Made by a program: the position numbers and the translations under genes. This document shows positions 1 to 57,766 of a stretch of DNA of 57,766 nt, piece by piece. Under the pieces are notes generated by a model. It saw only the letters and a list, made by a program, of their open reading frames with translations. It did no database searches and was not told the origin of the DNA. The DNA is from a virus. Position 1 is the first letter of the stretch; every line of letters begins with the position of its first letter. The DNA lies in IMG/VR virus record IMGVR_UViG_3300046520_000171, positions 1 through 57,766 of that record. One strand, 5' to 3'.

Positions 1-127
1 GGATCTGTGAGCTGGTCAACGAGGTGACCGGGGCCACCGCCAAGTACGCGGAGATCTCCAAGTTCGTTACCGCCGGCCGGGTGCACGCCGGGATCGGGGA
101 GGACCAGGCGTCGGGGCGCTGGGCCCA
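1..127. repeat. Terminal direct repeat, left copy (circular overlap)
   Basis: These 127 bases are identical to the last 127 bases of the window (57640-57766). The polymerase reading frame continues in register across the join. A length of exactly 127 matches a common maximum assembler k-mer, so this most likely marks a circular contig rather than a true terminal repeat of the virion DNA. Confidence 0.95.
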
Positions 128-842
128 TACGAAGCCGTCCATCACGAACATCGGCAAGCGGGACGGGAAGGCGGTCCAGCGCGCGGTCTTCCTCCCCGAC
201 GAAGGCGAGGTCCATCTGACCGCCGACTTCGCCCAGGTGGACATGCGGGGAGTGGCCGGACTGTGCCAGGACCCGCTGTACATGGAGATGTTCGAGATCG
301 GCCGGGACATGCACACCGAGATCGCGGCCATGATGAACGTGAGCCGGGACGGGGTGAAGCCGCTGAACCACGGCAACAATTACGGCTTGGGCGCGAAGGC
401 CATGATCACTAAGGGTCATGACCCGGAGCTGGTCTCCCGGTTTTTCGAGGTGATGAGCCGGTTCGAGGTCAAGGCAGCCTGGACCGAGCGCGTCCGCGAG
501 CAGGCCGAATCCGGTCACCTGCTGGACAACGGTTTCGGCCGCAAGATGCGCTGCGACCCGGCGCGCGCGTACACCCAGGCTCCGGCGCTGATGGGCCAGG
601 GGTGTGCCCGGGACATCATGACCACGGGGCTGCTGCGCATGGTGGACCGGCTTCCGGAGATCACGTCCATGCTGAGGTGCGTCGTTCACGATGAGGTGGT
701 GCTGTCCGTGCCCGTGGACCGGGTGGACGAGGTGACCGAGGTGATCAAGGACGCGATGACGTTCGAGTTCCGTGGCGTCCCGATCCTGGCGGACGTGTCC
801 GCACCGGGAACGGACTGGGAGCAGTGCTACGGGGGCAAGTGA
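1..842 (+). CDS. polA-like: DNA polymerase I (family A), C-terminal part, continued from 56646
   Basis: This is the palm and fingers part of a family A DNA polymerase. The start lies at 56646, and joining the ends gives one frame of 611 residues. Motif A is visible as DFAQVDMR, motif B as the NHGNNYGLGAKAM region and motif C as VVHDEVV with its HDE triad. These carry the two catalytic aspartates and the nucleotide-binding helix. The upstream half has a 3'-5' exonuclease motif. There is no 5' nuclease domain, as is usual for actinophage enzymes of about 600 residues. It lies directly downstream of the primase-helicase gene and should be the replicative polymerase. Confidence 0.95.
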   Translation, partial: ICELVNEVTGATAKYAEISKFVTAGRVHAGIGEDQASGRWAHTKPSITNIGKRDGKAVQRAVFLPDEGEVHLTADFAQVDMRGVAGLCQDPLYMEMFEIGRDMHTEIAAMMNVSRDGVKPLNHGNNYGLGAKAMITKGHDPELVSRFFEVMSRFEVKAAWTERVREQAESGHLLDNGFGRKMRCDPARAYTQAPALMGQGCARDIMTTGLLRMVDRLPEITSMLRCVVHDEVVLSVPVDRVDEVTEVIKDAMTFEFRGVPILADVSAPGTDWEQCYGGK

Positions 843-882
843 CTGGTACGGTTTAACGAAACCGAGAGAGGACGGAGGAACG

Positions 883-1083
883 ATGGCCGAGACACCCGCA
901 CAGTGGGAGCAGCGCTGGGCCCGGGAGGCGGACTGGAACCGGGACGACTGGGGTCCGCCCTCGCTGCCGGCCGACCACCCCCGGATCATCCGGGCCCGGC
1001 GCATCGGCTGGCTGGCGAAGTCGTTCCTGCGCGGCGCCCGCTGGGGTCACCGCGTCGCGGCCGGGCGACGGGAACGGGGCTGA
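883..1083 (+). CDS. Small hydrophilic protein, unknown
   Basis: This 66-residue protein has no family I recognise. It is rich in Trp and Arg, with an acidic N-terminal third (EQRWAREADWNRDDW) and a basic C-terminal tail (RHRVAAGRRERG-like). The ATG is chosen because the strong ribosome site GACGGAGGAA lies just upstream at 871-880. A near-palindrome GGTTTAACGAAACC at 850-863 sits in the short gap after polymerase and resembles the palindrome at minus-strand early promoters. The next gene starts three bases after its stop, so it is probably co-transcribed with the replication genes. Confidence 0.7.
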   Translation: MAETPAQWEQRWAREADWNRDDWGPPSLPADHPRIIRARRIGWLAKSFLRGARWGHRVAAGRRERG

Positions 1084-1086
1084 ACC

Positions 1087-1320
1087 ATGGCCACGGCAGC
1101 GGAGCGCTGGCGGTCCCGTCAGACCCGCCGCCTGGCCCGGGACACCGAGACGCTGGAGCACCAGGTGCGCAGCTTCGGCAGGGCGCTGGAGCGGGGCAGC
1201 GGCCCGTACGCGGACGACGCGCGGGACCTGACGAAGCGGGCGCTGGACCTGGTCAAGCTGGCCGCTTCGGTGGACGGTATGCAGGAGATCACCGATCTGA
1301 TGACGGAGGAAACGCGATGA
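1087..1320 (+). CDS. Small helical protein, unknown
   Basis: A 77-residue protein that reads as two amphipathic helices (RDTETLEHQVRSFGRALERG, then DLTKRALDLVKLAASVDGM), likely a small coiled-coil protein. No catalytic motif is seen. Its stop overlaps the ATG of the resolvase gene (ATGA), and the resolvase ribosome site lies inside its last codons, so the two are translationally coupled. Function unknown; position suggests a role in replication or recombination. Confidence 0.75.
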   Translation: MATAAERWRSRQTRRLARDTETLEHQVRSFGRALERGSGPYADDARDLTKRALDLVKLAASVDGMQEITDLMTEETR

Positions 1321-1958
1321 CGATGAACGTGCTGGGGCTGGATCTTTCGATGACCGCCACCGGGATCTGTCTTCCGGACGGCCGGACGTTGACGGTCGCG
1401 ACGAACGCCAAGGACCGGGACTACCGGCTGGTGGTGATCCGCAACGAGGTACGCGGCGCGGTCATCGCCACCCGGCCCGATCTGGTCGTGATGGAGGAAG
1501 CGCCCCCGGGCCTGAAGGGGTCTGCGATCAAGGCGATCCACATGGTGCAGGGGGCGGTGCGGGTGGCCCTGCTGGACCTCGAAGTTCCGTGCGCGGTGGT
1601 GAACCCGTCCACGCTCAAGGCGTACGCCACCGGAAAGAAGGGCGCCGACAAGACCGCCATGACCATGGCCGCGTACAAGCGCGCGGCACTGGAGTTCGGA
1701 GACGACAACCAGGTGGACGCGTGGTGGCTGCGGGCCATGGGCCTGGACCAACTGGGGGAGCCGGTGGTGACCGTGCCGCAGGCGCAGCGGGACTTCATGG
1801 AGTCCGTGGACTGGCCGAAGCTGGCGGAGACCGCAGCGGATTCGGACGCCTGGCTCGGGCACCTGGACCGGCTGAAGCCCAGCACCCGGCTGGACGACGC
1901 GTCGCCGGTCACGGTCGGCAGCAGCGACCCGGTCCCGTGCCATTTCGAGGCCCGATAA
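1317..1958 (+). CDS. ruvC-like: RuvC-like Holliday junction resolvase
   Basis: The 213-residue protein opens with VLGLDLSMTATG, the first RNase H-fold acidic motif (Asp9). It continues with VVMEEAP (Glu60/61) and ends the core with GDDNQVDAWWL, matching the Asp-rich third motif of RuvC enzymes (Asp130, Asp134). It should cut branched DNA made during replication and recombination before packaging. The ATG at 1317 overlaps the previous stop and follows GGAGGAA at the usual distance; a second ATG two codons later is possible. The C-terminal 60 residues are less conserved in appearance. It lies with polymerase and upstream of the terminase genes, a common place for phage resolvases. Confidence 0.85.
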   Translation: MTMNVLGLDLSMTATGICLPDGRTLTVATNAKDRDYRLVVIRNEVRGAVIATRPDLVVMEEAPPGLKGSAIKAIHMVQGAVRVALLDLEVPCAVVNPSTLKAYATGKKGADKTAMTMAAYKRAALEFGDDNQVDAWWLRAMGLDQLGEPVVTVPQAQRDFMESVDWPKLAETAADSDAWLGHLDRLKPSTRLDDASPVTVGSSDPVPCHFEAR

Positions 1959-1981
1959 CGCAGGCGCGAGGCTGTGACCTT

Positions 1982-2533
1982 GTGGTAACGAAGCGATTGT
2001 ACGACTCGCCCCGGTGTCCGATGCGGACCCGGGGCGGTCGCATGTGCCATCTCCCTGCGGGCAAGGGAACCGGGCATTTCGGCTACGGTCAGTGTGAGGT
2101 GCACGGGGGACTGTGGCCCCAGAACGAGGACGCGTGGAGGCAGGCCATGGAACTGGCGAAGATCGAGGGCATCGGCCCCACTGAGGCGCTGCTGAAGCTG
2201 GTCACCGCGTCCATGGGCCGGGCCGCGTACATGGACCTGGTGCTGGAGGCCGCTCTTGCCCGGCACGTGGCGGACGGGGGGGACCCGCTGATCCCGCCGG
2301 CGACCATGCGCCCGTGGCTGAAGGAGTCGCGCCAGGAACGTATGGTGGCCGGTCGCATGGCGAAGGCCGCGGTGGACGCGGGCGTGATGGAGGCGCTGGG
2401 GCGCAGGCTGGACATGGAAGGCGGTCTGGTGGCGGACGCGCTGACCGCGGCCCTGGACGCGCTGGAGCTGGAACCGGCGCAGCGGATGAAGGCTTTGGGC
2501 GCCGCGCAGGAGAGGCTTCTGTCCGCTGAATAA
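1982..2533 (+). CDS. terS: Probable terminase small subunit (HGG/Cys motif family)
   Basis: The 183-residue protein begins with a Cys/His cluster: PRCPM, then MCHLPAGKGTGH, then GQCEVHGG. This CxxxxxxxGxxCxxPAGxGTxH...CxxHGG pattern is one I know from proteins annotated as small terminase in Streptomyces phages. It is followed by an all-helical region with two or three basic helices suited to DNA binding and oligomerisation. GTG at 1982 is chosen because it keeps the first Cys and has GAGG nine bases upstream; an ATG at 2018 would lose it. It would recognise packaging DNA together with the product of 6626-7993, although the glycan cassette separates the two. A generic Zn-binding DNA protein is the main alternative. 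Confidence 0.6.
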   Translation: MVTKRLYDSPRCPMRTRGGRMCHLPAGKGTGHFGYGQCEVHGGLWPQNEDAWRQAMELAKIEGIGPTEALLKLVTASMGRAAYMDLVLEAALARHVADGGDPLIPPATMRPWLKESRQERMVAGRMAKAAVDAGVMEALGRRLDMEGGLVADALTAALDALELEPAQRMKALGAAQERLLSAE

Positions 2534-2574
2534 GGTAAACTGGTCGGGACACAGTGACCGATGACGGAGGAAGT

Positions 2575-2799
2575 ATGGACGACGCGCGCAAGGTGCTCTA
2601 TGACGCACTGGGCATCGACCCGGAGCGGATGAGCTTCCAGGAGTTCGACGGTCACGTGGACCGGTTCGCGGCCACGCTGACGGACACGATCCGCATCCCG
2701 AGGTTCGATCCGGCTGTGTGTTCGGTCACGCTCTCGATCGCGGGGAAGAGCAACCCGCAGGCGATCGACCACTGGGCCCCGGAATCGGGGACGTCATGA
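2575..2799 (+). CDS. Small protein, unknown
   Basis: A 74-residue protein with an acidic first half (DDARKVLYDALGIDPERM) and a short hydrophobic C-terminal stretch. No known family recognised. The ATG follows GACGGAGGAAGT, the extended ribosome site shared by many genes here. The 41-bp gap upstream contains a TAAACT hexamer that could be a -10 element. The stop overlaps the next start (ATGA), so it leads a coupled series of small genes running to 3403. Confidence 0.7.
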   Translation: MDDARKVLYDALGIDPERMSFQEFDGHVDRFAATLTDTIRIPRFDPAVCSVTLSIAGKSNPQAIDHWAPESGTS

Positions 2800-3002
2800 A
2801 CCCCCTCACGATCGCCGAACTCCGCCTGCGCCACGCCCAGTTGGCGGAGCGGGCCGAGCGCCTGCGCCAGGAGGGCCGTTCCTTGTCCGCCACCACGCCC
2901 CGGGCCGGATTCACCGCGCGCCGGGTCCGCCTGATCCAGCAGCAGGCGGACGACTATGCCTCGCTGCTCCGCATCGCCGAAGCCGAGGGGGCCACGCTGT
3001 GA
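2796..3002 (+). CDS. Small coiled-coil protein, unknown
   Basis: A 68-residue, Arg/Leu/Ala-rich protein with heptad-like helices (ELRLRHAQLAERAERLRQEG and VRLIQQQADDYASLLRIAEA), strongly suggesting a coiled coil. The ATG overlaps the stop of the preceding gene and its own stop overlaps the GTG of the next, so it is translationally coupled on both sides. No function can be assigned. Confidence 0.7.
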   Translation: MNPLTIAELRLRHAQLAERAERLRQEGRSLSATTPRAGFTARRVRLIQQQADDYASLLRIAEAEGATL

Positions 3003-3403
3003 TCCGCGAAGACCGAATGCTCATCAGCCGCAAGCCATTCGCTATCGATCTCACCACTGTGGCCTTGGACGCGACCGAACGCGACGGCGTCTACTGGCTG
3101 TCCGGCAGTTGCCGGGCCGTCTGGTACCGGCGCAAGGACGGCGTAACCCGGGCGTGTCTGGGCCGTTTGGGTCTGCGGGCGCAGTGGAGACACGAAGCAC
3201 CTGACCTGTCCAGTCCGGAAGCCATGCTCAGCAACAACCTGGACAGCAGCTACGGCGGCACCACAGAGGGCCGATGGGACGGCTCCGGGTACTGGGGTGC
3301 CGAAGACCCCGATGTCCAGGCGCAGCACCTCGCGATCCTGCGTCCGATGCTGCACGCGTACCCGACGCCCCCGACTGGGTACGACGGGTGGTGGCGGTTC
3401 TGA
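2999..3403 (+). CDS. Hypothetical protein, Trp/Tyr-rich
   Basis: A 134-residue protein of unknown family. The N-terminal part looks beta-rich (KPFAIDLTTVALDATERDGVYWL) and the C-terminal part is aromatic and proline-rich (YGGTTEGRWDGSGYWGAEDP). The GTG start overlaps the previous stop, and the stop codon overlaps the ATG of the first glycosyltransferase gene. This tight coupling suggests it may serve the glycan cassette that follows, but that is inference only. Confidence 0.65.
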   Translation: MIREDRMLISRKPFAIDLTTVALDATERDGVYWLSGSCRAVWYRRKDGVTRACLGRLGLRAQWRHEAPDLSSPEAMLSNNLDSSYGGTTEGRWDGSGYWGAEDPDVQAQHLAILRPMLHAYPTPPTGYDGWWRF

Positions 3404-4062
3404 TGACCGGCACCACCCCCACGTACGCGGTGATCCCCACCGAGGGGCGCCCGTGCCTGCACGACTGTGTGGCCGCGCTCCGGGACCAGGTGGACGGGAT
3501 CATCGCTGTGGCGAACGGAGGCTACAACGGCACGGATCTCCGGGACGCGTACGTGATCCGGGACCGCAACCCCGTCCCGAACATTTCCCGTTGGTGGAAC
3601 ATCGGGCTGGAGACGGTCCGGCGCCGGATGGAGCGCGACGGAGAGCTGTGGCAGGACCGCTGGAACGTTCTGGTGGTCAACGATGACACGGTCATGGCGC
3701 CCGGCTCCGTCGCAACCCTTACCGCAGGGCTGCGGAAGTACGACGGGGCGCAGCTCGCGTTCCCGGGCCTCCGGTCTGCGGAAGGCCTGATGAGGCACCC
3801 GAACCCGATCCGAATCACCGGCTGGTGCTTCGCCCTGCGCGGGGAAGCAGGCCTACGGGCGGATGAGGAACTGGCGTGGTGGGCCGGGGACAACGATCTT
3901 GACTGGCGTGCTCGGCAGTCCGGCGGGACCGTGGTCGTCCCCGGCGTGGAGCACCAGCACCTGCACCCCAACGGGTACACCGTGGCGCGCCCGGACCTGA
4001 CCGAACAGGCGGGCAAGGACATGGCCCGGTTCGTGGAAAAGTGGGGGCGTCCGGCGTGGTGA
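3403..4062 (+). CDS. Glycosyltransferase family 2-like protein
   Basis: The 219-residue protein has the GT-A layout: an N-terminal nucleotide-binding strand (YAVIPTEGRP), a loop with LVVNDDTVM in the place of the metal-binding DxD of GT2 enzymes, and a later acidic segment WWAGDNDLDWRARQSGG typical of the catalytic base region. It would transfer a sugar from a nucleotide donor in the cytoplasm. It is the first of a run of overlapping or closely spaced sugar genes (3403-6607), so virion or cell-surface glycan modification is likely. It is short for a full GT2 enzyme and carries no membrane segment, as expected for a phage enzyme that glycosylates virion proteins. Confidence 0.7.
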   Translation: MTGTTPTYAVIPTEGRPCLHDCVAALRDQVDGIIAVANGGYNGTDLRDAYVIRDRNPVPNISRWWNIGLETVRRRMERDGELWQDRWNVLVVNDDTVMAPGSVATLTAGLRKYDGAQLAFPGLRSAEGLMRHPNPIRITGWCFALRGEAGLRADEELAWWAGDNDLDWRARQSGGTVVVPGVEHQHLHPNGYTVARPDLTEQAGKDMARFVEKWGRPAW

Positions 4063-4081
4063 CCAACGAGAGCGAGGGCGC

Positions 4082-4888
4082 ATGAGGATCGCAGTGACCG
4101 GCGGGGCCGGGTTCATCGGCCAGGCCACGATCACAGCCGCGGAGAACGCGGGCAACGACGTGTGGTCGTTCGACCGGGCCGACGGGAACGATGTTCTCGG
4201 GGACCTGGCAGCCCTGTCCGGGGCCGACACGGTCATCCACCTGGCCGGGGTGCTGGGTACGGCCGAGCTGTTCGACAACCCGGAGTGGGCCGTTGAGGTG
4301 AACATCAAGGGCACGCTGCGGGTGCTGGAGTGGTGCAGGGCCAACGGCGCCGGCTACGTCGGTATCACCATGCCCCCGGTGTTCCCGAGCGTGTACACGG
4401 CCACGAAGGTGTGCGCGCAGAGCCTGGCCACGAACTGGCACCGGGCGTTCGGCGTGCCGGTGAGCCACGTGCGGGCCTTCAACGCCTACGGTCCCGGCCA
4501 GGCGCACGGCCCCGGTCACCCGCAGAAGATCGTCCCCACGTTCGCCCGCGCCGCGTGGCAGGGGCTCCCGATCCCGGTGTGGGGCGACGGCACCCAGACC
4601 GTGGACCTGGTCCATGCCGACGACGTGGGCCGGATGCTGGTGGACGCGGCCGGGCACGGGGACGACGCCGTGTTCGACGCGGGGACGGGCGAGGCGGTCA
4701 CGGTCAACGAAGTGGCGGACATCGTCCTCGGGATCACCGGGAGCAGCGCCGGGGTGGAGTACCTGCCGATGCGCACGGGCGAGGAAGCGACCACGGTCGT
4801 GGCCAAGGGTGAGGGATGGGGCCGCCTCGACTGGCGTCCGGTCATGGACTGGCAGCGGCTCGACGACACAATCGGGTGGTACCGGTGA
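4082..4888 (+). CDS. NAD-dependent sugar epimerase/dehydratase (extended SDR)
   Basis: The 268-residue protein starts with MRIAVTGGAGFIG, the Rossmann GxxGxxG motif of extended short-chain dehydrogenases that act on nucleotide sugars. The catalytic YxxxK is Tyr105-Lys109 in SVYTATKVCAQ, and NAYGPGQ is the usual substrate-side motif. It is shorter than the usual 310-330 residues, with a trimmed C-terminal substrate domain. It should epimerise or dehydrate a nucleotide-activated sugar for the neighbouring transferases. It starts 20 bases after the upstream transferase gene and its stop overlaps the next GTG. The exact sugar cannot be read from sequence. Confidence 0.85.
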   Translation: MRIAVTGGAGFIGQATITAAENAGNDVWSFDRADGNDVLGDLAALSGADTVIHLAGVLGTAELFDNPEWAVEVNIKGTLRVLEWCRANGAGYVGITMPPVFPSVYTATKVCAQSLATNWHRAFGVPVSHVRAFNAYGPGQAHGPGHPQKIVPTFARAAWQGLPIPVWGDGTQTVDLVHADDVGRMLVDAAGHGDDAVFDAGTGEAVTVNEVADIVLGITGSSAGVEYLPMRTGEEATTVVAKGEGWGRLDWRPVMDWQRLDDTIGWYR

Positions 4889-5559
4889 CCCGCCCCGACG
4901 CGGCTGTGGTCCAGGCGCTGTACGGGGCGTACGACACGCTCAAGCCGGTGATACCCCAGGCGGGGCTGGACGTGGACTGGGTGCTGGTCACCGACGACGC
5001 GTCGCTTCGGGGCAGCTCCCTGGGCTGGCGCGTGGTCCACCTGCCCCGGCCGGGCGTGCACCCCAACCGGGCGGCGAAGGCCCCGAAGCTGTTCCCGTGG
5101 GAGTACACCGACGCGTCGTCGTCCGTGTGGCTGGACGCGTCCTTCCGCGTCACCTCCCCGGACTTCGTGTCCGGGGCTCTGGCGTGCACGTCCGTCTCCG
5201 ACCCGGTCGCCCAGTTCGTGCACCCGTGGCGGGACTGCGTCTTCACCGAGGCGGAGGAGTCGGCGAAGCTGGCCAAGTACGCGGGGGAGGACTTCGGCCC
5301 GCAGGTGAAGGACGCCCGGGAGCTGGGCCACCCGGACCACTGGGGGCTGTGGGCCACGGGGGTGATAACCCGGCGCCACGATGACGACCGGGTGTTCGAC
5401 CTGGGCAACGACTGGTCGGACCTGATCGACCGGTTCACGTTCCAGGACCAGGTATCGCAGCCGGTGGCGCTGCGCTCCTCTGTCCTGCGTCCGGCCCCGC
5501 TGCCCGGGACGCACTTCGCGAACCCGTGGCTGAGCTACGAAGGAAGTGAGCGGCATTGA
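4885..5559 (+). CDS. DUF616-type (TOD1/MUCI70-like) glycosyltransferase-like protein
   Basis: The 224-residue protein contains ALYGAYDTLKPV, VLVTDD, HPNRAAKAPKLFPWEY and SVWLDASFRV, in the order I associate with the DUF616 domain found in plant and bacterial glycosyltransferase-like proteins. The conserved WLDAS element corresponds to a DxD-like donor site. GTG at 4885 overlaps the epimerase stop, and its own stop overlaps the next TTG. It probably acts with the epimerase and the two GT2-like enzymes to build a short glycan. A full reaction is not established for the family. Confidence 0.65.
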   Translation: MTRPDAAVVQALYGAYDTLKPVIPQAGLDVDWVLVTDDASLRGSSLGWRVVHLPRPGVHPNRAAKAPKLFPWEYTDASSSVWLDASFRVTSPDFVSGALACTSVSDPVAQFVHPWRDCVFTEAEESAKLAKYAGEDFGPQVKDARELGHPDHWGLWATGVITRRHDDDRVFDLGNDWSDLIDRFTFQDQVSQPVALRSSVLRPAPLPGTHFANPWLSYEGSERH

Positions 5560-5990
5560 ACATCGAGATCGGCGGAGGAACGCTGGCCCCGCCCGGATGG
5601 ACCAACCTGGACCCGGTGCACGGCACCGAGGGCTGGAAGCGGCGTGCTCAGGACGGTCCCTGGCCGGCGGACGGCGGGTCGGTGCACGGGATCCTGGCCA
5701 GTCACGTGATGGAGCACATCCCGGCCGCTGAACCCCGGCTCTTCGTCATGAACGAGGCGCACCGGGTGCTCCGGCCCGGGGGCGTGTTCACGGTGCGGGT
5801 ACCCAACGCGGCTACCGGCTGGCACGCGTACGCGGACCCGACGCACGTCAGCTTCTGGGTGCTGGAGTCTTTCCACTACTTCGACGGTCTCAAGGCCGCG
5901 CACGCGGACTACGGCATCCGTCCGTGGACCACCCTGGATCTGACGATCCAGGGGGACAACGAGATCATGTGGCGGGGGACGCCGCGATGA
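5556..5990 (+). CDS. SAM-dependent methyltransferase, short class I
   Basis: The 144-residue protein looks like a compact class I methyltransferase: NIEIGGGTLAPPGWTNLD resembles the glycine-rich SAM loop, ILASHVMEHIPAAE matches the post-motif II 'HVLEH' segment, and EAHRVLRPGGVFTVRVPN is the typical strand 4-5 region. The C-terminal third of a full-length enzyme is missing, so the substrate-binding part is reduced. TTG at 5556 overlaps the previous stop. Its place inside the sugar cassette suggests O-methylation of the phage glycan, which is inference. Confidence 0.75.
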   Translation: MNIEIGGGTLAPPGWTNLDPVHGTEGWKRRAQDGPWPADGGSVHGILASHVMEHIPAAEPRLFVMNEAHRVLRPGGVFTVRVPNAATGWHAYADPTHVSFWVLESFHYFDGLKAAHADYGIRPWTTLDLTIQGDNEIMWRGTPR

Positions 5991-6607
5991 CCCTGCGCCC
6001 CGGGGTGACCGCGGTCATTCCCTTCCACGCGGCCCGGGAGCGCAACGGGATGCTGGAGCGGGCCGCGGCCTCGGTGCGGGCGCAGACGTACCCCACGGAA
6101 CTGGTGCTGGCCCGGGACGTGCACGCCGCGGGCGCCGCGGTCACCCGCAACCACGGGATGGCGGAGGTGGAGACCGAGTGGACCGCGTTCCTGGACAGTG
6201 ACGACACCATGGACCCGGACCACATCGAAGCCCTGATGGCCTGCGCGAGCGAGACGGGGGCGGACTACGTGTACCCCTGGTTCCGGGTGGTCGGTGGCTC
6301 CGATCCGTTCCCGATGTTCTTCGGCCGTCCGTGGGACGACGCGGACCCGCACCAGGTCCCGGTCACGATCCTGGTACGTACCGGGTTGGCCCGGCTGGTG
6401 GGATTCTCCAACCCGCCCGGGTGGGAGCGGGGCGGAGAGGACTGGGCCTTTACCCTGGGCTGTGTGGCTGCCGGCGCCACGATCGTGCACCTGCCGGAAC
6501 GGACCTGGACCTGGAACCATCATGGCCGCAACAGCTCGGGTACGCCGGGGTACGGGGACGCCGGGCCGCAGCCCGTGGCCCGGCGCCGGGCGCAGCGTCG
6601 TCGTTGA
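5987..6607 (+). CDS. Glycosyltransferase family 2
   Basis: The 206-residue protein opens with VTAVIPFHAARERNGMLERAAASVRAQTYP, the hallmark N-terminus of GT2 enzymes. The metal-binding aspartates appear in AFLDSDDTMDPDHIEAL, and GGEDWAFTLGC is the acceptor-side ED motif. It is soluble and lacks a C-terminal membrane domain. ATG overlaps the methyltransferase stop (ATGA). It ends in a basic tail (PVARRRAQRRR). It completes a five-gene sugar cassette directly before the terminase gene, consistent with glycosylation of virion proteins. Confidence 0.85.
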   Translation: MTLRPGVTAVIPFHAARERNGMLERAAASVRAQTYPTELVLARDVHAAGAAVTRNHGMAEVETEWTAFLDSDDTMDPDHIEALMACASETGADYVYPWFRVVGGSDPFPMFFGRPWDDADPHQVPVTILVRTGLARLVGFSNPPGWERGGEDWAFTLGCVAAGATIVHLPERTWTWNHHGRNSSGTPGYGDAGPQPVARRRAQRRR

Positions 6608-6623
6608 GTCGGGCACACTCAAC
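6603..6623. promoter_or_regulatory. Inverted repeat just upstream of the large terminase start
   Basis: GTTGAGT and ACTCAAC form a perfect 7-bp inverted repeat around 7 bases and end two bases before the terminase ATG at 6626. No ribosome site is visible there, so the hairpin or a protein bound to it may control terminase translation or transcription. This is inference from the sequence only. Confidence 0.35.
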
Positions 6624-6625
6624 CC

Positions 6626-7993
6626 ATGACCGAGACCGACCGCGCAGCCGTGGGGCGTGCAGCAGCAGCAGCCCTCGCCGCGCGGTTCGCGTCCCCGAAG
6701 TGGACCCCGCTGCCCCACCAGGTCCCGCCCCCGGGGGACTGGTACGGGTGGCTGCTGCTGGCCGGCAGAATGGCGGGGAAGACGGACGCGTGCGCGGCGT
6801 ACATCGCCGACCACGTCAAGGGACCGCCGTGCCTGCCCGGCCCCATCCCGCACTGGATCGGGATCATCGGGCCCACCCTTGGTGACGCGGTCACCTCTTG
6901 TGTCAACGGCCCCTCGGGACTGCGCGTGCACGACCCGACCGCTCGCCTGGTGAACGGGGCCGGAGGGCTGTCAGTGAAGTGGCCGAACGGCTCAGAGGCC
7001 AAATTGTTCGGTGCTCACACCCCCGATGACGTGGAACGACTACGCTCCGGTGGCAATCGTTGCTGTGCGTGGCTAGAAGAATTGGCCGCGTGGCGCCAGC
7101 TTGACGAGTGCTGGGACCACATGCGGTTCGGTCTGCGGACCGGGCCCCGGCCACACTGGGTGGCGTCCACCACACCCAAGCCCCGGCCGCTGATCGAGCG
7201 CCTGCACAACCGGTCGATCGCGAACGTCGCGCTGACGCACGCCAGCTACCGGGACAACCCCCACATCTCTGCCGACATCAAGGCAGCGCTGGAAGAGACG
7301 TACGCGGGAACCCAGCTCGGGCGCCAGGAACTGTACGGGGAGCTGATCGCTGAGGATGAGAATGCCCTGTGGACGCGGGACATGATCGACGCGGCGCGGG
7401 TACGGCCTGACGCGGTCCCCGACTTGGTGAAGATCACCGTCGGTGTGGACCCGTCCGGAGGCCGTGGCGAACAGGGCATCGTCGTGGCGGGCAAGTCAGG
7501 TCTCGTACTGCCGGGCAACGGAGGACGGCCCCAGGCGCACGGATACGTGCTCGATGACCGCACCTGCCACCTGCCCCCGGACGGATGGGGCCGGCGTGCG
7601 GTCCAGGCGGCGATCGACTGGGAAGCGGACGACATCGCGGTGGAGATCAACTACGGAGCTGCCATGGCCGTGTCCGTGATCCGGACAGCAGCCGACGCGC
7701 TCGGGGTGGATATCCCGATACGGCAGATGAACGCGACACGCGGGAAGAGGGTCCGGGCGGAGCCGGTCAGCGCACTGACCGCACAGGGGCGCTGGCACCA
7801 CGCGGGGGTGTTCCCCGAGCTGGAGCAGCAGCTTTCGACCTGGCACCCGGAAATCGGCTGGTCCCCTGACCGTCTGGACGCCATGGTCTGGACCACCTGG
7901 CAACTGAAACTCGCGCACCTCACCGGGTCCGGCCGGGGGTCGTCCGGGGCGCAGGCCGCGCAGCAGAACATCGGCGGGGTGCGGGTTCGTTAA
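6626..7993 (+). CDS. terL: Terminase large subunit (ATPase-nuclease)
   Basis: The 455-residue protein carries the packaging ATPase signature: a Walker A-like loop LLAGRMAGKTDA (residues about 44-55), Walker B with catalytic glutamate in CCAWLEELAAW (about 147-156) and VASTTPKP as the coupling motif III. The C-terminal RNase H-like nuclease begins at ITVGVDPSGG, with further acidic residues in ADDIAVEINYG and WSPDRLDAMVW. It translocates genomic DNA into the prohead and cuts it. The length is typical. It is not adjacent to the putative small subunit at 1982-2533. Confidence 0.95.
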   Translation: MTETDRAAVGRAAAAALAARFASPKWTPLPHQVPPPGDWYGWLLLAGRMAGKTDACAAYIADHVKGPPCLPGPIPHWIGIIGPTLGDAVTSCVNGPSGLRVHDPTARLVNGAGGLSVKWPNGSEAKLFGAHTPDDVERLRSGGNRCCAWLEELAAWRQLDECWDHMRFGLRTGPRPHWVASTTPKPRPLIERLHNRSIANVALTHASYRDNPHISADIKAALEETYAGTQLGRQELYGELIAEDENALWTRDMIDAARVRPDAVPDLVKITVGVDPSGGRGEQGIVVAGKSGLVLPGNGGRPQAHGYVLDDRTCHLPPDGWGRRAVQAAIDWEADDIAVEINYGAAMAVSVIRTAADALGVDIPIRQMNATRGKRVRAEPVSALTAQGRWHHAGVFPELEQQLSTWHPEIGWSPDRLDAMVWTTWQLKLAHLTGSGRGSSGAQAAQQNIGGVRVR

Positions 7994-8034
7994 ACCGGTA
8001 CGCTCACGTGCATGAACGACGGAAAGAGACGCAC

Positions 8035-8346
8035 GTGAGCGACGCGCGATACACCCTGCTCCTGTCCCTGTGGCGGACCTTCATCCCGTACCTGGTCGGC
8101 TTCATCTGCGCGGCTGCCGCGCGGTGGGGACTGCACCTGGACGAACAGTCGGTGGAAGCGGGGCTGGTGCTGGTCTTCGGCACCGTCTACTACGCCGCGT
8201 CCCGCTGGCTGGAGCAGAACAAGGGCAAGCGCTGGGGCTGGCTGCTCGGGTACGCCAAGCAGCCCCTGTACCGCCGTGGGCGCCACCGCGCCCCGGTCCC
8301 CATGCGGGAACTGACCGAACGAAGTGAGACGACGGAGGACGCATGA
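8035..8346 (+). CDS. Two-helix membrane protein (holin-like)
   Basis: A 103-residue protein with two predicted membrane helices (FIPYLVGFICAAAARWGL and AGLVLVFGTVYYAASRWL) and a basic cytoplasmic tail. GTG at 8035 is preferred because GGAAAGAG lies just upstream; a GTG at 8008 is the alternative. The gap after terminase holds GGGTTCGTTAAACC, a relative of the early promoter palindrome. It overlaps the next membrane protein gene (ATGA). Proteins like this between terminase and portal occur in Streptomyces phages and are often called holin-like without proof. Confidence 0.65.
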   Translation: MSDARYTLLLSLWRTFIPYLVGFICAAAARWGLHLDEQSVEAGLVLVFGTVYYAASRWLEQNKGKRWGWLLGYAKQPLYRRGRHRAPVPMRELTERSETTEDA

Positions 8347-8762
8347 ACAACCCCTGGTTCCTGTTGGCGGTCATGTCGCTGGCCACCTTCATCCTGACCA
8401 AGCTGGTCGTGGACCTGGACTTCCCGCCCGTGCTGTGGCTCCGTGACCGGGTCGTGGGCGGGTGGCGACCGCTGACGCTGGCGGAGACGAACGAGCTGCG
8501 GGGAGCGCTGCTCACCCCGGGCTCGAAGGTGTCCTGGGACTGGTCGGACCTGGGCGGGGAGCGGCAGCGGTGGAACGACCGCACCCCGTGGATCCCGCTG
8601 TTCTTCTCCGAGCTGATGAGCTGCCCGTGGTGCACCAGCGGCTGGCTGTCGGCCGGTGTGACGGGCGGGACGTGGCTCATTGCCGGACTGCCCGTGCCGG
8701 TCCTGATGTGGCTCGGTTCGTGGGCGCTCGGGGCCTTGATGGCTCAGCACGATTATGCTTAA
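8343..8762 (+). CDS. Membrane protein with CPWC motif (DUF1360-like)
   Basis: A 139-residue protein with an N-terminal membrane helix (WFLLAVMSLATFILTKLVV), a soluble middle, a conserved-looking Cys pair in SCPWCTSGWLSAGV and one or two C-terminal helices. The N-terminal helix plus 'CxxCxSxW' layout is that of DUF1360 membrane proteins found in actinophages and Gram-positive hosts. Coupled to the upstream gene by a 4-base overlap and a GACGGAGGACGC ribosome site. Role unknown; the pair could be accessory lysis or superinfection-exclusion proteins. Confidence 0.65.
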   Translation: MNNPWFLLAVMSLATFILTKLVVDLDFPPVLWLRDRVVGGWRPLTLAETNELRGALLTPGSKVSWDWSDLGGERQRWNDRTPWIPLFFSELMSCPWCTSGWLSAGVTGGTWLIAGLPVPVLMWLGSWALGALMAQHDYA

Positions 8763-8785
8763 CTAGGGTGGCTGAAACCCCCTGA

Positions 8786-8820
8786 GAGACCCCCGGAGAT
8801 CCCCAAGTCCCGGGGGTCTC
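8786..8820 (+). terminator. Hairpin terminator candidate upstream of portal
   Basis: GAGACCCCCGG and CCGGGGGTCTC form a perfect 11-bp stem around a 13-base loop, directly after the membrane protein gene. No U-tract follows, as is usual in high-GC actinobacterial genomes. TACAGT at about 8850, 17 bp after CTGTCC, could be the promoter for the capsid operon. Confidence 0.65.
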
Positions 8821-8883
8821 GGGCTGTCCGCCTCCGCTTCGCTGGCTACAGTGAGACCGTCGCAGCGATTCGGGAGGCGCCTC

Positions 8884-10668
8884 ATGCCGTGGTGGACGTT
8901 CGGTCTGGGACGTACCCCCCAGCTCCCGCGTGCGGAGATCACAGCCGCGTACCAGCGGGCGCACGCCCCGCAGGCGCTGACATCGGCCGCGGTGGAGGTG
9001 GACGCCCCGCGCTCCGATCTGCTGCGTACCACCGAGACGTGGCAGCAGGAGGTCTGGCGGTACTACGACACCCTGGGCGAGTTCAACTACGCGGTGTCCT
9101 GGCTGTCCGCGATGCTGTCCCGCGTCCGCCTGTACGCGGCCGAGCTGGTGCCCGGCCAGGACGAACCGGTGCGGCTGGACGACAACCACCCGGCCGTGGA
9201 CGTGATGAACAAGCTCGCCGGCGGAGTGGCCGGGCAGACCGCCCTCATGGCCAGCCTGGCGGTGCAGCTCGCGGTGCCGGGTGAGGGGTACCTGGTCGGG
9301 GAGACCCGGCAGGGCGCGGAGCGCTGGTCGGTGCGGTCGGTGGACGAAGTCCAGGCCCGGCACAAGCAGTGGCAGGTCAAGGACGAGAACGCGCCCAACT
9401 CCGACCAGTGGCGCGACGTGGTCGGGGGCCACGTGTTCCGGGTGTGGCGCCCGCACAAGCGCTGGTACCACCTGGCGGACTCCAGCTCCCGTTCCGCGCG
9501 GGCGACGATGCGGGAACTGGAGCTGGTCAACCGGCACATCCTGGCGCAGTACCTGAGCCGCCTGGCCTCCGCCGGTATCTGGTTCCTGCCCAACGAGGTG
9601 GACTTCCCCGTACGGGAGGAGTTCGCCGACATGCCCAACCCGATCATGGCGGAGATCGTGGAGCTGGCGCGGCTGGCGATCGCGGAGCCGGGCACGGCGT
9701 CCGCTGTGATCCCGCTGCTGATGCAGATGCCCGGTGAGTGGATCAAGACGGTCGCGGATTCGCACCTGGACTTCACGCTCAAAATCGACGAGAAGATCAT
9801 CGAAAAGCGGGACAGTGCGATCAAGCGGCTGGCCACCCAGGTGAACATCCCGGCCGAAGTGCTGCTCGGCATGGGTGACGTGAACCACTGGGGTGCCTGG
9901 CAGATCGAAGAGGGCGCGCTGAAGACGACGATCGCCCCGGACGCCGAACTCATCGCGAACGCGGTCACCACGGCCTACCTCCAGCCCCGCCTGGCAGCGG
10001 GCGGGGAGCAGGACACGGGCCGGTTCGTGGTCTGGTACGACATGTCCGAGCTGACCATGCGCCCGGACCGCAGCGACGACGCGGTGCTGCTGTACGACCG
10101 GCAGGAACTGTCCGGCGACGCACTGCGCCGGGAGACCGGGTTCGACGAAGCGGACAAGCCGACCGGTGCGGACCTGCTGGACCAGGCACTGAAGCTGGTC
10201 CTGCGTACGCTCCCGGACGCGGCCCTGACCGCGCTGCGGGAACTGACCGGGGCAACGCTGGAGACTCCTTCCGTGGCCGCGTCCCCGGCGCCGGAGCCAG
10301 CACCGGAAGCCGCACCGGTTCCCGTGCCCGTTACCGGACCGCCCAACGGGAACGAAGCGGCCCCGGTGCCCGACGTGGGGCTGGCTGCGCAAGCTCGCGC
10401 AGAGCGGCTCATCCGGCAGGCTCGTGCTGTGCACGCGGTCCGGTTCGGGATGGCCGGGTGGGAGCTGCTGCACCCGGCCGCGTGCGACCAGCACACGTAC
10501 TCCTGCCCGTTCACCCAGGGCGCGCTGTCCCTGAAGTCCATGGCCTACCCCGGGACGCCGGGGCTGTACGAATGCACCCTGGACGCGTTCGGCCGGTTCC
10601 GGGTCGGTGACCGGGCTCCGCACAAGGATGTGTCCGGTCACAGGATCACCCGGAGCGTTACCCTGTGA
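8884..10668 (+). CDS. Portal protein
   Basis: The 594-residue protein sits between terminase and the MuF/protease fusion, the standard portal position. Recognisable portal features are the N-terminal YYDTLGEFNYAVSWLSAMLSRVRLY region, the long alpha-helical stem segment (SAIKRLATQVNIPAEVLLGMGDVNHWGAWQIEEGALKTTIAPDAELIANAVTTAYL, given as landmarks) and a C-terminal Pro/Ala-rich linker. The portal ring connects packaging motor and tail. Unusually, after the linker there is an extra C-terminal segment of about 110 residues with two Cys (CDQHTYSCPF) that looks like a separate small domain. ATG at 8884 follows GGGAGG. Its stop overlaps the next GTG. Confidence 0.85.
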   Translation: MPWWTFGLGRTPQLPRAEITAAYQRAHAPQALTSAAVEVDAPRSDLLRTTETWQQEVWRYYDTLGEFNYAVSWLSAMLSRVRLYAAELVPGQDEPVRLDDNHPAVDVMNKLAGGVAGQTALMASLAVQLAVPGEGYLVGETRQGAERWSVRSVDEVQARHKQWQVKDENAPNSDQWRDVVGGHVFRVWRPHKRWYHLADSSSRSARATMRELELVNRHILAQYLSRLASAGIWFLPNEVDFPVREEFADMPNPIMAEIVELARLAIAEPGTASAVIPLLMQMPGEWIKTVADSHLDFTLKIDEKIIEKRDSAIKRLATQVNIPAEVLLGMGDVNHWGAWQIEEGALKTTIAPDAELIANAVTTAYLQPRLAAGGEQDTGRFVVWYDMSELTMRPDRSDDAVLLYDRQELSGDALRRETGFDEADKPTGADLLDQALKLVLRTLPDAALTALRELTGATLETPSVAASPAPEPAPEAAPVPVPVTGPPNGNEAAPVPDVGLAAQARAERLIRQARAVHAVRFGMAGWELLHPAACDQHTYSCPFTQGALSLKSMAYPGTPGLYECTLDAFGRFRVGDRAPHKDVSGHRITRSVTL

Positions 10669-13600
10669 CGCCGCTCCCGTTCCACCTCCGGGGCCGGCAC
10701 GTGCAGCACGCGCACGGCCACCGCACGGTGGGGCTGGCGGACGGGGAGCACCTGGGCTGCGGGGTGATCGCGCTCATGCCGACCGAGGCGGACGCCAAGC
10801 GGCTCAAGTTGGCCGGGGGCGAGACCGCTGCTGATCTGCACGTGACGTTGTTCTTCCTGGGCTGTGACATGGCCGCGTTCGCCCAGGACGCCCGGGTAGC
10901 GGTGACTAACCGGGTCATGGACGCGATGACCGAGGCTGGGCCGACCACGGTGACCGGGAACGTCTTCGGCGTCAGCCACTGGAACGGCAACGGTGAAGAC
11001 CCGTGCTGGGTGCTGACGGTCGGGGATGTTCCGTCAGAGACCCGGGGCGAGACCGGATCGAAGCTGGAGACGGTACGGGAACTGATCGGATCGGCTCTGG
11101 ACCTGAGCCAGTTCCCGGAACCACACAGTCCGTTTGCGCCCCATATCCGTATGGCGTACACCTCGGACCTGTCCCTGGCCAAGGAACTCCAGAAGAGGCT
11201 GGGCCCGGTGGAGTTCGACCGGGTCCGGGTCGCCTTCGGCTCCGACTACACGGACATCCCGCTGTCCGGTGCGCTGACCGCTGCCGCGGCCCCGCTGCGC
11301 CGTAACCTCACCTCCACAGAGCTGGCCGCTCACACCGACTTCGAGCGGATGCAGTCCACCTGGGAATCGGCCGTGGACGCGGTGCTGAAGGATCTGGAGC
11401 CGGTGTTCAAGGCCCAGCAGGCGGACATCGTGGGGCAGGTGTCCGTCGCCGCGAAGGCGGACGACCTGAGCGCCCTGGACTCCGTCACGGTGGACGAACA
11501 GGCCGCGTACGAGGTGCTGGCCCCGGCGCTGCTCAAGGCAGCGCAGCAGGCAGCGGAGGCGCAGCAGAAGGAAGCCGAGGCGCAGGGGGTCACGGTCCCG
11601 GACTGGTCCCTGACCTCCGACACGGTCACCGCTGCAGCGGGCCGGGACCTGCTGGACCAGGTGGCCCGGGTCACCGCCCGGCTCATGGCCACGTCCCTGG
11701 TCCAGAGCGCCGTGCGCACGGCGCTGCGCCTGTTCGGCCACGGCAACGCGCCGGGCGCGGTGACGGCCGGGGTCCAGCAGCATCTGGACGACCTGACCGA
11801 CGCCCAGCCCCGCGAATCCGTGGGCGGGGCCGTGACCCAGGCCCAGGCCGAAGGCAGGCGCACCGTTCTCGCGGTCGCTCCAACAGGCCGGTACTTCGCC
11901 AGCGAGGTGCTGGACCGGAACTCCTGCAAGCCGTGCCGGGACATCGACGGCACGGAGTACGCGAGCCTGGCGACCGCCTTCGCCGCGTACCCGTCCGGCG
12001 GGTACAGGCGGTGCCTGGGCGGATCGCGGTGCCGGGGGACGATCGTTACCGTGTGGAACCAGCCGGCTGGTGCGACCGCTTCGGCAGCCGTGGACAAGGG
12101 AGTGAGCATGGCCTACGAAGTGACCCAGGACCGGCCCGAGTGCTCGGGGGACACCCCGGTCGCGGTCGTCAACACCATGGATGACAGCCTGTGCGGCTGC
12201 TACGCCACGCCCGAGGAAGCGGCGCAGGCGGTGGACCAGATGGACAGCGGCGACATGCCTCCGGAGTCCATGGACTACGCGGCGCAGAACGTCTACGGGG
12301 CGGAACTGGGACCCGCTGCGGAGGACGGATCCACCGCTCCCTGGACCGGGCCGCTGGCGGTGGAGGGGATCGTCACTGGGGACGGCCGGGAGTTCGCCCC
12401 GGACGCGCTCACGTGGGCGGACCTGCCGGTCCCGCTGCGCTGGAACAAGGAGGACAGCCACGGGGGTGAGCCGCACACCGTGGCGGTGAACGTGGGCCGG
12501 ATCGACAAGATCTGGCGCGACGGGTCCAAGATCATGGGTTCCGGGGTGCTGAACCTGGCGGTGCCGGACGGGCAGACCGCGTACGACCTGATCAAGGGCA
12601 AGTTCCTGCGGGGCGTCTCCATCGACGCGGACTCCATCACCGATGCGGACGTGGAACTGGTCTGGCCCGAGAGCGACGGGGCCGTGATGGAGGACGATCC
12701 GCTGGCCGCGCTGTTCGGAGGTCCTCCGCCCGAGAAGATGATCTTCCATGCGGGGCGGATCCGGGCTGCCACGCTGGTGGACATCCCCGCATTCGCCGAG
12801 GCGTACGTGGCGCTCACCGACGACAACGGCGCCGTGGTGGCCGGGGGCGAGCCGTACACGTTCGCGGCCGTGGCGGTCCACCACACGGCAACTTCCGATG
12901 CGTCCTGGGACGCCGGGATGAACGAGAAGAGGCTTCCCTCCCCGCTCACGCTGGCTCAGGCGCGCGCCGCGTACGCGTGGACCGACGACAGCGCGGTGGA
13001 CGCGGGCAAGATCCCGAAGACCGGGTGCAAGTTCATCCACCACGAGGTCAACGCGGACGGCTCCGCCGGCCCGGCCAACCTGGCAGCCTGCTCCGCCACG
13101 ATCGCGGTCCTGCACGGCGGGCGCGGGGGCACCACGATCCCGACGGCGGATGAGCGCGGGGTGTACAACCACGTGGCCGCTCACCTGAAGGACGCGGGGA
13201 AGGTCCCGGCGCCGTTCGCGGCCGACGACGCGGTCACGGCAGGGGCCATGGCGGAGATGGCGGACTTCCGGCCGCACCCGTCCCGGTTCGCGGACCCGAA
13301 GCTGGCCGGGTACACCGGGGTGGTCATCACGGACGACGGGTACCTGTACGGGCATATCGCGCCGTGGAACGCCTGCCACATCGGCTACGACGGGCAGTGC
13401 GTCACCGCCCCGCGCGAGGACACGCACGACCACTACATGACCGGTGAGGTGGTGTGCTCCGACGGGTCCCGGGCCGCGGTCGGGCAGATCACGATCGGAA
13501 CCGGCCACGCGTCGCTGTACGTCGGGGCGCGCCCGGCAGCGGAGCACTACGACAACACCGGCACCGCGGTGGCCGATGTGGCGGTCGGCAACGACAAGCA

Positions 13601-13919
13601 CGGGATCTGGCTGGCCGGGCAGATCCGGCCCGGCGCCGATCCGTCTGCGGTGTTCGCCCTGCGGGCAGCGGGCCGGGTCAGCGGGGACTGGCGCAACATC
13701 GGCGGGAAGCTGCGCCTGGTGGCGCTGCTCGGGGTGAACACGGCCGGGTTCCTCGAATCGGACCTGCGGACCCGGGCGCGCGTGGCCGGAGGCCAGCCGA
13801 TGGCGCTGGTAGCGGCGGGGGCGACCGCTCCCGTCTGGCATCCTGAGGGCATGGACATCGCCAGGGCGTACAAGCTGATCATGGATCAGACCCTCGCCCG
13901 GTTCACCGAGGGGAGGTGA
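10665..13919 (+). CDS. Fusion: 2H phosphoesterase + MuF-like minor capsid + prohead protease
   Basis: This 1084-residue protein combines three parts. Residues 1-200 look like a 2H phosphoesterase (2',5'-RNA ligase-like): motif 1 is LHVTLFFLG (His59, Thr61) and motif 2 is FAPHIRMAY (His160), where the usual Thr is Arg. Residues 215-465 form a MuF-type head morphogenesis domain ending in DRNSCKPCRDIDGTEY, YPSGGYRRC and SRCRG. From about 560 onward it resembles the capsid maturation proteases of actinophages (LAVEGIVTGDGREFAP, then KFIHHEVN and HYMTGEVVCSDG). The MuF part should enter the prohead with the portal, and the protease should trim the capsid protein. MuF-protease fusions are known; the N-terminal phosphoesterase is the notable addition. 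GTG overlaps the portal stop. A possible internal ATG lies at 12109. Confidence 0.8.
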   Translation: MTPLPFHLRGRHVQHAHGHRTVGLADGEHLGCGVIALMPTEADAKRLKLAGGETAADLHVTLFFLGCDMAAFAQDARVAVTNRVMDAMTEAGPTTVTGNVFGVSHWNGNGEDPCWVLTVGDVPSETRGETGSKLETVRELIGSALDLSQFPEPHSPFAPHIRMAYTSDLSLAKELQKRLGPVEFDRVRVAFGSDYTDIPLSGALTAAAAPLRRNLTSTELAAHTDFERMQSTWESAVDAVLKDLEPVFKAQQADIVGQVSVAAKADDLSALDSVTVDEQAAYEVLAPALLKAAQQAAEAQQKEAEAQGVTVPDWSLTSDTVTAAAGRDLLDQVARVTARLMATSLVQSAVRTALRLFGHGNAPGAVTAGVQQHLDDLTDAQPRESVGGAVTQAQAEGRRTVLAVAPTGRYFASEVLDRNSCKPCRDIDGTEYASLATAFAAYPSGGYRRCLGGSRCRGTIVTVWNQPAGATASAAVDKGVSMAYEVTQDRPECSGDTPVAVVNTMDDSLCGCYATPEEAAQAVDQMDSGDMPPESMDYAAQNVYGAELGPAAEDGSTAPWTGPLAVEGIVTGDGREFAPDALTWADLPVPLRWNKEDSHGGEPHTVAVNVGRIDKIWRDGSKIMGSGVLNLAVPDGQTAYDLIKGKFLRGVSIDADSITDADVELVWPESDGAVMEDDPLAALFGGPPPEKMIFHAGRIRAATLVDIPAFAEAYVALTDDNGAVVAGGEPYTFAAVAVHHTATSDASWDAGMNEKRLPSPLTLAQARAAYAWTDDSAVDAGKIPKTGCKFIHHEVNADGSAGPANLAACSATIAVLHGGRGGTTIPTADERGVYNHVAAHLKDAGKVPAPFAADDAVTAGAMAEMADFRPHPSRFADPKLAGYTGVVITDDGYLYGHIAPWNACHIGYDGQCVTAPREDTHDHYMTGEVVCSDGSRAAVGQITIGTGHASLYVGARPAAEHYDNTGTAVADVAVGNDKHGIWLAGQIRPGADPSAVFALRAAGRVSGDWRNIGGKLRLVALLGVNTAGFLESDLRTRARVAGGQPMALVAAGATAPVWHPEGMDIARAYKLIMDQTLARFTEGR

Positions 13920-13927
13920 CGGAACCC

Positions 13928-13990
13928 ATGTGCGCATGCGGCAAGCGGAAGGCCAAGCCGGTGGTCGCTCCCCCGCCTCCGACCACCTGA
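13928..13990 (+). CDS. Tiny Cys-containing protein (MCACGK family-like)
   Basis: A 20-residue ORF beginning MCACGKRKAK and ending PPPPTT, with a good ribosome site (GGGGAGGTGA) in the end of the protease gene. Very small proteins starting MCGCG or MCACG next to head genes recur in actinophage genomes as I recall them. Two closely spaced Cys and a basic stretch could bind metal or nucleic acid. It lies just before a strong hairpin, so it ends this transcription unit. Confidence 0.55.
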   Translation: MCACGKRKAKPVVAPPPPTT

Positions 13991-14008
13991 CCACGTACCG
14001 TCACAACG

Positions 14009-14041
14009 ACAGCCCCCGGGAACTGGGTCCACGGGGGCTGT
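14009..14041. terminator. Bidirectional hairpin terminator
   Basis: ACAGCCCCCG and CGGGGGCTGT form a perfect 10-bp stem between the convergent 13928 (+) and 14051 (-) genes, so it probably ends transcripts from both sides. Confidence 0.7.
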
Positions 14042-14052
14042 TCCACGCCCCT
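14034..14052 (+). repeat. Direct repeat flanking an inserted minus-strand gene, left copy
   Basis: GGGGCTGTTCCACGCCCCT here matches GGGGCTGTTCCACGTCCCT at 15037-15055 in 18 of 19 positions. The two copies bracket the lone minus-strand gene 14051-14926 and its promoter, about 1.0 kb apart, which looks like an insertion scar within the late operon. Confidence 0.7.
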
Positions 14053-14926
14053 AGAGTCCGCGCCGGATCATCTCCCGGTGCACAGCTTCATGCTTTAGCT
14101 GGTCCCCGCGTGTGACCACGGGAACGCCCCGGAGCTGCGTCAACTTGTCCACATGCATCTCTTTCGTCTGCCGGGCGGTGTTGCACAGCAGTTTCTCTTC
14201 GTCCTCGGTGAACGGAGCATCCGAAGCCGGGGCTTTCTGGCTCTTCGTGCGGGAAGCCTGCAGCTTCCTGTCGCGAACGCCCCGTTCCTTGATCAGGATC
14301 AGAAAGGCTGCGGTGTCGGAGTCCTTGGCCTTCCCGATCTCTTCCGCCAGTTCCGTGTCCGTAGCGTTCTTCGCGAGTCGGGTCACGTTCTCGCGGTGCC
14401 TCCGGTCGGCGAGGGCCTTACGGCCCAGCTCCATCAGCCGGTCTGCGCAGGCGTCGGCTTCCTGGGCGTCTTTCTCTGCACGCTGATGAGGCCACATGCC
14501 CTGGGACTTCCCCATGTACACCAGACTCAGAGCGGGAGACATCAGGTTCTCCCACCCAACCGCGCCCAGTTCGAAGGACTGAGCCGCATAGGCGGCGTCC
14601 GTTTCCCGGACCAACCTGGCCAGCCGGTATGCCTGGGCCGCTGCCCGGTGGGCCCCCTCGATCTCAGGGTCGGTGGACGATTCCGCTGCGGTCAGGTGCC
14701 CAGCTTCTTTCGCGGACAACCTTCCGATCTCCTCTGCGGTCTCCCGCAGGGAGTAGCCGACGATTCCGCCCCGTTCGTTTCGAACCGGGGAGGCTCCCTC
14801 TGCCGGACCGATCACGAACCGGCAGTACGACAACAGGTGGACGTTGGTGTCGACCCCTTCGTCCAGAACATTCTGTGCCCAGGCACGTTCTTCGTCGGTG
14901 ATCGCGGCGTCAAGGCGGTTCGGCAC
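14051..14926 (-). CDS. Lone antisense gene in the head operon (moron candidate), unknown
   Basis: The 291-residue protein is mostly helical and charged, with no catalytic motif I recognise. It has a long helix-rich middle (EGAHRAAAQAYRLARLVRETDAAY) and a C-terminal basic helix rich in Lys, Arg and His. GTG at 14926 follows GAGGAG. It runs against the late genes, lies between the protease and capsid genes, has its own AT-rich palindromic promoter and a terminator, and is bracketed by a 19-bp direct repeat. By eye its codons carry more A/T at third positions than the neighbours. Together this fits a moron: an acquired gene expressed independently, perhaps from a prophage state. Defence, exclusion or regulation are all possible. 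Confidence 0.75.
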   Translation of the reverse strand: MPNRLDAAITDEERAWAQNVLDEGVDTNVHLLSYCRFVIGPAEGASPVRNERGGIVGYSLRETAEEIGRLSAKEAGHLTAAESSTDPEIEGAHRAAAQAYRLARLVRETDAAYAAQSFELGAVGWENLMSPALSLVYMGKSQGMWPHQRAEKDAQEADACADRLMELGRKALADRRHRENVTRLAKNATDTELAEEIGKAKDSDTAAFLILIKERGVRDRKLQASRTKSQKAPASDAPFTEDEEKLLCNTARQTKEMHVDKLTQLRGVPVVTRGDQLKHEAVHREMIRRGL

Positions 14927-14953
14927 GAGGGCTCCTCAATCGGGGGTAACGTT

Positions 14954-14967
14954 GGTTTAATTAAACC
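14954..14967 (-). promoter_or_regulatory. AT-rich palindromic promoter/operator of the antisense gene
   Basis: GGTTTAATTAAACC is a perfect 14-bp palindrome upstream of the 14926 start. It contains the TTTAAT hexamer seen at the -10 position of the minus-strand early promoters. TACAGG lies 17 bp upstream as a weak -35. A palindrome this AT-rich is very unlikely by chance in this genome. Confidence 0.65.
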
Positions 14968-14990
14968 ATGGAGCATCCCGGTCCTGTAAC

Positions 14991-15020
14991 CCCATCGCTT
15001 AGATTACTTAAAGTGATGGG
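14991..15020. terminator. Inverted repeat in the 249-bp gap before capsid
   Basis: CCCATCGCTT and AAGTGATGGG pair with one mismatch around a 10-base AT-rich centre (AGATTACTTA). It could be a terminator or an operator. The rest of 14927-15175 holds the palindromic minus promoter, the right direct repeat, an AT-rich stretch at 15061-15095 and the candidate capsid promoter. Confidence 0.45.
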
Positions 15021-15036
15021 ACCCGATCAGGCCCAC

Positions 15037-15055
15037 GGGGCTGTTCCACGTCCCT
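15037..15055 (+). repeat. Direct repeat flanking the inserted gene, right copy
   Basis: GGGGCTGTTCCACGTCCCT, 18/19 identical to 14034-14052. The similarity extends into part of the terminator loop region, as if the terminator end had been duplicated when the antisense gene was inserted. Confidence 0.7.
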
Positions 15056-15095
15056 GACCATTATATTTAACCGATTCGACGAAACATATTGATCT

Positions 15096-15124
15096 TTGCT
15101 GTCCCCTGTGGCGGGTGCTAACTT
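15096..15124 (+). promoter_or_regulatory. Candidate promoter of the capsid operon
   Basis: TTGCTG at 15096-15101 and TAACTT at 15119-15124 are separated by 17 bp, a plausible sigma-70-like pair 52 bp before the capsid ATG. The antisense insertion upstream would make a separate capsid promoter necessary. Not tested. Confidence 0.4.
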
Positions 15125-15175
15125 GACCCTGAGTAGCGCCTGAGCGCTGACGATCCGGCCACGAGGGGACCGAAC

Positions 15176-16945
15176 ATGGCCCGTGACGAACTGTTCTCCG
15201 CCCCGTCGGATCTGACGCTCATGAGCGTTGCCGACCTGACCGCTCTGCAAGAGCAGGGCATGGCGGAGGTCAACCGGCTCAACGCCGAAGACCCGGGCGA
15301 GGTCACCGCGGAGTCCGCGCAGCAGCGCATCGCCTACGCCGGACACGTCGCGGACGACCTGGACCGCATCGCTGCCGAGCTGGAAGGCAAGCAGGCCACC
15401 GCTGCCCGGCTCGCGGAGCAGGCCCGGATCCGCAACGCGGACCAGATGGCGGCCATTGCGGCCCGCGTCAACGGCCCCGTCGCCCCCGCAGAGCCCGCGG
15501 CCCCCGTCGCCGCTGCCGTGGACACCGACGCGATCGCACGCGCCACCGCGCAGGGTGTCACCGCAGCACTCGCGGACATGATGGGCAGCAGGTTCCAGGG
15601 CCAGGTCACCCGGGCCACCGCGTCCCTGTCCGCCACCGCCGCAGTCGCCCCGCAGACCCAGGGCGAGGTAACCCCCCGGCTCGCGGTCACCGCGTCGATC
15701 GACATCCCCGGCAAGGCTGCCGGCGCCGACATCGTCAGCATGGACGACCTGGGGGACGCGTTCTCCAAGAAGTCCCGCGCCATCCCGATCAGCCGCACCG
15801 GTTCCACCGAGCAGGGCCACATCGTGGCCACGATCAAGAATCAGTTCGAGCACACGGTGGACAACAACACGTCGTTCTCCAAGGTCGGGCAACTCATCAA
15901 GCACCTGACCCGGCCCGAGATGGCCGAAGCCCTGGTGGCCGGTGGTGGCTGGTGCGCCCCGTCGGAGATCCGCTACGACTTCTTCAACATCGCGTGCTCC
16001 GACGGGCTGATCGACCTGCCGACCGTGGGCATCACCCGCGGCGGAATCCAGTTCCCGGTCTCCCCCTCGCTCGCGGACGCGGTCGGGTCCAACGCCTTCG
16101 GCGGGTTCGCGGTCACCTTCTCCAACGCCTCCGTGCCGTGGCTGTGGACCGAGGCGGACGACGAAGCGACCGTCACCGGCTCGCCGAACAAGCCGTGCAT
16201 GCGGGTCCCCTGCCCCACGTTCGACGAAGAGCGCCTGGACTGCTACGGCATCTGCCTCACCGCAGGCAACCTCACGAACGACGCGTACCCCGAGGCCACC
16301 CAGAACACCCTCCAGCTCCTCATGGCCGCGCACGAGCGGGCCATCAACGCCCGCCTGATCGCGCTCATGGTCGCGGCCTCCGGCGCTGCCACCGCCATCG
16401 GCGGAACCGTCACCGACTCCGCCGCGCCCCGCATCTACGACGCTGTGAGCCTGGCAGCGACCGACTACCGAGCCCGTTACGGCATGTGCACCGATGACGT
16501 GCTGGAGGTCGTCCTCCCGTACTGGGTGAGGGACGTGCTGCGCGCAGACCTGGCCTGGAAGGCGGGGGTGGACGCCTGGCAGGCGGTCGCGGACGCGGAG
16601 ATCACCTCGTTCTTCACCGCACGCAACGTCCGCGTCCAGTGGGTCAGCGACTGGCAGGTGCGCGGCTCCGGCCAGTTCGGCAACGCGACCGGCCTGGTGG
16701 CCTGGCCGACGACGGTCAATTTCATGATCTTCGCGGCGGGTACCTTCCTCCACGGACAGGGCATGACCCTGGACCTGGGCGTCATCCGGGACAGCGTGCT
16801 GAACGCGGAGAACGACTACACCGCAGCCTGGTCCGAGGAGTGCCACCTGATCGCCATGGTGGGCCACGCCTCCCGGCAGTACTCCGTCGGCTTCAACGTG
16901 AAGGGTTCGACCGGCGCACTTCTGGCCGACGCGGCTCGCGTCTGA
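15176..16945 (+). CDS. Major capsid protein with N-terminal scaffold-like domain
   Basis: A 589-residue protein directly after the protease and before a small decoration-type protein. The first 170-200 residues are helical, Ala/Glu-rich (LTALQEQGMAEVNRLNAED and following) and end in a Pro/Ala linker, matching a delta or scaffold domain that the upstream protease would remove. The remainder has the look of an HK97-fold capsid: an extended arm and E-loop region near FSKKSRAIPISRTGSTEQGH, a spine helix near NTLQLLMAAHERAINARLIALM, and a C-terminal P-domain strand set ending SVGFNVKGSTG. Several Cys pairs are present. RBS GAGGGGA precedes the ATG. Confidence 0.85.
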   Translation: MARDELFSAPSDLTLMSVADLTALQEQGMAEVNRLNAEDPGEVTAESAQQRIAYAGHVADDLDRIAAELEGKQATAARLAEQARIRNADQMAAIAARVNGPVAPAEPAAPVAAAVDTDAIARATAQGVTAALADMMGSRFQGQVTRATASLSATAAVAPQTQGEVTPRLAVTASIDIPGKAAGADIVSMDDLGDAFSKKSRAIPISRTGSTEQGHIVATIKNQFEHTVDNNTSFSKVGQLIKHLTRPEMAEALVAGGGWCAPSEIRYDFFNIACSDGLIDLPTVGITRGGIQFPVSPSLADAVGSNAFGGFAVTFSNASVPWLWTEADDEATVTGSPNKPCMRVPCPTFDEERLDCYGICLTAGNLTNDAYPEATQNTLQLLMAAHERAINARLIALMVAASGAATAIGGTVTDSAAPRIYDAVSLAATDYRARYGMCTDDVLEVVLPYWVRDVLRADLAWKAGVDAWQAVADAEITSFFTARNVRVQWVSDWQVRGSGQFGNATGLVAWPTTVNFMIFAAGTFLHGQGMTLDLGVIRDSVLNAENDYTAAWSEECHLIAMVGHASRQYSVGFNVKGSTGALLADAARV

Positions 16946-16977
16946 TCCCGTAGTCCGACCAAGGGAAAGGGCACGCA

Positions 16978-17229
16978 ATGGCAGCCTTCACCAGTGCAGA
17001 CGTAAGCCTGACAACGACTGCGGTAAAGATCGCCGACGCGGCGGAGTTCAACCGGACTGCCGTTCTCACGTCGAGCAACGGGTCCACGAAGGTCGGGTAC
17101 GCCAGTGGGTCCCTGTCCTCGCAGTTCGTAGCCAGCCAGAACCAGTCATTCGTTCTTCCGGCCGGTTACGAGCTGTGGGCCGCTTCCACGGGGGCCAGCA
17201 CGCTCGCTGTCCTCATCACAGCCAAGTGA
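16978..17229 (+). CDS. Small beta-rich virion protein (capsid decoration candidate)
   Basis: The 83-residue protein is rich in Ser, Thr and Ala with alternating hydrophobic strands (VSLTTTAVKIADAAEFNRTAV, SFVLPAGYELWAAS) and no Cys. Its size, composition and place 32 bp after the capsid gene fit a capsid decoration or cement protein. A GGGAAAGGG ribosome site precedes the ATG. Identity as decoration protein is inferred from position. Confidence 0.6.
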   Translation: MAAFTSADVSLTTTAVKIADAAEFNRTAVLTSSNGSTKVGYASGSLSSQFVASQNQSFVLPAGYELWAASTGASTLAVLITAK

Positions 17230-17252
17230 CCGCAGAAGGGAGGTGAACGCCC

Positions 17253-18161
17253 GTGGCCAGTGCCCGCCCCATCGTCAACCCACCCGCGTTCACCCCGCTG
17301 CCGTACAGCCTGTGGGACGTGGCGGAGCACCTTCCCGCCCCGGCCCACTGGCAGGCGGGGGTCACCTGGATCGACCGCTGCCCGGCCGGTGACAGCACCT
17401 ACGACGAATGCGTCATCGTCACCGGCTCGGACGGGGGAGCTGTACCGGAGCCTCCGGCCAAGACGGACAACGTTCTTCAGGAGTTCCGGGGCGCCACTCC
17501 GTTCACGGTGTTCGCGGAGTTCGACTGCTCCCCGGTCGGCCTCGGGGACGAAGCAGCAATCAACGCGCTGGCGACCGAGGCGCTGGCCCGGACCGAGGAC
17601 TCACAGACGGAGCTGTCGTTCTGGACCGGCGCGGCCGGTGGTCAGACTGTGGTGTTCCCGCACCTAGCCGCTGATACCGAGGTGGTGGACGAACACGGGA
17701 TCGTGCTCCAGCCTGTGGCCACGATCGCCGCTTCGGGATCGGACATCGTCACCCTTGACCCGGCCGTGGCGTTCGGACAGCTCGGTCACCAGCTCGACCA
17801 GTGCTACGGCGGCCTGGGGACCTTCTACATCCCGCGTTTCGCCCTCCCCACCTTCATAGCGCTACGCGTACTGGAAGACCGGAACGGGACGCTGTACACC
17901 CCGTCCGGGCACAAGGTCGTGGTGAGCGGGATGTTCCCGGGTACCTCCCCGGCCGGGGACGACCCGCCGGAGGGCCAGGCGTGGATCTACGCGACCGGAC
18001 CGGTGTTCGGATACCGGGGCGAGGTATTCGCCACCCGGCGCAACGAGAGTTTCGACCGGGCCGAGAACACCGTGCAGATGATCGCTGAGCGCACGTACGT
18101 GTTCGGTTTCCCCTGCTGCCTGCTGGCAGCGCTCATGGACCTGGGCGTCCCCACCGTATAA
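17253..18161 (+). CDS. Virion structural protein, unknown role
   Basis: A 302-residue protein with mixed alpha/beta character and a Cys-rich C-terminus (FGFPCCLLAALMD). The middle part (TPFTVFAEFDCSPVGLGDEAAINALATEALARTEDSQTE as landmarks) is reminiscent of an uncharacterised structural protein found just after the capsid in Streptomyces phages. GTG follows GGGAGGTGAAC. It is followed after 9 bases by the probable tail tube gene. It could be a minor capsid or a head-to-tail protein. Confidence 0.6.
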   Translation: MASARPIVNPPAFTPLPYSLWDVAEHLPAPAHWQAGVTWIDRCPAGDSTYDECVIVTGSDGGAVPEPPAKTDNVLQEFRGATPFTVFAEFDCSPVGLGDEAAINALATEALARTEDSQTELSFWTGAAGGQTVVFPHLAADTEVVDEHGIVLQPVATIAASGSDIVTLDPAVAFGQLGHQLDQCYGGLGTFYIPRFALPTFIALRVLEDRNGTLYTPSGHKVVVSGMFPGTSPAGDDPPEGQAWIYATGPVFGYRGEVFATRRNESFDRAENTVQMIAERTYVFGFPCCLLAALMDLGVPTV

Positions 18162-18170
18162 GGAGTTGAC

Positions 18171-18845
18171 ATGGCAGCATCCACCTGTGCAGCTCCCATC
18201 AAAGGGACGCACCTGCGCATCGTGGCCGTGGACGTGTGCGGTGTCCCGGTCACCGGGGACTCCGGGCTGGTCATCACCAGCGACGGGTTCATCCAGGCTG
18301 TGATGAGCCCGCAGTACGAGGACGGCACCGAGTTCTTCCAGCGCAACGCCGCAGGCGACGCGTGTATCAACCAGAAGGACAAGCCGATCTTCAAGCGCGA
18401 AGAGCTGACCGTCGACTGGTGCGAGGTCAACGCTCTGCTCGCCGCGTACGTGATCGACGCCCAGGTACTGGGGGACGGAACCCCCGTGACCGGGACCGGC
18501 TTCGCCTTCGGTGAGGGCGGGGACGACAACCGGTTCTCTCTGGAGATCTGGCAGGAAGTGGCCGGATCCGGTGCCTGCGACAGCTCGGGCAACCAGAGGT
18601 TCATCTACAACGCCTGGCCGAACGTGGGCAACACCCAGCACGGTGACTACACGGTCGAGAACGACAAGAGCACCTTCCAGACCGTGTCCGAGACACAGGC
18701 GCACGGCGTCAACTGGCTGGAAGACGTGGGCGCGCCCTGGCTGGGGGATACAGCCGTCCTGTCCCCGCAGCGGCACTGGATCTGGAACGTCACCACCACG
18801 CCCCCGCCGGACGCCGCCTGCGACTCCACCACGCTCACGCCGTGA
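18171..18845 (+). CDS. Probable major tail (tube) protein
   Basis: A 224-residue beta-rich protein with segments typical of siphovirus tube proteins: a strand-turn-strand N-terminus (GTHLRIVAVDVCGVPVTGD), then FKREELTVDWCEVN and a C-terminal YNAWPNVGNTQHGDYTVENDKSTFQTVSETQ stretch resembling tube-protein C-termini. AGGAG sits just upstream. It lies before the head-tail connector genes, not after them, which is unusual and lowers certainty. A second structural protein of the preceding type is the alternative. Confidence 0.55.
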   Translation: MAASTCAAPIKGTHLRIVAVDVCGVPVTGDSGLVITSDGFIQAVMSPQYEDGTEFFQRNAAGDACINQKDKPIFKREELTVDWCEVNALLAAYVIDAQVLGDGTPVTGTGFAFGEGGDDNRFSLEIWQEVAGSGACDSSGNQRFIYNAWPNVGNTQHGDYTVENDKSTFQTVSETQAHGVNWLEDVGAPWLGDTAVLSPQRHWIWNVTTTPPPDAACDSTTLTP

Positions 18846-18865
18846 CCTGACCCGAAGGGCGCGGC

Positions 18866-20905
18866 ATGGCACTGGCCCTGTACTCCCAGAAGTTCTGGTT
18901 CCCCTCCGGCGCGCTGGCGCCGGGGGTGGTGTCCAGGGTCTTCCTGCACGACACGAACACCTTCGCCCCGCTGTGGGCCGACGCGGGCGGCACCGTACCG
19001 GTGGCCAACCCCACGGTCACCGATGCGAACGCCTTCCTCACCTTCTGGATCGAGGAAGGCACGTACTGGCTGCACCTGGACACCGAATCCTTTGAGATCA
19101 CCGTGCCCCCGGTCACCGGTTCGTCCGGGCCCACCGGCCCCGCCGGCGGGGACCTGGCCGGCACGTACCCGGATCCGTCCGTGGCAGCGATCGACGGAGT
19201 GGTGCTGTCGGGTACGCCCAACGTGGGCGACGTGCTCACCGCCACCGGGGCCGCAGCCGCGGCGTGGGCAGCCCCGGAGTCCGTCACGCCGGAGTGGGTG
19301 TTCGACATCACCGACCCCGCCTACGGCGCCGTGGGGGATGCGCAGGTGGTCGGGGACGGGGTGATGAGCAACGGATCGGCTGTGCTCACCAGCGCCACCG
19401 CGAACTTCCCCGTCGGGATCGTGGGCAAGGCCATCTCGGTGAAGGGTGCCGGGGTCAACGGGGTCACCACCGCATCCGGCACCGTGCTGGTCCGCACCAG
19501 CTCCACCCAGCTCACGCTGTCCTTCAGCAACGCCTCGGGCGGGGCGCTGGCCAACGCGGTGGTGGTCTGGGGTACGGACAACCAGGCCGCGATCCAGGCC
19601 GCGACCGACGCGGCAGAGGCGTACCTGCTCACGCACACCTATGCGCAGGTCTACATACCCCCGCAGCCCTTCATCGTGGCCGGAGCCCTGAACACGTCCA
19701 AGAGCGGGAACGGCCAGGTCGTCTTCGGCCCGCAGCCCACGACCGGCGTGAAGCGGATCCTTGAGTTCCGGGGCGAGAGCGACGGGGCCGCGGCCGTCCG
19801 CCACTGGCAGCAGACCGTCCCCCAGTTCGCCGGGTCCTGCCTGATCTCCTTCGGCGTGTACGCGTCCACCGCGGCCCAAATCACCAGCATCAACGCGGCT
19901 GGCAACCCCGGCGTGATCTGCGGCCCCAACGAGGGCAGCGGGTACGGCGTCGGAGCGGTGTACAGCAACACCCAGGCGGTGCTGAAGAACCTGGCCATCC
20001 TCACCGCCCACAGCGCCTTCGGGCTCACGTACGGCGCCTTCAACTTCTACGGCTGCGCCAACGCGCACGTGGCGAATGTGGGGTACGGCACGGCCGGGAC
20101 CGTGGCCAGCCCGAGCACCGATTACAGCTCCCCCGGCGTGTTCGGAACCGGTCTCAGTTTCGGTGCGCTGATGCCGGCGCCGGGCAACAATGATCACTGC
20201 ATAGCGGAGAATGTGAGCTGCGGGGGCGGGTACACGTACGCGCTGGCCTTCACCGAGCACGGGGTCATGCTCCGGCTGATGATCCTGTACTGCTGGGCGG
20301 CGCTGTGCCCGGTCGGTACGTACTTCGGGTCCGTGGGGTCCGTGCACGCCATGGAAGTGGTCTCGGCGTCGATCGAGGCGTGCGTTCACGAGCTGTACAT
20401 CATCGGTCCCGGATCCTCCGGCGTGGGCCCCACGATCTACGCCAACATCTCCACCGAGTCCAGCACCCCGAACATCGACGGCAACAGCGCCAACGCGGTG
20501 AAGTTCGCCCTGGGCCTGGTCCGGCTGACCGGACTGTTCACCGAGTCCGGGGTCAGCACGTCGGGGCCCTGCGGGGTCGAGCTGGTCAACGGGGCGGTAC
20601 CCAAGGCCATCAGGCGTCTGACCGCCAACTTCACCGCGCGCCCCATCGACCGCGCCCTGATCTGCGACACGGACGCCGTGGGCGCCTTCACCGCCACGCT
20701 GCCCGCAGCCGGGGCCGACTTCAACCCGGTGACGTACGTCTTCCACAACACGGGGTCCGACGTGCTGACCGTGGCGACCGGATCCGCGCAGACCATCACG
20801 GCCATGGCGCTGCCCGGCGCCACCAGCGTGGTAGTCGCCTCGGGTGCGATACTGCGGCTGTCGGCCCTGTTCGACGGCTCCGCCTGGGGCTGGTTCGCCG
20901 TATGA
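18866..20905 (+). CDS. Fibre/spike protein with beta-helix body
   Basis: The 679-residue protein has an N-terminal attachment domain (about 1-90), a short collagen-like turn (GPTGPAGGDLAGTYPDPSV), and a long Gly/Ser/Ala-rich region with regular short strands typical of a right-handed beta-helix (DNQAAIQAATDAAEAYL through VKFALGLVRLTGLFTESG). The C-terminus (AGADFNPVTYVFHNTGSDVLTVATG) looks like the small beta-sandwich seen at phage fibre ends. It should bind or degrade host surface glycans. It is encoded inside the head-neck block rather than with the tail fibres at 28062, so it may be a neck or head fibre. Confidence 0.7.
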   Translation: MALALYSQKFWFPSGALAPGVVSRVFLHDTNTFAPLWADAGGTVPVANPTVTDANAFLTFWIEEGTYWLHLDTESFEITVPPVTGSSGPTGPAGGDLAGTYPDPSVAAIDGVVLSGTPNVGDVLTATGAAAAAWAAPESVTPEWVFDITDPAYGAVGDAQVVGDGVMSNGSAVLTSATANFPVGIVGKAISVKGAGVNGVTTASGTVLVRTSSTQLTLSFSNASGGALANAVVVWGTDNQAAIQAATDAAEAYLLTHTYAQVYIPPQPFIVAGALNTSKSGNGQVVFGPQPTTGVKRILEFRGESDGAAAVRHWQQTVPQFAGSCLISFGVYASTAAQITSINAAGNPGVICGPNEGSGYGVGAVYSNTQAVLKNLAILTAHSAFGLTYGAFNFYGCANAHVANVGYGTAGTVASPSTDYSSPGVFGTGLSFGALMPAPGNNDHCIAENVSCGGGYTYALAFTEHGVMLRLMILYCWAALCPVGTYFGSVGSVHAMEVVSASIEACVHELYIIGPGSSGVGPTIYANISTESSTPNIDGNSANAVKFALGLVRLTGLFTESGVSTSGPCGVELVNGAVPKAIRRLTANFTARPIDRALICDTDAVGAFTATLPAAGADFNPVTYVFHNTGSDVLTVATGSAQTITAMALPGATSVVVASGAILRLSALFDGSAWGWFAV

Positions 20906-20921
20906 CCCCGGAGGTGACCAC

Positions 20922-21095
20922 GTGGCCCGTGCCCGCTGCCCCGCGACCGACACGCTGATCGTGAACGGGGAGCCCCGGGAACTGCGGTGCGTCCACTGGG
21001 GCGAAGAGGGGGCCCACATCGGGGACCACCTGGTCCACACCCAGGCGATCGTGGACGATCACACCTGGCCCAACGACAGTCCCTCCGACGCCTGA
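20922..21095 (+). CDS. Small protein with Cys/His cluster
   Basis: A 57-residue protein (VARARCPATDTLIVNG at the start) with two Cys and four His spaced as RCPATD, LRCVHWGEEGAHIGDHLVH, suggesting metal binding. GTG at 20922 follows GGAGGTGACC. It lies between the fibre and the head-tail adaptor genes. No function recognised. Confidence 0.6.
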   Translation: MARARCPATDTLIVNGEPRELRCVHWGEEGAHIGDHLVHTQAIVDDHTWPNDSPSDA

Positions 21096-21110
21096 CCGGG
21101 AAGGTACCTG

Positions 21111-21941
21111 ATGCCCGTCATCAACCCGGTGACCGCCACCGGCAGCAACAGCGGAGCCGATTTCGGTCCCTGCGCCACGTGGCCCGTCGAATGGCTGTGC
21201 GAGGTCACGGCGGAGACGGCTCCGCTGACCGGGGCCGCTGTGGCGACCGCGACCGAGGTGCTGTGGGCACTGACCGGCATGCGGTTCGGGCTGTGCACCG
21301 TGACGCTGCGCCCGTGCCGTCAGGACTGCTACAGCGGACGCATGTACGACGATTTCGGGCCATCGTGGTTCGCCAACTCCTGGCCCACCCCGGCGCTGAT
21401 CGGGGGGCTGTGGTTCAACCTGGTGTGCGGGGGCTGCTCCGGGTCCTGCTCGTGCAGCATGGTGAGCGAGTTCATCCTCCCCGCCCCGGTGAACGAGATC
21501 ATCGAGATCAAGATCGACGGCGAACCGATGGTGACAGGCGGGTACCGCCTGGACAACAACCGGATCGTGGTCCGCACCGACGGCGGGGTCTGGCCCCGCT
21601 GCAACGACCTGTCCAAGGACGACACCGAGGCGGACACCTGGTCCGTCACGGCCACGTACGGCGAGGCGGTCCCCGAGGGCGCAGCGTTCGCCATGGGCGC
21701 GCTGGTCTGCGAGATCCTGCGGGCTGCGACCGGGGGCGACTGCAAGCTGCCGGCGGGACTCCAGCAACTGGTCCGCCAGGGCGTGACGATCCAGTATCCG
21801 GACGTGGGGGAGCTGTTCCGACAGGGCCGCACAGGGCTGTACCTGGTGGACATGTTCCTGGCCACCTGGAACCCGTACGGGATCCGTCAGAAGGCCCGGA
21901 TCGTGAGCCCCGACCGGCCACCGGTCAGGCGGCCCACCTGA
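21111..21941 (+). CDS. Head-tail adaptor (connector) protein
   Basis: A 276-residue protein. The N-terminal TPLTGAAVATATEVLWALTGMRFG helix pattern and the C-terminal LFRQGRTGLYLVDMFLATWNPYG resemble the head-tail connector proteins of actinophages. The middle is Cys-rich (NLVCGGCSGSCSCSM), as in these proteins, with beta strands EIIEIKIDGEPMVTGGYRLD. It should form the ring below the portal. Its stop overlaps the next start, linking it to the following neck gene. Confidence 0.65.
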   Translation: MPVINPVTATGSNSGADFGPCATWPVEWLCEVTAETAPLTGAAVATATEVLWALTGMRFGLCTVTLRPCRQDCYSGRMYDDFGPSWFANSWPTPALIGGLWFNLVCGGCSGSCSCSMVSEFILPAPVNEIIEIKIDGEPMVTGGYRLDNNRIVVRTDGGVWPRCNDLSKDDTEADTWSVTATYGEAVPEGAAFAMGALVCEILRAATGGDCKLPAGLQQLVRQGVTIQYPDVGELFRQGRTGLYLVDMFLATWNPYGIRQKARIVSPDRPPVRRPT

Positions 21942-22447
21942 TGCCGCTCATCACCGGACCGCTGAAGTGGTACACCGTGGCGGAGACCGTCCGTCTGGCG
22001 ATCGATGCCGAGATCGCGGCGAACCCTCCGGACCGGTCCAGCGTCGTGCCCGGGGCGATCGCCTGGGACGCCTGCGACTGCGGGCTGCTGGCCCTGTCCG
22101 TGGCCCGCATCTACCTCTCCGACGCCTTCCCGCAGCCGCTCACGGCCCGCGTCGGAGCCTGTGACGCGGCGTGGGAGGTCGCAGAGGTCGTGGTGCAGCT
22201 CATCCGCTGCGCCCCCAACCCGGATGACCAGACGCTGGTCCCGACGATTGCCGACCTGGACGCATCGGCCCAGGAGATCCTGACCGATGCCTACGGGCTG
22301 CTGAAGGCGGTCTCGGCCAAGCTGTGCGAGATGAAGGCGGACCGGGAGATCATCGACTTCTTTCTCAACCCGCTCACCGCGCAGGGTCCGACCGGCGGAT
22401 GCGTCGGTAACGAGCTGCGGTTCCTGGTCGGTCTGCCGAGGAACTGA
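21941..22447 (+). CDS. Neck protein (head-tail connector)
   Basis: A 168-residue mostly helical protein with a Cys-containing core (AWDACDCGLLALSVARIYLSD) and a C-terminal FLNPLTAQGPTGGCVGNELRFLVG. Position between the adaptor and an HK97 gp10-like gene fits a stopper or connector ring. ATG overlaps the upstream stop. Family recognised only by context and general look. Confidence 0.6.
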   Translation: MPLITGPLKWYTVAETVRLAIDAEIAANPPDRSSVVPGAIAWDACDCGLLALSVARIYLSDAFPQPLTARVGACDAAWEVAEVVVQLIRCAPNPDDQTLVPTIADLDASAQEILTDAYGLLKAVSAKLCEMKADREIIDFFLNPLTAQGPTGGCVGNELRFLVGLPRN

Positions 22448-22448
22448 C

Positions 22449-22841
22449 ATGTCCTTCAACGTGTCCACCTCGTTCCGGCTCGAACAGAGCCGTGTAGCGC
22501 GTCTCCTACGGCTTCCCGGGGGTGCGGTGGACCGGAGTCTCAGGCGCCGCGTGGAACGCGTGCAGACGGCCGCACAGCGCCTCGCACCGGGGTCCATGGG
22601 CAACGGCATCCGTACGTCCCTGCGCTACACCCACGACGGGCCGGTGGGAACGATCACGTCCACCCACCCCGCGACCATCTACGTGGTGAACGGGACCCGG
22701 CCCCACATCATCCGGCCGAAGCGCACCGGGGGCGTCCTGCGGTTCGAGATCGGGGGCCGGGTCGTGTACGCGCGGTACGTCTCGCACCCCGGCACGCGTC
22801 CGAACAACTTCCTCATCGAGGCCCTGCGCGCCGCACTCTGA
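22449..22841 (+). CDS. HK97 gp10-like neck/tail-completion protein
   Basis: The 130-residue protein has the layout of HK97 gp10-like proteins: a basic N-terminal helix (VDRSLRRRVERVQTAAQRLAP), a strand pair around IYVVNGTRPHIIRPK, and the characteristic C-terminal VSHPGTRPNNFLIEAL. This family helps join tail to head. It ends the first half of the morphogenesis operon, after which an antisense gene intervenes. Confidence 0.75.
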   Translation: MSFNVSTSFRLEQSRVARLLRLPGGAVDRSLRRRVERVQTAAQRLAPGSMGNGIRTSLRYTHDGPVGTITSTHPATIYVVNGTRPHIIRPKRTGGVLRFEIGGRVVYARYVSHPGTRPNNFLIEALRAAL

Positions 22842-22922
22842 TCCGGTGAGCGACCCAGCACGTCCCGACCCAGACGACTCCCACACCGAGGCCGATTCCC
22901 GGCCAGACGCCCAGCAGGACCC

Positions 22923-23213
22923 CTACCACGGCCCGCACCCCGGCTCGGTGCAGTGGCCCGGGAGGTTGTGCCAGACACGGACGAAGCGGTCCGCCTGGCC
23001 TTCATGGGCGGACTCACGCGCCGGGTTCCAGCCCTTAAGCAGGCACAGGGTCCAGCGCAGTCCGCTGATCTGGCCGGTCAGGTTGTCCCGGACCACGTAG
23101 CCGGCGTCGGACAGGTCCCCCAGGATGCGGTCCCGGGCATGCATGGCCCAGACCACCTGTTCCGCGATCCGGTCGGTGAGTTCGGCCGCTGTGAGGGCCG
23201 TGGGTTTCGTCAT
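22923..23213 (-). CDS. Small antisense gene in the late operon, unknown
   Basis: A 96-residue protein with an N-terminal helix pair (LTAAELTDRIAEQVVWAMHARDRILGDLSDAG), a basic middle and a Cys/His end (GHCTEPGCGPW). The ATG follows GACGGAGGAACG, the ribosome site typical of early genes here, and an early-type promoter lies 20 bp further up. It is the second minus-strand gene inside the late block. Function unknown; a regulatory or lysogenic role is possible. Confidence 0.75.
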   Translation of the reverse strand: MTKPTALTAAELTDRIAEQVVWAMHARDRILGDLSDAGYVVRDNLTGQISGLRWTLCLLKGWNPARESAHEGQADRFVRVWHNLPGHCTEPGCGPW

Positions 23214-23229
23214 CGTTCCTCCGTCGGGT

Positions 23230-23250
23230 CGGGTTCATTTAAGTAAACCA
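23230..23250 (-). promoter_or_regulatory. Early-type promoter of the 23213 gene
   Basis: On the minus strand GTGG-TTTACT-TAAATGAACC matches the early promoter pattern (TTTAAT then TAAATCAGAC) with changes. GGTTTACTTAAATGAACC is a near inverted repeat. No clear TTGCGN is seen at -35. Confidence 0.55.
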
Positions 23251-23311
23251 CGGATCTGGCCCGGAAACCAGTAACGGAGCGTAACGGAGGGCCGGGCCCG
23301 CACCGACCTGC

Positions 23312-23600
23312 GGGAGTGTTTTCAGAGTGAGGAGTGTGGGGAACGGCCCTTCTAGGCCATGCCTCTGTGACTGAGCATTCTAAATGATCTTAAAATCCTT
23401 GATCAACTTCTCTTCACTCACAAACGCATGGCCTAGAAGGGAGAAAGTCACACTCCACACCCATTCTCACACCGGAGGGAACGATTCCGCCCTGTTTGTC
23501 CTTCCATACGTACGGGTGTACCCAGGTGTGTCCGCAAATGCCGGAGTGTGGGCAACGGAATCCACACCCCACACCGCCGAACCCGAACCCCACACCCTCA
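23312..23600. other. Candidate replication origin: inverted repeats, A+T-rich core, CACAC iterons
   Basis: This noncoding stretch holds a perfect 16-bp inverted repeat, CCCTTCTAGGCCATGC (23347-23362) and GCATGGCCTAGAAGGG (23426-23441), around 63 bp that are about 63% A+T in a 30% A+T genome. Many short CACAC-core repeats flank it (GTGTGGGG, TCACACC, CCCACACCG types). The same 16-mer plus the flanking GTTCCCCACACTC recurs inside the 3' end of the primase gene. IR plus A+T-rich core plus iterons is the standard look of an origin bound by a plasmid-type initiator. Confidence 0.6.
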
Positions 23601-23660
23601 CCGACCGTGACGGAATCCAGCCCGGTCAAGATCGCTCCCTCAGTCCCCTACGGTGGCCCC

Positions 23661-24125
23661 ATGAGCGAGAGCACGGGCCCGCTGACCGGGTCCACAGACG
23701 ACGGGGTGAAGGACTTCACCCGGCAGCACGAGCGGATCAGGTTCCGCATCGACGGAGACCTGTTCGAAGCGGCGCGGGCGCTGCCCGGTAAGACGCTGAC
23801 GGAGTTCGCGACCCGCTTCGAGACGATCGGCGCCATGCCGGTCGGGGCGCAGGTGGACGCGATCCTGGACGCGCTCGGGCTGGTGCTGCTCCCCGACTCC
23901 GCCGCGGCGGTGGCCAAGCGGCTGGGGGATCTGGAGAACCCCATCGAGCTGGAGCAGGCCAGCGAGGTCATGATCTGGTTGCTGGAGAAGTACGGGCTGC
24001 GCCCTACACAGCCGTCCTCGAACTCTGCCGGTGGGCCGGTCAGCCCGGTATCTGGCACGAACTCGACGGACGTTCCGCAGCTTCCGGCACCGACTTCGCC
24101 TACCTCCCCGCCGACCGGTTCCTGA
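23661..24125 (+). CDS. Tail assembly chaperone, short form (G)
   Basis: A 154-residue protein directly before the tape measure gene, where tail chaperones lie. It has an acidic N-terminus, a helical middle (LTEFATRFETIGAMPVGAQVDAILDALGLVLLPD, IELEQASEVMIWLLEKYG) and a Ser/Pro-rich end that looks like an out-of-frame tail. A second coding frame (-1) opens in this region and continues to the tape measure start, the usual G/GT arrangement. ATG at 23661 has no strong ribosome site; GTG at 23607 is possible. Confidence 0.75.
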   Translation: MSESTGPLTGSTDDGVKDFTRQHERIRFRIDGDLFEAARALPGKTLTEFATRFETIGAMPVGAQVDAILDALGLVLLPDSAAAVAKRLGDLENPIELEQASEVMIWLLEKYGLRPTQPSSNSAGGPVSPVSGTNSTDVPQLPAPTSPTSPPTGS

Positions 24126-24349
24126 ACCTGGTCTACGCGGAGATGCTCCAGCGGGTGCGGGTACACGAGGGCCAGAGCGCGGAGGACGCGCGGAAGGTCC
24201 TGGACAGCATGCTGTCCGTGGCCGGCTGGGCGGTGCCCGGCTCCGGCCCGAAGCGTGTGAAGCAGCGTGACCCGAAGGCACCGTGGTGGTGGACCGATGA
24301 GGAAGACGCGTCGGACTCCTTCCTCAAGGCGATGGGGGTGAGCCTGTGA
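24002..24349 (+). CDS. Tail assembly chaperone, frameshift extension (T)
   Basis: The -1 frame relative to the G gene codes for TAVLELCRWAG, then FAYLPADRFLNLVYAEMLQRVRVHEG and PWWWTDEEDASDSFLKAMGVSL, clearly protein-like and ending at the tape measure GTG. No start codon with a ribosome site lies at its beginning. It is therefore probably made as a G-T fusion by a -1 ribosomal frameshift near 23985-24025. I see no canonical XXXYYYZ heptamer there, so the slip site is unresolved. Confidence 0.7.
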   Translation, partial: PYTAVLELCRWAGQPGIWHELDGRSAASGTDFAYLPADRFLNLVYAEMLQRVRVHEGQSAEDARKVLDSMLSVAGWAVPGSGPKRVKQRDPKAPWWWTDEEDASDSFLKAMGVSL

Positions 24350-27141
24350 GCGAGCAGATCGGCGAAGCCCATATCGAAGTCGATATGGACACCACCCCGG
24401 CGCAGCTCGCGCTGCGAGAGTTCAGCCGGGACGCGAACAACCGCCTGCACGACATCCGGGGCCGGTTCGTCGCGGAGGGCCAGCAGATCTCCCGCTCGCT
24501 GGAGAGCACATCCCGGGACACGGACCGTTTCGGCCTGTCTCTGCGGGGCCTGGGCGTGTCCCTGGGCCCGCTGGCAGGGATCCTGGGCAAGACCGCCCTG
24601 AGTGTCGGCAGCATCGGCGCAGCGGCGGGCACAGCGCTGCCCCTGATCGCATCCGTGGCCACGGCGCTGGGGCAGATCGCCCCGGCCGGAGCCGTGGCCG
24701 TACCGGCGCTGCTGGCGGTCACCCAGGCCACCCAGACCATCAAGCTCGGCATGATCGGCGTGCAGGACACGGTGACTGCTGCTTTCGACACCAGCGCGGC
24801 GGGGGCCAAGAAGTTCCAGGCAGGTCTGGACAAGCTGGCTCCGTCCGCCAGGGAGTTCGCCCTCACGGTGAAGTCCCTGGTACCCGCGTTCACCGACTTC
24901 CAGCAGAGCATTCAGCAGCAGCTCTTCACCGGGCTGTCCGCCGAACTGACGAAGCTGTCCACGTCCGTCCTGCCGGTGCTCCAGACCAACCTGACCGCCA
25001 CGTCCGGGATCCTCAACAAGGTCGCCCTGAGCACAGCAGGGGCAGCAGCCCAGCTCGCCACGGACGGCACCCTGGGCAAGGCGCTGGCCGGGGCCAATAC
25101 CGGGCTGACGAACCTGTCCGGGATCCCGGCGCTGGTCGTCACCGGGCTGGGCCAGCTCGCCACCGCAGCGGCCCCGGCGTTCGACCGGATCACCCAGGCC
25201 GCGGCCGGCGCCGCTACGTCGATCTCGGACAAGCTGAGCAAGGCGTTCGCCTCGGGCGGTCTGGAAGACGCGATCAACACCGCGATCGATGTCCTGTCCG
25301 GGCTGGGGGACATCGCGGGGAACGTCTTCGGGATCCTGAAGAACGTCCTGGGGGCGGCGTCCACGGGCGGGGCGGGGCTGTTCCAGGTGCTCACGTCCAT
25401 CACCCAGACGTTGCAGGACGCCACCGCGACCAAGGGGTTCCAGGACGCGATAGGCGCCCTGGTGCAGACCATGGGCGTGGTGGCGGACACAGTGGGCCCG
25501 CTGCTGGGCCAGGTGATCGGCGTCCTCGGGCCGGTGTTCGTGGCCCTGGCCGGGCCCGTACAGACCCTGGTGCAGGCGCTGGGCGCCGGGCTCACCCCGA
25601 TCATCACCGGTCTCGGTCCGGTCCTTGAGGGAACCGCCCAGGCCATCGGCGCGATGGTCGTCGCGTTCGCCCCGCTGCTCCCGATCCTCGGGGACCTGAT
25701 CGCGTCCCTGCTCCCCCCGCTGCTCCCGGTCCTGGACACGATCACCCAGGCGTTCACCGACGCGGCTCCGCTGATCGTCCAGCTCGGGGACGCCTTCGTG
25801 AGCGCCCTGGTCCCCGCGATCACATCGCTGACCCCGGTCATTTTTCCGCTGCTGGACGTGTTCACCCAGCTCACGGCCCAGCTCCTGCCGGTGCTGTCCG
25901 ACCTGATCGTTCAGCTCCTGCCGACCTTCACCGCGTTCGTGTCGGCGGTCGCAGGGGTAGCCCCCCAGCTCACGCCGTTGATCGCCCAGATTCTTCCCGT
26001 GCTGGCGGACCTGTTCGTCCAGTTGCTGCCGTCCATCGTCCAGGTGTCCACCGCGATGCTCGGTCTCACCACCGCGCTGCTGCCAGTGATCGGACTGCTG
26101 GCCCAGGCCGTTTCCTTCGTGCTTCCGATCATGTCCCAGTGGGTCAGCCTGATCGCGTCGGTGGCCGCTGTCCTGGTGGGGGTGCTGGCCGGGGTCATCA
26201 CGAACATCGTCATTCCGGTGATCAACACCCTGGTCGCACTGTTCTCCGGGGACTTCTCCGGGGCGCTGCGGGGCCTTGGGTCCCTGTTCACCGGGATCTG
26301 GAACCAGATCGCCACCACGGTGAGCAGCGTGGGCGGCCTGGTCCGTAAGGCCGTCGACACGATCATCGGCATCTTCCGGTACCTGTACGACACGCTGGTG
26401 GGGCACAGCATCATCCCCGACCTGGTCAACCGGATCATGTCCCTGTTCACCGGGCTGGGGGCGTTCCTGTCCGGAGCCGTCGGACGGATCCGCAGCACGC
26501 TGGTGGGGGCGTGGAACTCGATCGCCTCCGCCACGTCCACCGCCTTCAACCGGGTGCGCACCGCGGTCTCCGACGCGATCGGGGACGTGGTGCGTACGGT
26601 CAGCGGACTCAAGGGCCGTATCACCGGGGCGCTGGGCAACGTGGGCTCGCTGCTGTACAACTCCGGCCGGTCCCTGATCTCCGGGTTCATCAGCGGTATC
26701 AAGTCCATGCTGGGGTCCGTCGGCAGCGCGGCGAAGTCCGTAGTGCAAAAAGCCCGGGACTTCTTCGGGTCCTCACCCGCCAAGGTGGGACCGCTGTCCG
26801 GCAAGGGCTGGACGCTGTATTCCGGCCACGCGTTCGCCTCCGACTTCGCCGCGGGTATCCGGGCCAACCAGTCGCTGGTGGCCAGCGCGGCCGGCCGGCT
26901 GGTCTCCGGCGCCGCTGCGCCCGTCTCGGCCGGGCAGGGTGTTGCATCCCTGCTGTCCTCCACCCGTACCGCCCAGACGGTCACCGCGCAGGCCGCGGCC
27001 CCGAACGTGAGCGTGAACACGTCCGCCCCGCGTGTCACGGTGATGATCGGGAACAAGGTGATCAATGATCATGTGCAAGTGCTGATCGACGACAACAACG
27101 CGACCGTGGCGCGCCAGCTCGCGCAGGGGGTGAGGACCTGA
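24346..27141 (+). CDS. Tape measure protein
   Basis: The 931-residue protein is the longest after the head fusion. It starts with a charged coiled-coil (LALREFSRDANNRLHDIRGRF), continues with many hydrophobic Ala/Leu/Val/Ile/Pro helices (repeated LLPVLxxLxxQLLP-like units at about 440-620) and ends with SPAKVGPLSGKGWTLYSGHAFASDFAAGI, a common tape measure C-terminus. It sets tail length (about 140 nm by 1.5 angstrom per residue) and may help DNA cross the membrane. GTG overlaps the chaperone stop. Confidence 0.92.
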   Translation: MSEQIGEAHIEVDMDTTPAQLALREFSRDANNRLHDIRGRFVAEGQQISRSLESTSRDTDRFGLSLRGLGVSLGPLAGILGKTALSVGSIGAAAGTALPLIASVATALGQIAPAGAVAVPALLAVTQATQTIKLGMIGVQDTVTAAFDTSAAGAKKFQAGLDKLAPSAREFALTVKSLVPAFTDFQQSIQQQLFTGLSAELTKLSTSVLPVLQTNLTATSGILNKVALSTAGAAAQLATDGTLGKALAGANTGLTNLSGIPALVVTGLGQLATAAAPAFDRITQAAAGAATSISDKLSKAFASGGLEDAINTAIDVLSGLGDIAGNVFGILKNVLGAASTGGAGLFQVLTSITQTLQDATATKGFQDAIGALVQTMGVVADTVGPLLGQVIGVLGPVFVALAGPVQTLVQALGAGLTPIITGLGPVLEGTAQAIGAMVVAFAPLLPILGDLIASLLPPLLPVLDTITQAFTDAAPLIVQLGDAFVSALVPAITSLTPVIFPLLDVFTQLTAQLLPVLSDLIVQLLPTFTAFVSAVAGVAPQLTPLIAQILPVLADLFVQLLPSIVQVSTAMLGLTTALLPVIGLLAQAVSFVLPIMSQWVSLIASVAAVLVGVLAGVITNIVIPVINTLVALFSGDFSGALRGLGSLFTGIWNQIATTVSSVGGLVRKAVDTIIGIFRYLYDTLVGHSIIPDLVNRIMSLFTGLGAFLSGAVGRIRSTLVGAWNSIASATSTAFNRVRTAVSDAIGDVVRTVSGLKGRITGALGNVGSLLYNSGRSLISGFISGIKSMLGSVGSAAKSVVQKARDFFGSSPAKVGPLSGKGWTLYSGHAFASDFAAGIRANQSLVASAAGRLVSGAAAPVSAGQGVASLLSSTRTAQTVTAQAAAPNVSVNTSAPRVTVMIGNKVINDHVQVLIDDNNATVARQLAQGVRT

Positions 27142-28058
27142 TGAGCACCCTGGTGGCGACCGCCGACAACGACAACGCGGAAGTCGAGCTGGTCATCGAC
27201 TTCAGCAGCGTCTCGGTGGAGAACTCCTTCACCGTGGTGCGGGTGGAGCCGGACGGGACGGAGCACATCGTTCGGGGCGGGTACCGGTTCGTTGCGTTCC
27301 CGGTCACGCTGGACTACTTCCTCATCGACACCGAGGCCCCGCTGAACACGGCCGTCCACTACCGGGCGTACGAAGACGTGGACGGACTGAGCCCGCTGGG
27401 CAACTCGGTCACCTCCAACACGGTGACGATTGTTACAACTTTCAACTGGTTCAAGGACCCGGCGCGGCCGTGGGCGAACGTCCGGGTGGACCTGTGCCCG
27501 CAGTCCACTCCGTGTACCGACGCCACCGACGTGTCCCTGATCCAGCTCGGCAACAAGACCCGGGCCTCGGACGCGAACCTGATCGGAGTCCTGGACCGGG
27601 AGAAACCGGCGGACATCTGGGCCCGGCGCAAGGGCATCGTCTCCTCCGTCGCCTTCCTCACCCGCAACCTGGACGCGGTGGACTCCGTCTACGATCTGTT
27701 CACCGCAGGCGGTCCGCTGCTGCTCCAGCTCGACCCGCTGTACGGCTGGCCCGACGCGTACTGGCAGCCGGGGGACCTGGCGGAGAACTACACCGGGTCC
27801 AACGACCAGCGGGTGCCGTTCCGGCTGTGGTCGGTGCCGCTGGTGCAGGTGGACCAGCCCTCGCCTGCAGCGGCCGGCCAGGGAACGGTGTGCTCCAACT
27901 GGTGCATCGTGGCGGAGCGGTACGAGACAAGCCAGGATCTGGCCAACACGGGTCTGACCTGGCTGGGCGTGGCGGACTGCACAGCAACACCCGTTCCGAT
28001 CCCGGACGGGTACGGATTCGGCCCGTACGGCTCAGGCCCCTACGGCGATGGAGGCTAA
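27141..28058 (+). CDS. Distal tail protein (Dit-like)
   Basis: The 305-residue protein follows the tape measure with a 1-base overlap, the position of Dit. The N-terminal half is beta-rich (FTVVRVEPDGTEHIVRGGYRF, PLNTAVHYRAYEDVDG, a fibronectin-like pattern). The C-terminal half contains RRKGIVSSVAFLTRN and LLLQLDPLYGWPDAYWQPGDL, then a Gly/Tyr/Pro tail (GFGPYGSGPYGDGG). It should form the hub ring at the tail tip. Confidence 0.7.
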   Translation: MSTLVATADNDNAEVELVIDFSSVSVENSFTVVRVEPDGTEHIVRGGYRFVAFPVTLDYFLIDTEAPLNTAVHYRAYEDVDGLSPLGNSVTSNTVTIVTTFNWFKDPARPWANVRVDLCPQSTPCTDATDVSLIQLGNKTRASDANLIGVLDREKPADIWARRKGIVSSVAFLTRNLDAVDSVYDLFTAGGPLLLQLDPLYGWPDAYWQPGDLAENYTGSNDQRVPFRLWSVPLVQVDQPSPAAAGQGTVCSNWCIVAERYETSQDLANTGLTWLGVADCTATPVPIPDGYGFGPYGSGPYGDGG

Positions 28059-28061
28059 GCG

Positions 28062-29843
28062 ATGATCACTCTTCCCACCATCGGTCAGGACCCCTGGGGC
28101 GCAGACCTCAACGCTGCGCTGGCCAGTCTGCAAGCGCAGATCGGCAACATCGTCAGCGTCACCGACGCCGCGTACGGGGCCCTGGGCGACAACACCACGG
28201 ACGACACCACGGCGATCCAGGCCGCTCTGGACGCGGCTTACACCGACTCCGCCACGGCCCCGCAGGGCAAAACGGTCTTTCTGCCTCCGGGGTCGTACCG
28301 CACTTCGGCTCCGCTGGTCATTCCGCCGTACGTCACGCTGCAAGGCAGCTACGCGATGCGCGGTACCAACATTCAGACATCCCGGATCAAGCCCCTGGCC
28401 AGTTTCTCCGGGGCTGCCATCCTGTCGATGGTGGACGCTGCCACTGGCGGTTACCTGACCACGTCCGAGGGCCAGCGGATCAAGGACGTTACGCTGGACG
28501 GGAGTGTCCTTCCGGGGACGACCAGCGGAGTTGTCGGGACCGGTCTCGTCCACGGGGTCGTCCTGCACAACGTCAGCATCGACCAGGTCACGGACCGGGG
28601 TGTGCAGTCGGTCAGCAACGGGTCCGGGCACCCGTACTCCTGGTACATGGACAACGTGCAGGTCAGCACGGCCACTCTGGACGGGTTCCGGTTCTCCGGC
28701 ATGACCGATACCACGATGATCGGATGCCGGGCCATCGGCTGCGGCAGGCGCGGTTACTACATCGACGGCATGGCCAATAGTTCGTTCACCGCCTGCCGCT
28801 CGGAGTTCGCAGGAGAGCGGGGCTGGTACATCACCGGTTCGTGGGGCACCGGCACCGGGTCGGGTGGAGGGACCTGGCAGGGCTGCTCCACCGACCGCAG
28901 TGTGCAGAGCGGTTTCTACATTGATGCAGCCGGCAACGCCCCGCTGGTCTTCACCGGCACCATGGCGCGCCGCGACGGCTCCGGTTCGACCAGCTCAGGG
29001 TACGCAGGCGTTGCGGTCGTCAGCGCCACGGCCCCGGTGACGCTGAGCGGGCTGACGACGTACCCCGGGGTGAACGACGACGGATCCGGCAACGCGACCC
29101 CCCAGTACGGACTGTCCGTCACCGGGTCCCTTTCGGTCTCCTACGCGGGAGCATCGCTGCACGCGATCACCGCAGGGTTCTTCGACGGAGGCACCAACAC
29201 GCTGATCGGGCGGGGCATCGGCGTACTGGAACGTACGGGGGGCACCGCGTCCCCGGTGGACGTGGTCCGGGGTGTCCAGACATACGGGTCCACCGGTGGG
29301 AGTCTGGCGACGGACGGCCATACCTTCGGTATGGCGCAGCCGGGCAATCACGACCTGATCGCCTGGACGGCGGACCCGGCGCTGGCCCTGGGCAGCAAGC
29401 TGATGATCAACGGGACGGTTTACCTGGCGGGTTTGTTCGTCAGCAAGCCGGTCACCGCGACAAAACTGTTCTGGGGGATCGGCACCGTAGGTGTCACGGC
29501 TACAGCCGGACAGAACTTCATCGGTCTGTACGACTCCACCGGGGCACGTCTGGCGAACGTCGGGATCGACGCCCGGGTGACCACCACCGGGCTGTTCACC
29601 GAGACCATTTCAGTGGCGCTCACGCCGGGCCAGTACTGGGTGGGGATCGTCGTCAACGCGGCGACCGCCCCGCAGATCTGGCGTAGCGGTGACCTCAACG
29701 CGACCGTGACCAACGTGGGTATCCCGACTGCTGCCCGGAAGCGTTTCGCCACCAACGGAACGGCACAGACGTCGCTTCCCAGCCCCATCACCCCGAGCAG
29801 CAACGCGGACAGCCAGTTCACCATCTGGGCGGCGCTCGCCTGA
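28062..29843 (+). CDS. Tail fibre/spike, pectate lyase-like beta-helix
   Basis: The 593-residue protein has the GDNTTDDTTAIQAALDAA and KTVFLPPGSYRTSAPLVIPPYVTLQG signature of pectate-lyase-superfamily tailspikes, followed by about 20 beta-helix turns with aligned Asn/Gly/Asp-rich turns (NVSIDQVTDRGVQSVSNGSG and on). The C-terminal 180 residues (TATKLFWGIGTVGVTATAGQ) form a separate beta-sandwich. It probably binds or cleaves host surface polysaccharide. The encoded N-terminus is short, attaching to the Dit-like product upstream. Confidence 0.8.
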   Translation: MITLPTIGQDPWGADLNAALASLQAQIGNIVSVTDAAYGALGDNTTDDTTAIQAALDAAYTDSATAPQGKTVFLPPGSYRTSAPLVIPPYVTLQGSYAMRGTNIQTSRIKPLASFSGAAILSMVDAATGGYLTTSEGQRIKDVTLDGSVLPGTTSGVVGTGLVHGVVLHNVSIDQVTDRGVQSVSNGSGHPYSWYMDNVQVSTATLDGFRFSGMTDTTMIGCRAIGCGRRGYYIDGMANSSFTACRSEFAGERGWYITGSWGTGTGSGGGTWQGCSTDRSVQSGFYIDAAGNAPLVFTGTMARRDGSGSTSSGYAGVAVVSATAPVTLSGLTTYPGVNDDGSGNATPQYGLSVTGSLSVSYAGASLHAITAGFFDGGTNTLIGRGIGVLERTGGTASPVDVVRGVQTYGSTGGSLATDGHTFGMAQPGNHDLIAWTADPALALGSKLMINGTVYLAGLFVSKPVTATKLFWGIGTVGVTATAGQNFIGLYDSTGARLANVGIDARVTTTGLFTETISVALTPGQYWVGIVVNAATAPQIWRSGDLNATVTNVGIPTAARKRFATNGTAQTSLPSPITPSSNADSQFTIWAALA

Positions 29844-30952
29844 TGCTGACCGCGACTCCAACGTACCGGTCGGTTCTGACCGGTCCGCACAAGCGGTACA
29901 CCACGCTGGACGTGTTCCAGGGCGGGGTGCAGGTCGCGAGCGTCCCCGATCTGACGTTCAGCGCCGGGTCGGTGACCGCGAACCTCACCTCCCGGGTGAC
30001 CAGGTCCGCGTCCCTGACGTTCTCCGACGCGGACTTTCCCGGGGATGTTAACTCGGTCCTGTCCCCGTATCAGAGCGTGATCCGGATCAGCACGGGGATC
30101 CAGTACCCGGACGGGCTGTGGGAGGTCTTCCCGGTCTTCACCGGCCGGGTGTACACCCCGCAGCGCCAGGCGGACGGCACGGTGACGGTCCGGGCGGACG
30201 ACCGCGCGGCCGATGTGGTGGCGTACCGGTTCGAGGCCCCGCAGAACGTGGGCACCTCCACCACGGTGCTCACCGAGATCCGCAAGCTGATCACCCAGGC
30301 GGTGCCCGAGGCCACGTACGGCACGGACGACGTGACCGACCAGAACTCCCCGGCGCTGACCTGGGACGAAGACCGGGGCCAGGCGCTGGACGATCTGTCG
30401 GAGGTGTTGCAGGGCCGCTGGTACTCGCTCGGCAACGGGGACTTCGTGGTGCGCCTGTTCCCCTACGCGCTGGGGCCGGTGGTCTCCGCCATCAGTGACG
30501 GACCGGCCGGACTGCTGTCCACCGCCAACCGCACGCTGACCCGGGACGGGGTGGTGAACTCCGTGACCGTGGTGGCGGAGCGCATCGACGGAACGACCCC
30601 CATCCGGGTGACCGCGCGGAACACGGACTCTTCCTCCCCGACCATGTTCGGGGACCTGTACGGCCGCGTGTCCCAGGTGATCAAGATCCAGACCCCGCTG
30701 ACCTCGTCGGACGCGCAGGCGCTGGCGGTGCAGCAGCTCGCGGCACAGTCGGCTCTTGCGGAGCAGTGGTCGGTGCAGATGGTGCCGGACTCCACGCTGG
30801 AGCCCGGCGACACGGTGCGGCTGAGCTACCGGGGGCAGAGTGCGGACCAGGTCATTGATTCGATCACGTACCCTCTGACCACGGACGGAACGATGAGCCT
30901 GAGCACCCGCTCAGCGATAGCCCCACCGGTCACCGTCGGGGAAGGGACCTGA
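29843..30952 (+). CDS. Tail-tip hub protein (DUF5047-like)
   Basis: The 369-residue protein opens with a beta-rich domain (YTTLDVFQGGVQVASVPDLTFSAGSVTANLTSRVTRSASLTFSD in outline) as in DUF5047 proteins of actinophages. It then has a helical section (TVLTEIRKLITQAVPEATYG) and an oligosaccharide-binding-like C-terminus (EPGDTVRLSYRGQSADQVIDSITYPL). This layout matches gp27/gp44-type baseplate hubs. ATG overlaps the upstream stop. Confidence 0.7.
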   Translation: MLTATPTYRSVLTGPHKRYTTLDVFQGGVQVASVPDLTFSAGSVTANLTSRVTRSASLTFSDADFPGDVNSVLSPYQSVIRISTGIQYPDGLWEVFPVFTGRVYTPQRQADGTVTVRADDRAADVVAYRFEAPQNVGTSTTVLTEIRKLITQAVPEATYGTDDVTDQNSPALTWDEDRGQALDDLSEVLQGRWYSLGNGDFVVRLFPYALGPVVSAISDGPAGLLSTANRTLTRDGVVNSVTVVAERIDGTTPIRVTARNTDSSSPTMFGDLYGRVSQVIKIQTPLTSSDAQALAVQQLAAQSALAEQWSVQMVPDSTLEPGDTVRLSYRGQSADQVIDSITYPLTTDGTMSLSTRSAIAPPVTVGEGT

Positions 30953-30955
30953 GCT

Positions 30956-31501
30956 ATGGACCTGACACCGAACCGGGGGTACGTCTTCCCACAGTGCGAC
31001 CCTCCATTGGTCAAGGATGCGGCGAACGCCCCGGTACAGACCCGCGCGCTGGCGGAAGCGATGGACGCGGACTTCACGACGATCGACACCCTGATCGAAT
31101 CCACTTACCAGCTCCCCACCACGATCCTGCGCATCAGCGCTGCCACTTCCATCTCCAGCGGCGACGACGTGCCGTTCGACGTGGTGGAGTACGACCCGCA
31201 GGGCTGGGCCACCGGGGACACGGTCGCCGCCCCACCAGGTCTTTGGCTCGTCACAGGCTTCGCAGGATCAGTAGCCGGAGTGAACGTGCAGTCCCTGGCC
31301 GTCCAGTTCACCGGAGACGGCTCCGGGTTCTTCCTTCAGGGCACGTCCCCTCCCGCTTCCGGCTTCGGCCGGATGACCGCCAGCGGGGTCACGAACCGGG
31401 TGAGCGGCGCGGCGCTGGGGATGCGGGTCTTCTACTCCGGAACGTCCCCGTCGAATTTCGACAACTGCTGGTTCTCCGCAACCAGGCTGGTGGCTCTGTG
31501 A
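30956..31501 (+). CDS. Minor tail protein, jelly-roll type (paralogue 1)
   Basis: A 181-residue protein with the start MDLTPNRGYVFPQCDPP and a helical linker (ALAEAMDADFTTIDTLIESTY), followed by a C1q/TNF-like beta jelly roll (GLWLVTGFAGSVAGVNVQSLAVQF...RVFYSGTSP). The same short N-terminal plus jelly-roll plan is found in 32232-32801 and 32817-33350. These may be small receptor-binding proteins at the tail tip. Confidence 0.65.
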   Translation: MDLTPNRGYVFPQCDPPLVKDAANAPVQTRALAEAMDADFTTIDTLIESTYQLPTTILRISAATSISSGDDVPFDVVEYDPQGWATGDTVAAPPGLWLVTGFAGSVAGVNVQSLAVQFTGDGSGFFLQGTSPPASGFGRMTASGVTNRVSGAALGMRVFYSGTSPSNFDNCWFSATRLVAL

Positions 31502-32235
31502 TGGCGTCCACGCGCATGGCCAAAGCGGTGCAGTCGGTCACTCCCCGGCCGGGCATCTACCGGGTGGGCACGGTATCCACGATCACCGCCACGACACTGG
31601 ACGTGGTGGTGGGGAGCACGACCATCACGGCCGCGTACCTGGACTCCTACGCCGCTGCCGAAGGGGATCTGGTGGTGGTGGGTAACCAGGACGCGAGCTG
31701 GATCGTGCTCGGCAAGCAGGCGGGGGTGGGGCCCAACCTGGTGCAGAACGGAGGCTTTGAAGCCGACGGGGAGATGCCGGGCGTACCGTCCGACTGGTTC
31801 CTGTACGACGAATCCGGCACCGCCAGCACCCAGGTGCTGCAAGTCACCGACGCCCCGTCGGGGGACTTCGTGCTCCAGATCAATCCGGACCTGTCCGCGC
31901 GCACCACGGTGATGTACAGCCAGCCGTGGGCGGTGGACCCCGGCCAGACGTACGCCCTGTCCGCGTTCGCCGGCGGGGTGGACGACTCGACCGGGGACAT
32001 CGAACTGCACCTGCTGTGCTTCGCCAGCGCCACCGACCTGATGCCCACCACGACCGACAACGTGACCGCGGCGAGCGTCAACGACGTGGGGATCCCGTCC
32101 CCGTACACATCGATCTCCGGCAGCGCGGTGGTCCCGGTAGGCACGGCAGCGTTCGCCCGTCTCGGGCTGCGCTCGGTGCTGGCCTCCGGCGTCGGCATGC
32201 AGTTCGACTTCTGTATTGCCCGGAGGACCGGATGA
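31501..32235 (+). CDS. Minor tail protein with carbohydrate-binding-like module
   Basis: The 244-residue protein has an N-terminal beta domain (GIYRVGTVSTITATTLDVVVGSTTITAAYLDSYAAAEGD) similar to small OB-like tail domains. From about residue 78 it has a module starting NLVQNGGFEADGEMPGVPSDWFLYDE, the classic opening of CBM4/9-type carbohydrate-binding modules. It may anchor the tail tip to cell-wall sugars. Overlaps its neighbours on both sides. Confidence 0.7.
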   Translation: MASTRMAKAVQSVTPRPGIYRVGTVSTITATTLDVVVGSTTITAAYLDSYAAAEGDLVVVGNQDASWIVLGKQAGVGPNLVQNGGFEADGEMPGVPSDWFLYDESGTASTQVLQVTDAPSGDFVLQINPDLSARTTVMYSQPWAVDPGQTYALSAFAGGVDDSTGDIELHLLCFASATDLMPTTTDNVTAASVNDVGIPSPYTSISGSAVVPVGTAAFARLGLRSVLASGVGMQFDFCIARRTG

Positions 32236-32801
32236 CCGCGACGACTGCCAATTTCTCACTCGTTTATCAGACGTTTACCGACCCGGCCGACATCAGTCAG
32301 TCGATCCAGGATCTGGCGGACACCGCGGACACCGCCGTGCAGTCCCTGTACGACGCGCAGGCGATCGGCGCGGCGAAGCCGGCCATGCGCGCGGCGACCA
32401 CGGCCACCCAGTCGATCCCCGACAACACCAACACGAACCTGACGTGGGGCGCCGGGTCGGAGTCGTTCGACAACGATTCGATGTGGGACGACTCGGTCAC
32501 CAACGGCACGCTGGTCTTCACTCATGCCGGGATCTACCTGGTGTCGCTGCGGTGCACCTTCCTGGCGACCGCGTCCGGGGGAGGTGTCCGGCAGATCGCG
32601 TTCACCCATTCCTCACTCGGACTGGTGGCGCGCAATGCCCAGCTCGGCACTGTGTCCGACGGGGCCGTACTCAGTACGGTCGCTGTGGTCCCGGTGTACG
32701 TGGCCGGGCAGACGATGACGTTCCAGGCGCTCCAGACCTCCAGCGCGGCGCTGAACACGGCGACCAAGCAGCTCCAGTCCTTCCGCCTGTCCACACTCTG
32801 A
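32232..32801 (+). CDS. Minor tail protein, jelly-roll type (paralogue 2)
   Basis: A 189-residue protein: N-terminal helix (TDPADISQSIQDLADTADTAVQSLYD) and a C-terminal C1q-like jelly roll with FTHAGIYLVSLRCTFLATASGGGVRQIAF and VPVYVAGQTMTFQALQTSS. Shares plan and motifs with 32817-33350. ATG overlaps the upstream stop. Confidence 0.65.
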   Translation: MTATTANFSLVYQTFTDPADISQSIQDLADTADTAVQSLYDAQAIGAAKPAMRAATTATQSIPDNTNTNLTWGAGSESFDNDSMWDDSVTNGTLVFTHAGIYLVSLRCTFLATASGGGVRQIAFTHSSLGLVARNAQLGTVSDGAVLSTVAVVPVYVAGQTMTFQALQTSSAALNTATKQLQSFRLSTL

Positions 32802-32816
32802 GAGGGAGGGCGAACC

Positions 32817-33350
32817 GTGGGAACGACCGCCAACCGCAGTTACCCCTACCCGGACCCCGGTGACGCTGCCGATTTCGCAGGGGGGCTGGAAGCCCTGGCC
32901 CGCGCGGTGGACACCGATGTCCAGGCGCTGGACGACCTGATCACCGCGCCTCCGCTGGCCGTGTTCGACGGAGACGACTTCCCCAGCATCTTCCCCGGGG
33001 TGGAAGGCAATGCCGCGTACAGCCGGGTGATCTACAGCAACGGAGCCGGAACGATCAACTCCGGTGGCTCGATCACGGTGGCGCTCCCGGGGACGTACTT
33101 CCTCCAGTTCATCGTCCGGGCCCCGGACGTGACCTCGGTCCTGGAAGCGTTCATCCGCGTCAACACAGCCGACTTCGGCCGGGTCATCCATGAGGGCAAC
33201 GCCCCGGCCCAGCCACGGCTGATGGTCAGCGCCCTGGTCCCGAACATGGTCGCGGGAGACGTGATCCGCACCACGGTGATCCAGAACACCGGGGCGCTGG
33301 CAGCCATCTTCGGCGGTCCCCGCCTGACCATGTACCGCGTAGCTCCCTGA
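32817..33350 (+). CDS. Minor tail protein, jelly-roll type (paralogue 3)
   Basis: A 177-residue protein starting TTANRSYPYPDPGDAADFAGG, with a helix (LEALARAVDTDVQALDDL) and a jelly-roll core (ALPGTYFLQFIVRAPDVTSVLEAFIRVN, VAGDVIRTTVIQNTGALAAIFGG). It parallels the two other small tail proteins and ends the tail module. GTG follows GAGGGAGGG. Confidence 0.65.
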   Translation: MGTTANRSYPYPDPGDAADFAGGLEALARAVDTDVQALDDLITAPPLAVFDGDDFPSIFPGVEGNAAYSRVIYSNGAGTINSGGSITVALPGTYFLQFIVRAPDVTSVLEAFIRVNTADFGRVIHEGNAPAQPRLMVSALVPNMVAGDVIRTTVIQNTGALAAIFGGPRLTMYRVAP

Positions 33351-33374
33351 CCAGGACGGACGAAGGAGGAACCG

Positions 33375-34250
33375 ATGACGACAGTCCCGATGACCGCAGA
33401 CCAGCTCACCGCCCAGCTCAGTCGGTGGGGCGTGAAGTTCACCGAGCACCCCGGCTGGCGGACCAACAACCGGGCCGGGCACGGCGCCTGGGGCCCGGTC
33501 AACGGGTCCATGATCCATCACACCGCGTCCGGCGACGGCACCGGGATCGTCGAGACGTGCTACTCCGGCCGGGCCGACCTGCCGGGCCCGCTGTGCACCG
33601 GGGTCGTCCACAAGGACGGCACGGTGACGCTGGTCGGCAACGGCCGGTCCAACCATGCCGGCGCCGGCGCGCTCAACGTCTACAGCGCCGTGCTGGACGA
33701 GACCCGGATCCCGGCGCCGGGGGCCGACACGGTGGACGGGAACGCGCACTTCTACGGGTGGGAGTGCGTGAACCTGGGCACCGGCAAGGACCCGTGGCCG
33801 GATGTGCAGCTCGAAGCCATGGTCCGGGTACAGGCCGCGGTCTGCGAGTTCCACGGCTGGGGCGCCCAGTCGGTGATCGGGCATCTGGAGTGGACCACCC
33901 GGAAGATCGACCCGCGCGGATTCACTATGGTGAGCATGCGGGCACTGGTGGCCGCGCACCTGGCAGCCGGACCGAGCACGGAGGACGACGTGACCCCTGA
34001 AGACATCGAGAAGATCGCCGAGCGAGTCCTGCTGAAGGACGGCGTCATTGCCAACCCGGTGCCCGGGACGGACAACGCCTTCATCACCCTGACCACGGCG
34101 GTGCGCAACATCGAGACCGTGGCGCGCCGGTCGGAGACGGCCGTCAACGCGCTCAAGGTCACCGGCACCCCGGTCACGCTGACCGACGAACAGACCACAG
34201 CCATCGCAACCAAGGTGGCGGACCTGCTCGCTGCCAGACTCGCTTCCTGA
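33375..34250 (+). CDS. lysA: Endolysin: N-acetylmuramoyl-L-alanine amidase (Amidase_2)
   Basis: The 291-residue protein has the zinc amidase core: His48-His49 in MIHHTASGDG, His94 in RSNHAGAGALN, and GHLEWTTRKIDPRG giving His170, Lys177 and Asp179. These match the Amidase_2 zinc ligands and catalytic residues that cut the lactyl-alanine bond of peptidoglycan. After about residue 200 comes a helical C-terminal domain (TPEDIEKIAERVLLKDG... LTDEQTTAIATKVADLLAARL) often seen in Streptomyces phage endolysins, probably for oligomerisation or wall binding. AGGAGGAA precedes the ATG; a holin gene follows. Confidence 0.9.
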   Translation: MTTVPMTADQLTAQLSRWGVKFTEHPGWRTNNRAGHGAWGPVNGSMIHHTASGDGTGIVETCYSGRADLPGPLCTGVVHKDGTVTLVGNGRSNHAGAGALNVYSAVLDETRIPAPGADTVDGNAHFYGWECVNLGTGKDPWPDVQLEAMVRVQAAVCEFHGWGAQSVIGHLEWTTRKIDPRGFTMVSMRALVAAHLAAGPSTEDDVTPEDIEKIAERVLLKDGVIANPVPGTDNAFITLTTAVRNIETVARRSETAVNALKVTGTPVTLTDEQTTAIATKVADLLAARLAS

Positions 34251-34261
34251 GAGGAACCGTC

Positions 34262-34567
34262 ATGGACGTCAATCTGGACACTGCCTACTGGCTGGGCCTG
34301 GCCATCTCCTTCGTGCTCCCGGTCCTGGTGGGCCTGGTCACCTCCGCGAACATCCCGGCCGGGGTGAAGGCGGTCCTGCACCTGTTCCTGGCCGCTGTGT
34401 TGTCCTTCCTCACCGAGTGGTCCACGGCCCCGGACGGATTCGACTTCGGAACCGCGCTGGTCCTGACCGCGGTCTCGTTCGTCGTCGGTGTGGCAGCGCA
34501 CTTCGGCTTCTACAAGCCCACCACGATCAGCGCGAAGGTCCAGTCCGCCTTCACCACCGCAGCCTGA
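34262..34567 (+). CDS. Holin
   Basis: A 101-residue protein with three predicted membrane helices (YWLGLAISFVLPVLVGLVTS, KAVLHLFLAAVLSFLTEW, GTALVLTAVSFVVGVAAHFGFY) and a short charged tail, immediately after the endolysin. This matches phage holins that open the membrane at lysis. GAGAGGA precedes the ATG. Confidence 0.8.
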   Translation: MDVNLDTAYWLGLAISFVLPVLVGLVTSANIPAGVKAVLHLFLAAVLSFLTEWSTAPDGFDFGTALVLTAVSFVVGVAAHFGFYKPTTISAKVQSAFTTAA

Positions 34568-34579
34568 GGAGCACCGACG

Positions 34580-34786
34580 ATGGCGATGGACGACCGGATC
34601 ATCCACCTGGTCCGCCAGGAAGTGGACCGCGTACTGACCGAGGCGGACGCGGGTCCGGACAGCCTGCACACCGAGCTGCACGCCCTGGCCACCAAGGTGG
34701 ACGCGCTGAGCGCCAGGGTGGCAGCGCTGGAGGCCCAGATGAGCCCGCGCCCGGTCCGTGCGAGGAAGGCGACGGACCCCGCGTGA
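34580..34786 (+). CDS. Small coiled-coil protein in the lysis cassette
   Basis: A 68-residue protein with a clear heptad coiled coil (LHTELHALATKVDALSARVAALEAQM) and a basic end (RPVRARKATDPA). Genes like this after holin are frequent in actinophages; proposed as a holin partner or tail-associated protein. Its stop overlaps the next GTG. Confidence 0.65.
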   Translation: MAMDDRIIHLVRQEVDRVLTEADAGPDSLHTELHALATKVDALSARVAALEAQMSPRPVRARKATDPA

Positions 34787-35862
34787 AGGTGCTGGTATAC
34801 CCCACGGACAGTTGGGCCGGGGGCCTGCTGCGCATGACCGGGCCCGGTGAGGCGCTGCGCCGGGCCGGGCACGACGTGACCGTGGTGAAGCAGGCGGACC
34901 GCCGCGTCATGCTGCACATGCGGGGTGAAGAGGTGGTCAAGGTGGACACCGAAGCGGACGTGGTGGTTTTCCAGCGGATCACGAACAGCCGGCTCGCACA
35001 GGCGGTGAGCGTGCTGCGCCGGCAGGGCACCGCAGTGGTCGTGGACGTGGACGACGACCTCACCTCGGTGCACCCGGACAACCCGGCGTGGCACGGTCTC
35101 CACCCCCGCAACGAGGGGCGCAAGCTGCCGGGCGGGACCGTGTCCATGTCGTCCTGGCGCAACCTGAACGCGGCGTGCAGGGCGGCCACGCTGGTCACGG
35201 TATCCACGAAGGCTCTGCTGCCCGTGTACGCGGCGCACGGCCGGGGGGTGGTGCTGGACAACTACCTGCCCGCCGCGTACGACGACGTGCCCCATGTGGA
35301 CTCCGACGTCATCGGCTGGCCCGCGTCGCTGCATTCCCACCCCAACGACCCGGAAGCGGTCGGTGCGGCCGTTTCCCGGCTGGTGGCGGAGGGCGCCAGG
35401 TTCGAGGTGCGCGGGGACCCGGCCGGGTGCGCGCGGGCGTTCGGGCTGGCGGAGGAGCCGGAGGGCGGGAGGATCCCGTTGGAACAGTGGCCGGAATCGG
35501 TCGGCCGGATCGGCATCGGCATCGCCCCGCTGGCGGACACCCGGTTCAACCGGGCCAAGTCCCGGCTCAAGCCGCTGGAGATGTGCGCGGCAGGGGTCCC
35601 GTGGGTGGCCTCCCCCCGGCCGGAGTACGCCCGGCTGCACGCGGCGGGGGCCGGGGTCGTGGCGGACCGTCCGCGCACCTGGTACCGGGAGCTGAAGCGG
35701 CTGCGGGAGTCACCCGCGCTGCGGGAGGAACTGTCCCAGGCGGGCCGGGAAGTGGCCGCGGCGAACCGGCTGGAGGACCATGCCTGGCGTTGGCACGAGG
35801 CATGGGAAAAGGCGTACGAACTCCAGCGGGGAGTCCGTACGCCTTCCGTGGCCGGGGTCTAG
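34783..35862 (+). CDS. Glycosyltransferase, GT-B fold (GT4-like)
   Basis: The 359-residue protein shows a GT-B plan: N-terminal VKVLVYPTDSWAGGLLRMTGPGEALRRAGHDVTVV, a middle acidic motif VVVDVDDDLTSVHP, and a C-terminal donor site with FNRAKSRLKPLEMCAAGVPWVASPRPEYARLH, where KxxKPLEMxAAGVP is typical for nucleotide-sugar binding. It lies after the lysis genes, away from the five-gene cassette at 3403-6607, but probably adds to the same virion glycans. The last codons overlap a strong hairpin terminator. Confidence 0.8.
   Translation: MKVLVYPTDSWAGGLLRMTGPGEALRRAGHDVTVVKQADRRVMLHMRGEEVVKVDTEADVVVFQRITNSRLAQAVSVLRRQGTAVVVDVDDDLTSVHPDNPAWHGLHPRNEGRKLPGGTVSMSSWRNLNAACRAATLVTVSTKALLPVYAAHGRGVVLDNYLPAAYDDVPHVDSDVIGWPASLHSHPNDPEAVGAAVSRLVAEGARFEVRGDPAGCARAFGLAEEPEGGRIPLEQWPESVGRIGIGIAPLADTRFNRAKSRLKPLEMCAAGVPWVASPRPEYARLHAAGAGVVADRPRTWYRELKRLRESPALREELSQAGREVAAANRLEDHAWRWHEAWEKAYELQRGVRTPSVAGV
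35809..35845. terminator. Bidirectional terminator at the end of the late operon
   Basis: AAGGCGTACGAACTCC and GGAGTCCGTACGCCTT pair in 15 of 16 positions around 5 bases, inside the 3' end of the glycosyltransferase gene and just before the convergent early genes end. It probably separates late plus-strand from early minus-strand transcription. Confidence 0.75.
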
Positions 35863-36101
35863 CTCGGGATGTAGAACATGCACGTGCAGCTACGCACCCG
35901 GGCCAAGGATGCGTTGCATGTCGGGTCGTTGTCCCCTGTGTGCGCCGCTTCCAGGTGTCCGCAGTCCTGGCACGTGGCCGGTTCCTCCGCCCGGACCTCC
36001 GCCACCAGGGCATCGAGCAGAACCGGGAACCGTACCGCGTACCCGGCGTTCGACCCGTACTGCTTGACGAACGTCTCCAGCGCCTCGCGTGCCTCGCTCA
36101 T
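35859..36101 (-). CDS. Small Cys-rich protein
   Basis: An 80-residue protein with a helical N-terminus (SEAREALETFVKQYGSN) and a Cys/His C-terminus: CQDCGHLEAAHTGDNDPTC then RSCTCMF, a likely zinc site. ATG at 36101 has GGAGGAAGAG upstream; an ATG four codons earlier overlaps the previous gene's stop. Function unknown. Confidence 0.7.
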   Translation of the reverse strand: MSEAREALETFVKQYGSNAGYAVRFPVLLDALVAEVRAEEPATCQDCGHLEAAHTGDNDPTCNASLARVRSCTCMFYIPS

Positions 36102-36112
36102 CTCTTCCTCCA

Positions 36113-36292
36113 TCAATCGGTCTTGGTCAGTTCGTTCAGTTCTGCGATCCGGGCCCGTATCGCTTTGGTCTGCTTCAGCAGGGCCGTGCGCCGGGCCGGG
36201 TCGTCGCACTCCCACAGATCGGTGATCTTGCGGTTCAGCGCGCGGTCCAGGTTCTCCGCATGCTCGCGCAGGTCATCGGTCGTCATCACCAT
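36113..36292 (-). CDS. Small helical protein, unknown
   Basis: A 59-residue, charged helical protein (TTDDLREHAENLDRALNRKITDLWE, TKAIRARIAELNELTKTD). ATG at 36292 is chosen for an AAGGA site upstream; a GTG-less longer form from 36346 would overlap WhiB further. Sits between WhiB and the Cys-rich gene with short overlaps. Confidence 0.6.
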   Translation of the reverse strand: MVMTTDDLREHAENLDRALNRKITDLWECDDPARRTALLKQTKAIRARIAELNELTKTD

Positions 36293-36674
36293 CAGGCTGT
36301 TGTCCTTCGCGCCCGCGTTCCGTGCGCCACGACCGTCCGCAGGCAAGACACGCGTCGTGGTCCTCGATTCGAATGAGTGTGCTACACGAGCAGACCGGGC
36401 ACTTGGACCGGGTGCGGATTCTGGCCATCGCCGTGCGCTGGGCCAGCGTGGTCCCGGCCCACACGTCCGGGGACTTGGTCTTCAGCGCCAGAGCCAGGCA
36501 CTGGACCCGTACCGGGCACCGGCCGCAGTACTTCTCCTCAGCCAGCTCCGCCCGCTCCGCCTCGCCCGTGTCCGCGACGAACAACGGGTCGTCGGTCCCG
36601 CTGCACGCGGCCAGCTCCATCCACCACGGGCGCGGGGGGAGGGACGGGGGCCGTCCTCCCGGCAGTGAAGCCAT
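36273..36674 (-). CDS. whiB-like: WhiB-family transcriptional regulator with C-terminal zinc ribbon
   Basis: The 133-residue protein has the four WhiB cysteines (AACSG, then KYCGRC, then VQC) that hold an Fe-S cluster and the turn PDVWAGTT in place of GVWGG. WhiB proteins bind the main sigma factor in actinobacteria and steer transcription; phage WhiB proteins can act as repressors of host whiB2. After it there is a second Cys pattern, KCPVCSCSTLIRIEDHDACLACGR, that looks like a zinc ribbon, an uncommon addition. The start at 36674 has no good ribosome site; starts further in would lose nothing conserved. Confidence 0.85.
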   Translation of the reverse strand: MASLPGGRPPSLPPRPWWMELAACSGTDDPLFVADTGEAERAELAEEKYCGRCPVRVQCLALALKTKSPDVWAGTTLAQRTAMARIRTRSKCPVCSCSTLIRIEDHDACLACGRSWRTERGREGQQPDGDDDR

Positions 36675-36703
36675 CGTACGGGGGCGGGGCCGCACCACGG
36701 TGC

Positions 36704-37039
36704 TCACGACCCGTGAGCGTGGCGGTAACGGGCTTCCCACTCAGCCTGCGTTTCCCGGTGCAGCGGGATGTCCCCCGGCTCGCTGCGCGCGAGCGCGTCC
36801 GTCCACACGGCGTGGTCCACGCCGGGGTGCAGTTCGGGGCAGGCGCAGGTGTCCGCGTCCCGGTCCGTGGCCAGCCACGTCCGCAGAGCGGAGACCTGGT
36901 TCGCCGACAGGGTGATCCTGGCCTCCCCGTCCTCGCTGCCCCGGGCCTGCTTGACGAAGACCAGCAGGCCCCCGCCGTCCACGTCCTCGCAGACCAGTTC
37001 CGCGTACGCGCTGCGCTCGGTGAAGTGTCCGTACGTCAT
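36704..37039 (-). CDS. Hypothetical early protein
   Basis: A 111-residue protein with a beta-rich N-terminal half (AELVCEDVDGGGLLVFVKQA, EARITLSANQVSALRTWL) and a Cys/His-containing acidic middle (DADTCACPELHPGVDH). ATG follows GGAGGACGGGC and an early promoter lies just upstream at 37067. Function unknown. Confidence 0.7.
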   Translation of the reverse strand: MTYGHFTERSAYAELVCEDVDGGGLLVFVKQARGSEDGEARITLSANQVSALRTWLATDRDADTCACPELHPGVDHAVWTDALARSEPGDIPLHRETQAEWEARYRHAHGS

Positions 37040-37066
37040 GCCCGTCCTCCGTCCGTTGTCAGTTTG

Positions 37067-37072
37067 ATTAAA
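37067..37072 (-). promoter_or_regulatory. Early promoter of 37039 gene (-10)
   Basis: TTTAAT on the minus strand followed by CAAACTGAC, 28 bp before the ATG. The -35 is not clear (TCCGCA at 17 bp). The hairpin 37076-37106 sits directly upstream, isolating the unit. Confidence 0.5.
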
Positions 37073-37075
37073 GCA

Positions 37076-37106
37076 CCGCCCCGGTCCCTTGCGGAGACCG
37101 GGGCGG
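37076..37106 (-). terminator. Terminator of the 37472 gene
   Basis: CCGCCCCGGTC and GACCGGGGCGG form a perfect 11-bp stem with a 9-base loop, right after the 37113-37472 stop on the minus strand. Confidence 0.75.
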
Positions 37107-37112
37107 GAGTCG

Positions 37113-37472
37113 TTACGCAGCCAGCTTGTGGGCCGCACGGGTGAAGATCCCGGCAGCGGTGATGTCCTTCGGGCGGTACACGGACAGGCGGGCGGTGAAG
37201 GTGGGCAGGTCGTACAGCTTGACCGGGACCAGCTTGGTCCGGCGCCCCTTGAGCTTGATCACCGTCTCGCCCGTGGCGGTCGGGGTGACCTTCGTACTGA
37301 AGGCCCCGGAGAACCGCTTCGCGGTGGCCGCGTCGATCCCGGCCGCGATCATGTGCGTCTTTGCCGGCTGCGGGGCCCCGGTGGCCACGGCCTTCACGGC
37401 ACGGCGGGCGGTGCGGGTGGCTTTGCTACGGGCGGAGATCGTGCGGCGGGCGGTGCGGCTGCTGGCGTTCAT
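37113..37472 (-). CDS. Basic protein, possible DNA-binding
   Basis: A 119-residue protein with a very basic, Arg/Ala/Thr-rich N-terminus (SSRTARRTISARSKATRTARRAVKAV) and a beta-rich second half (GETVIKLKGRRTKLVPVKLYDLPTFTARLSVYRP). The charge suggests nucleic-acid binding, perhaps a small nucleoid-like protein. It forms its own unit between promoter 37514 and terminator 37076. Family not recognised. Confidence 0.7.
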   Translation of the reverse strand: MNASSRTARRTISARSKATRTARRAVKAVATGAPQPAKTHMIAAGIDAATAKRFSGAFSTKVTPTATGETVIKLKGRRTKLVPVKLYDLPTFTARLSVYRPKDITAAGIFTRAAHKLAA

Positions 37473-37513
37473 GGGGTCCTCCGTCGTCTGTCCGGTGCTG
37501 TCCTGCTGAATTA

Positions 37514-37519
37514 ATTAAA
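37514..37519 (-). promoter_or_regulatory. Early promoter of 37472 gene (-10)
   Basis: On the minus strand GTCTGTGG-TTTAAT-TAATTCAGC, the same block as the strong promoters 38327 and 44275. GGACTA lies 17 bp upstream as a weak -35. Confidence 0.65.
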
Positions 37520-37535
37520 CCACAGACCGTGCCGG

Positions 37536-37817
37536 TTAGTCCAGCGACATGCGGAGGGTGTCCAGCCCGTACGGGCTGACGTTCTTCTCCTGGTTGGCGT
37601 CGGGTATCTGGTCCACGTAGGCGGCCTTCGTACGCCAGACGGCCCCGCACGCGGTGCAGTGAAGCTGCGAGTAGTCCGAAGGCGTCCGCCGGCCGCCGTT
37701 GAAAGCCGAGTAGTTGGCCCTGCGAACCTCCACCACCCAGTGCCTGCGGTGGAGGTTCGCTCGCGCGCACGCGATCCGGTGTACCGGGAACCCGTGCTTG
37801 TCGCGCTTGTCATTCAT
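37536..37817 (-). CDS. Small protein with zinc-ribbon-like CxxC
   Basis: A 93-residue protein with basic, His/Arg-rich start (HRIACARANLHRRHWVVEVRR) and a CxxC (QLHCTACGAVWRTKAAY). Only one full CxxC is obvious plus earlier Cys/His, so a zinc site is likely but not certain. GGGAGAAG precedes the ATG. Unknown function. Confidence 0.65.
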   Translation of the reverse strand: MNDKRDKHGFPVHRIACARANLHRRHWVVEVRRANYSAFNGGRRTPSDYSQLHCTACGAVWRTKAAYVDQIPDANQEKNVSPYGLDTLRMSLD

Positions 37818-37864
37818 GAGCTTCTCCCTTTTCGTGGCAGTCGTGCACGTCGCCCCGTCGGGCC

Positions 37865-38287
37865 TCAGTTCACCGCGTCGCAGCGGGGGCAGAAGCTGTA
37901 CAGGTACGCGTACTCGCTGCTCAGTGCTTCGGACTTGGACTGGAACTCCTGGGGCGCGTCCCGTTCAGTGCAGTACGCGGGGTGGATCCGTCGGTTGCAG
38001 AGGGCGCGGCGGTCCGAACCGAAGCGGTGCAGGTGGGAGAAGTTCGAGTGCGTACCGCGCCACTGGCGGGGCTCCTCCGTCTCGACCGGGGCCGGGGCGT
38101 CTCCATCCTGGCGGGACAGGGTGACCTTCCGGCCGTCCTTGTAACGGATGTCGTAGAAGTCGCTAACGGCGGTCATTTCGGCCACCTCACGCTTTCCGTC
38201 CATCATGCACCGGTTGGCCTCGGCCAGTCCGTCTTCCTTGCTGACGTTGGCTGCGGTGCCGTTCTCGGTTCGGATGAAGTACGTCAT
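37865..38287 (-). CDS. Hypothetical early protein with Cys/His cluster
   Basis: A 140-residue protein; N-terminal part beta-alpha (YFIRTENGTAANVSKEDGLAEAN, DFYDIRYKDGRKVTLSRQDGD), C-terminal part with CNRRIHPAYC and FCPRCDAVN, suggesting a zinc-binding end. Preceded by one of the best early promoters and by GGAGG. Unknown function. Confidence 0.7.
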   Translation of the reverse strand: MTYFIRTENGTAANVSKEDGLAEANRCMMDGKREVAEMTAVSDFYDIRYKDGRKVTLSRQDGDAPAPVETEEPRQWRGTHSNFSHLHRFGSDRRALCNRRIHPAYCTERDAPQEFQSKSEALSSEYAYLYSFCPRCDAVN

Positions 38288-38326
38288 GATGGCCTCCGTC
38301 TGATGCTGCTCTCTCCGTCTGATTTA

Positions 38327-38356
38327 ATTAAACCACAGACTCCGCGTCGAGCGCAA
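38327..38356 (-). promoter_or_regulatory. Early promoter, strong match
   Basis: Minus strand TTGCGC (38351-38356), 18-bp spacer, TTTAAT (38327-38332), then TAAATCAGACGG. The element also forms a GTCTG...CAGAC inverted repeat, which may be an operator. Confidence 0.75.
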
Positions 38357-38360
38357 CACA

Positions 38361-38389
38361 GAACCCCCGCCTGATTCAGGCGGGGGTTC
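38361..38389 (-). terminator. Terminator of the 38548 gene
   Basis: GAACCCCCGCCTGA and TCAGGCGGGGGTTC pair perfectly over 14 bp around a single T (a 4-base loop in practice), 12 bp after the 38402 stop on the minus strand. Confidence 0.8.
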
Positions 38390-38401
38390 CAGGGTCGGGG
38401 A

Positions 38402-38548
38402 TCAGCGCTGGCGGTCGTACTCGTCGATGGTCGTGCCGGGCTGGGGGTTCTCCACCCGGGGCGGGGGCGTGGCGGTGGTGTGCTGCTTGACAGGCTCGGC
38501 GTGGCGGACCTGCTGCGAGGCGGCGTCGAGTGCGTTCGCGTCGGACAT
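38402..38548 (-). CDS. Small protein, unknown
   Basis: A 48-residue protein beginning MSDANALDAASQQVRHAEP with a Pro/Thr-rich middle and a charged end (TIDEYDRQR). GAAGGAGAAGAAG stands just before the ATG and a perfect terminator follows, supporting a real gene. Likely disordered. Confidence 0.65.
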   Translation of the reverse strand: MSDANALDAASQQVRHAEPVKQHTTATPPPRVENPQPGTTIDEYDRQR

Positions 38549-38596
38549 CTTCTTCTCCTTCGGATCGTTTCCGGTCTTCTTCTTCCGGCCGGTGGA

Positions 38597-38758
38597 TCAG
38601 CGCTGGCGGTCGGACCACGCCTGGCCCTTGTCCGCGTTCTTCTTCAGGTTCTTCCAGTGGCCGGCGGACCGGGCTGCGGTACCGGCCTTCCACTGGGCGG
38701 TGGCCTTGCTCCGGCTGGCGTAGCTGTAGGAGTCACTGCGCCTGAAGGGGTTCTTCAT
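38597..38758 (-). CDS. Small basic protein, unknown
   Basis: A 53-residue, Lys/Arg/Ser-rich protein (MKNPFRRSDSYSYASRSK, then HWKNLKKNADKGQAWSDRQR). It resembles small basic proteins common in Streptomyces plasmids and phages. GAGAGGA is upstream of the ATG. It lies 48 bp upstream of the 38548 gene. Confidence 0.65.
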   Translation of the reverse strand: MKNPFRRSDSYSYASRSKATAQWKAGTAARSAGHWKNLKKNADKGQAWSDRQR

Positions 38759-38802
38759 GGAGTCGGTCCTCTCGTTCGTTCCTCGGTCGGGTGGTGCGGG
38801 GG

Positions 38803-39063
38803 TCAGTTGCCCTTGGTCCAGCCGTTCTCGTACGGGGTGAGGGACAGCCACTCGTTCCGGCCGGAGACGTACGCGGTGCCCAGCTCGTTGTGCGGGCCTC
38901 CGTCGCCTCGGGAGATCTCGCTGGGGTCGCTGTTCACGGTCCAAGCGATCTGGTCGAATCGAACGGTCCCCGCGTCCTTGGCGTTCGGGCCGGTCCAGAT
39001 CCCGAGGATCTCCCCGCCTTCCTGGATCACGCCCTTTTCCAGGACCCAGATCAGGTCACTCAT
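38803..39063 (-). CDS. Hypothetical early protein
   Basis: An 86-residue protein beginning MSDLIWVLEKGVIQEGGEILGIW, beta-rich, with an acidic loop (TVNSDPSEISRGDGG). GACGGAGGAACAAC lies before the ATG, and a strong early promoter 100 bp upstream gives a long leader (39064-39165) in which I see no ORF. Confidence 0.7.
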   Translation of the reverse strand: MSDLIWVLEKGVIQEGGEILGIWTGPNAKDAGTVRFDQIAWTVNSDPSEISRGDGGPHNELGTAYVSGRNEWLSLTPYENGWTKGN

Positions 39064-39166
39064 GTTGTTCCTCCGTCGTGGATCCGGTGTCTGTGGCGGA
39101 GGGCGGTTGCGACCCCGGTTGCCCGGTCGAGACCTTGGTCTCTCGTCCCGCCCTCCGTCTGATTTA

Positions 39167-39195
39167 ATTAAAGCAGAGTTCCTCAGTGCCCGCAA
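39167..39195 (-). promoter_or_regulatory. Early promoter, strong match
   Basis: Minus strand TTGCGG (39190-39195), 17-bp spacer, TTTAAT (39167-39172), then TAAATCAGACGG. It overlaps the end of the tiny ORF 39183-39257. Confidence 0.75.
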
Positions 39196-39257
39196 CCCGG
39201 GGACGACCACCAGCCGCACTTCGCGCAGAACACGTTCAGCCGCAGGATCCAGTTCAC
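39183..39257 (-). CDS. Tiny Cys-containing ORF coupled to the translocase gene
   Basis: A 24-residue ORF (VNWILRLNVFCAKCGWWSSP at the start) whose GTG overlaps the translocase stop. CAKCG...CGH could bind zinc. The overlap favours translation by coupling; the small size keeps confidence low. Confidence 0.45.
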   Translation of the reverse strand: MNWILRLNVFCAKCGWWSSPGCGH

Positions 39258-41011
39258 GAGCCGTCGCCCCCACAGTCGGTGTCCGCCACCCGCAGCCGGT
39301 AGTCGTCCCCGTCCCGGACTACTTCGTCCTTCTCCAGCATCTTCGCCAGAGCGCCGTGCACCGAAGACTTCGCCCGGCCTGTCCTGTCCGCCAGCTCGGA
39401 CAGGGACAGGCTGTCCGAGGACAGCAGCAGGACAGTCCAGATGTCCAGGGACACCGTGGACGCTGTCCTGTCCGGGACGGCGGACAGGACAGGAGACGGG
39501 ACAGGACAGTCGGAGGACAGGGACTGTCCTGCTGCCCGGGTCGGGAGGACAGTCCTGTCCTCCGCCCGGTCCATGTCCTGTCCGCTGTCCGCTGTCCCGG
39601 ACAGGGAGCGGAAGGTGTCCGTGGACAGCCAGACAGCCTTCGCGTCCACCGGGGAGCGGTGAGCGGCCGACTTCACCAGCAGCCAGCCGGGCCCGTACAG
39701 ATCGTGCGGGGCCCAGCCGTCCCGCACGTCGTCCTTGAACACCACGGCGGACTCTTCCGAAGACTCCAGTTTCAGGCACACCCGGACATTGAGCTGGGAC
39801 CTGATCTCGGTCGGCAAGTTGGCAGCCTTCGGGTACTGGGTGGCCCAGACGAAGTACACCCCGAGCGCCCGGCCCTGCTCCACCGCGGTGAACAGCCGGC
39901 GCAGCGGGAGGCCCTTGGAGCCCGGCTTCTCGCCTTCCTCCACTTCCTCGCGCCACTCCCCGAAGCCCCGCACGATGACGTTCCCCTCATCGATCACGAT
40001 CACCCGGGCCGGGTCCCACGGCGTCTCCTTCCACTCCGAGACGCCCCGCTCCCGGAGCTTGTCCGCGCGCCGGGGGAACTCGACGTTGAGCAGCCAGTCC
40101 AGCCGGGCCACGGCCGCACCGACCGAGGTCACCTGGTGCGCCTTGCCCGCGTAGTGCTGGGCCTCCACCCCCAGTTTCAGGTCCCACAGCTCCAGATCCG
40201 CGTCGATCGCCTGCGCCACGTGCGCCCCGATCAGCCGCTGCACGCACGACTTCCCGGAGCCGGACGCCCCGAACAGCCCGATGCGCTGCTTCAGGTCCAG
40301 CTCGATCGTGTCCCCGAACGGGGTCACCGCCAGGCGCAGCGGGTGCGCCAGGCGCACCGGGACGGCCGGAGCTTCCCACGGCACCCCGTCCGCCAGCGGG
40401 TCCCTCAGCCGTACGTCCACGATGCCGCGGCCGGCGGTGGCCCCCTTGCGCAGGCGGATCGTCCCGGAGAGAACGTCCAGTCCGGTTTCGAGCTGGTCCA
40501 CGCCCCGCTGCGCAGCGGCGAAGTCCAGGCGCCCCCGGAATTCCACGTGTACCGCCACGCCGTACGGGGTCGCCTCCATCTCCCCGCGTTCCAGGCCGGC
40601 CAGGTTCCGGTCACGGCACATTGCAGACCAGGATTCCTTCTGGAGCTTCTGGGCCAGCGCCTGCGGGATACCGAGCTTGTGCGCGAGCAGTTTCGCCCGG
40701 GGACCGTCCATCAGGGACGCCCCCTTTTCCGCTGCCTTTTCCAGGACCGGCGCGGGTGAATTCCCCCGGAGCTGTTCCATGCCGACGACCGGCAGCGCTT
40801 CCGGGGCGCTCCCGGATCCCTTCTTGTGTTTCTTCCCCCGCTTCGGCCGGGACTGCTGCACGGCCTGGTTCCGGCGCCCGGTCCACTTCACCGCGACCGC
40901 GATACCGACCGCGACGACCAGGGTGAACACCCCTCCCGCGCTGATCCCGCTGTCCGGCTGCTGCTCGGTGACCGGCTGCGCCGGAACCGCTGTGGATGCC
41001 CCGTACTCCAT
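39254..41011 (-). CDS. tra-like: FtsK/TraB-like DNA translocase
   Basis: The 585-residue protein has one N-terminal membrane helix (GGVFTLVVAVGIAVAVKW) and then an FtsK/SpoIIIE motor: Walker A in LFGASGSGKSCVQRL (about residue 247) and Walker B in VIVIDEGNVIV (about 338). After a Ser/Asp/Pro-rich linker it ends with a winged helix (SLSLSELADRTGRAKSSVHG, about 535-575). Membrane anchor, hexameric motor and C-terminal DNA-reading winged helix are the plan of TraB, the single-protein conjugative translocase of Streptomyces plasmids, and of FtsK. Some actinophages carry FtsK-like genes. The linker-coding DNA is packed with CTGTCC/GGACAG. Spd-like and GntR genes lie upstream on the same strand. 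Confidence 0.85.
   Translation of the reverse strand: MEYGASTAVPAQPVTEQQPDSGISAGGVFTLVVAVGIAVAVKWTGRRNQAVQQSRPKRGKKHKKGSGSAPEALPVVGMEQLRGNSPAPVLEKAAEKGASLMDGPRAKLLAHKLGIPQALAQKLQKESWSAMCRDRNLAGLERGEMEATPYGVAVHVEFRGRLDFAAAQRGVDQLETGLDVLSGTIRLRKGATAGRGIVDVRLRDPLADGVPWEAPAVPVRLAHPLRLAVTPFGDTIELDLKQRIGLFGASGSGKSCVQRLIGAHVAQAIDADLELWDLKLGVEAQHYAGKAHQVTSVGAAVARLDWLLNVEFPRRADKLRERGVSEWKETPWDPARVIVIDEGNVIVRGFGEWREEVEEGEKPGSKGLPLRRLFTAVEQGRALGVYFVWATQYPKAANLPTEIRSQLNVRVCLKLESSEESAVVFKDDVRDGWAPHDLYGPGWLLVKSAAHRSPVDAKAVWLSTDTFRSLSGTADSGQDMDRAEDRTVLPTRAAGQSLSSDCPVPSPVLSAVPDRTASTVSLDIWTVLLLSSDSLSLSELADRTGRAKSSVHGALAKMLEKDEVVRDGDDYRLRVADTDCGGDGS
39379..39630. repeat. CTGTCC/GGACAG cluster inside the translocase gene
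   Basis: By hand I count 10 CTGTCC and 12 GGACAG in about 250 bp, both orientations, within the part coding for the linker before the winged helix. Composition predicts less than one. The encoded linker is low-complexity, as if the DNA motif rather than the protein were under selection. Confidence 0.85.
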
Positions 41012-41034
41012 GATCCTCTTCCCTTCCGGTCACT

Positions 41035-41136
41035 GTTCGGTGTTCGTTCGTTCGGTGTTCGTTCGGTGCGTTCGCCCAGGTCGGCTACCGCCGAACGGCC
41101 CCGGAGGGTCTTTCCGGGGCCGAACGAACACCGAAC
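41035..41136. promoter_or_regulatory. Three 16-bp repeats upstream of the translocase gene (operator candidate)
   Basis: GTTCGGTGTTCGTTCG occurs at 41035-41050 and 41050-41065 in direct tandem, and its exact complement at 41121-41136. The first two lie 24-55 bp before the translocase ATG, where a repressor such as the GntR protein would act. Confidence 0.6.
41096..41122 (-). terminator. Terminator between the Spd-like and translocase genes
   Basis: CGGCCCCGGA and TCCGGGGCCG form a perfect 10-bp stem with a 7-base loop, enclosed by the inverted outer repeats. It ends the 41143-41637 transcript. Confidence 0.65.
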
Positions 41137-41142
41137 GAACGG

Positions 41143-41637
41143 CTACATGTACCCAGCGACCCAGCCACCGAGGGTGTCCACGCCAGGCGCCATGAGGGTG
41201 GCGAAGAACCCGGCCACGCCCGAGGACAGGGCCAGGCAGGTGCCGCTGACGAAGTACAGCGAGACCTCCATTCGGCTGATCTTCCTGGACCTCAGGAAGA
41301 TCAGGACCAGCACCACGGTCGCCACCAGCACGACCAGGTGGCCGGGAGGGGTGAGCACCATGGAGACGGAACGTGTGACGTTCGAGGTCCCGCTGCCGAC
41401 GCCGTACAGAAGGGCTTTGTCCCCGACCTGGTTGGAACCCCACAGGGAAATGTGGGCCAGCCAGCCCAGCGCCCCGCCTGCGGAAAGGGTGAGCAGCATT
41501 CCGTAGAGGAAGATCGGGAGGAACGGCAGAACCAGATCCCTCCAGCCCCGCCCCTTTCCGCTCATGACCCACAGCGTGATATGCCCTGCAATGATGGCGA
41601 GACCTACGGCCAGGCCTCCGAGCGATACGTAATTCAT
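41143..41637 (-). CDS. Four-helix membrane protein (Spd-like)
   Basis: A 164-residue protein with about four membrane helices (LGGLAVGLAIIAGHITLWVM, LVLPFLPIFLYGMLLTLS, LVVLVATVVLVLIFL, YFVSGTCLALSSGVAGFF). It lies directly upstream of the translocase gene, as spread (Spd) membrane proteins do in Streptomyces plasmids. Spd assignment is by context. Confidence 0.65.
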   Translation of the reverse strand: MNYVSLGGLAVGLAIIAGHITLWVMSGKGRGWRDLVLPFLPIFLYGMLLTLSAGGALGWLAHISLWGSNQVGDKALLYGVGSGTSNVTRSVSMVLTPPGHLVVLVATVVLVLIFLRSRKISRMEVSLYFVSGTCLALSSGVAGFFATLMAPGVDTLGGWVAGYM

Positions 41638-41651
41638 GGCCGTTCCTCCTT

Positions 41652-41798
41652 TCAGTTCAGTACGGAGAGCGCCCCGGACAGGGCGCCGAGGGCGAAGATC
41701 GTGAGGATGAATCCGAACCCGACCGGTCCGGGCTGGCGGATCCGCAGCGCGGTCACCAGCCCGGTGAACAGCACGGTGGTGATCAGGGGGACGGTCAC
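41652..41798 (-). CDS. Small two-helix membrane protein
   Basis: A 48-residue protein with two hydrophobic helices (PLITTVLFTGLVTALRI, GFGFILTIFALGALSGALSVL). GTG overlaps the upstream stop. Part of the run of small membrane genes typical of plasmid transfer regions. Confidence 0.65.
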   Translation of the reverse strand: MTVPLITTVLFTGLVTALRIRQPGPVGFGFILTIFALGALSGALSVLN

Positions 41799-42019
41799 GG
41801 GGTCACCTCGGGGTTGATGCGCTCGTACAGGCCCCATCGCCCGTCAGCCCACTGGTGCACGCGGATGGCCGTGACCTCGGTCTCGCCAGCTTCGGCCTTC
41901 CGCCGTTCGGTGACCACGCTGTCGTAGGCCGCTTGACTGCTGCGGTAGTCGGTACGGGTCGAGCCTCCCGGGCGGGACAGCGTGACGCGCCATGGCTTGG
42001 ACGGCTTGCGAACGGTCAT
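41795..42019 (-). CDS. Small soluble protein, unknown
   Basis: A 74-residue protein (VRKPSKPWRVTLSRPGGSTR, then VTAIRVHQWADGRWGLYERI) with a beta-hairpin look. Overlaps its neighbours at both ends (ATGA and GTGA), so it is part of the coupled transfer-like operon. Confidence 0.65.
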   Translation of the reverse strand: MTVRKPSKPWRVTLSRPGGSTRTDYRSSQAAYDSVVTERRKAEAGETEVTAIRVHQWADGRWGLYERINPEVTP

Positions 42020-42327
42020 GAGCGGGACACCTTCCGGGCGGACTGCGCGAGTACGGCCAGGGCGACCGATGCGGCTGCGGGGGCGCTGCTGTGGCCGTGT
42101 CCCAGCAGCGCGGTGGCCTGGACCAGGGCGGGTGCGAGAACGGCCGGTACAGGGCCGTACGCGGCGCTGAGGTCCAGCAGCGCCTTCGTTCCCGCCACCA
42201 GCGTCACCGCAGCCGCGGCCACCGGCCCCAGCCCCGCCACCAGAGCGGGGGACAGGCCTTCCGCTGCCACCGCGCCGGCTGCTGTGTTCGCCGCGGCGTA
42301 CGCGGCCCATCCGATGGTGCTGCTCAT
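42016..42327 (-). CDS. Ala-rich membrane protein (Spd-like)
   Basis: A 103-residue Ala/Val-rich protein with two or three weak membrane helices (AAYAAANTAAGAVAAEGL, LVAGLGPVAAAAVTLVAGTKALL, SAPAAASVALAVLAQSA). GACGGAGGAAGAG precedes the ATG. A spread-protein role is inferred from position. Confidence 0.6.
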   Translation of the reverse strand: MSSTIGWAAYAAANTAAGAVAAEGLSPALVAGLGPVAAAAVTLVAGTKALLDLSAAYGPVPAVLAPALVQATALLGHGHSSAPAAASVALAVLAQSARKVSRS

Positions 42328-42419
42328 CTCTTCCTCCGTCGTCCCGGTCGTTTCCGTCTGCTGCGTACGCTCCTCCGCCGTGACGCGGGTGCCGGACTCA
42401 TCCGGGGGAGCGCGGGGGT

Positions 42420-42551
42420 CTAGCGGACGCCCTTGCCTCCGCAGCCGGAGCACGGGCGCCAGACCTGGACGGTCTTGCCTCCGCTGGACGTGGTCTCGGT
42501 GCGGCCCTTGGATCCTCCGCAGGACGTACAGGGGCGGGCTTCGTAGCTCAT
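42420..42551 (-). CDS. Small DnaJ-type zinc-finger protein
   Basis: A 43-residue protein with two CxxCxG units (PCTSCGGSKG and PCSGCGGKGV), the DnaJ zinc-finger pattern. Small proteins of this type are frequent in Streptomyces plasmids and integrative elements beside transfer genes. Clear ribosome site (GAGGAACCGAG). Confidence 0.75.
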   Translation of the reverse strand: MSYEARPCTSCGGSKGRTETTSSGGKTVQVWRPCSGCGGKGVR

Positions 42552-42576
42552 CTCGGTTCCTCTTCTCGGTGTCGGT

Positions 42577-43551
42577 TTACACGACCTGGGACAGGTCGCC
42601 CCGGGCCCGCTGAATCGTCTTGGTGATGTTGTCCGCCTTCATGTCCGCTCCGTACTCGCTGCGGACAGCGGCGGACAACTCCGCGTTGGACAGGGACGGA
42701 TCGGCGGACAGCAGCCCCCGCACGAACGCCCGGGGGAGCTGGCGACCGGACAGCTCGGACAGCCTGTCCGCGGGGGTGTCCCTGACTGTCCGGGGGAGAG
42801 CTGTCCTGTCCTGTCCGTTGTCCGCAGGACTGTCCTGGGACAGGACAGGGACAGCGGACAGGTTGTCCTGTCCGGTCGGGACAGCCCGGACAACTTCGGT
42901 CCTGCTGTCCTGGACAGGGGTGGACAGGGCCAGCGTTTCGGTCGCGATGCGGGACTGGGTGCGGGTGAGCTGGCGCCGGGCCGCGGTGACCGCGAGCGTG
43001 GCGTTGACCTCCGCGCGCTCCGCGCTCAGCCAGGCTTCCGACGCCGGGTCCATGGCCACCGAGGTGTGCCGCATGACCACCGTCGCCATGCCCTTGGCGA
43101 TGACCGAGACGGCCCCTCCGCACGCTCCGAGGACCGTGCCCCGGCCCGACCAGTCCACGGTCCCGGCCATCAGCGCCGTGCCCCCGTTGGAGGCTCCGTG
43201 CAGGGTGATCAGGCACACGGACAGGGCCAGCGCGACCCACCCGCAGGCGACCGGGAGAGCGGCTCGGGCCCGGTCGAACCGGCACAGCCATTCCAGGATC
43301 AGGCAGACGATCCAGGCCAGGTCGAACACTCCGGCCACCAGGTACGCGGCCCATACGGGCGCCACGCCGGACAGCAGACCGCCGATCGCGACCGTGGACC
43401 AGGTGATGGCGCCGGCCACCGCCAGGGACGCTGCGGTGAGCACCGCGGTGAGCGCCATCGCGTCGTAGTCCCGGGGTACCTGGAACTCCTGCGGAACGAG
43501 GTGCTGCTTCCCGTCCCGCTCCACCGGGACCATGCGGGTGACCGTTTTCAT
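42577..43551 (-). CDS. spdB-like: DUF2637/SpdB-like membrane protein
   Basis: The 324-residue protein has an N-terminal membrane domain of about four helices (MALTAVLTAASLAVAGAITW, AAYLVAGVFDLAWIVCLILEW, LPVACGWVALALSVCLITLHG, VLGACGGAVSVIAKGMATVVM). Then come a charged helix, a long Ser/Asp/Pro-rich linker and a small C-terminal helical domain (LSNAELSAAVRSEYGADMKADNITKTIQRARGDL) that looks DNA-binding. This is the layout of DUF2637/SpdB spread proteins of Streptomyces conjugative elements. The linker DNA carries a dense CTGTCC/GGACAG cluster. Confidence 0.75.
   Translation of the reverse strand: MKTVTRMVPVERDGKQHLVPQEFQVPRDYDAMALTAVLTAASLAVAGAITWSTVAIGGLLSGVAPVWAAYLVAGVFDLAWIVCLILEWLCRFDRARAALPVACGWVALALSVCLITLHGASNGGTALMAGTVDWSGRGTVLGACGGAVSVIAKGMATVVMRHTSVAMDPASEAWLSAERAEVNATLAVTAARRQLTRTQSRIATETLALSTPVQDSRTEVVRAVPTGQDNLSAVPVLSQDSPADNGQDRTALPRTVRDTPADRLSELSGRQLPRAFVRGLLSADPSLSNAELSAAVRSEYGADMKADNITKTIQRARGDLSQVV
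42661..42928. repeat. CTGTCC/GGACAG cluster inside the SpdB-like gene
   Basis: I count about 12 GGACAG and 8 CTGTCC in about 260 bp, again in the part coding for the linker before a C-terminal DNA-binding-like domain. Confidence 0.85.
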
Positions 43552-43587
43552 CGCTTCCTCCGTCGGTGTCTCGGTGCGTCTGAATTA

Positions 43588-43593
43588 ACTATA
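43588..43593 (-). promoter_or_regulatory. Early-type promoter of the SpdB-like gene (-10)
   Basis: Minus strand TGG-TATAGT-TAATTCAGACG aligns with the other early promoters and has a better -10 hexamer. No clear TTGCGN at -35. Confidence 0.6.
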
Positions 43594-43640
43594 CCAGAAC
43601 ACCGTAACCTAACCGGTACAGCTAGGACAACCCCCTTCGC

Positions 43641-43774
43641 CGGACAGTCCTGCTGTCCTGTCCCGCTGCCCTGTCCGCTGTCCTGTCCGCTGTCCTGTCC
43701 GCTGTCCTGTCCGCTGTCCTGTCCGCTGTCCTGTCCGCTGTCCTGTCCCGCTGTCCCTGTCCCTGTCCCTGTCC
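43641..43774. repeat. Tandem CTGTCC array, intergenic (candidate translocase-recognition site)
   Basis: Five exact 12-bp units CTGTCCTGTCCG at 43678-43737 are flanked by one-off units on both sides and four CTGTCC hexamers at 43751-43774: about 19 CTGTCC in one orientation. It lies between a terminator and the SpdB promoter and codes for nothing credible. Confidence 0.9.
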
Positions 43775-43817
43775 GGTAGCGTGGATGTCGCATGGCGTCC
43801 GGGAAGGCGACACAGCA

Positions 43818-43852
43818 AAGAGCCCCTGAGGTCATCACTCTCAGGGGCTCTT
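43818..43852 (-). terminator. Terminator of the 44235 gene
   Basis: AAGAGCCCCTGAG and CTCAGGGGCTCTT form a perfect 13-bp stem with a 9-base loop, followed by a short T run on the minus strand. Confidence 0.8.
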
Positions 43853-43872
43853 CGTGCGGGGCTGGGTTCGGG

Positions 43873-44235
43873 TTACAGCTCGGTGTGGTGCTTCGGAAGC
43901 CACACGTCGCAGATTCCGCCGATCTCCTGTTCCGGGCACTCGTTGGCGATCTTGGCCACGATGGCGCAGATCTGATAGGCGGAGGTGTCCAGCGTCAGCC
44001 GGAGGGAGGTGACCGGGTTCATGCGGGCGGTGGAGATGCTCTTGAGGAGCGCGTACGCCACGGTGTGGATCCGCTGGGGGACTTCGGACTTGTCGGTCCG
44101 GGACAGAGTCGCCAGGACACTTTCCGTGCGCCCGGCATCGATCGAGATTCCATACTCGTCCTGGATCGTGAACTTCCGGGTGCGGGGGCCGATACCCAGA
44201 GCCTTTGCCAGTTCCTTGGCCGTGTAGTTCGTCAT
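43873..44235 (-). CDS. Hypothetical early protein
   Basis: A 120-residue protein starting MTNYTAKELAKALGIGPRTR, which looks like the first helices of an HTH, followed by FTIQDEYGISIDAGRTESVLATL. The rest is helical with two Cys near the end. Own promoter and terminator. Possibly a small regulator. Confidence 0.65.
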   Translation of the reverse strand: MTNYTAKELAKALGIGPRTRKFTIQDEYGISIDAGRTESVLATLSRTDKSEVPQRIHTVAYALLKSISTARMNPVTSLRLTLDTSAYQICAIVAKIANECPEQEIGGICDVWLPKHHTEL

Positions 44236-44274
44236 GTCCCGCTCCTTCGTCCGCTGCTCTCTCCGTCTGATTTA

Positions 44275-44303
44275 ATTAAACCACAGACCGGAGCGGCTCG
44301 CAA
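44275..44303 (-). promoter_or_regulatory. Early promoter, strong match
   Basis: Minus strand TTGCGA (44298-44303), 17-bp spacer, TTTAAT (44275-44280), then TAAATCAGACGG. Nearly identical core to 38327, including the GTCTG...CAGAC arms. Confidence 0.75.
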
Positions 44304-44306
44304 CAC

Positions 44307-45071
44307 TCAGCCGTGAACGGGAACCGTGTACGTGAGCCGGTACCGGTCGGCCCGCAGCGTGCACCGGTCCACGCTGATCGGGGCCCCGCCGGTCGTCCGG
44401 TGCGTGATGAGCATCCGGACCACCCAGGCGGAGGACGGCAGCGCCAGGTCCCGCTGGTCGGTCTCGGTGGCCGGTCCGAACGCGATCGTCTCCTGCCGGT
44501 CCACCAGCGGGTACCCCCGGTCCGCGAAGATCCGGTACGTCCCGCCCCGCACCAGCCCCTGCTGGGCGATCGCGGTGCCCGAGGCCACGGCCAGCAGGTA
44601 GTAGGAGTCGGCGAGTTCCACCGGTTCCCCGTCCGCCAGCATCACCCGGGGCCGGAGCAGCACCGGGGTGCCGGGCTCGATGTCCAGCTCGGCTGCCACA
44701 TCGTCCGGCGCCGGAACCTCGCCGACCCGGCCCAGTCGCTGGGTGCCCCGCATGCCGAGTTCGGCCAGGCGCTTGGTCCAGGTCTGCTGGCCTCCGTCCG
44801 CCGTGGGGGCCACGTAGGAAGAGGACGTGTGGATGACGGGACGCCGGGACAGCACGCGGGTCCTGCGGCCCTGGCCGGTGTCGATGAGGCCCTCGCGGGC
44901 CAGCACCTGGAACGCGGACTTCACCGTGTCGTTGGTGGCCCCGTACGCGGTCCTCAGATCCGCCACTGTGGGCAGCGTCCCGCCGGCGGGGTAGTCCCCG
45001 CGTTCGATCGCGGAGCGGAGCGCATCCGCCAGCGCCCGGTACTTCGTCGTGCGTGGGGGAGTGGTATCCAC
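44307..45071 (-). CDS. korSA-like: GntR-family regulator (HutC/UTRA type, KorSA-like)
   Basis: The 254-residue protein has an N-terminal winged helix (YRALADALRSAIERGDYPAG, TVADLRTAYGATNDTVKSAF) and a C-terminal UTRA ligand domain (EPGTPVLLRPRVMLADGEPVELADSYY). KorSA of pSAM2 and related GntR regulators with UTRA domains control transfer and replication in Streptomyces conjugative elements. GTG follows GGAGAGACTTACC. The 16-bp repeats upstream of the translocase are a candidate target. Confidence 0.85.
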   Translation of the reverse strand: MDTTPPRTTKYRALADALRSAIERGDYPAGGTLPTVADLRTAYGATNDTVKSAFQVLAREGLIDTGQGRRTRVLSRRPVIHTSSSYVAPTADGGQQTWTKRLAELGMRGTQRLGRVGEVPAPDDVAAELDIEPGTPVLLRPRVMLADGEPVELADSYYLLAVASGTAIAQQGLVRGGTYRIFADRGYPLVDRQETIAFGPATETDQRDLALPSSAWVVRMLITHRTTGGAPISVDRCTLRADRYRLTYTVPVHG

Positions 45072-45171
45072 GGTAAGTCTCTCCTTTACGGGTTTACCTG
45101 ACCAGCATACGTCTGTGGGGGCAGGCAGGCTTCCCGGGTCGTCCGTCTGTTCGGTTCCTCCGACGGATTTA

Positions 45172-45201
45172 ATTAAAGCGGAGGTTACCGGAGGTACGCA
45201 A
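45172..45201 (-). promoter_or_regulatory. Early promoter of the GntR gene
   Basis: Minus strand TTGCGT (45196-45201), 18-bp spacer, TTTAAT (45172-45177), then TAAATCCGTCGG. The leader to the GTG is about 100 bp. Confidence 0.7.
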
Positions 45202-45227
45202 GAGGCCCCGTCATATGACGGGGCCTC
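45202..45227 (-). terminator. Terminator of the 45509 gene
   Basis: A perfect 26-bp palindrome, GAGGCCCCGTCAT/ATGACGGGGCCTC, between the HTH gene and the GntR promoter. Confidence 0.75.
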
Positions 45228-45251
45228 GGGTAAGTGGAACGGATCACGTCC

Positions 45252-45509
45252 TCAGGGACACGGGCCGTCCACGTCTGTGGACCACACCCGGTTGCCCGCC
45301 GTGCCCTGGCACAGCTTCACCTTGCCCTCGCGCCGCAGCCGGCTCAGGGACAGGTACACGATCGTGCCCGTCAGCCCGGTCGCGTCCCGGAGCTGGTTGC
45401 GGGTGAGCGGGCCGCTCCTGAGCAGCTTCAGCACGGACGCATCCCGCTGGATTGCCTCTTCCGGACGCGGCCGGCCACGGCCCAGCTTCACTTCGGTCCT
45501 CTGCGACAT
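45252..45509 (-). CDS. Small winged-helix regulator
   Basis: An 85-residue protein with SVLKLLRSGPLTRNQLRDATGLTGTIVYLSLSRLRREGKV, a standard winged HTH of the ROK/MarR-like type, and a basic N-terminus. Likely an early transcription regulator. Promoter 45538 and terminator 45202 make it a one-gene unit. Confidence 0.75.
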   Translation of the reverse strand: MSQRTEVKLGRGRPRPEEAIQRDASVLKLLRSGPLTRNQLRDATGLTGTIVYLSLSRLRREGKVKLCQGTAGNRVWSTDVDGPCP

Positions 45510-45537
45510 GGTGCCGCTCCTTCCTCTGTCTGATTTA

Positions 45538-45543
45538 GCTTAA
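45538..45543 (-). promoter_or_regulatory. Early-type promoter of the 45509 gene (-10)
   Basis: Minus strand ATCGG-TTAAGC-TAAATCAGACAG keeps the conserved downstream block but has a weaker -10 and no clear -35. Confidence 0.55.
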
Positions 45544-45567
45544 CCGATACGTGGCCGGATTGCGAGA

Positions 45568-46029
45568 TCAGCTCACCGCACGGTTCTCGTACGCGTCCCG
45601 CAGCGGAACGTCGTACGCCGCGCACTGGGCCAGCGCCATGGCCGGAGTGCGGGTCAGGTGCGCCCCGCCGGCCACGCGGGAGGTCAGCGACTCCACCACC
45701 TCGTACGCGGTCCTCACCCGCACCACCGGGTGCCGGGGGGTTTCGCCGGGGACGATCGTCATGCCGGACCGGTGGATGAGGTACCCGTCCGCGTCCCGGA
45801 ACACCCTAATCTCCGTCCACCGGCACGTGCTGCACTGCCCGCGGCTGTTGGGCGGGGCGAAGCCGTCCGGGTGGGGGATGCGGTGGTTGTGGCTGTCGCG
45901 CCGGCTGCTCGCCATGCCGATGAACTGCCCGTCCAGGGGGACCGGGTCACCGCCTCCGGACGCGGGCAGAAGCCATCTCCCGTAGTCGCCCACGTCATCC
46001 GGGCCGGGCAGGGTGTCGTGTGTCGTCAT
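45568..46029 (-). CDS. Hypothetical protein with CSTC motif
   Basis: A 153-residue protein; the middle holds NSRGQCSTCRWTEIRVFRDADGYLIHRSG, a treble-clef-like Cys pair and beta strands, and the end is helical (TAYEVVESLTSRVAGG, MALAQCAAYDVPLRDAYE). ATG follows GACGGAGGAACG. Unknown. Confidence 0.65.
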   Translation of the reverse strand: MTTHDTLPGPDDVGDYGRWLLPASGGGDPVPLDGQFIGMASSRRDSHNHRIPHPDGFAPPNSRGQCSTCRWTEIRVFRDADGYLIHRSGMTIVPGETPRHPVVRVRTAYEVVESLTSRVAGGAHLTRTPAMALAQCAAYDVPLRDAYENRAVS

Positions 46030-46083
46030 CGTTCCTCCGTCGTGTGTCGTCCGCTTCATCCAGCTCAGGTTAGCCGGAATGGG

Positions 46084-46128
46084 GAACGGCCCCTGTCTCC
46101 CACGGGGGCGGAGAAACAGGGGCCGTTC
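46084..46128 (-). terminator. Terminator of the 46638 gene
   Basis: GAACGGCCCCTGT and ACAGGGGCCGTTC form a perfect 13-bp stem around 19 bases, just after the 46144 stop on the minus strand. Confidence 0.75.
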
Positions 46129-46143
46129 CGGTCCATCGGGGTG

Positions 46144-46638
46144 TTACATCTCGAAGGGGTTCGGGGCCTCCGCCACCGGCCGCTTGGCCAGGTAGTCACG
46201 GGCCAGCTGCTTGTCCTCCTCCGAGGGCGGGGTGAGGATCCACGCCCGCTTATCCGCGGCGGTGAACTTCAACGCCTCCGTCAGCTTGCCTGTCTTGTCC
46301 TCGCCCCGGTCCAGCCGGCCCAGGACCATCTTCGGCTTGCCGGTCTTCGGGTCCCCGCCCGGGTTCGCGTCGTTGAACTTCGCGGCCCGCTTCAGAGTGG
46401 CGATGACCGGTCCCTGGAAGACGCGCACCGCCTCGAACTCCTCGACCCCGTCGTCTCCGTCCAGAACCACCGCGTCCGTGTCGATCACGTCGCAGGTGGG
46501 GTTCTCGGTGGTGGAGAACTTGGTCTTCACGCCGAAGACGTGCTCCAGCGGGGTGAACAGGATCAGCTTGCCGAAGTGGTCCGCGTCGATGATCGACTCG
46601 AATCCGGAGGCGCTGGCGAACGGGTCTTCGTTGCTCAT
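46144..46638 (-). CDS. Putative ssDNA-binding protein
   Basis: A 164-residue protein with a beta-rich core (GKLILFTPLEHVFGV, TCDVIDTDAVVLDGDDG, EEFEAVRVFQGPVIATLKRAA) and a C-terminal proline tail ending NPFEM. Proteins of this look in actinophage replication modules are annotated as SSB-like; an OB fold is plausible. It lies downstream of the exonuclease and helicase genes on the same strand, which supports a DNA-binding role. Confidence 0.6.
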   Translation of the reverse strand: MSNEDPFASASGFESIIDADHFGKLILFTPLEHVFGVKTKFSTTENPTCDVIDTDAVVLDGDDGVEEFEAVRVFQGPVIATLKRAAKFNDANPGGDPKTGKPKMVLGRLDRGEDKTGKLTEALKFTAADKRAWILTPPSEEDKQLARDYLAKRPVAEAPNPFEM

Positions 46639-46672
46639 GCTCTGTCTCTTTCCGTTGCTGTTTCCGTTGGGT

Positions 46673-46732
46673 GCGGGGCCGGGACTTACCGATCACTCTG
46701 ATGAACTAGAGGTCGTTCATCTCCGGCCCCGC
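46673..46732 (-). other. Nested hairpin in the leader before the SSB-like gene
   Basis: GCGGGGCCGG and CCGGCCCCGC form a 10-bp outer stem; inside, GATGAAC and GTTCATC form a second stem. It lies between the tRNA-like element and the SSB-like gene and could be a terminator or a leader structure. The acceptor-like outer stem is too close (60 nt) for a tRNA. Confidence 0.5.
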
Positions 46733-46780
46733 TGTGTGTCCACCGGACCGGGTCCGGCACCCGTCTCAATGTCCGAAGGA

Positions 46781-46899
46781 GTGCGTGTACGGGATTCGAA
46801 CCCGTGGTTCCTGCCTCGGGCGTCCGCTAGCTGGACGTTGCTCCTCTGGCTCTCACACCCCGTTCCCAGGGCTGCAATAGGCCGCTCTGCCAACACGCG
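46781..46899 (-). tRNA. tRNA-like element, aberrant (119 nt)
   Basis: On the minus strand a perfect T-arm (ACGGG-TTCGAAT-CCCGT) is followed by ACACGCA, which pairs in six of seven positions with CGCGTGT at 46899-46893. Next to that 5' strand is a good D-arm with T8, a GCA...TGC stem and a GG loop. Between D-arm and T-arm lie about 75 nt rather than 35-45. A perfect stem CGTCC/GGACG with loop AGCTAGC would read CUA (amber), but position 33 is G, not T. The piece is either a pseudo-tRNA, a tRNA with an extra segment of about 35 nt, or a mimic. Confidence 0.5.
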
Positions 46900-46995
46900 C
46901 CACGTTTACTGGCCGCCGCCAGTCGCCAAACAATCCCCCGGCTCAGGTACCCGGATCGATCTGCTGCGACTTCCTGCACCCCCACCCGTCCGACT

Positions 46996-47220
46996 TCACT
47001 CAGCTTCCTCTCGGACAAGGTTCACGCTGGCGCCGTTTCTGGCGGGGCGGGGGCAGTCTCTGTGGAGTTGTGCTGGACCGGTCTGCACCCAGTGGACCCG
47101 CCGTAGCGAAGGACTTTCCTGGAACCGGTCCAGCTTCGGGGCGCCAACCCCGCCACCAGTTCGCGCACCCGCTGGTGGCCGGGTAGCTGGCCCGGTCTCC
47201 CGGTCCCGCGCTACGTCCAT
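46996..47220 (-). CDS. Small ORF or structured RNA, uncertain
   Basis: A 74-residue ORF with Pro/Arg/Gly-rich start and a more protein-like end (KLDRFQESPSLRRVHWV and NGASVNLVREEAE). The ribosome site AGGA is too close to the ATG, and codon use is less G/C-biased than in neighbours. The DNA has an 11-bp inverted repeat GCTGGACCGGT/ACCGGTCCAGC and other hairpins, so a structured RNA upstream of the tRNA-like element is equally possible. Confidence 0.35.
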   Translation of the reverse strand: MDVARDRETGPATRPPAGARTGGGVGAPKLDRFQESPSLRRVHWVQTGPAQLHRDCPRPARNGASVNLVREEAE

Positions 47221-47243
47221 TTTCCTAAATCAGGAGCCGGTTG

Positions 47244-48965
47244 TCAACCGGCCCGCGTCTCCAGTGCGGACCGGGCTGCCGACACCAGGGCTGCCATCCG
47301 AGGACAGTTGCCCAGTTCGGCGAAGGCTTCGCTGTACAGGGCAGCGGCCTCGGCCCGGGAGGACACCGCGCGGAACTTCTGTTCCCAGGTCGGGAGAGCG
47401 GCGGCGACCGTACCGGGGTCGCCCACTTCCTTGGCCAAGAGGTCCAGGTACGGGCTGCTGCCGTCCTCCGGATCGTACGGGGTGAACAGCCGCTTCATCT
47501 TCCGCCAGTCGCGGACCTGGACGGCCGTCTGCACCGCTTCCCATCCGGTGTCGATCGGGACCTTCAGCAGTTCGCAGGTACCGGACCCGACCGGGATATG
47601 GGCCACCAGGGCGTAGTCCGTCTCGACCTTGGGGACGGACCAGGGACCGGTCCCGATGCTGTCCCCGTAGGACTGCGGAGGCTGCCACGTGCCGGTGTCC
47701 AGGTCGTACACCCCGGCCGTGTTCACCCCGGCCGCGTACACCGCGAGCTGAACACAGATCCCGAGCTGGCCGAAGTCCATGTTGCCGGTCTTCACGTCCA
47801 GGATCCGGTACTTCCCGTGCCGGTCCCGCACCACCCTGTCCAGCGTCCCTCCCACCCCCAGATCGGGGACGGCCGTGACGCGCTCGATCAGCTCGGGCAC
47901 GATCGTGATGCCGGCGTCGCGGATCGCCTTCACGTAGGCGGTCACGTCCGCGCGGTATCTGGGCGGCACGTCGTCCAGGGAATCCCCCCGGTCCACGTCC
48001 TCGGTGTGCTTGTGGCACACCGTGCCCTGGTTGGCGGCCACCTTGCTGCCGGCCGCGTCCTTGGCCTGCTCCAGCAGCCGGTTGAGCTGCTCCGCGTCCC
48101 GCTTGACCTCCAGCGTGGCCACCACGTCCAGCAGGTCCGGGCGCAGGGCCAGGCCCTTGGCGACCATCCGTTGCTGCCACACGCCCAGCCCGAAGGTGTC
48201 CTCAAGCATCTTGGCGAAGGTGGTGCAGCGCTGCCACGCCTGCTTCTTGCCGGTCACCGGGTGGATCAGGCGATATCTCCCGAATCCGTCCCTTTCTACC
48301 TTTTGCTCCGCTCGCTGGACCGGGGCGGTGGCGGAGTCGAACGCGTCCGCTGTCTCAGTCGTCACCGCAGCAGTCCTGCCTCTCGTACCCGCCGTCACCG
48401 TCGGCGCGGATGAGGTCTCCCTCGTAGAGGGGTTCACCGCATCCGTCACAGTCGCTGTCGTAGCTGGCGTAGAACCAGGGTCCGGGGCCGCTGCGGTCGT
48501 CGGGTGAGTCGAACGGGTCTGCCATGGGTCGTCCTCCGTCTGGGGGTCGGTGTGCCGGTCGTGGGGCAGGTTCCCGGTCGGGAGCGGGGCGCGGTACGGG
48601 TTGGGTCCGCTGTGCTCCGGACGGGTGCCATACAGGCGCTGGCGCTCCATCATTTCCAGTGCCGCGTCCTCAACCTCGGGCGGGGCGTCTCCGAGCGCGG
48701 CCCGCATCGCCGCGTCCACTTCGGCGATGGTGGGGCGCAGGTCTTCGGAGCAGTCCTTGCACCGGCCGATGCCGTCGATGTTCGGGTGGAAGCAGGGAAG
48801 ATCCTGTTCCGGGTCCCTAGGCAGGTCCGACCCTCCCGGGCAGTTCGGATTGTCCGGGCCGGGGCGCTTGCCGTCCGCCGCATGGGAGCGGACCCGGCCG
48901 TTGGCGGTCAGGGACAGGTCCTTGCGGGTGCACACCCGGCAGGCGTGGCGCGGTGTCTCGGTCAT
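47244..48965 (-). CDS. Cys-rich N-terminal region fused in frame to RecB/Cas4-like exonuclease
   Basis: One open frame of 573 residues. Residues 1-145 hold two Cys/His clusters (ACRVCTRKD, PNCPGG, then PCFHPNIDGIGRCKDC). Residues 145-200 are a Thr/Ala/Pro linker. The last 373 form a PD-(D/E)XK exonuclease: GTVCHKHTED, GVGGTLDRVV and YRILDVKTGNMD supply His, Asp and DxK. ATG at 48965 overlaps the previous stop. A GTG at 48365 would give the nuclease alone, and then the N-terminal part would lack a stop. The linker region overlaps the better-looking small gene 48355-48525 in another frame, so a lost stop or frameshift is possible. The nuclease should process DNA ends for recombination. Confidence 0.7.
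   Translation of the reverse strand: MTETPRHACRVCTRKDLSLTANGRVRSHAADGKRPGPDNPNCPGGSDLPRDPEQDLPCFHPNIDGIGRCKDCSEDLRPTIAEVDAAMRAALGDAPPEVEDAALEMMERQRLYGTRPEHSGPNPYRAPLPTGNLPHDRHTDPQTEDDPWQTRSTHPTTAAAPDPGSTPATTATVTDAVNPSTRETSSAPTVTAGTRGRTAAVTTETADAFDSATAPVQRAEQKVERDGFGRYRLIHPVTGKKQAWQRCTTFAKMLEDTFGLGVWQQRMVAKGLALRPDLLDVVATLEVKRDAEQLNRLLEQAKDAAGSKVAANQGTVCHKHTEDVDRGDSLDDVPPRYRADVTAYVKAIRDAGITIVPELIERVTAVPDLGVGGTLDRVVRDRHGKYRILDVKTGNMDFGQLGICVQLAVYAAGVNTAGVYDLDTGTWQPPQSYGDSIGTGPWSVPKVETDYALVAHIPVGSGTCELLKVPIDTGWEAVQTAVQVRDWRKMKRLFTPYDPEDGSSPYLDLLAKEVGDPGTVAAALPTWEQKFRAVSSRAEAAALYSEAFAELGNCPRMAALVSAARSALETRAG
48355..48525 (-). CDS. Small zinc-finger-like protein nested in the nuclease ORF
   Basis: A 56-residue protein (MADPFDSPDDRSGPGPWFYA at the start) with DCDGCGEPLYEGDLIRADGDG and DCCGDD, a plausible zinc site. 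It has its own ribosome site (GACGGAGGACGACCC) and natural codon use, whereas the overlapping frame reads as a Thr/Pro shadow. Its stop overlaps the GTG at 48365. Confidence 0.65.
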   Translation of the reverse strand: MADPFDSPDDRSGPGPWFYASYDSDCDGCGEPLYEGDLIRADGDGGYERQDCCGDD

Positions 48966-49465
48966 TCGCTGTCTCCGATCACGCGCACGTGCTCCGTGTA
49001 GGCGCCGACTTCCAGCGTCATCCGGTGGCACCCGCAGCAGTCGTTCTTGATCCACACTTCGTGCCCGTCCTTCTCCGCCGCGTCGATCGTTGAGCGGAGG
49101 ATGACCGCCCACTGGTCCGCTGTGCGCTTCGGGGCGAAGGGGTTCACCGGGACCGGTTCGGTCTGACCCAGCATCGGCTTGTTGCACGAGACGCACCGGG
49201 ATCCCGAGTGCGGACCGAAATAGCGGTACTCATGCTGTGTGCATGACTCCGGTTCCGGCTCCGGTTCGGCCGGAATCAGTTCCCGGGTGGCCATCTCCAC
49301 CGCGTCCTTGAGCATGTGTGCGGCGGACTCGGTCAGCTCCCCGAACCCGGACGTGTACCAGCCCGCTGACGCTGCCAGCTTCCCGAACGCGGACACGATC
49401 TCCGCCCTGATGACGGTCCGGATCTGCTGCTCCAACAGCTTCAGATCGTCCTCGGTCAGCGTCAC
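48962..49465 (-). CDS. Hypothetical protein with Cys/His sites
   Basis: A 167-residue protein: N-terminal helices (EDDLKLLEQQIRTVIRAEIVSAFGKL), Cys/His centre (SCTQHEYRYFGPHSGSRCVSC) and a C-terminal part with DCCGCHRMTLEVG. GTG overlaps the upstream stop (GTGA). Part of the replication-side operon; function unknown. Confidence 0.65.
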   Translation of the reverse strand: MTLTEDDLKLLEQQIRTVIRAEIVSAFGKLAASAGWYTSGFGELTESAAHMLKDAVEMATRELIPAEPEPEPESCTQHEYRYFGPHSGSRCVSCNKPMLGQTEPVPVNPFAPKRTADQWAVILRSTIDAAEKDGHEVWIKNDCCGCHRMTLEVGAYTEHVRVIGDSE

Positions 49466-49701
49466 GGCCGGACCGCCTTGCTCAGCGTCCACCAGAACCA
49501 TGTCCGTGCACGGGCCCGCTTCACGGTCATCTTCACGTCCCCGTTCTCGCTGATCCGGAACAGCCACCTGAACGGGCGGTCCGTACCGCCTCCGTCGTGG
49601 TCCCGGATCAAGGTCTCGATCTGTTTCAGCGTGTCCGGACCGTACCGGTCCAGCACCTTCAGCAGTTCCGCAACGTTCCGTTCCTGCATGTCCGCGTCCA
49701 T
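49462..49701 (-). CDS. Small protein, unknown
   Basis: A 79-residue protein with an N-terminal helix pair (NVAELLKVLDRYGPDTLKQIETLIRDH) and a beta/basic end (RWLFRISENGDVKMTVKRARART). GACGGAGGAACG before the ATG, early-type promoter 30 bp upstream. Confidence 0.7.
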   Translation of the reverse strand: MDADMQERNVAELLKVLDRYGPDTLKQIETLIRDHDGGGTDRPFRWLFRISENGDVKMTVKRARARTWFWWTLSKAVRP

Positions 49702-49730
49702 CGTTCCTCCGTCTCTCAGTTCATGGATTC

Positions 49731-49736
49731 ATTAAA
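49731..49736 (-). promoter_or_regulatory. Early-type promoter of the 49701 gene (-10)
   Basis: Minus strand GTGTGA-TTTAAT-GAATCC in the 35-bp gap between the helicase stop and the 49701 start. -35 not clear. Confidence 0.55.
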
Positions 49737-51383
49737 TCACACGCGGGGCAAGTACCTGTCCAGTTTCCGGGACGCAAGCGCGACCGAGATGAGGTTGCCC
49801 AGCTCACCGCTGCGCACGTCCTTCGGCAGGTCGATCCGGAGCCGGGTGGCGAAGTCGAGCTGCGCCTCGGACGGCTTCTTTTTCCGCCAGCTCGCGGTCT
49901 TGCGGACATTGAACCCGGCCAGGTCGTCAGCCTCGGATTCTGACCACGCCTGGGCCGTGCCCAGGGGCAGTGCTTCGTGCAGCCGGACCCACTTACCTAC
50001 CTTCGGGGCGTGCACCACATCCCACAGCCCCGGGGTCTGGGACTGCCACAACAGCACCTCCCCGGACTCCCCGGCCGGGATGAAGAGCACACCGCCCTTG
50101 GTCATCAGCCAGGACTGGGTGGAACCGGCGAACAGGTCCACTTCCTCGGTCGTGCCCTTGACCAGCTCCAGTTCCGGGCGCTCGCTGCACGCGGCGCAGG
50201 GGCGGGGCCCGCCGCACCCGGAGCACGGGCAGACGCACGGGACGCGGTCGCAGACCTCGCACGGCTGGGTGTCCGGGAACATCCCTGGTTCCAGGTCCAC
50301 CAGGGTGCGCAGCTTGTTCGTTGCGCCGGCGCCGACGATGTCCAGGACCAGGCAGTCGGCCTTCCCCGGGTACGTGCGGGTGCCACGACCCACCATCTGG
50401 ACGTACAGCGGGTTGGACTGAGTGGGCCGGGCGATGACGATGCACGACGTGTGCGGCCCGTCCCAGCCTTCGGTCAGAACCATGCAATTGCTCAGTACCT
50501 GGACGCGGCCGGTCCGGTGGTCCTCGAAGATCCGGGTGCGCTCCTCCCGGGGTGTGGCGCCGGAGATCACGGCGGAGGTGATGCCGGATTCGCGGAGGAC
50601 TTCGGCCGTGTACTCCGCCGTCTCTACGGTGGGGGAGAAGACGACCCCGGAGCGGTCGGAGGCGTGTTCGGCGTACGCCTTCGGGATCACGTCCAGCGCC
50701 CCGCAGGTGGCCAGTGCCCGGCCCAGGTCACCTGCCTGGTAGTCGCCCCCGGACCGCTTCACCGAGGACAGGTCCAGTTCCGGTGCCCGCACCGCGACCC
50801 CGCGCACCGGGGACAGGAACTTCTTCTTGATCCCCCACGCGATGGACTTCTCGTACACCACGTCGTCCCAGACGGACCCGAGGCCGATGCCGTCACCCCG
50901 GGCCAGCGTCGCGGTCACCCCGAGCTGGACCGCGTCCGGGAACGCGTCGTAGACCTTGACGTAGCTGGGGCTCACGCTGTGGTGGCATTCGTCAGTGATG
51001 ATCAGGCCGATCGGTCCGGTGAGAAGTTCGGACTGACGCACCTGGTGCAGCCGGCTGGACCGGGACGCGGTCTGCACCGAGGCCACGACCACGCTCGCGT
51101 GCACGTCGTTGTCCTGTGCCTTGACTTTTCCCACGGACAGGTGCGGGGCGATTCCATGGATCTTGTCCATCGCCTGAGTGGCCAGCTCATCCCTGTGAAC
51201 TAGTACCAGCACCCGCTGGCCGGTGCGCTCGATGAACTCCGATGCGAGCTGGGAAAAGATCACGGTCTTGCCCAGACCCGTGGCCAGCACAATGGCCGGG
51301 CGCCGGACCCCCTCCGCCCAGGCAGCGGTGACCGCGTCGATGGCCTCGCGCTGGTAGGCCCTGAGAGTCAGCTGAGTCGCCAC
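49737..51383 (-). CDS. SF2 DNA helicase (DEAD/DEAH-type) with Cys-rich insertion
   Basis: The 548-residue protein has all main SF2 motifs: IVLATGLGKT (I), ITDECHHS (II), GVTATLARGDG (III) and VGRGTRTYPGKADC (VI). A zinc-like cluster (CEVCDRVPCVCPCSGCGG, CAAC) follows the second RecA domain. It should unwind DNA in replication or recombination with the exonuclease and SSB-like protein. GTG at 51383 has GGAGACGGAGA upstream and overlaps the previous gene by 16 bases. Confidence 0.9.
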   Translation of the reverse strand: MATQLTLRAYQREAIDAVTAAWAEGVRRPAIVLATGLGKTVIFSQLASEFIERTGQRVLVLVHRDELATQAMDKIHGIAPHLSVGKVKAQDNDVHASVVVASVQTASRSSRLHQVRQSELLTGPIGLIITDECHHSVSPSYVKVYDAFPDAVQLGVTATLARGDGIGLGSVWDDVVYEKSIAWGIKKKFLSPVRGVAVRAPELDLSSVKRSGGDYQAGDLGRALATCGALDVIPKAYAEHASDRSGVVFSPTVETAEYTAEVLRESGITSAVISGATPREERTRIFEDHRTGRVQVLSNCMVLTEGWDGPHTSCIVIARPTQSNPLYVQMVGRGTRTYPGKADCLVLDIVGAGATNKLRTLVDLEPGMFPDTQPCEVCDRVPCVCPCSGCGGPRPCAACSERPELELVKGTTEEVDLFAGSTQSWLMTKGGVLFIPAGESGEVLLWQSQTPGLWDVVHAPKVGKWVRLHEALPLGTAQAWSESEADDLAGFNVRKTASWRKKKPSEAQLDFATRLRIDLPKDVRSGELGNLISVALASRKLDRYLPRV

Positions 51384-51754
51384 CGTGTCTCCGTCTCCTG
51401 TTCCAGCGCAGCGTCTACGCCGCGCCTCCATGAATCCATATCGGTGACGTCCGACTCCGGACCAGGGCGCGGGACGCCCCGGTACATCGGCTGGGGAACC
51501 GTGCGGGGGCCGAAACCTTCCGGCCAGTTCTCCGGCTGGGGGCTCTGCCCGTAGGGGTACGGGAAGGGCAGGTCTCCGTCGTTGTGGGTGCGCCACATCT
51601 TCTCGGTGTGCATCGTCGGGACCAGCACACCCACCAGCCCCCGGCATCCGCACGGGTACGTGCAGTACCGGACGTCAGTGGTCGGGCGCCTGCCTCCGCA
51701 GTTGTCGCAGACGAACGTGCCACACCGTGCGCACATGAACCGGGGCTCAGCCAC
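51368..51754 (-). CDS. Cys-rich protein, zinc-binding candidate
   Basis: A 128-residue protein with FMCARCGTFVCDNCGGRRP and RYCTYPCGCRG in the first third, a likely double zinc ribbon, and a Pro-rich acidic C-terminus. GTG at 51754 is preferred; the ATG at about 51736 is possible. Unknown role beside the helicase. Confidence 0.65.
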   Translation of the reverse strand: MAEPRFMCARCGTFVCDNCGGRRPTTDVRYCTYPCGCRGLVGVLVPTMHTEKMWRTHNDGDLPFPYPYGQSPQPENWPEGFGPRTVPQPMYRGVPRPGPESDVTDMDSWRRGVDAALEQETETRWRLS

Positions 51755-51758
51755 GGGG

Positions 51759-52361
51759 TCAGCCCCCGTTCCGCTTGAGCCGGCCGCGGCGCACCGGGCA
51801 GAACGCGTATTCGTTGCTGTCCTTGCTCGGGCAGTGCCCGACCCTGGACCGGATCGAGTCGGAGCACACGCACGGCGGACCGGGATGGGTCTCCGGTTCC
51901 AGCTTCGCCAGCTCGCTGTCCCTGAACGGGCCGTTGCCGGGGCAGCGCAGGTCGGCCGTCCCGTGCGGGTGCGGGTCGTGGTCGGCGAACGCACCGCAGG
52001 ACTTGACGCGCCGGTCGGTCCGGGACAGCGACGCCCCGCACCAGGCGCAGGCCTGGGCCACGGTCCCCTGGACGGACACCCAGCCGGTACGGTTCCCGCC
52101 CTCGGTCTCAACGATCGTCGTGGCCGCGTACGCGTCCGCGCAGGGCAGGCACAGCCGCTGACTGCCGGTGTCCCAGCCGGTGGGGTGGTTCATCCGGTAC
52201 GCCCGGCGCTGGGCCGCGTCCGCGCTGCCGTACCCGCCGAACGGGACGGAGCGGCTCAGCTCCCGGTCCCAGACGAAGTAGTGCGGGTCGTCTCCCACGA
52301 TCTCGCGCAGCTCGGGGGTCCGGTCGGAGGTGTAGACCTGGTAGCGGTCGTCGTGGCTCAC
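51759..52361 (-). CDS. Cys/His-rich protein, unknown
   Basis: A 200-residue protein with repeated Cys/His pairs (RLCLPCADAY, QACAWCGASLSRTDRRVKSCGAF, DHDPHPHG, PPCVCSDS, EYAFCP). It begins with a modified GTG-VSHDDRYQVYTSDRTPE; GGAAGGGCGGG precedes the start. Probably binds several zinc ions. Function unknown. Confidence 0.65.
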   Translation of the reverse strand: MSHDDRYQVYTSDRTPELREIVGDDPHYFVWDRELSRSVPFGGYGSADAAQRRAYRMNHPTGWDTGSQRLCLPCADAYAATTIVETEGGNRTGWVSVQGTVAQACAWCGASLSRTDRRVKSCGAFADHDPHPHGTADLRCPGNGPFRDSELAKLEPETHPGPPCVCSDSIRSRVGHCPSKDSNEYAFCPVRRGRLKRNGG

Positions 52362-52456
52362 CGCTTCCCGCCCTTCCGGTTCATCCAACGGAGCCACACG
52401 CCGATCAGGCGCACAGTCAGGTAGACGCTCGCGCAGAACGCCAGCAGAGACGTCAC
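52358..52456 (-). CDS. Very small membrane peptide
   Basis: A 32-residue ORF (VTSLLAFCASVYLTVRLIGV in the first part), one membrane helix then a basic end. GTG overlaps the upstream stop, and its stop overlaps the downstream GTG, so it is coupled at both ends, which argues that it is real. Confidence 0.6.
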   Translation of the reverse strand: MTSLLAFCASVYLTVRLIGVWLRWMNRKGGKR

Positions 52457-52839
52457 GCGGTCACGCTCCCGAACCGGGTGGCGTTCTCCAGCACCATGGA
52501 CCGGTACATGTCGCGGTCGGCTTGCAGCGCCCGCACCGCGTCGGGGGAGCAGTCGCGGCCGTCGATCATCAGCGGGGTGCCCGGGACGTAGCGGACCCGG
52601 TGCGCTCGGGACGCGGCCACCAGCGCCTCCGCCATCCGATTCGCCTTGCGTGCCCCGACCGCCGGAGCCAGGGCCAGCAGCACGTCCATGTACGCCTCGC
52701 TGAAGCGCTCGCTGTCCCCGGACGATGTGGCCACCACCCGCATCACCAGGAGTTCCTGGTGCAGCTCGGGGCTCTCCTCGCTCCCGCTGCCCAGCAGGTT
52801 CAGCCAGCCCGCGTAGGTCTCTTCGCTGTGCGTCGTCAT
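52453..52839 (-). CDS. Hypothetical helical protein
   Basis: A 128-residue, mostly helical protein (AGWLNLLGSGSEESPELHQ, ERFSEAYMDVLLALAPAVG, ANRMAEALVAASRAHRV) with no Cys pairs except one. Coupled upstream and downstream by 4-base overlaps. Unknown. Confidence 0.7.
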   Translation of the reverse strand: MTTHSEETYAGWLNLLGSGSEESPELHQELLVMRVVATSSGDSERFSEAYMDVLLALAPAVGARKANRMAEALVAASRAHRVRYVPGTPLMIDGRDCSPDAVRALQADRDMYRSMVLENATRFGSVTA

Positions 52840-53003
52840 CGTTCCAGCCCCCGGATCGTCTCTTCCAGGGAGCGGACGGCGGAGGACAGCTTCGCCTTCA
52901 GTTCGTCGCGCTCGTTCTCCAGCTCGGTCACCTGGTCCTTGAACCGGTCGCGTTCGTCCTCGGTGTCGGCGAGGCTGTTTTCCAGGTCCTCAATGATGCT
53001 CAT
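52836..53003 (-). CDS. Small coiled-coil protein, first gene of the minus operon
   Basis: A 55-residue protein that is one continuous heptad helix (IEDLENSLADTEDERDRF, QVTELENERDELKAKL). GACGGAGGAACG precedes the ATG. It leads the minus-strand run toward the helicase. Confidence 0.7.
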   Translation of the reverse strand: MSIIEDLENSLADTEDERDRFKDQVTELENERDELKAKLSSAVRSLEETIRGLER

Positions 53004-53096
53004 CGTTCCTCCGTCGGTGTCCGTTCCTCTGGTTGAACGATATCACGGGCATGCCAGTTGCTGCCACCGACTGCCAGAACCTGTTACGCTGCACCC
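53004..53096. promoter_or_regulatory. Divergent control region
   Basis: These 93 bp separate the minus operon from the plus-strand HTH-primase operon. On the plus strand TTGCTG and TGTTAC lie 18 bp apart, and the HTH gene may be leaderless. On the minus strand TATCGT is a weak -10. The HTH protein next door is a natural candidate to bind here. Confidence 0.45.
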
Positions 53097-53282
53097 ATGA
53101 CGACAGCACAGAAGACCTGGCTGACCCGGGCCGAAGCGGCGGAGCATGCGGGCATCAGCCTGCGCACCGTGGACCGCATGCTGGCGGACGGCACCCTGAC
53201 CGGGCGCCGCGTACGCGGCAGGTACCGGGTCAAGATCGACCGGACGGAACTGGACCTGGCCATGGAGGGGAGCGCGGCGTGA
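53097..53282 (+). CDS. Excisionase/MerR-type HTH protein
   Basis: A 61-residue protein with WLTRAEAAEHAGISLRTVDRMLADGTLTGRR, a standard excisionase-family winged HTH. No integrase is present, so a regulator or origin-binding role is more likely than excision. No ribosome site precedes the ATG, as for leaderless mRNAs. It leads the primase operon. Confidence 0.8.
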   Translation: MTTAQKTWLTRAEAAEHAGISLRTVDRMLADGTLTGRRVRGRYRVKIDRTELDLAMEGSAA

Positions 53283-53455
53283 GCGTGTGCACCCCCTGCA
53301 AACGGGCCGCTGACGAGACGGCGGACCGCCGGGAGCGCGGTAACGGCATGGTCCGGCTGCACGCCTGCGCGTACCCGCACACCTGCACCTGCCAGCACGA
53401 CCGGAGCCGTCCTGTTCGTCTTGAGGCGCTGGTGCCCGAGGGGGAGGACTGGTGA
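53279..53455 (+). CDS. Small Cys/His-rich protein
   Basis: A 58-residue protein with SVCTPCKRAAD and HACAYPHTCTCQHD, a possible zinc finger. GTG overlaps the HTH stop, and its stop overlaps the nuclease GTG. Confidence 0.65.
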   Translation: MSVCTPCKRAADETADRRERGNGMVRLHACAYPHTCTCQHDRSRPVRLEALVPEGEDW

Positions 53456-53916
53456 CGATCTCCGCTATAGAGACCCGTTACGCAGGGTGTCTGTTTCGTA
53501 GCCGAACGGAGGCGAGATTTGCCGTGTTCATGGACCGGCTCAGCCTCACGTGGGAGTACGAGGGGCAGGGGTTCCAGCTCCCGTCGGGGCGCAGATACCT
53601 ACCCGACTTCAAGTTGCCGGACCTGAAGATGTTCCTTGAGATCAAGGGCGTGGAGCCGACCCAGCGGGAGCTGTCCAAGGTGCGTGAGTTCGCGGTAGCG
53701 GCACACGCCCACGGCTACGTCACGCTGATGCTGGTCGGAGGCATCCCCCGCCCGGGTCCGGACACCGTGGACATCCCGGCGCGCTCCTTCCTGGTGACCG
53801 GGAAGACGGTCCAGGACGTACGTACCGACTGGATGCCGGGGCACACCGCGCAGGCGCTGAGGGACGCGCTCACCGCAGCACGGTCCGCCCGGTTCGAGTT
53901 CGGGGAGTCGGGGTGA
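53452..53916 (+). CDS. PD-(D/E)XK endonuclease-like protein
   Basis: A 154-residue protein with RSRTEARFAVFMDRL, then YLPDFKLPD and MFLEIKGVEP: the E...D...ExK signature of small phage endonucleases with a restriction-like fold. It may nick or process replication forks or packaging substrates. Coupled at both ends within the HTH-primase operon. Confidence 0.8.
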   Translation: MTISAIETRYAGCLFRSRTEARFAVFMDRLSLTWEYEGQGFQLPSGRRYLPDFKLPDLKMFLEIKGVEPTQRELSKVREFAVAAHAHGYVTLMLVGGIPRPGPDTVDIPARSFLVTGKTVQDVRTDWMPGHTAQALRDALTAARSARFEFGESG

Positions 53917-54146
53917 AGAACAAACGGCAGCGGGACGAAGATACGGCCGACCGGGCGGACCCGCTGTTCGCGTTCCTCGGGGGCGACGACACGGCGCTCC
54001 GGATCTTCCGGGCGCTGGAGCGGGACGGCATCCTCACCGTGGACGAACTCCGGCGCCAGTACCGGCTGAACTGGGTACGGGATGCCCGGGGCATAGGCCC
54101 CGCAGCCATGAACCGAATCCGGGAAAAGCTCGGGGAGTCGGGGTGA
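53913..54146 (+). CDS. Small helix-hairpin-helix protein (alpha-CTD-like)
   Basis: A 77-residue protein ending RALERDGILTVDELRRQYRL, then ARGIGPAAMNRIREKLGESG. This 'GI.TVDEL...RGIG..A...I' pattern is that of the RNA polymerase alpha C-terminal domain and related HhH folds that bind DNA minor groove or protein partners. It could mimic alpha-CTD or act with the primase. GTG overlaps the nuclease stop. Confidence 0.7.
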   Translation: MKNKRQRDEDTADRADPLFAFLGGDDTALRIFRALERDGILTVDELRRQYRLNWVRDARGIGPAAMNRIREKLGESG

Positions 54147-54260
54147 TCCCGTGTCCGTGAGTGTGGACAGTGTGGTCTACTCTCAACCCACCCAAACGAA
54201 CATGCGAAACCCCCGGAAGCCGTGGGCCGGCGCCGGGGGCACGAGCGAGAGCGAGTCGCC
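54147..54260 (+). promoter_or_regulatory. Leader of the primase-helicase gene
   Basis: This 114-bp gap holds GTGTGG-type repeats (GAGTGTGGACAGTGTGGTC) like those of the candidate origin and a CCCCCGG/CCGGGGG hairpin shortly before the ATG. TACTCT at 54178 may be a -10. Initiator binding here could autoregulate the primase gene. Confidence 0.4.
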
Positions 54261-56627
54261 ATGACCGATGTTATCGAATCCAACGGGACCGTGCCGGACG
54301 CCGCGGAGCGGGTGATGGACGCGTTCGGCACCGAGTTCACCCCTGCCTCCCTGGCGCTGCTGGACTCCGGCGGGATCCCCATCGCGGAGGCGCTGAAGTA
54401 CGGGGTGCGCTCGGTGCGGCACCCGGACCATGTGCCGGACGACATCCACCGGCGCTGGGTGAAGAGTCCCGGCATGCTGTTCGAGTGGCGGGATGCGGAC
54501 CGGACCGTGACCCAGTTCCGCCCGGACATCCCGGTGATGGACAAGGACCCCGCCACCGGCAAGGAGACCCCGCACAAGTACATCTTCCCCGGGGGCTGCG
54601 GGACCTTCCTCGGGCACCTGCGCGAGCCGGAGAGCGAGAGCGATCCGATCCTGTTCGTGGAGGGCACCAAGCAGGGGCTGGCTGCCGCTGTGTGGGTCCC
54701 GGACGGGTGGGGAGTGGTCGCGGTACCGGGCTGCCAGAACTGGACCGGTACGGACCTGTCCTGGGCCGAGGATCGGGACATCGTCTGCCTGTTCGACGCG
54801 GACGTGTTCCACAACCGGGACGTGTGGGAAGCGGCCACCGGACTGAAAGAGGCGCTGGACGCGGAGGGCGCGGCCTCGGTGCGCTTCGCGTCGCTGGCCG
54901 GCGCGAAGGCCAAGGAAGGGCTGGACGATGTCCTGGGCCGGCGCGAGCCGGACAAGCGGACCCCGTACCTGCGCCGGGTCTGCGATGCGGCCAAGAAGAC
55001 GCTGGGCAGGGCGCCGGCGCGCAAAGCGTCCGGGGATGCGGCGCTGGTGTTCAACGAGAAAGGGTCGCTGCTCGCGCAGACCGCGGCGGACTCGGTGCTG
55101 GCCGGGCAGCCCGCGGCGCTGGCGCACGGGTCCATGGTGGCCATGTACCAGGGGGGCCGCTACATCGTGGACCGGGGGCGCGAGCAGCTGTTCTCCGTGG
55201 TCCAGGAAAAGCTGGGGGAGGAGTACCGGCCGGCGCACCGGGCCACGATCGAAGAGGTGCTGATCGGCCGTCTGGCCGGCTCCGGGACCCGGCTCCCGGA
55301 GCGCATGCCGTCCCCGGTGCTCAACTGCACCAACGGGCTGCTGGACCTGCGCACGGGGGAGCTGGCCCCGCACGACCCGGCGTACCTGTCCGCCACCCAG
55401 ATCCCGGTGGCCTGGAACCCGGACGCCGTCTGCCCGAACTACGATGCGTGGCTGGCCACGGTGCTGCCCGGCTTCCAGCTCGATGACCTGGAAGAGTCCG
55501 TGTCCCTGATGCTGGACCCGTCCCGCACGCCCGGCAAAGCGGTGTTCCTGTTCGGGCCGTCCCACTCGGGCAAGTCCACGTACCTGCGCATTATGGGCCG
55601 CATCGCAGGGACGGAGAACACCTCCGCCGTCACGCTGCACCAGCTCAGTGACGACAAGTTCGCCGCTGCCAACCTGTACCTGCGGGCGCTGAACGTGGCC
55701 GCGGACCTGTCCGCCAAACACGTCTCGGACATGTCCACGTTCAAGATGCTGACCGGTGAGGACGTGATCCACGCCAACCGCAAGTACGGCAAGGAGTTCC
55801 AGTTCACCAACCAGGCGCTGTTCGCGTTCTCCGCGAACGAGTTGCCCACGGTGAGCGAGGCGTCACGGGCGTACGCCAACCGGGTCAAGCCGTTCGAGTT
55901 CCCGTACTCATTCGCCGGCCGGGAAGACCCCTCCATCGAGGACCGGATCATGGCAGAGCTGCCAGGGATCCTGGTGCGCTGGGTGGCCGCCTGGCAGCGG
56001 TACACGGCCCGCGGGGGATACCTGCCGACGGACCCGGCGGTGATGCGGGAGTTCGAGACCCGCAGCGACCGGGTCGCCCTGTGGGTGAGCGAGAAGTGCA
56101 CGGTGCATGCGGACGCGGCGGGGAAACTGGTCGGGCCGGAGCAGGGGACCAAGAAGTCCACCTTGCACGAGATGTTCAAGGCGTGGGCGAAGGATGAGGA
56201 TTCGTCCGCACCTATGTCGAGTCGCAAGTTCATCGAGCGGTTGCGCAGCGTGAGCGGGGTCGGGGAAGTGAGGCTCCGGAACGAGAACAAGAACGTGGGT
56301 CTCAATGTCACACCGGGCTCGAACCCCACACCGCCGGAATCTACACCGCACCTGTCCGTTTCGCCCGGGGATGGAGGAAACGGTACCGATATGGGGGGTG
56401 CGGAAAGTGTGGCGGGTGTGGGCATCCAGACATCCTCTCCATACGTGCGTGACTCAGAGGTTAATGATCATGGTCAAGGAGGGGTCGAGTCCCACACGCA
56501 TGGCCTAGAAGGGCTGTTCCCCACACTCGTCACACCGCCCACTCCGGAGCCCACACCGGAGCCTCTGTCACAGAGAGTGACGGACGCCGGTGACGGACCT
56601 GACGCTTTCGACTTCTACACGGACTGA
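54261..56627 (+). CDS. P4/D5-type primase-helicase (replication initiator candidate)
   Basis: The 788-residue protein has a TOPRIM-like (DUF3854) domain at about 130-240: ILFVEGTKQGLAAAV supplies the Glu and IVCLFDADVF the DxD. A D5_N region follows, then a superfamily 3 helicase with Walker A GPSHSGKSTY (about 432) and the sensor segment FAFSANELPTVSEA. P4 alpha and related proteins join priming, unwinding and origin binding. The last 100 residues are low-complexity Pro/Thr/Ser, and the DNA there carries CACAC iterons and a copy of the 16-bp origin element. It is followed by polymerase. Confidence 0.85.
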   Translation: MTDVIESNGTVPDAAERVMDAFGTEFTPASLALLDSGGIPIAEALKYGVRSVRHPDHVPDDIHRRWVKSPGMLFEWRDADRTVTQFRPDIPVMDKDPATGKETPHKYIFPGGCGTFLGHLREPESESDPILFVEGTKQGLAAAVWVPDGWGVVAVPGCQNWTGTDLSWAEDRDIVCLFDADVFHNRDVWEAATGLKEALDAEGAASVRFASLAGAKAKEGLDDVLGRREPDKRTPYLRRVCDAAKKTLGRAPARKASGDAALVFNEKGSLLAQTAADSVLAGQPAALAHGSMVAMYQGGRYIVDRGREQLFSVVQEKLGEEYRPAHRATIEEVLIGRLAGSGTRLPERMPSPVLNCTNGLLDLRTGELAPHDPAYLSATQIPVAWNPDAVCPNYDAWLATVLPGFQLDDLEESVSLMLDPSRTPGKAVFLFGPSHSGKSTYLRIMGRIAGTENTSAVTLHQLSDDKFAAANLYLRALNVAADLSAKHVSDMSTFKMLTGEDVIHANRKYGKEFQFTNQALFAFSANELPTVSEASRAYANRVKPFEFPYSFAGREDPSIEDRIMAELPGILVRWVAAWQRYTARGGYLPTDPAVMREFETRSDRVALWVSEKCTVHADAAGKLVGPEQGTKKSTLHEMFKAWAKDEDSSAPMSSRKFIERLRSVSGVGEVRLRNENKNVGLNVTPGSNPTPPESTPHLSVSPGDGGNGTDMGGAESVAGVGIQTSSPYVRDSEVNDHGQGGVESHTHGLEGLFPTLVTPPTPEPTPEPLSQRVTDAGDGPDAFDFYTD
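56308..56562. other. Second iteron locus in the primase 3' end (crr-like candidate)
   Basis: CACAC-core repeats occur at least nine times in both orientations, and GCATGGCCTAGAAGGG at 56498-56513 is followed by CTGTTCCCCACACTC, matching the 23.3-kb element with one mismatch over about 30 bp. The coding sequence here is low-complexity, as if shaped by the DNA sites. Confidence 0.65.
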
Positions 56628-56645
56628 GACGGAGGAAACGGACAG

Positions 56646-57766
56646 ATGGCTGACATCGGATTCTTTGACATCGAGACCGCGTCCGCGGACCGGCTGTACC
56701 TGGGCGGACACCCCGGCCCGTTCGTCCGGCTGTGCGGCGCTGCCGGCAACGCGGCCGTGGGCGTGACCACCGACCCCGCGGCCCTGCTGAACTTCCTGGA
56801 CCGGGCGACCGTGATCGTGGGGCATGACGTGCTCCGGTTCGACCTGTCGGCGCTGGCCCGGCACTGCGGGGCGGACTACGACGCGCTTGCGGCCAAGACC
56901 GTGGACACGATCGTTCTCGCCCGTCTCGCCGATCCGCCCTCCGCCAAGGGCATGCGGTCGGGGTACTACTCGCTCGACGCGGTCGCCCAGCGGTACGGGG
57001 TCGTGGGGAAAACCGACGACCTGAAGGCGCTGGCGCTGGAGTTCGCCCCGCTCACCGACCCGGCCACGGGGGCCAAGCTCACCGAGCCGGAACGTGCGGC
57101 CCTCGGGTACGCCCTGATCCCTCAGGACGACCCGAGGTATCTGGACTACCTCCGGGGCGACGTACGGGCCTCACGGGCCGTGTACGGGGCGCTGGCGCCC
57201 GAACTGGACGACTACGCCCGGCGCGAGATGCGGATCGCCGCGATCCAGAACCGGATGACGCTGAATGGCTGGCGGGTGGACGAAGACCTTCTCGCGCAGC
57301 GCACCACGACCGAGGAAGAGCACCGCCAGCAGGCGCTGAAGGTGCTCGGGGCCGAGTACGGGGTGCCCCTGACCAAGACCGTGACGAAGGGCCGTGGTAA
57401 GGCCAAGGTCACGTTCGAGGAACCTCGACTGTCCCCCACGGGGTCCGACGCGGGCCGTGCTGCCCTTGTGAGCGCCTTCCGGGCCGCAGGTGCCCCCCAC
57501 TACCCGAAGACCGCTACGGGGGCCCTGGCGACGTCCTCAGACGCTCTGGGGGACGGTTTCTACTTCGTGGGCAAGGGCGCGGAGATGAAGCGGTTCCCCG
57601 GCATGCTGCGCGCGTACGGGCATCTTCCCGGGGTCCGCAGGATCTGTGAGCTGGTCAACGAGGTGACCGGGGCCACCGCCAAGTACGCGGAGATCTCCAA
57701 GTTCGTTACCGCCGGCCGGGTGCACGCCGGGATCGGGGAGGACCAGGCGTCGGGGCGCTGGGCCCA
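56646..57766 (+). CDS. polA-like: DNA polymerase I (family A), N-terminal part, continues at 1
   Basis: The first 373 residues in this window open with ADIGFFDIETASADRL: the DxE exonuclease I motif of a 3'-5' proofreading domain at residues 8-10. Further exonuclease motifs are VGHDVLRFDLSAL and DVRASRAVYGAL. The polymerase thumb begins near RREMRIAAIQNRMTLNGWRVD. GACGGAGGAAACGGACAG precedes the ATG. The gene is cut by the window end only because of where the circle was opened. Confidence 0.95.
   Translation, partial: MADIGFFDIETASADRLYLGGHPGPFVRLCGAAGNAAVGVTTDPAALLNFLDRATVIVGHDVLRFDLSALARHCGADYDALAAKTVDTIVLARLADPPSAKGMRSGYYSLDAVAQRYGVVGKTDDLKALALEFAPLTDPATGAKLTEPERAALGYALIPQDDPRYLDYLRGDVRASRAVYGALAPELDDYARREMRIAAIQNRMTLNGWRVDEDLLAQRTTTEEEHRQQALKVLGAEYGVPLTKTVTKGRGKAKVTFEEPRLSPTGSDAGRAALVSAFRAAGAPHYPKTATGALATSSDALGDGFYFVGKGAEMKRFPGMLRAYGHLPGVRRICELVNEVTGATAKYAEISKFVTAGRVHAGIGEDQASGRWA
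57640..57766. repeat. Terminal direct repeat, right copy (circular overlap)
   Basis: Identical to 1-127; see there. Unique length is therefore about 57,639 bp. Confidence 0.95.

Follow-up and report, generated by a model that had tools for sequence, protein, structure and literature searches.

The late-operon element

The window, by which we mean the whole stretch of 57,766 nucleotides that was analysed, is a Streptomyces-type phage genome with an overall GC content of 68%. The gap of interest lies amid its structural genes, as first annotated: a tail-completion gene (22449-22841) and a minus-strand ORFan precede it, and the gene starting at 23661 and then the tape measure gene follow. The gap contains a perfect 16-bp inverted repeat with 63 nt between its arms, exactly as the initial annotation had described it (Table 1); if mismatches are allowed, each arm can be lengthened to 28 nt (89%). 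The core had been called A+T-rich, and it contains the 60-mer with the lowest GC content of the genome (35%). The same annotation noted flanking CACAC iterons; six GTGTGG/CCACAC motifs lie between 23312 and 23600. One of 100 dinucleotide-shuffled genomes gave an inverted repeat of at least 16 bp with arms no more than 150 nt apart, and the predicted fold of the late copy, at −70.5 kcal/mol (z −6.1), is far stabler than those of shuffled sequences. A few hairpins as long as this repeat or longer occur elsewhere in the window; the longest inverted repeat found there, of 22 bp, is made by GTTCGTTCGGT repeats at 41035-41141.

The 127 nt at the start of the window are identical to the 127 nt at its end when it is compared with itself, so the genome is complete, as a circle or a terminally redundant molecule, and measures 57,639 bp. 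The gene for a family A DNA polymerase begins at 56646 on the plus strand, runs to 57766 and continues through the circle into positions 1-842. No tRNA genes were found in the window. When 24 kb of the window was used to search phage records at near-DNA level, nothing matched, and relatives were therefore drawn from IMG/VR and from protein searches.

Table 1. Coordinates of the two element copies of the window and of the genes and repeats next to them
Feature	Position	Strand	Basis or remark
96-aa ORFan, against the late operon direction	22923-23213	-	adjoins the late copy
Left outer repeat GGAGTGTGGGGAACGG (GTGTGG iteron), late copy	23331-23346	+	also in match to 56514-56533
Left arm of perfect inverted repeat, CCCTTCTAGGCCATGC	23347-23362	+	sequence
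A+T-rich core (TGATCT, TTGATCA), candidate unwinding region	23363-23425	.	lowest-GC 60-mer of genome
Right arm of inverted repeat	23426-23441	-	sequence
Right outer inverted repeat CACACTCCACACC	23449-23461	-	sequence
Further repeats GGAGTGTGGGCAACGG and CCACACCCCACACC...CCCCACACC	23543-23596	.	sequence
Next late gene, probably tail assembly chaperone	23661-24125	+	
Tandem repeat pair GTGTGGACAGTGTGG, upstream of primase	54161-54175	+	kept in G004, G005, G006
P4-family primase / SF3 helicase, candidate initiator	54222-56627	+	TIGR01613, D5_N, DUF5906
Tandem GTGYGG/GTGTGG repeats, exact 9-bp spacing	56398-56421	+	
First arm CAGACATCCTCTCCATACGT, primase-tail copy	56425-56446	+	same type as L016/G010 arms
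Core GTTAATGATCATGGTCAAGG, primase-tail copy	56459-56482	.	
Second arm and outer repeat, primase-tail copy	56488-56533	-	89% match to late copy
Outer tandem repeat GTGTGACGAGTGTGG, 9-bp spacing, primase-tail copy	56521-56535	-	

A second copy in the primase gene

When the genome was searched with the late region, a 46-nt segment was found that matches positions 23327-23372 of the late copy in reversed orientation. This second copy, overlooked by the initial annotation together with the tandem repeat pair upstream of the primase gene, falls within the primase reading frame at its 3' end, where it overlaps the last 230 nt or so of coding sequence, and immediately precedes the DNA polymerase gene. 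Its tandem GTGTGG repeats, at an exact spacing of 9 bp, are present on both sides and converge on an A+T-rich core containing TTAATGATCA; the late copy is without such clean tandem repeats. Of the 44 GTGTGG/CCACAC words of the genome, 12 fall in the two sites, against 0.43 expected (P 5e-14); matches inside the terminase gene are scattered. A third full copy, as expected from the Woodruffvirus phages described below, was not found in the window. The repeat pair upstream of the primase gene is possibly a control site bound by the initiator.

The protein encoded here scores 154.5 bits against TIGR01613 (cut-off 108.7) and has D5_N and DUF5906 domains, of the SF3-helicase type; a Pfam scan of it showed no archaeo-eukaryotic primase domain. 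The SaPI5 primase-helicase is both its best PDB sequence match, beyond which that search returned chance matches only, and the top structural match (E 1.5e-11) of its AF2 model, which is of moderate quality (mean pLDDT 69). In the model, residues 645-698 form a confident helix-helix-strand-strand domain, and residues 704-801, encoded over the element, are predicted to be disordered (pLDDT about 25-33). Identity to G005 and G006 drops to 62% and 58%, respectively, in the tail (693-801), against 90% for the remainder of the protein, and the stretch encoded over the element looks dispensable. The P4-family primase-SF3 helicase is the replicative candidate among the scanned window proteins. A search for DnaB_C gave no match in G004-G006 and Mischief19. 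The homologue in Abt2graduatex2 shows a weak Pox_D5 match and a weak match to the TOPRIM-like DUF3854.

Conservation and covariation in relatives

Paired sites, one at the primase end and one in the same late gap after the tail-completion gene, are present in G004, G005, G006 and G014. The G014 primase is 75% identical to that of the window, and its own two sites are 73% alike over 165 nt. Reading the primase 3' ends of G015, G016, G017, G018 and G022 revealed the same plan, which G019, G020, G028 and G031 also follow with other repeats, such as GGCAGAAGT. In G015 and G018, the primase gene and its tail site are accompanied by no room for a late copy, making the primase-side site the constant one and the late copy optional. 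Late genes in common with the window are also present in G007, G008 and G009; in these, of which the first two are fragments, no D5-type primase was seen, the late insert is absent and no multi-copy palindrome was found. The elements that were tested contain 60-mers within the lowest-GC 0.6% of their own genome.

The late gap is also a hot spot for extra genes as far as the sequences of L010 (G004, around 37125-37434), L011 and L012 can be read, the additions in different relatives being an HTH-like gene, an ORF of unknown function and a DNA-methyltransferase-like gene.

In an alignment of eight sites, the outer repeats (GGAGTGTGGGSAWCG) and the core (TGATCA) are conserved, and the stem sequence varies by site, with the two arms of one site tending to match. 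Over twelve sites, arms match better within a site than between sites (permutation P 5e-5), the exceptions being the primase copy of the window and the late copy of G005. Palindromy that is maintained while the sequence changes, together with the very stable predicted fold, would be expected of a long RNA hairpin, formed by transcripts of the late and primase genes and serving as a processing site, terminator or antiterminator. The stem mismatches argue against selection on an RNA strand, since A-C pairs (137) and G-U pairs (129) are about equally frequent. Short iterons at a fixed 9 bp outside the stem are unexpected for an RNA hairpin, copies occur in either orientation and an Rfam scan of the window gave no matches; we regard an RNA element as very unlikely.

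A site controlling transcription, at which a phage regulator turns on the tail operon and the replication genes, is a more serious alternative. Both in the window and in Woodruffvirus, late copies immediately precede operons, at places where promoters are expected, a repeat pair precedes the primase gene, and the core of the late copy contains two divergent sigma70-like matches against 0.2 expected. Over 38 element sites, however, there are five such matches against 3.3 expected, which is no enrichment, and the orientation of the element relative to transcription varies. In the window's clade, the copy that is conserved is located within the primase gene, at its end. Just 5' of the ATG of the gene at 23661 is a promoter-like block (GATC...TACSGTSNCC), which is kept in relatives that do not have the element (L013 and L015). 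The same late gaps in G016, G017 and G022 carry a different repeated element, which keeps a promoter or operator alive for the late location; overall we consider this reading unlikely, though well worth bearing in mind. The mismatch, sigma70 and promoter-block results favour a protein-bound DNA element, as far as sequence can indicate, and leave room for an unusual promoter.

The different repeat just mentioned is non-palindromic, about 100-200 bp long and promoter-like, and sits in the tail-completion/chaperone and terminase/portal gaps (G016 at 25465, 38671, 73593 and 91963; G017 at 3510 and 21833; G022 at 8031 and 33623). These extra copies had been candidates for late copies of the element and were rejected on their sequences.

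Linkage to the primase gene

Twenty-seven genomes with the primase were compared, which are related and do not represent 27 independent cases. In ten of them, the inverted repeat that ranks as strongest is no more than 1.5 kb from the primase gene; in six more, the stronger repeats are themselves copies of the primase-side element, bringing the total to 16/27. These searches revealed no clear element in G021, G030 and G033. The side on which the element lies varies, being the 3' end of the primase gene or downstream of it in the window's clade, and upstream in Woodruffvirus, G024 and G026.

Three-copy palindromes in Woodruffvirus phages

All seven Woodruffvirus genomes studied (Abt2graduatex2, Geonosis, TP1604, YDN12, Xkcd426, Mischief19 and phiSAJS1) contain a three-copy nested palindrome, some 220-380 bp long (around 300 bp), which is the strongest or near-strongest repeat of each genome. 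One copy adjoins the primase gene on its upstream side, one is in a late gap and one precedes the portal operon. The late copy is syntenic with the gap of the window in Abt2graduatex2 and its near relatives, and is located before the minor tail genes in phiSAJS1. The repeat words are private to each phage and nearly absent outside the elements (15/17, 16/17 and 9/9 in three phages). A search for Woodruffvirus papers gave a single genome description (PMC11536984), and neither repeats nor intergenic elements came up in a search of its text.

Copies are more alike within a genome than between genomes, and two of those in Abt2graduatex2 are 100% identical over 292 nt. Between Abt2graduatex2 and phiSAJS1, the tape-measure gene and an adaptor block swap places relative to the copies, which thus mark module borders. 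Such homogenisation and shifts in module order would suit a repetitive or mobile palindrome that has no part in replication, is kept uniform by recombination and template switching and provides borders for module exchange. The syntenic positions across divergent phages, tied to the primase, argue against this, as does the pattern of change, in which stems vary while iterons and core stay; a transposase or integrase was not seen among the genes examined. We hold it to be the least probable of the alternatives.

The repeats differ greatly among Woodruffviruses with similar primases, including a similar C-terminal region, suggesting that the reader of the repeats may be another protein. A conserved gene diverging from the primase-side element (L080:1263-2276, minus strand, and its Woodruffvirus homologues) encodes a product with a C-terminal, zinc-finger-like CGCxTPxHxMxCG motif, a candidate repeat binder; this Cys/His protein gave no family match.

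Comparison with known replication origins

In PICI/SaPI origins, two iteron sets flank an A+T-rich region directly 3' of the gene for the primase-SF3 initiator, and these origins replicate plasmids (PMC6092414). The primase-tail copy of the window likewise consists of two iteron sets around an A+T-rich core, at the end of the gene for a P4-family primase with an SF3 helicase for which SaPI5 provides the top match. It is this copy that has the position at the 3' end of the candidate initiator gene; the late copy is 33 kb away. Unlike PICI/SaPI origins, the window site overlaps the end of the coding region, has variable palindromic stems and has an extra copy tens of kb off, and the window is a large phage with its own polymerase and not a satellite.

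Bacillus phage SPP1 has two origins, oriL and oriR, with shared repeats and A+T-rich stretches; one is in the initiator gene, and the other is intergenic, breaking up the run of late morphogenesis genes beside moron genes (PMC6316719). According to one proposal, the initiator bound at oriR would stall forks and so set off concatemer synthesis. In the window, too, repeats are shared by a pair of widely separated sites, of which one is in the candidate initiator gene and the other in a non-coding late gap. Differences are the palindromic stems, the up to three copies in Woodruffvirus, and the initiation proteins, which in SPP1 are gp38, gp39 and the DnaB-type gp40. The window system is SPP1-like in layout and, judged by the DnaB-type helicase looked for in G004-G006 and Mischief19, falls outside that class.

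The origin of phage P4 shows two-site behaviour. Its alpha protein binds origin repeats through a winged-helix domain (PMC4234260); the likeness of the window is that of the primase family (TIGR01613). For pRN1 and phage BIP-1, a large stem-loop directly 3' of the SF3 primase-helicase gene is the proposed assembly site (PMC4234260), and the window too has a palindrome at the end of such a gene. The pRN1 and BIP-1 proteins have the archaeo-eukaryotic primase domain that the Pfam scan did not show in the window protein, and their origins are reported without iterons, which are prominent in the window. The window combines the layouts of PICI/SaPI, SPP1 and pRN1/BIP-1.

Proposed roles of the two copies

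We think it rather likely, from the sequence comparisons, that the elements constitute an origin-type family recognised by a phage initiator. The origin-like character proposed by the initial annotation gained from the copy in the primase gene, the confinement of the repeats, the linkage to the primase and the PICI/SaPI and SPP1 layouts. That the late copy is the origin is not supported: the primase-tail copy is the canonical one and is kept in G015 and G018, where a late copy is absent. The initial annotation had also proposed GC skew as a check. In the window, the skew is lowest at about 52-53 kb, not far from the primase region, and highest at about 14 kb, and there is no switch at 23.4 kb; in Woodruffvirus, it has no consistent pattern at the element copies. 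The primase-tail copy is probably the primary origin. That the late copy is a working second origin appears nearly as probable as the opposite.

In the mechanism we propose, the GTGTGG repeats would be bound by the initiator, for which the P4-family primase-SF3 helicase is the most likely candidate, perhaps aided by a helper protein. The A+T-rich core would open after this binding, allowing the helicase-primase to load there and DNA synthesis to start. The primase-tail copy would act in this way as the primary origin, and the late copy may be a secondary site for the same protein, either as a second origin or as a fork-stalling site like that suggested for SPP1 oriR.

The elements form a previously undescribed, origin-like family that is group-wide and has one to three copies per genome; no description was found in the literature searched. 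To our knowledge, no origins are known for this phage group, for which the elements supply concrete candidates; they would also extend the PICI/SaPI origin type to large lytic phages. The three-copy palindromes are the strongest repeats in several named and cultivable Streptomyces phages. The elements also make it testable why a lytic phage keeps extra origin-like copies in its structural operon, and whether the copies are the seams of structural-module swaps. More tentatively, an entire group of lytic actinophages might use two or three matched palindromic origins per genome, one in or next to the primase gene and the others between structural modules. The copies would evolve in concert, determine when replication takes place or when it switches to concatemers, and serve as joints for module exchange.

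Other features of the window

Between the replication and packaging genes (4082-6607) are genes for a sugar-nucleotide epimerase and two glycosyltransferases. The gene at 10665-13919 encodes a fusion of 1084 amino acids, in which the N-terminal 200 residues or so match RNA-ligase families and the C-terminal part matches head protease/MuF-like families. On the minus strand, an FtsK/TraB-like translocase gene is located at 39254-41011 (NF041214 TraB, E 4.8e-10, below the curated cut-off) and a GntR-UTRA type transcription regulator gene at 44307-45071. GGACAGG/CCTGTCC words, resembling the recognition repeats (clt) of plasmid TraB, cluster in the 3' end of the translocase gene, in the gene at 42577-43551 and in an adjoining tandem 12-bp array (GCTGTCCTGTCC); the repeat stretches are 39378-39605, 42589-42922 and 43657-43768. 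A perfect direct repeat of 36 nt (CTGCTCTCTCCGTCTGATTTAATTAAACCACAGAC), with copies 6 kb apart at 38305-38340 and 44253-44288, looks like a promoter or leader.
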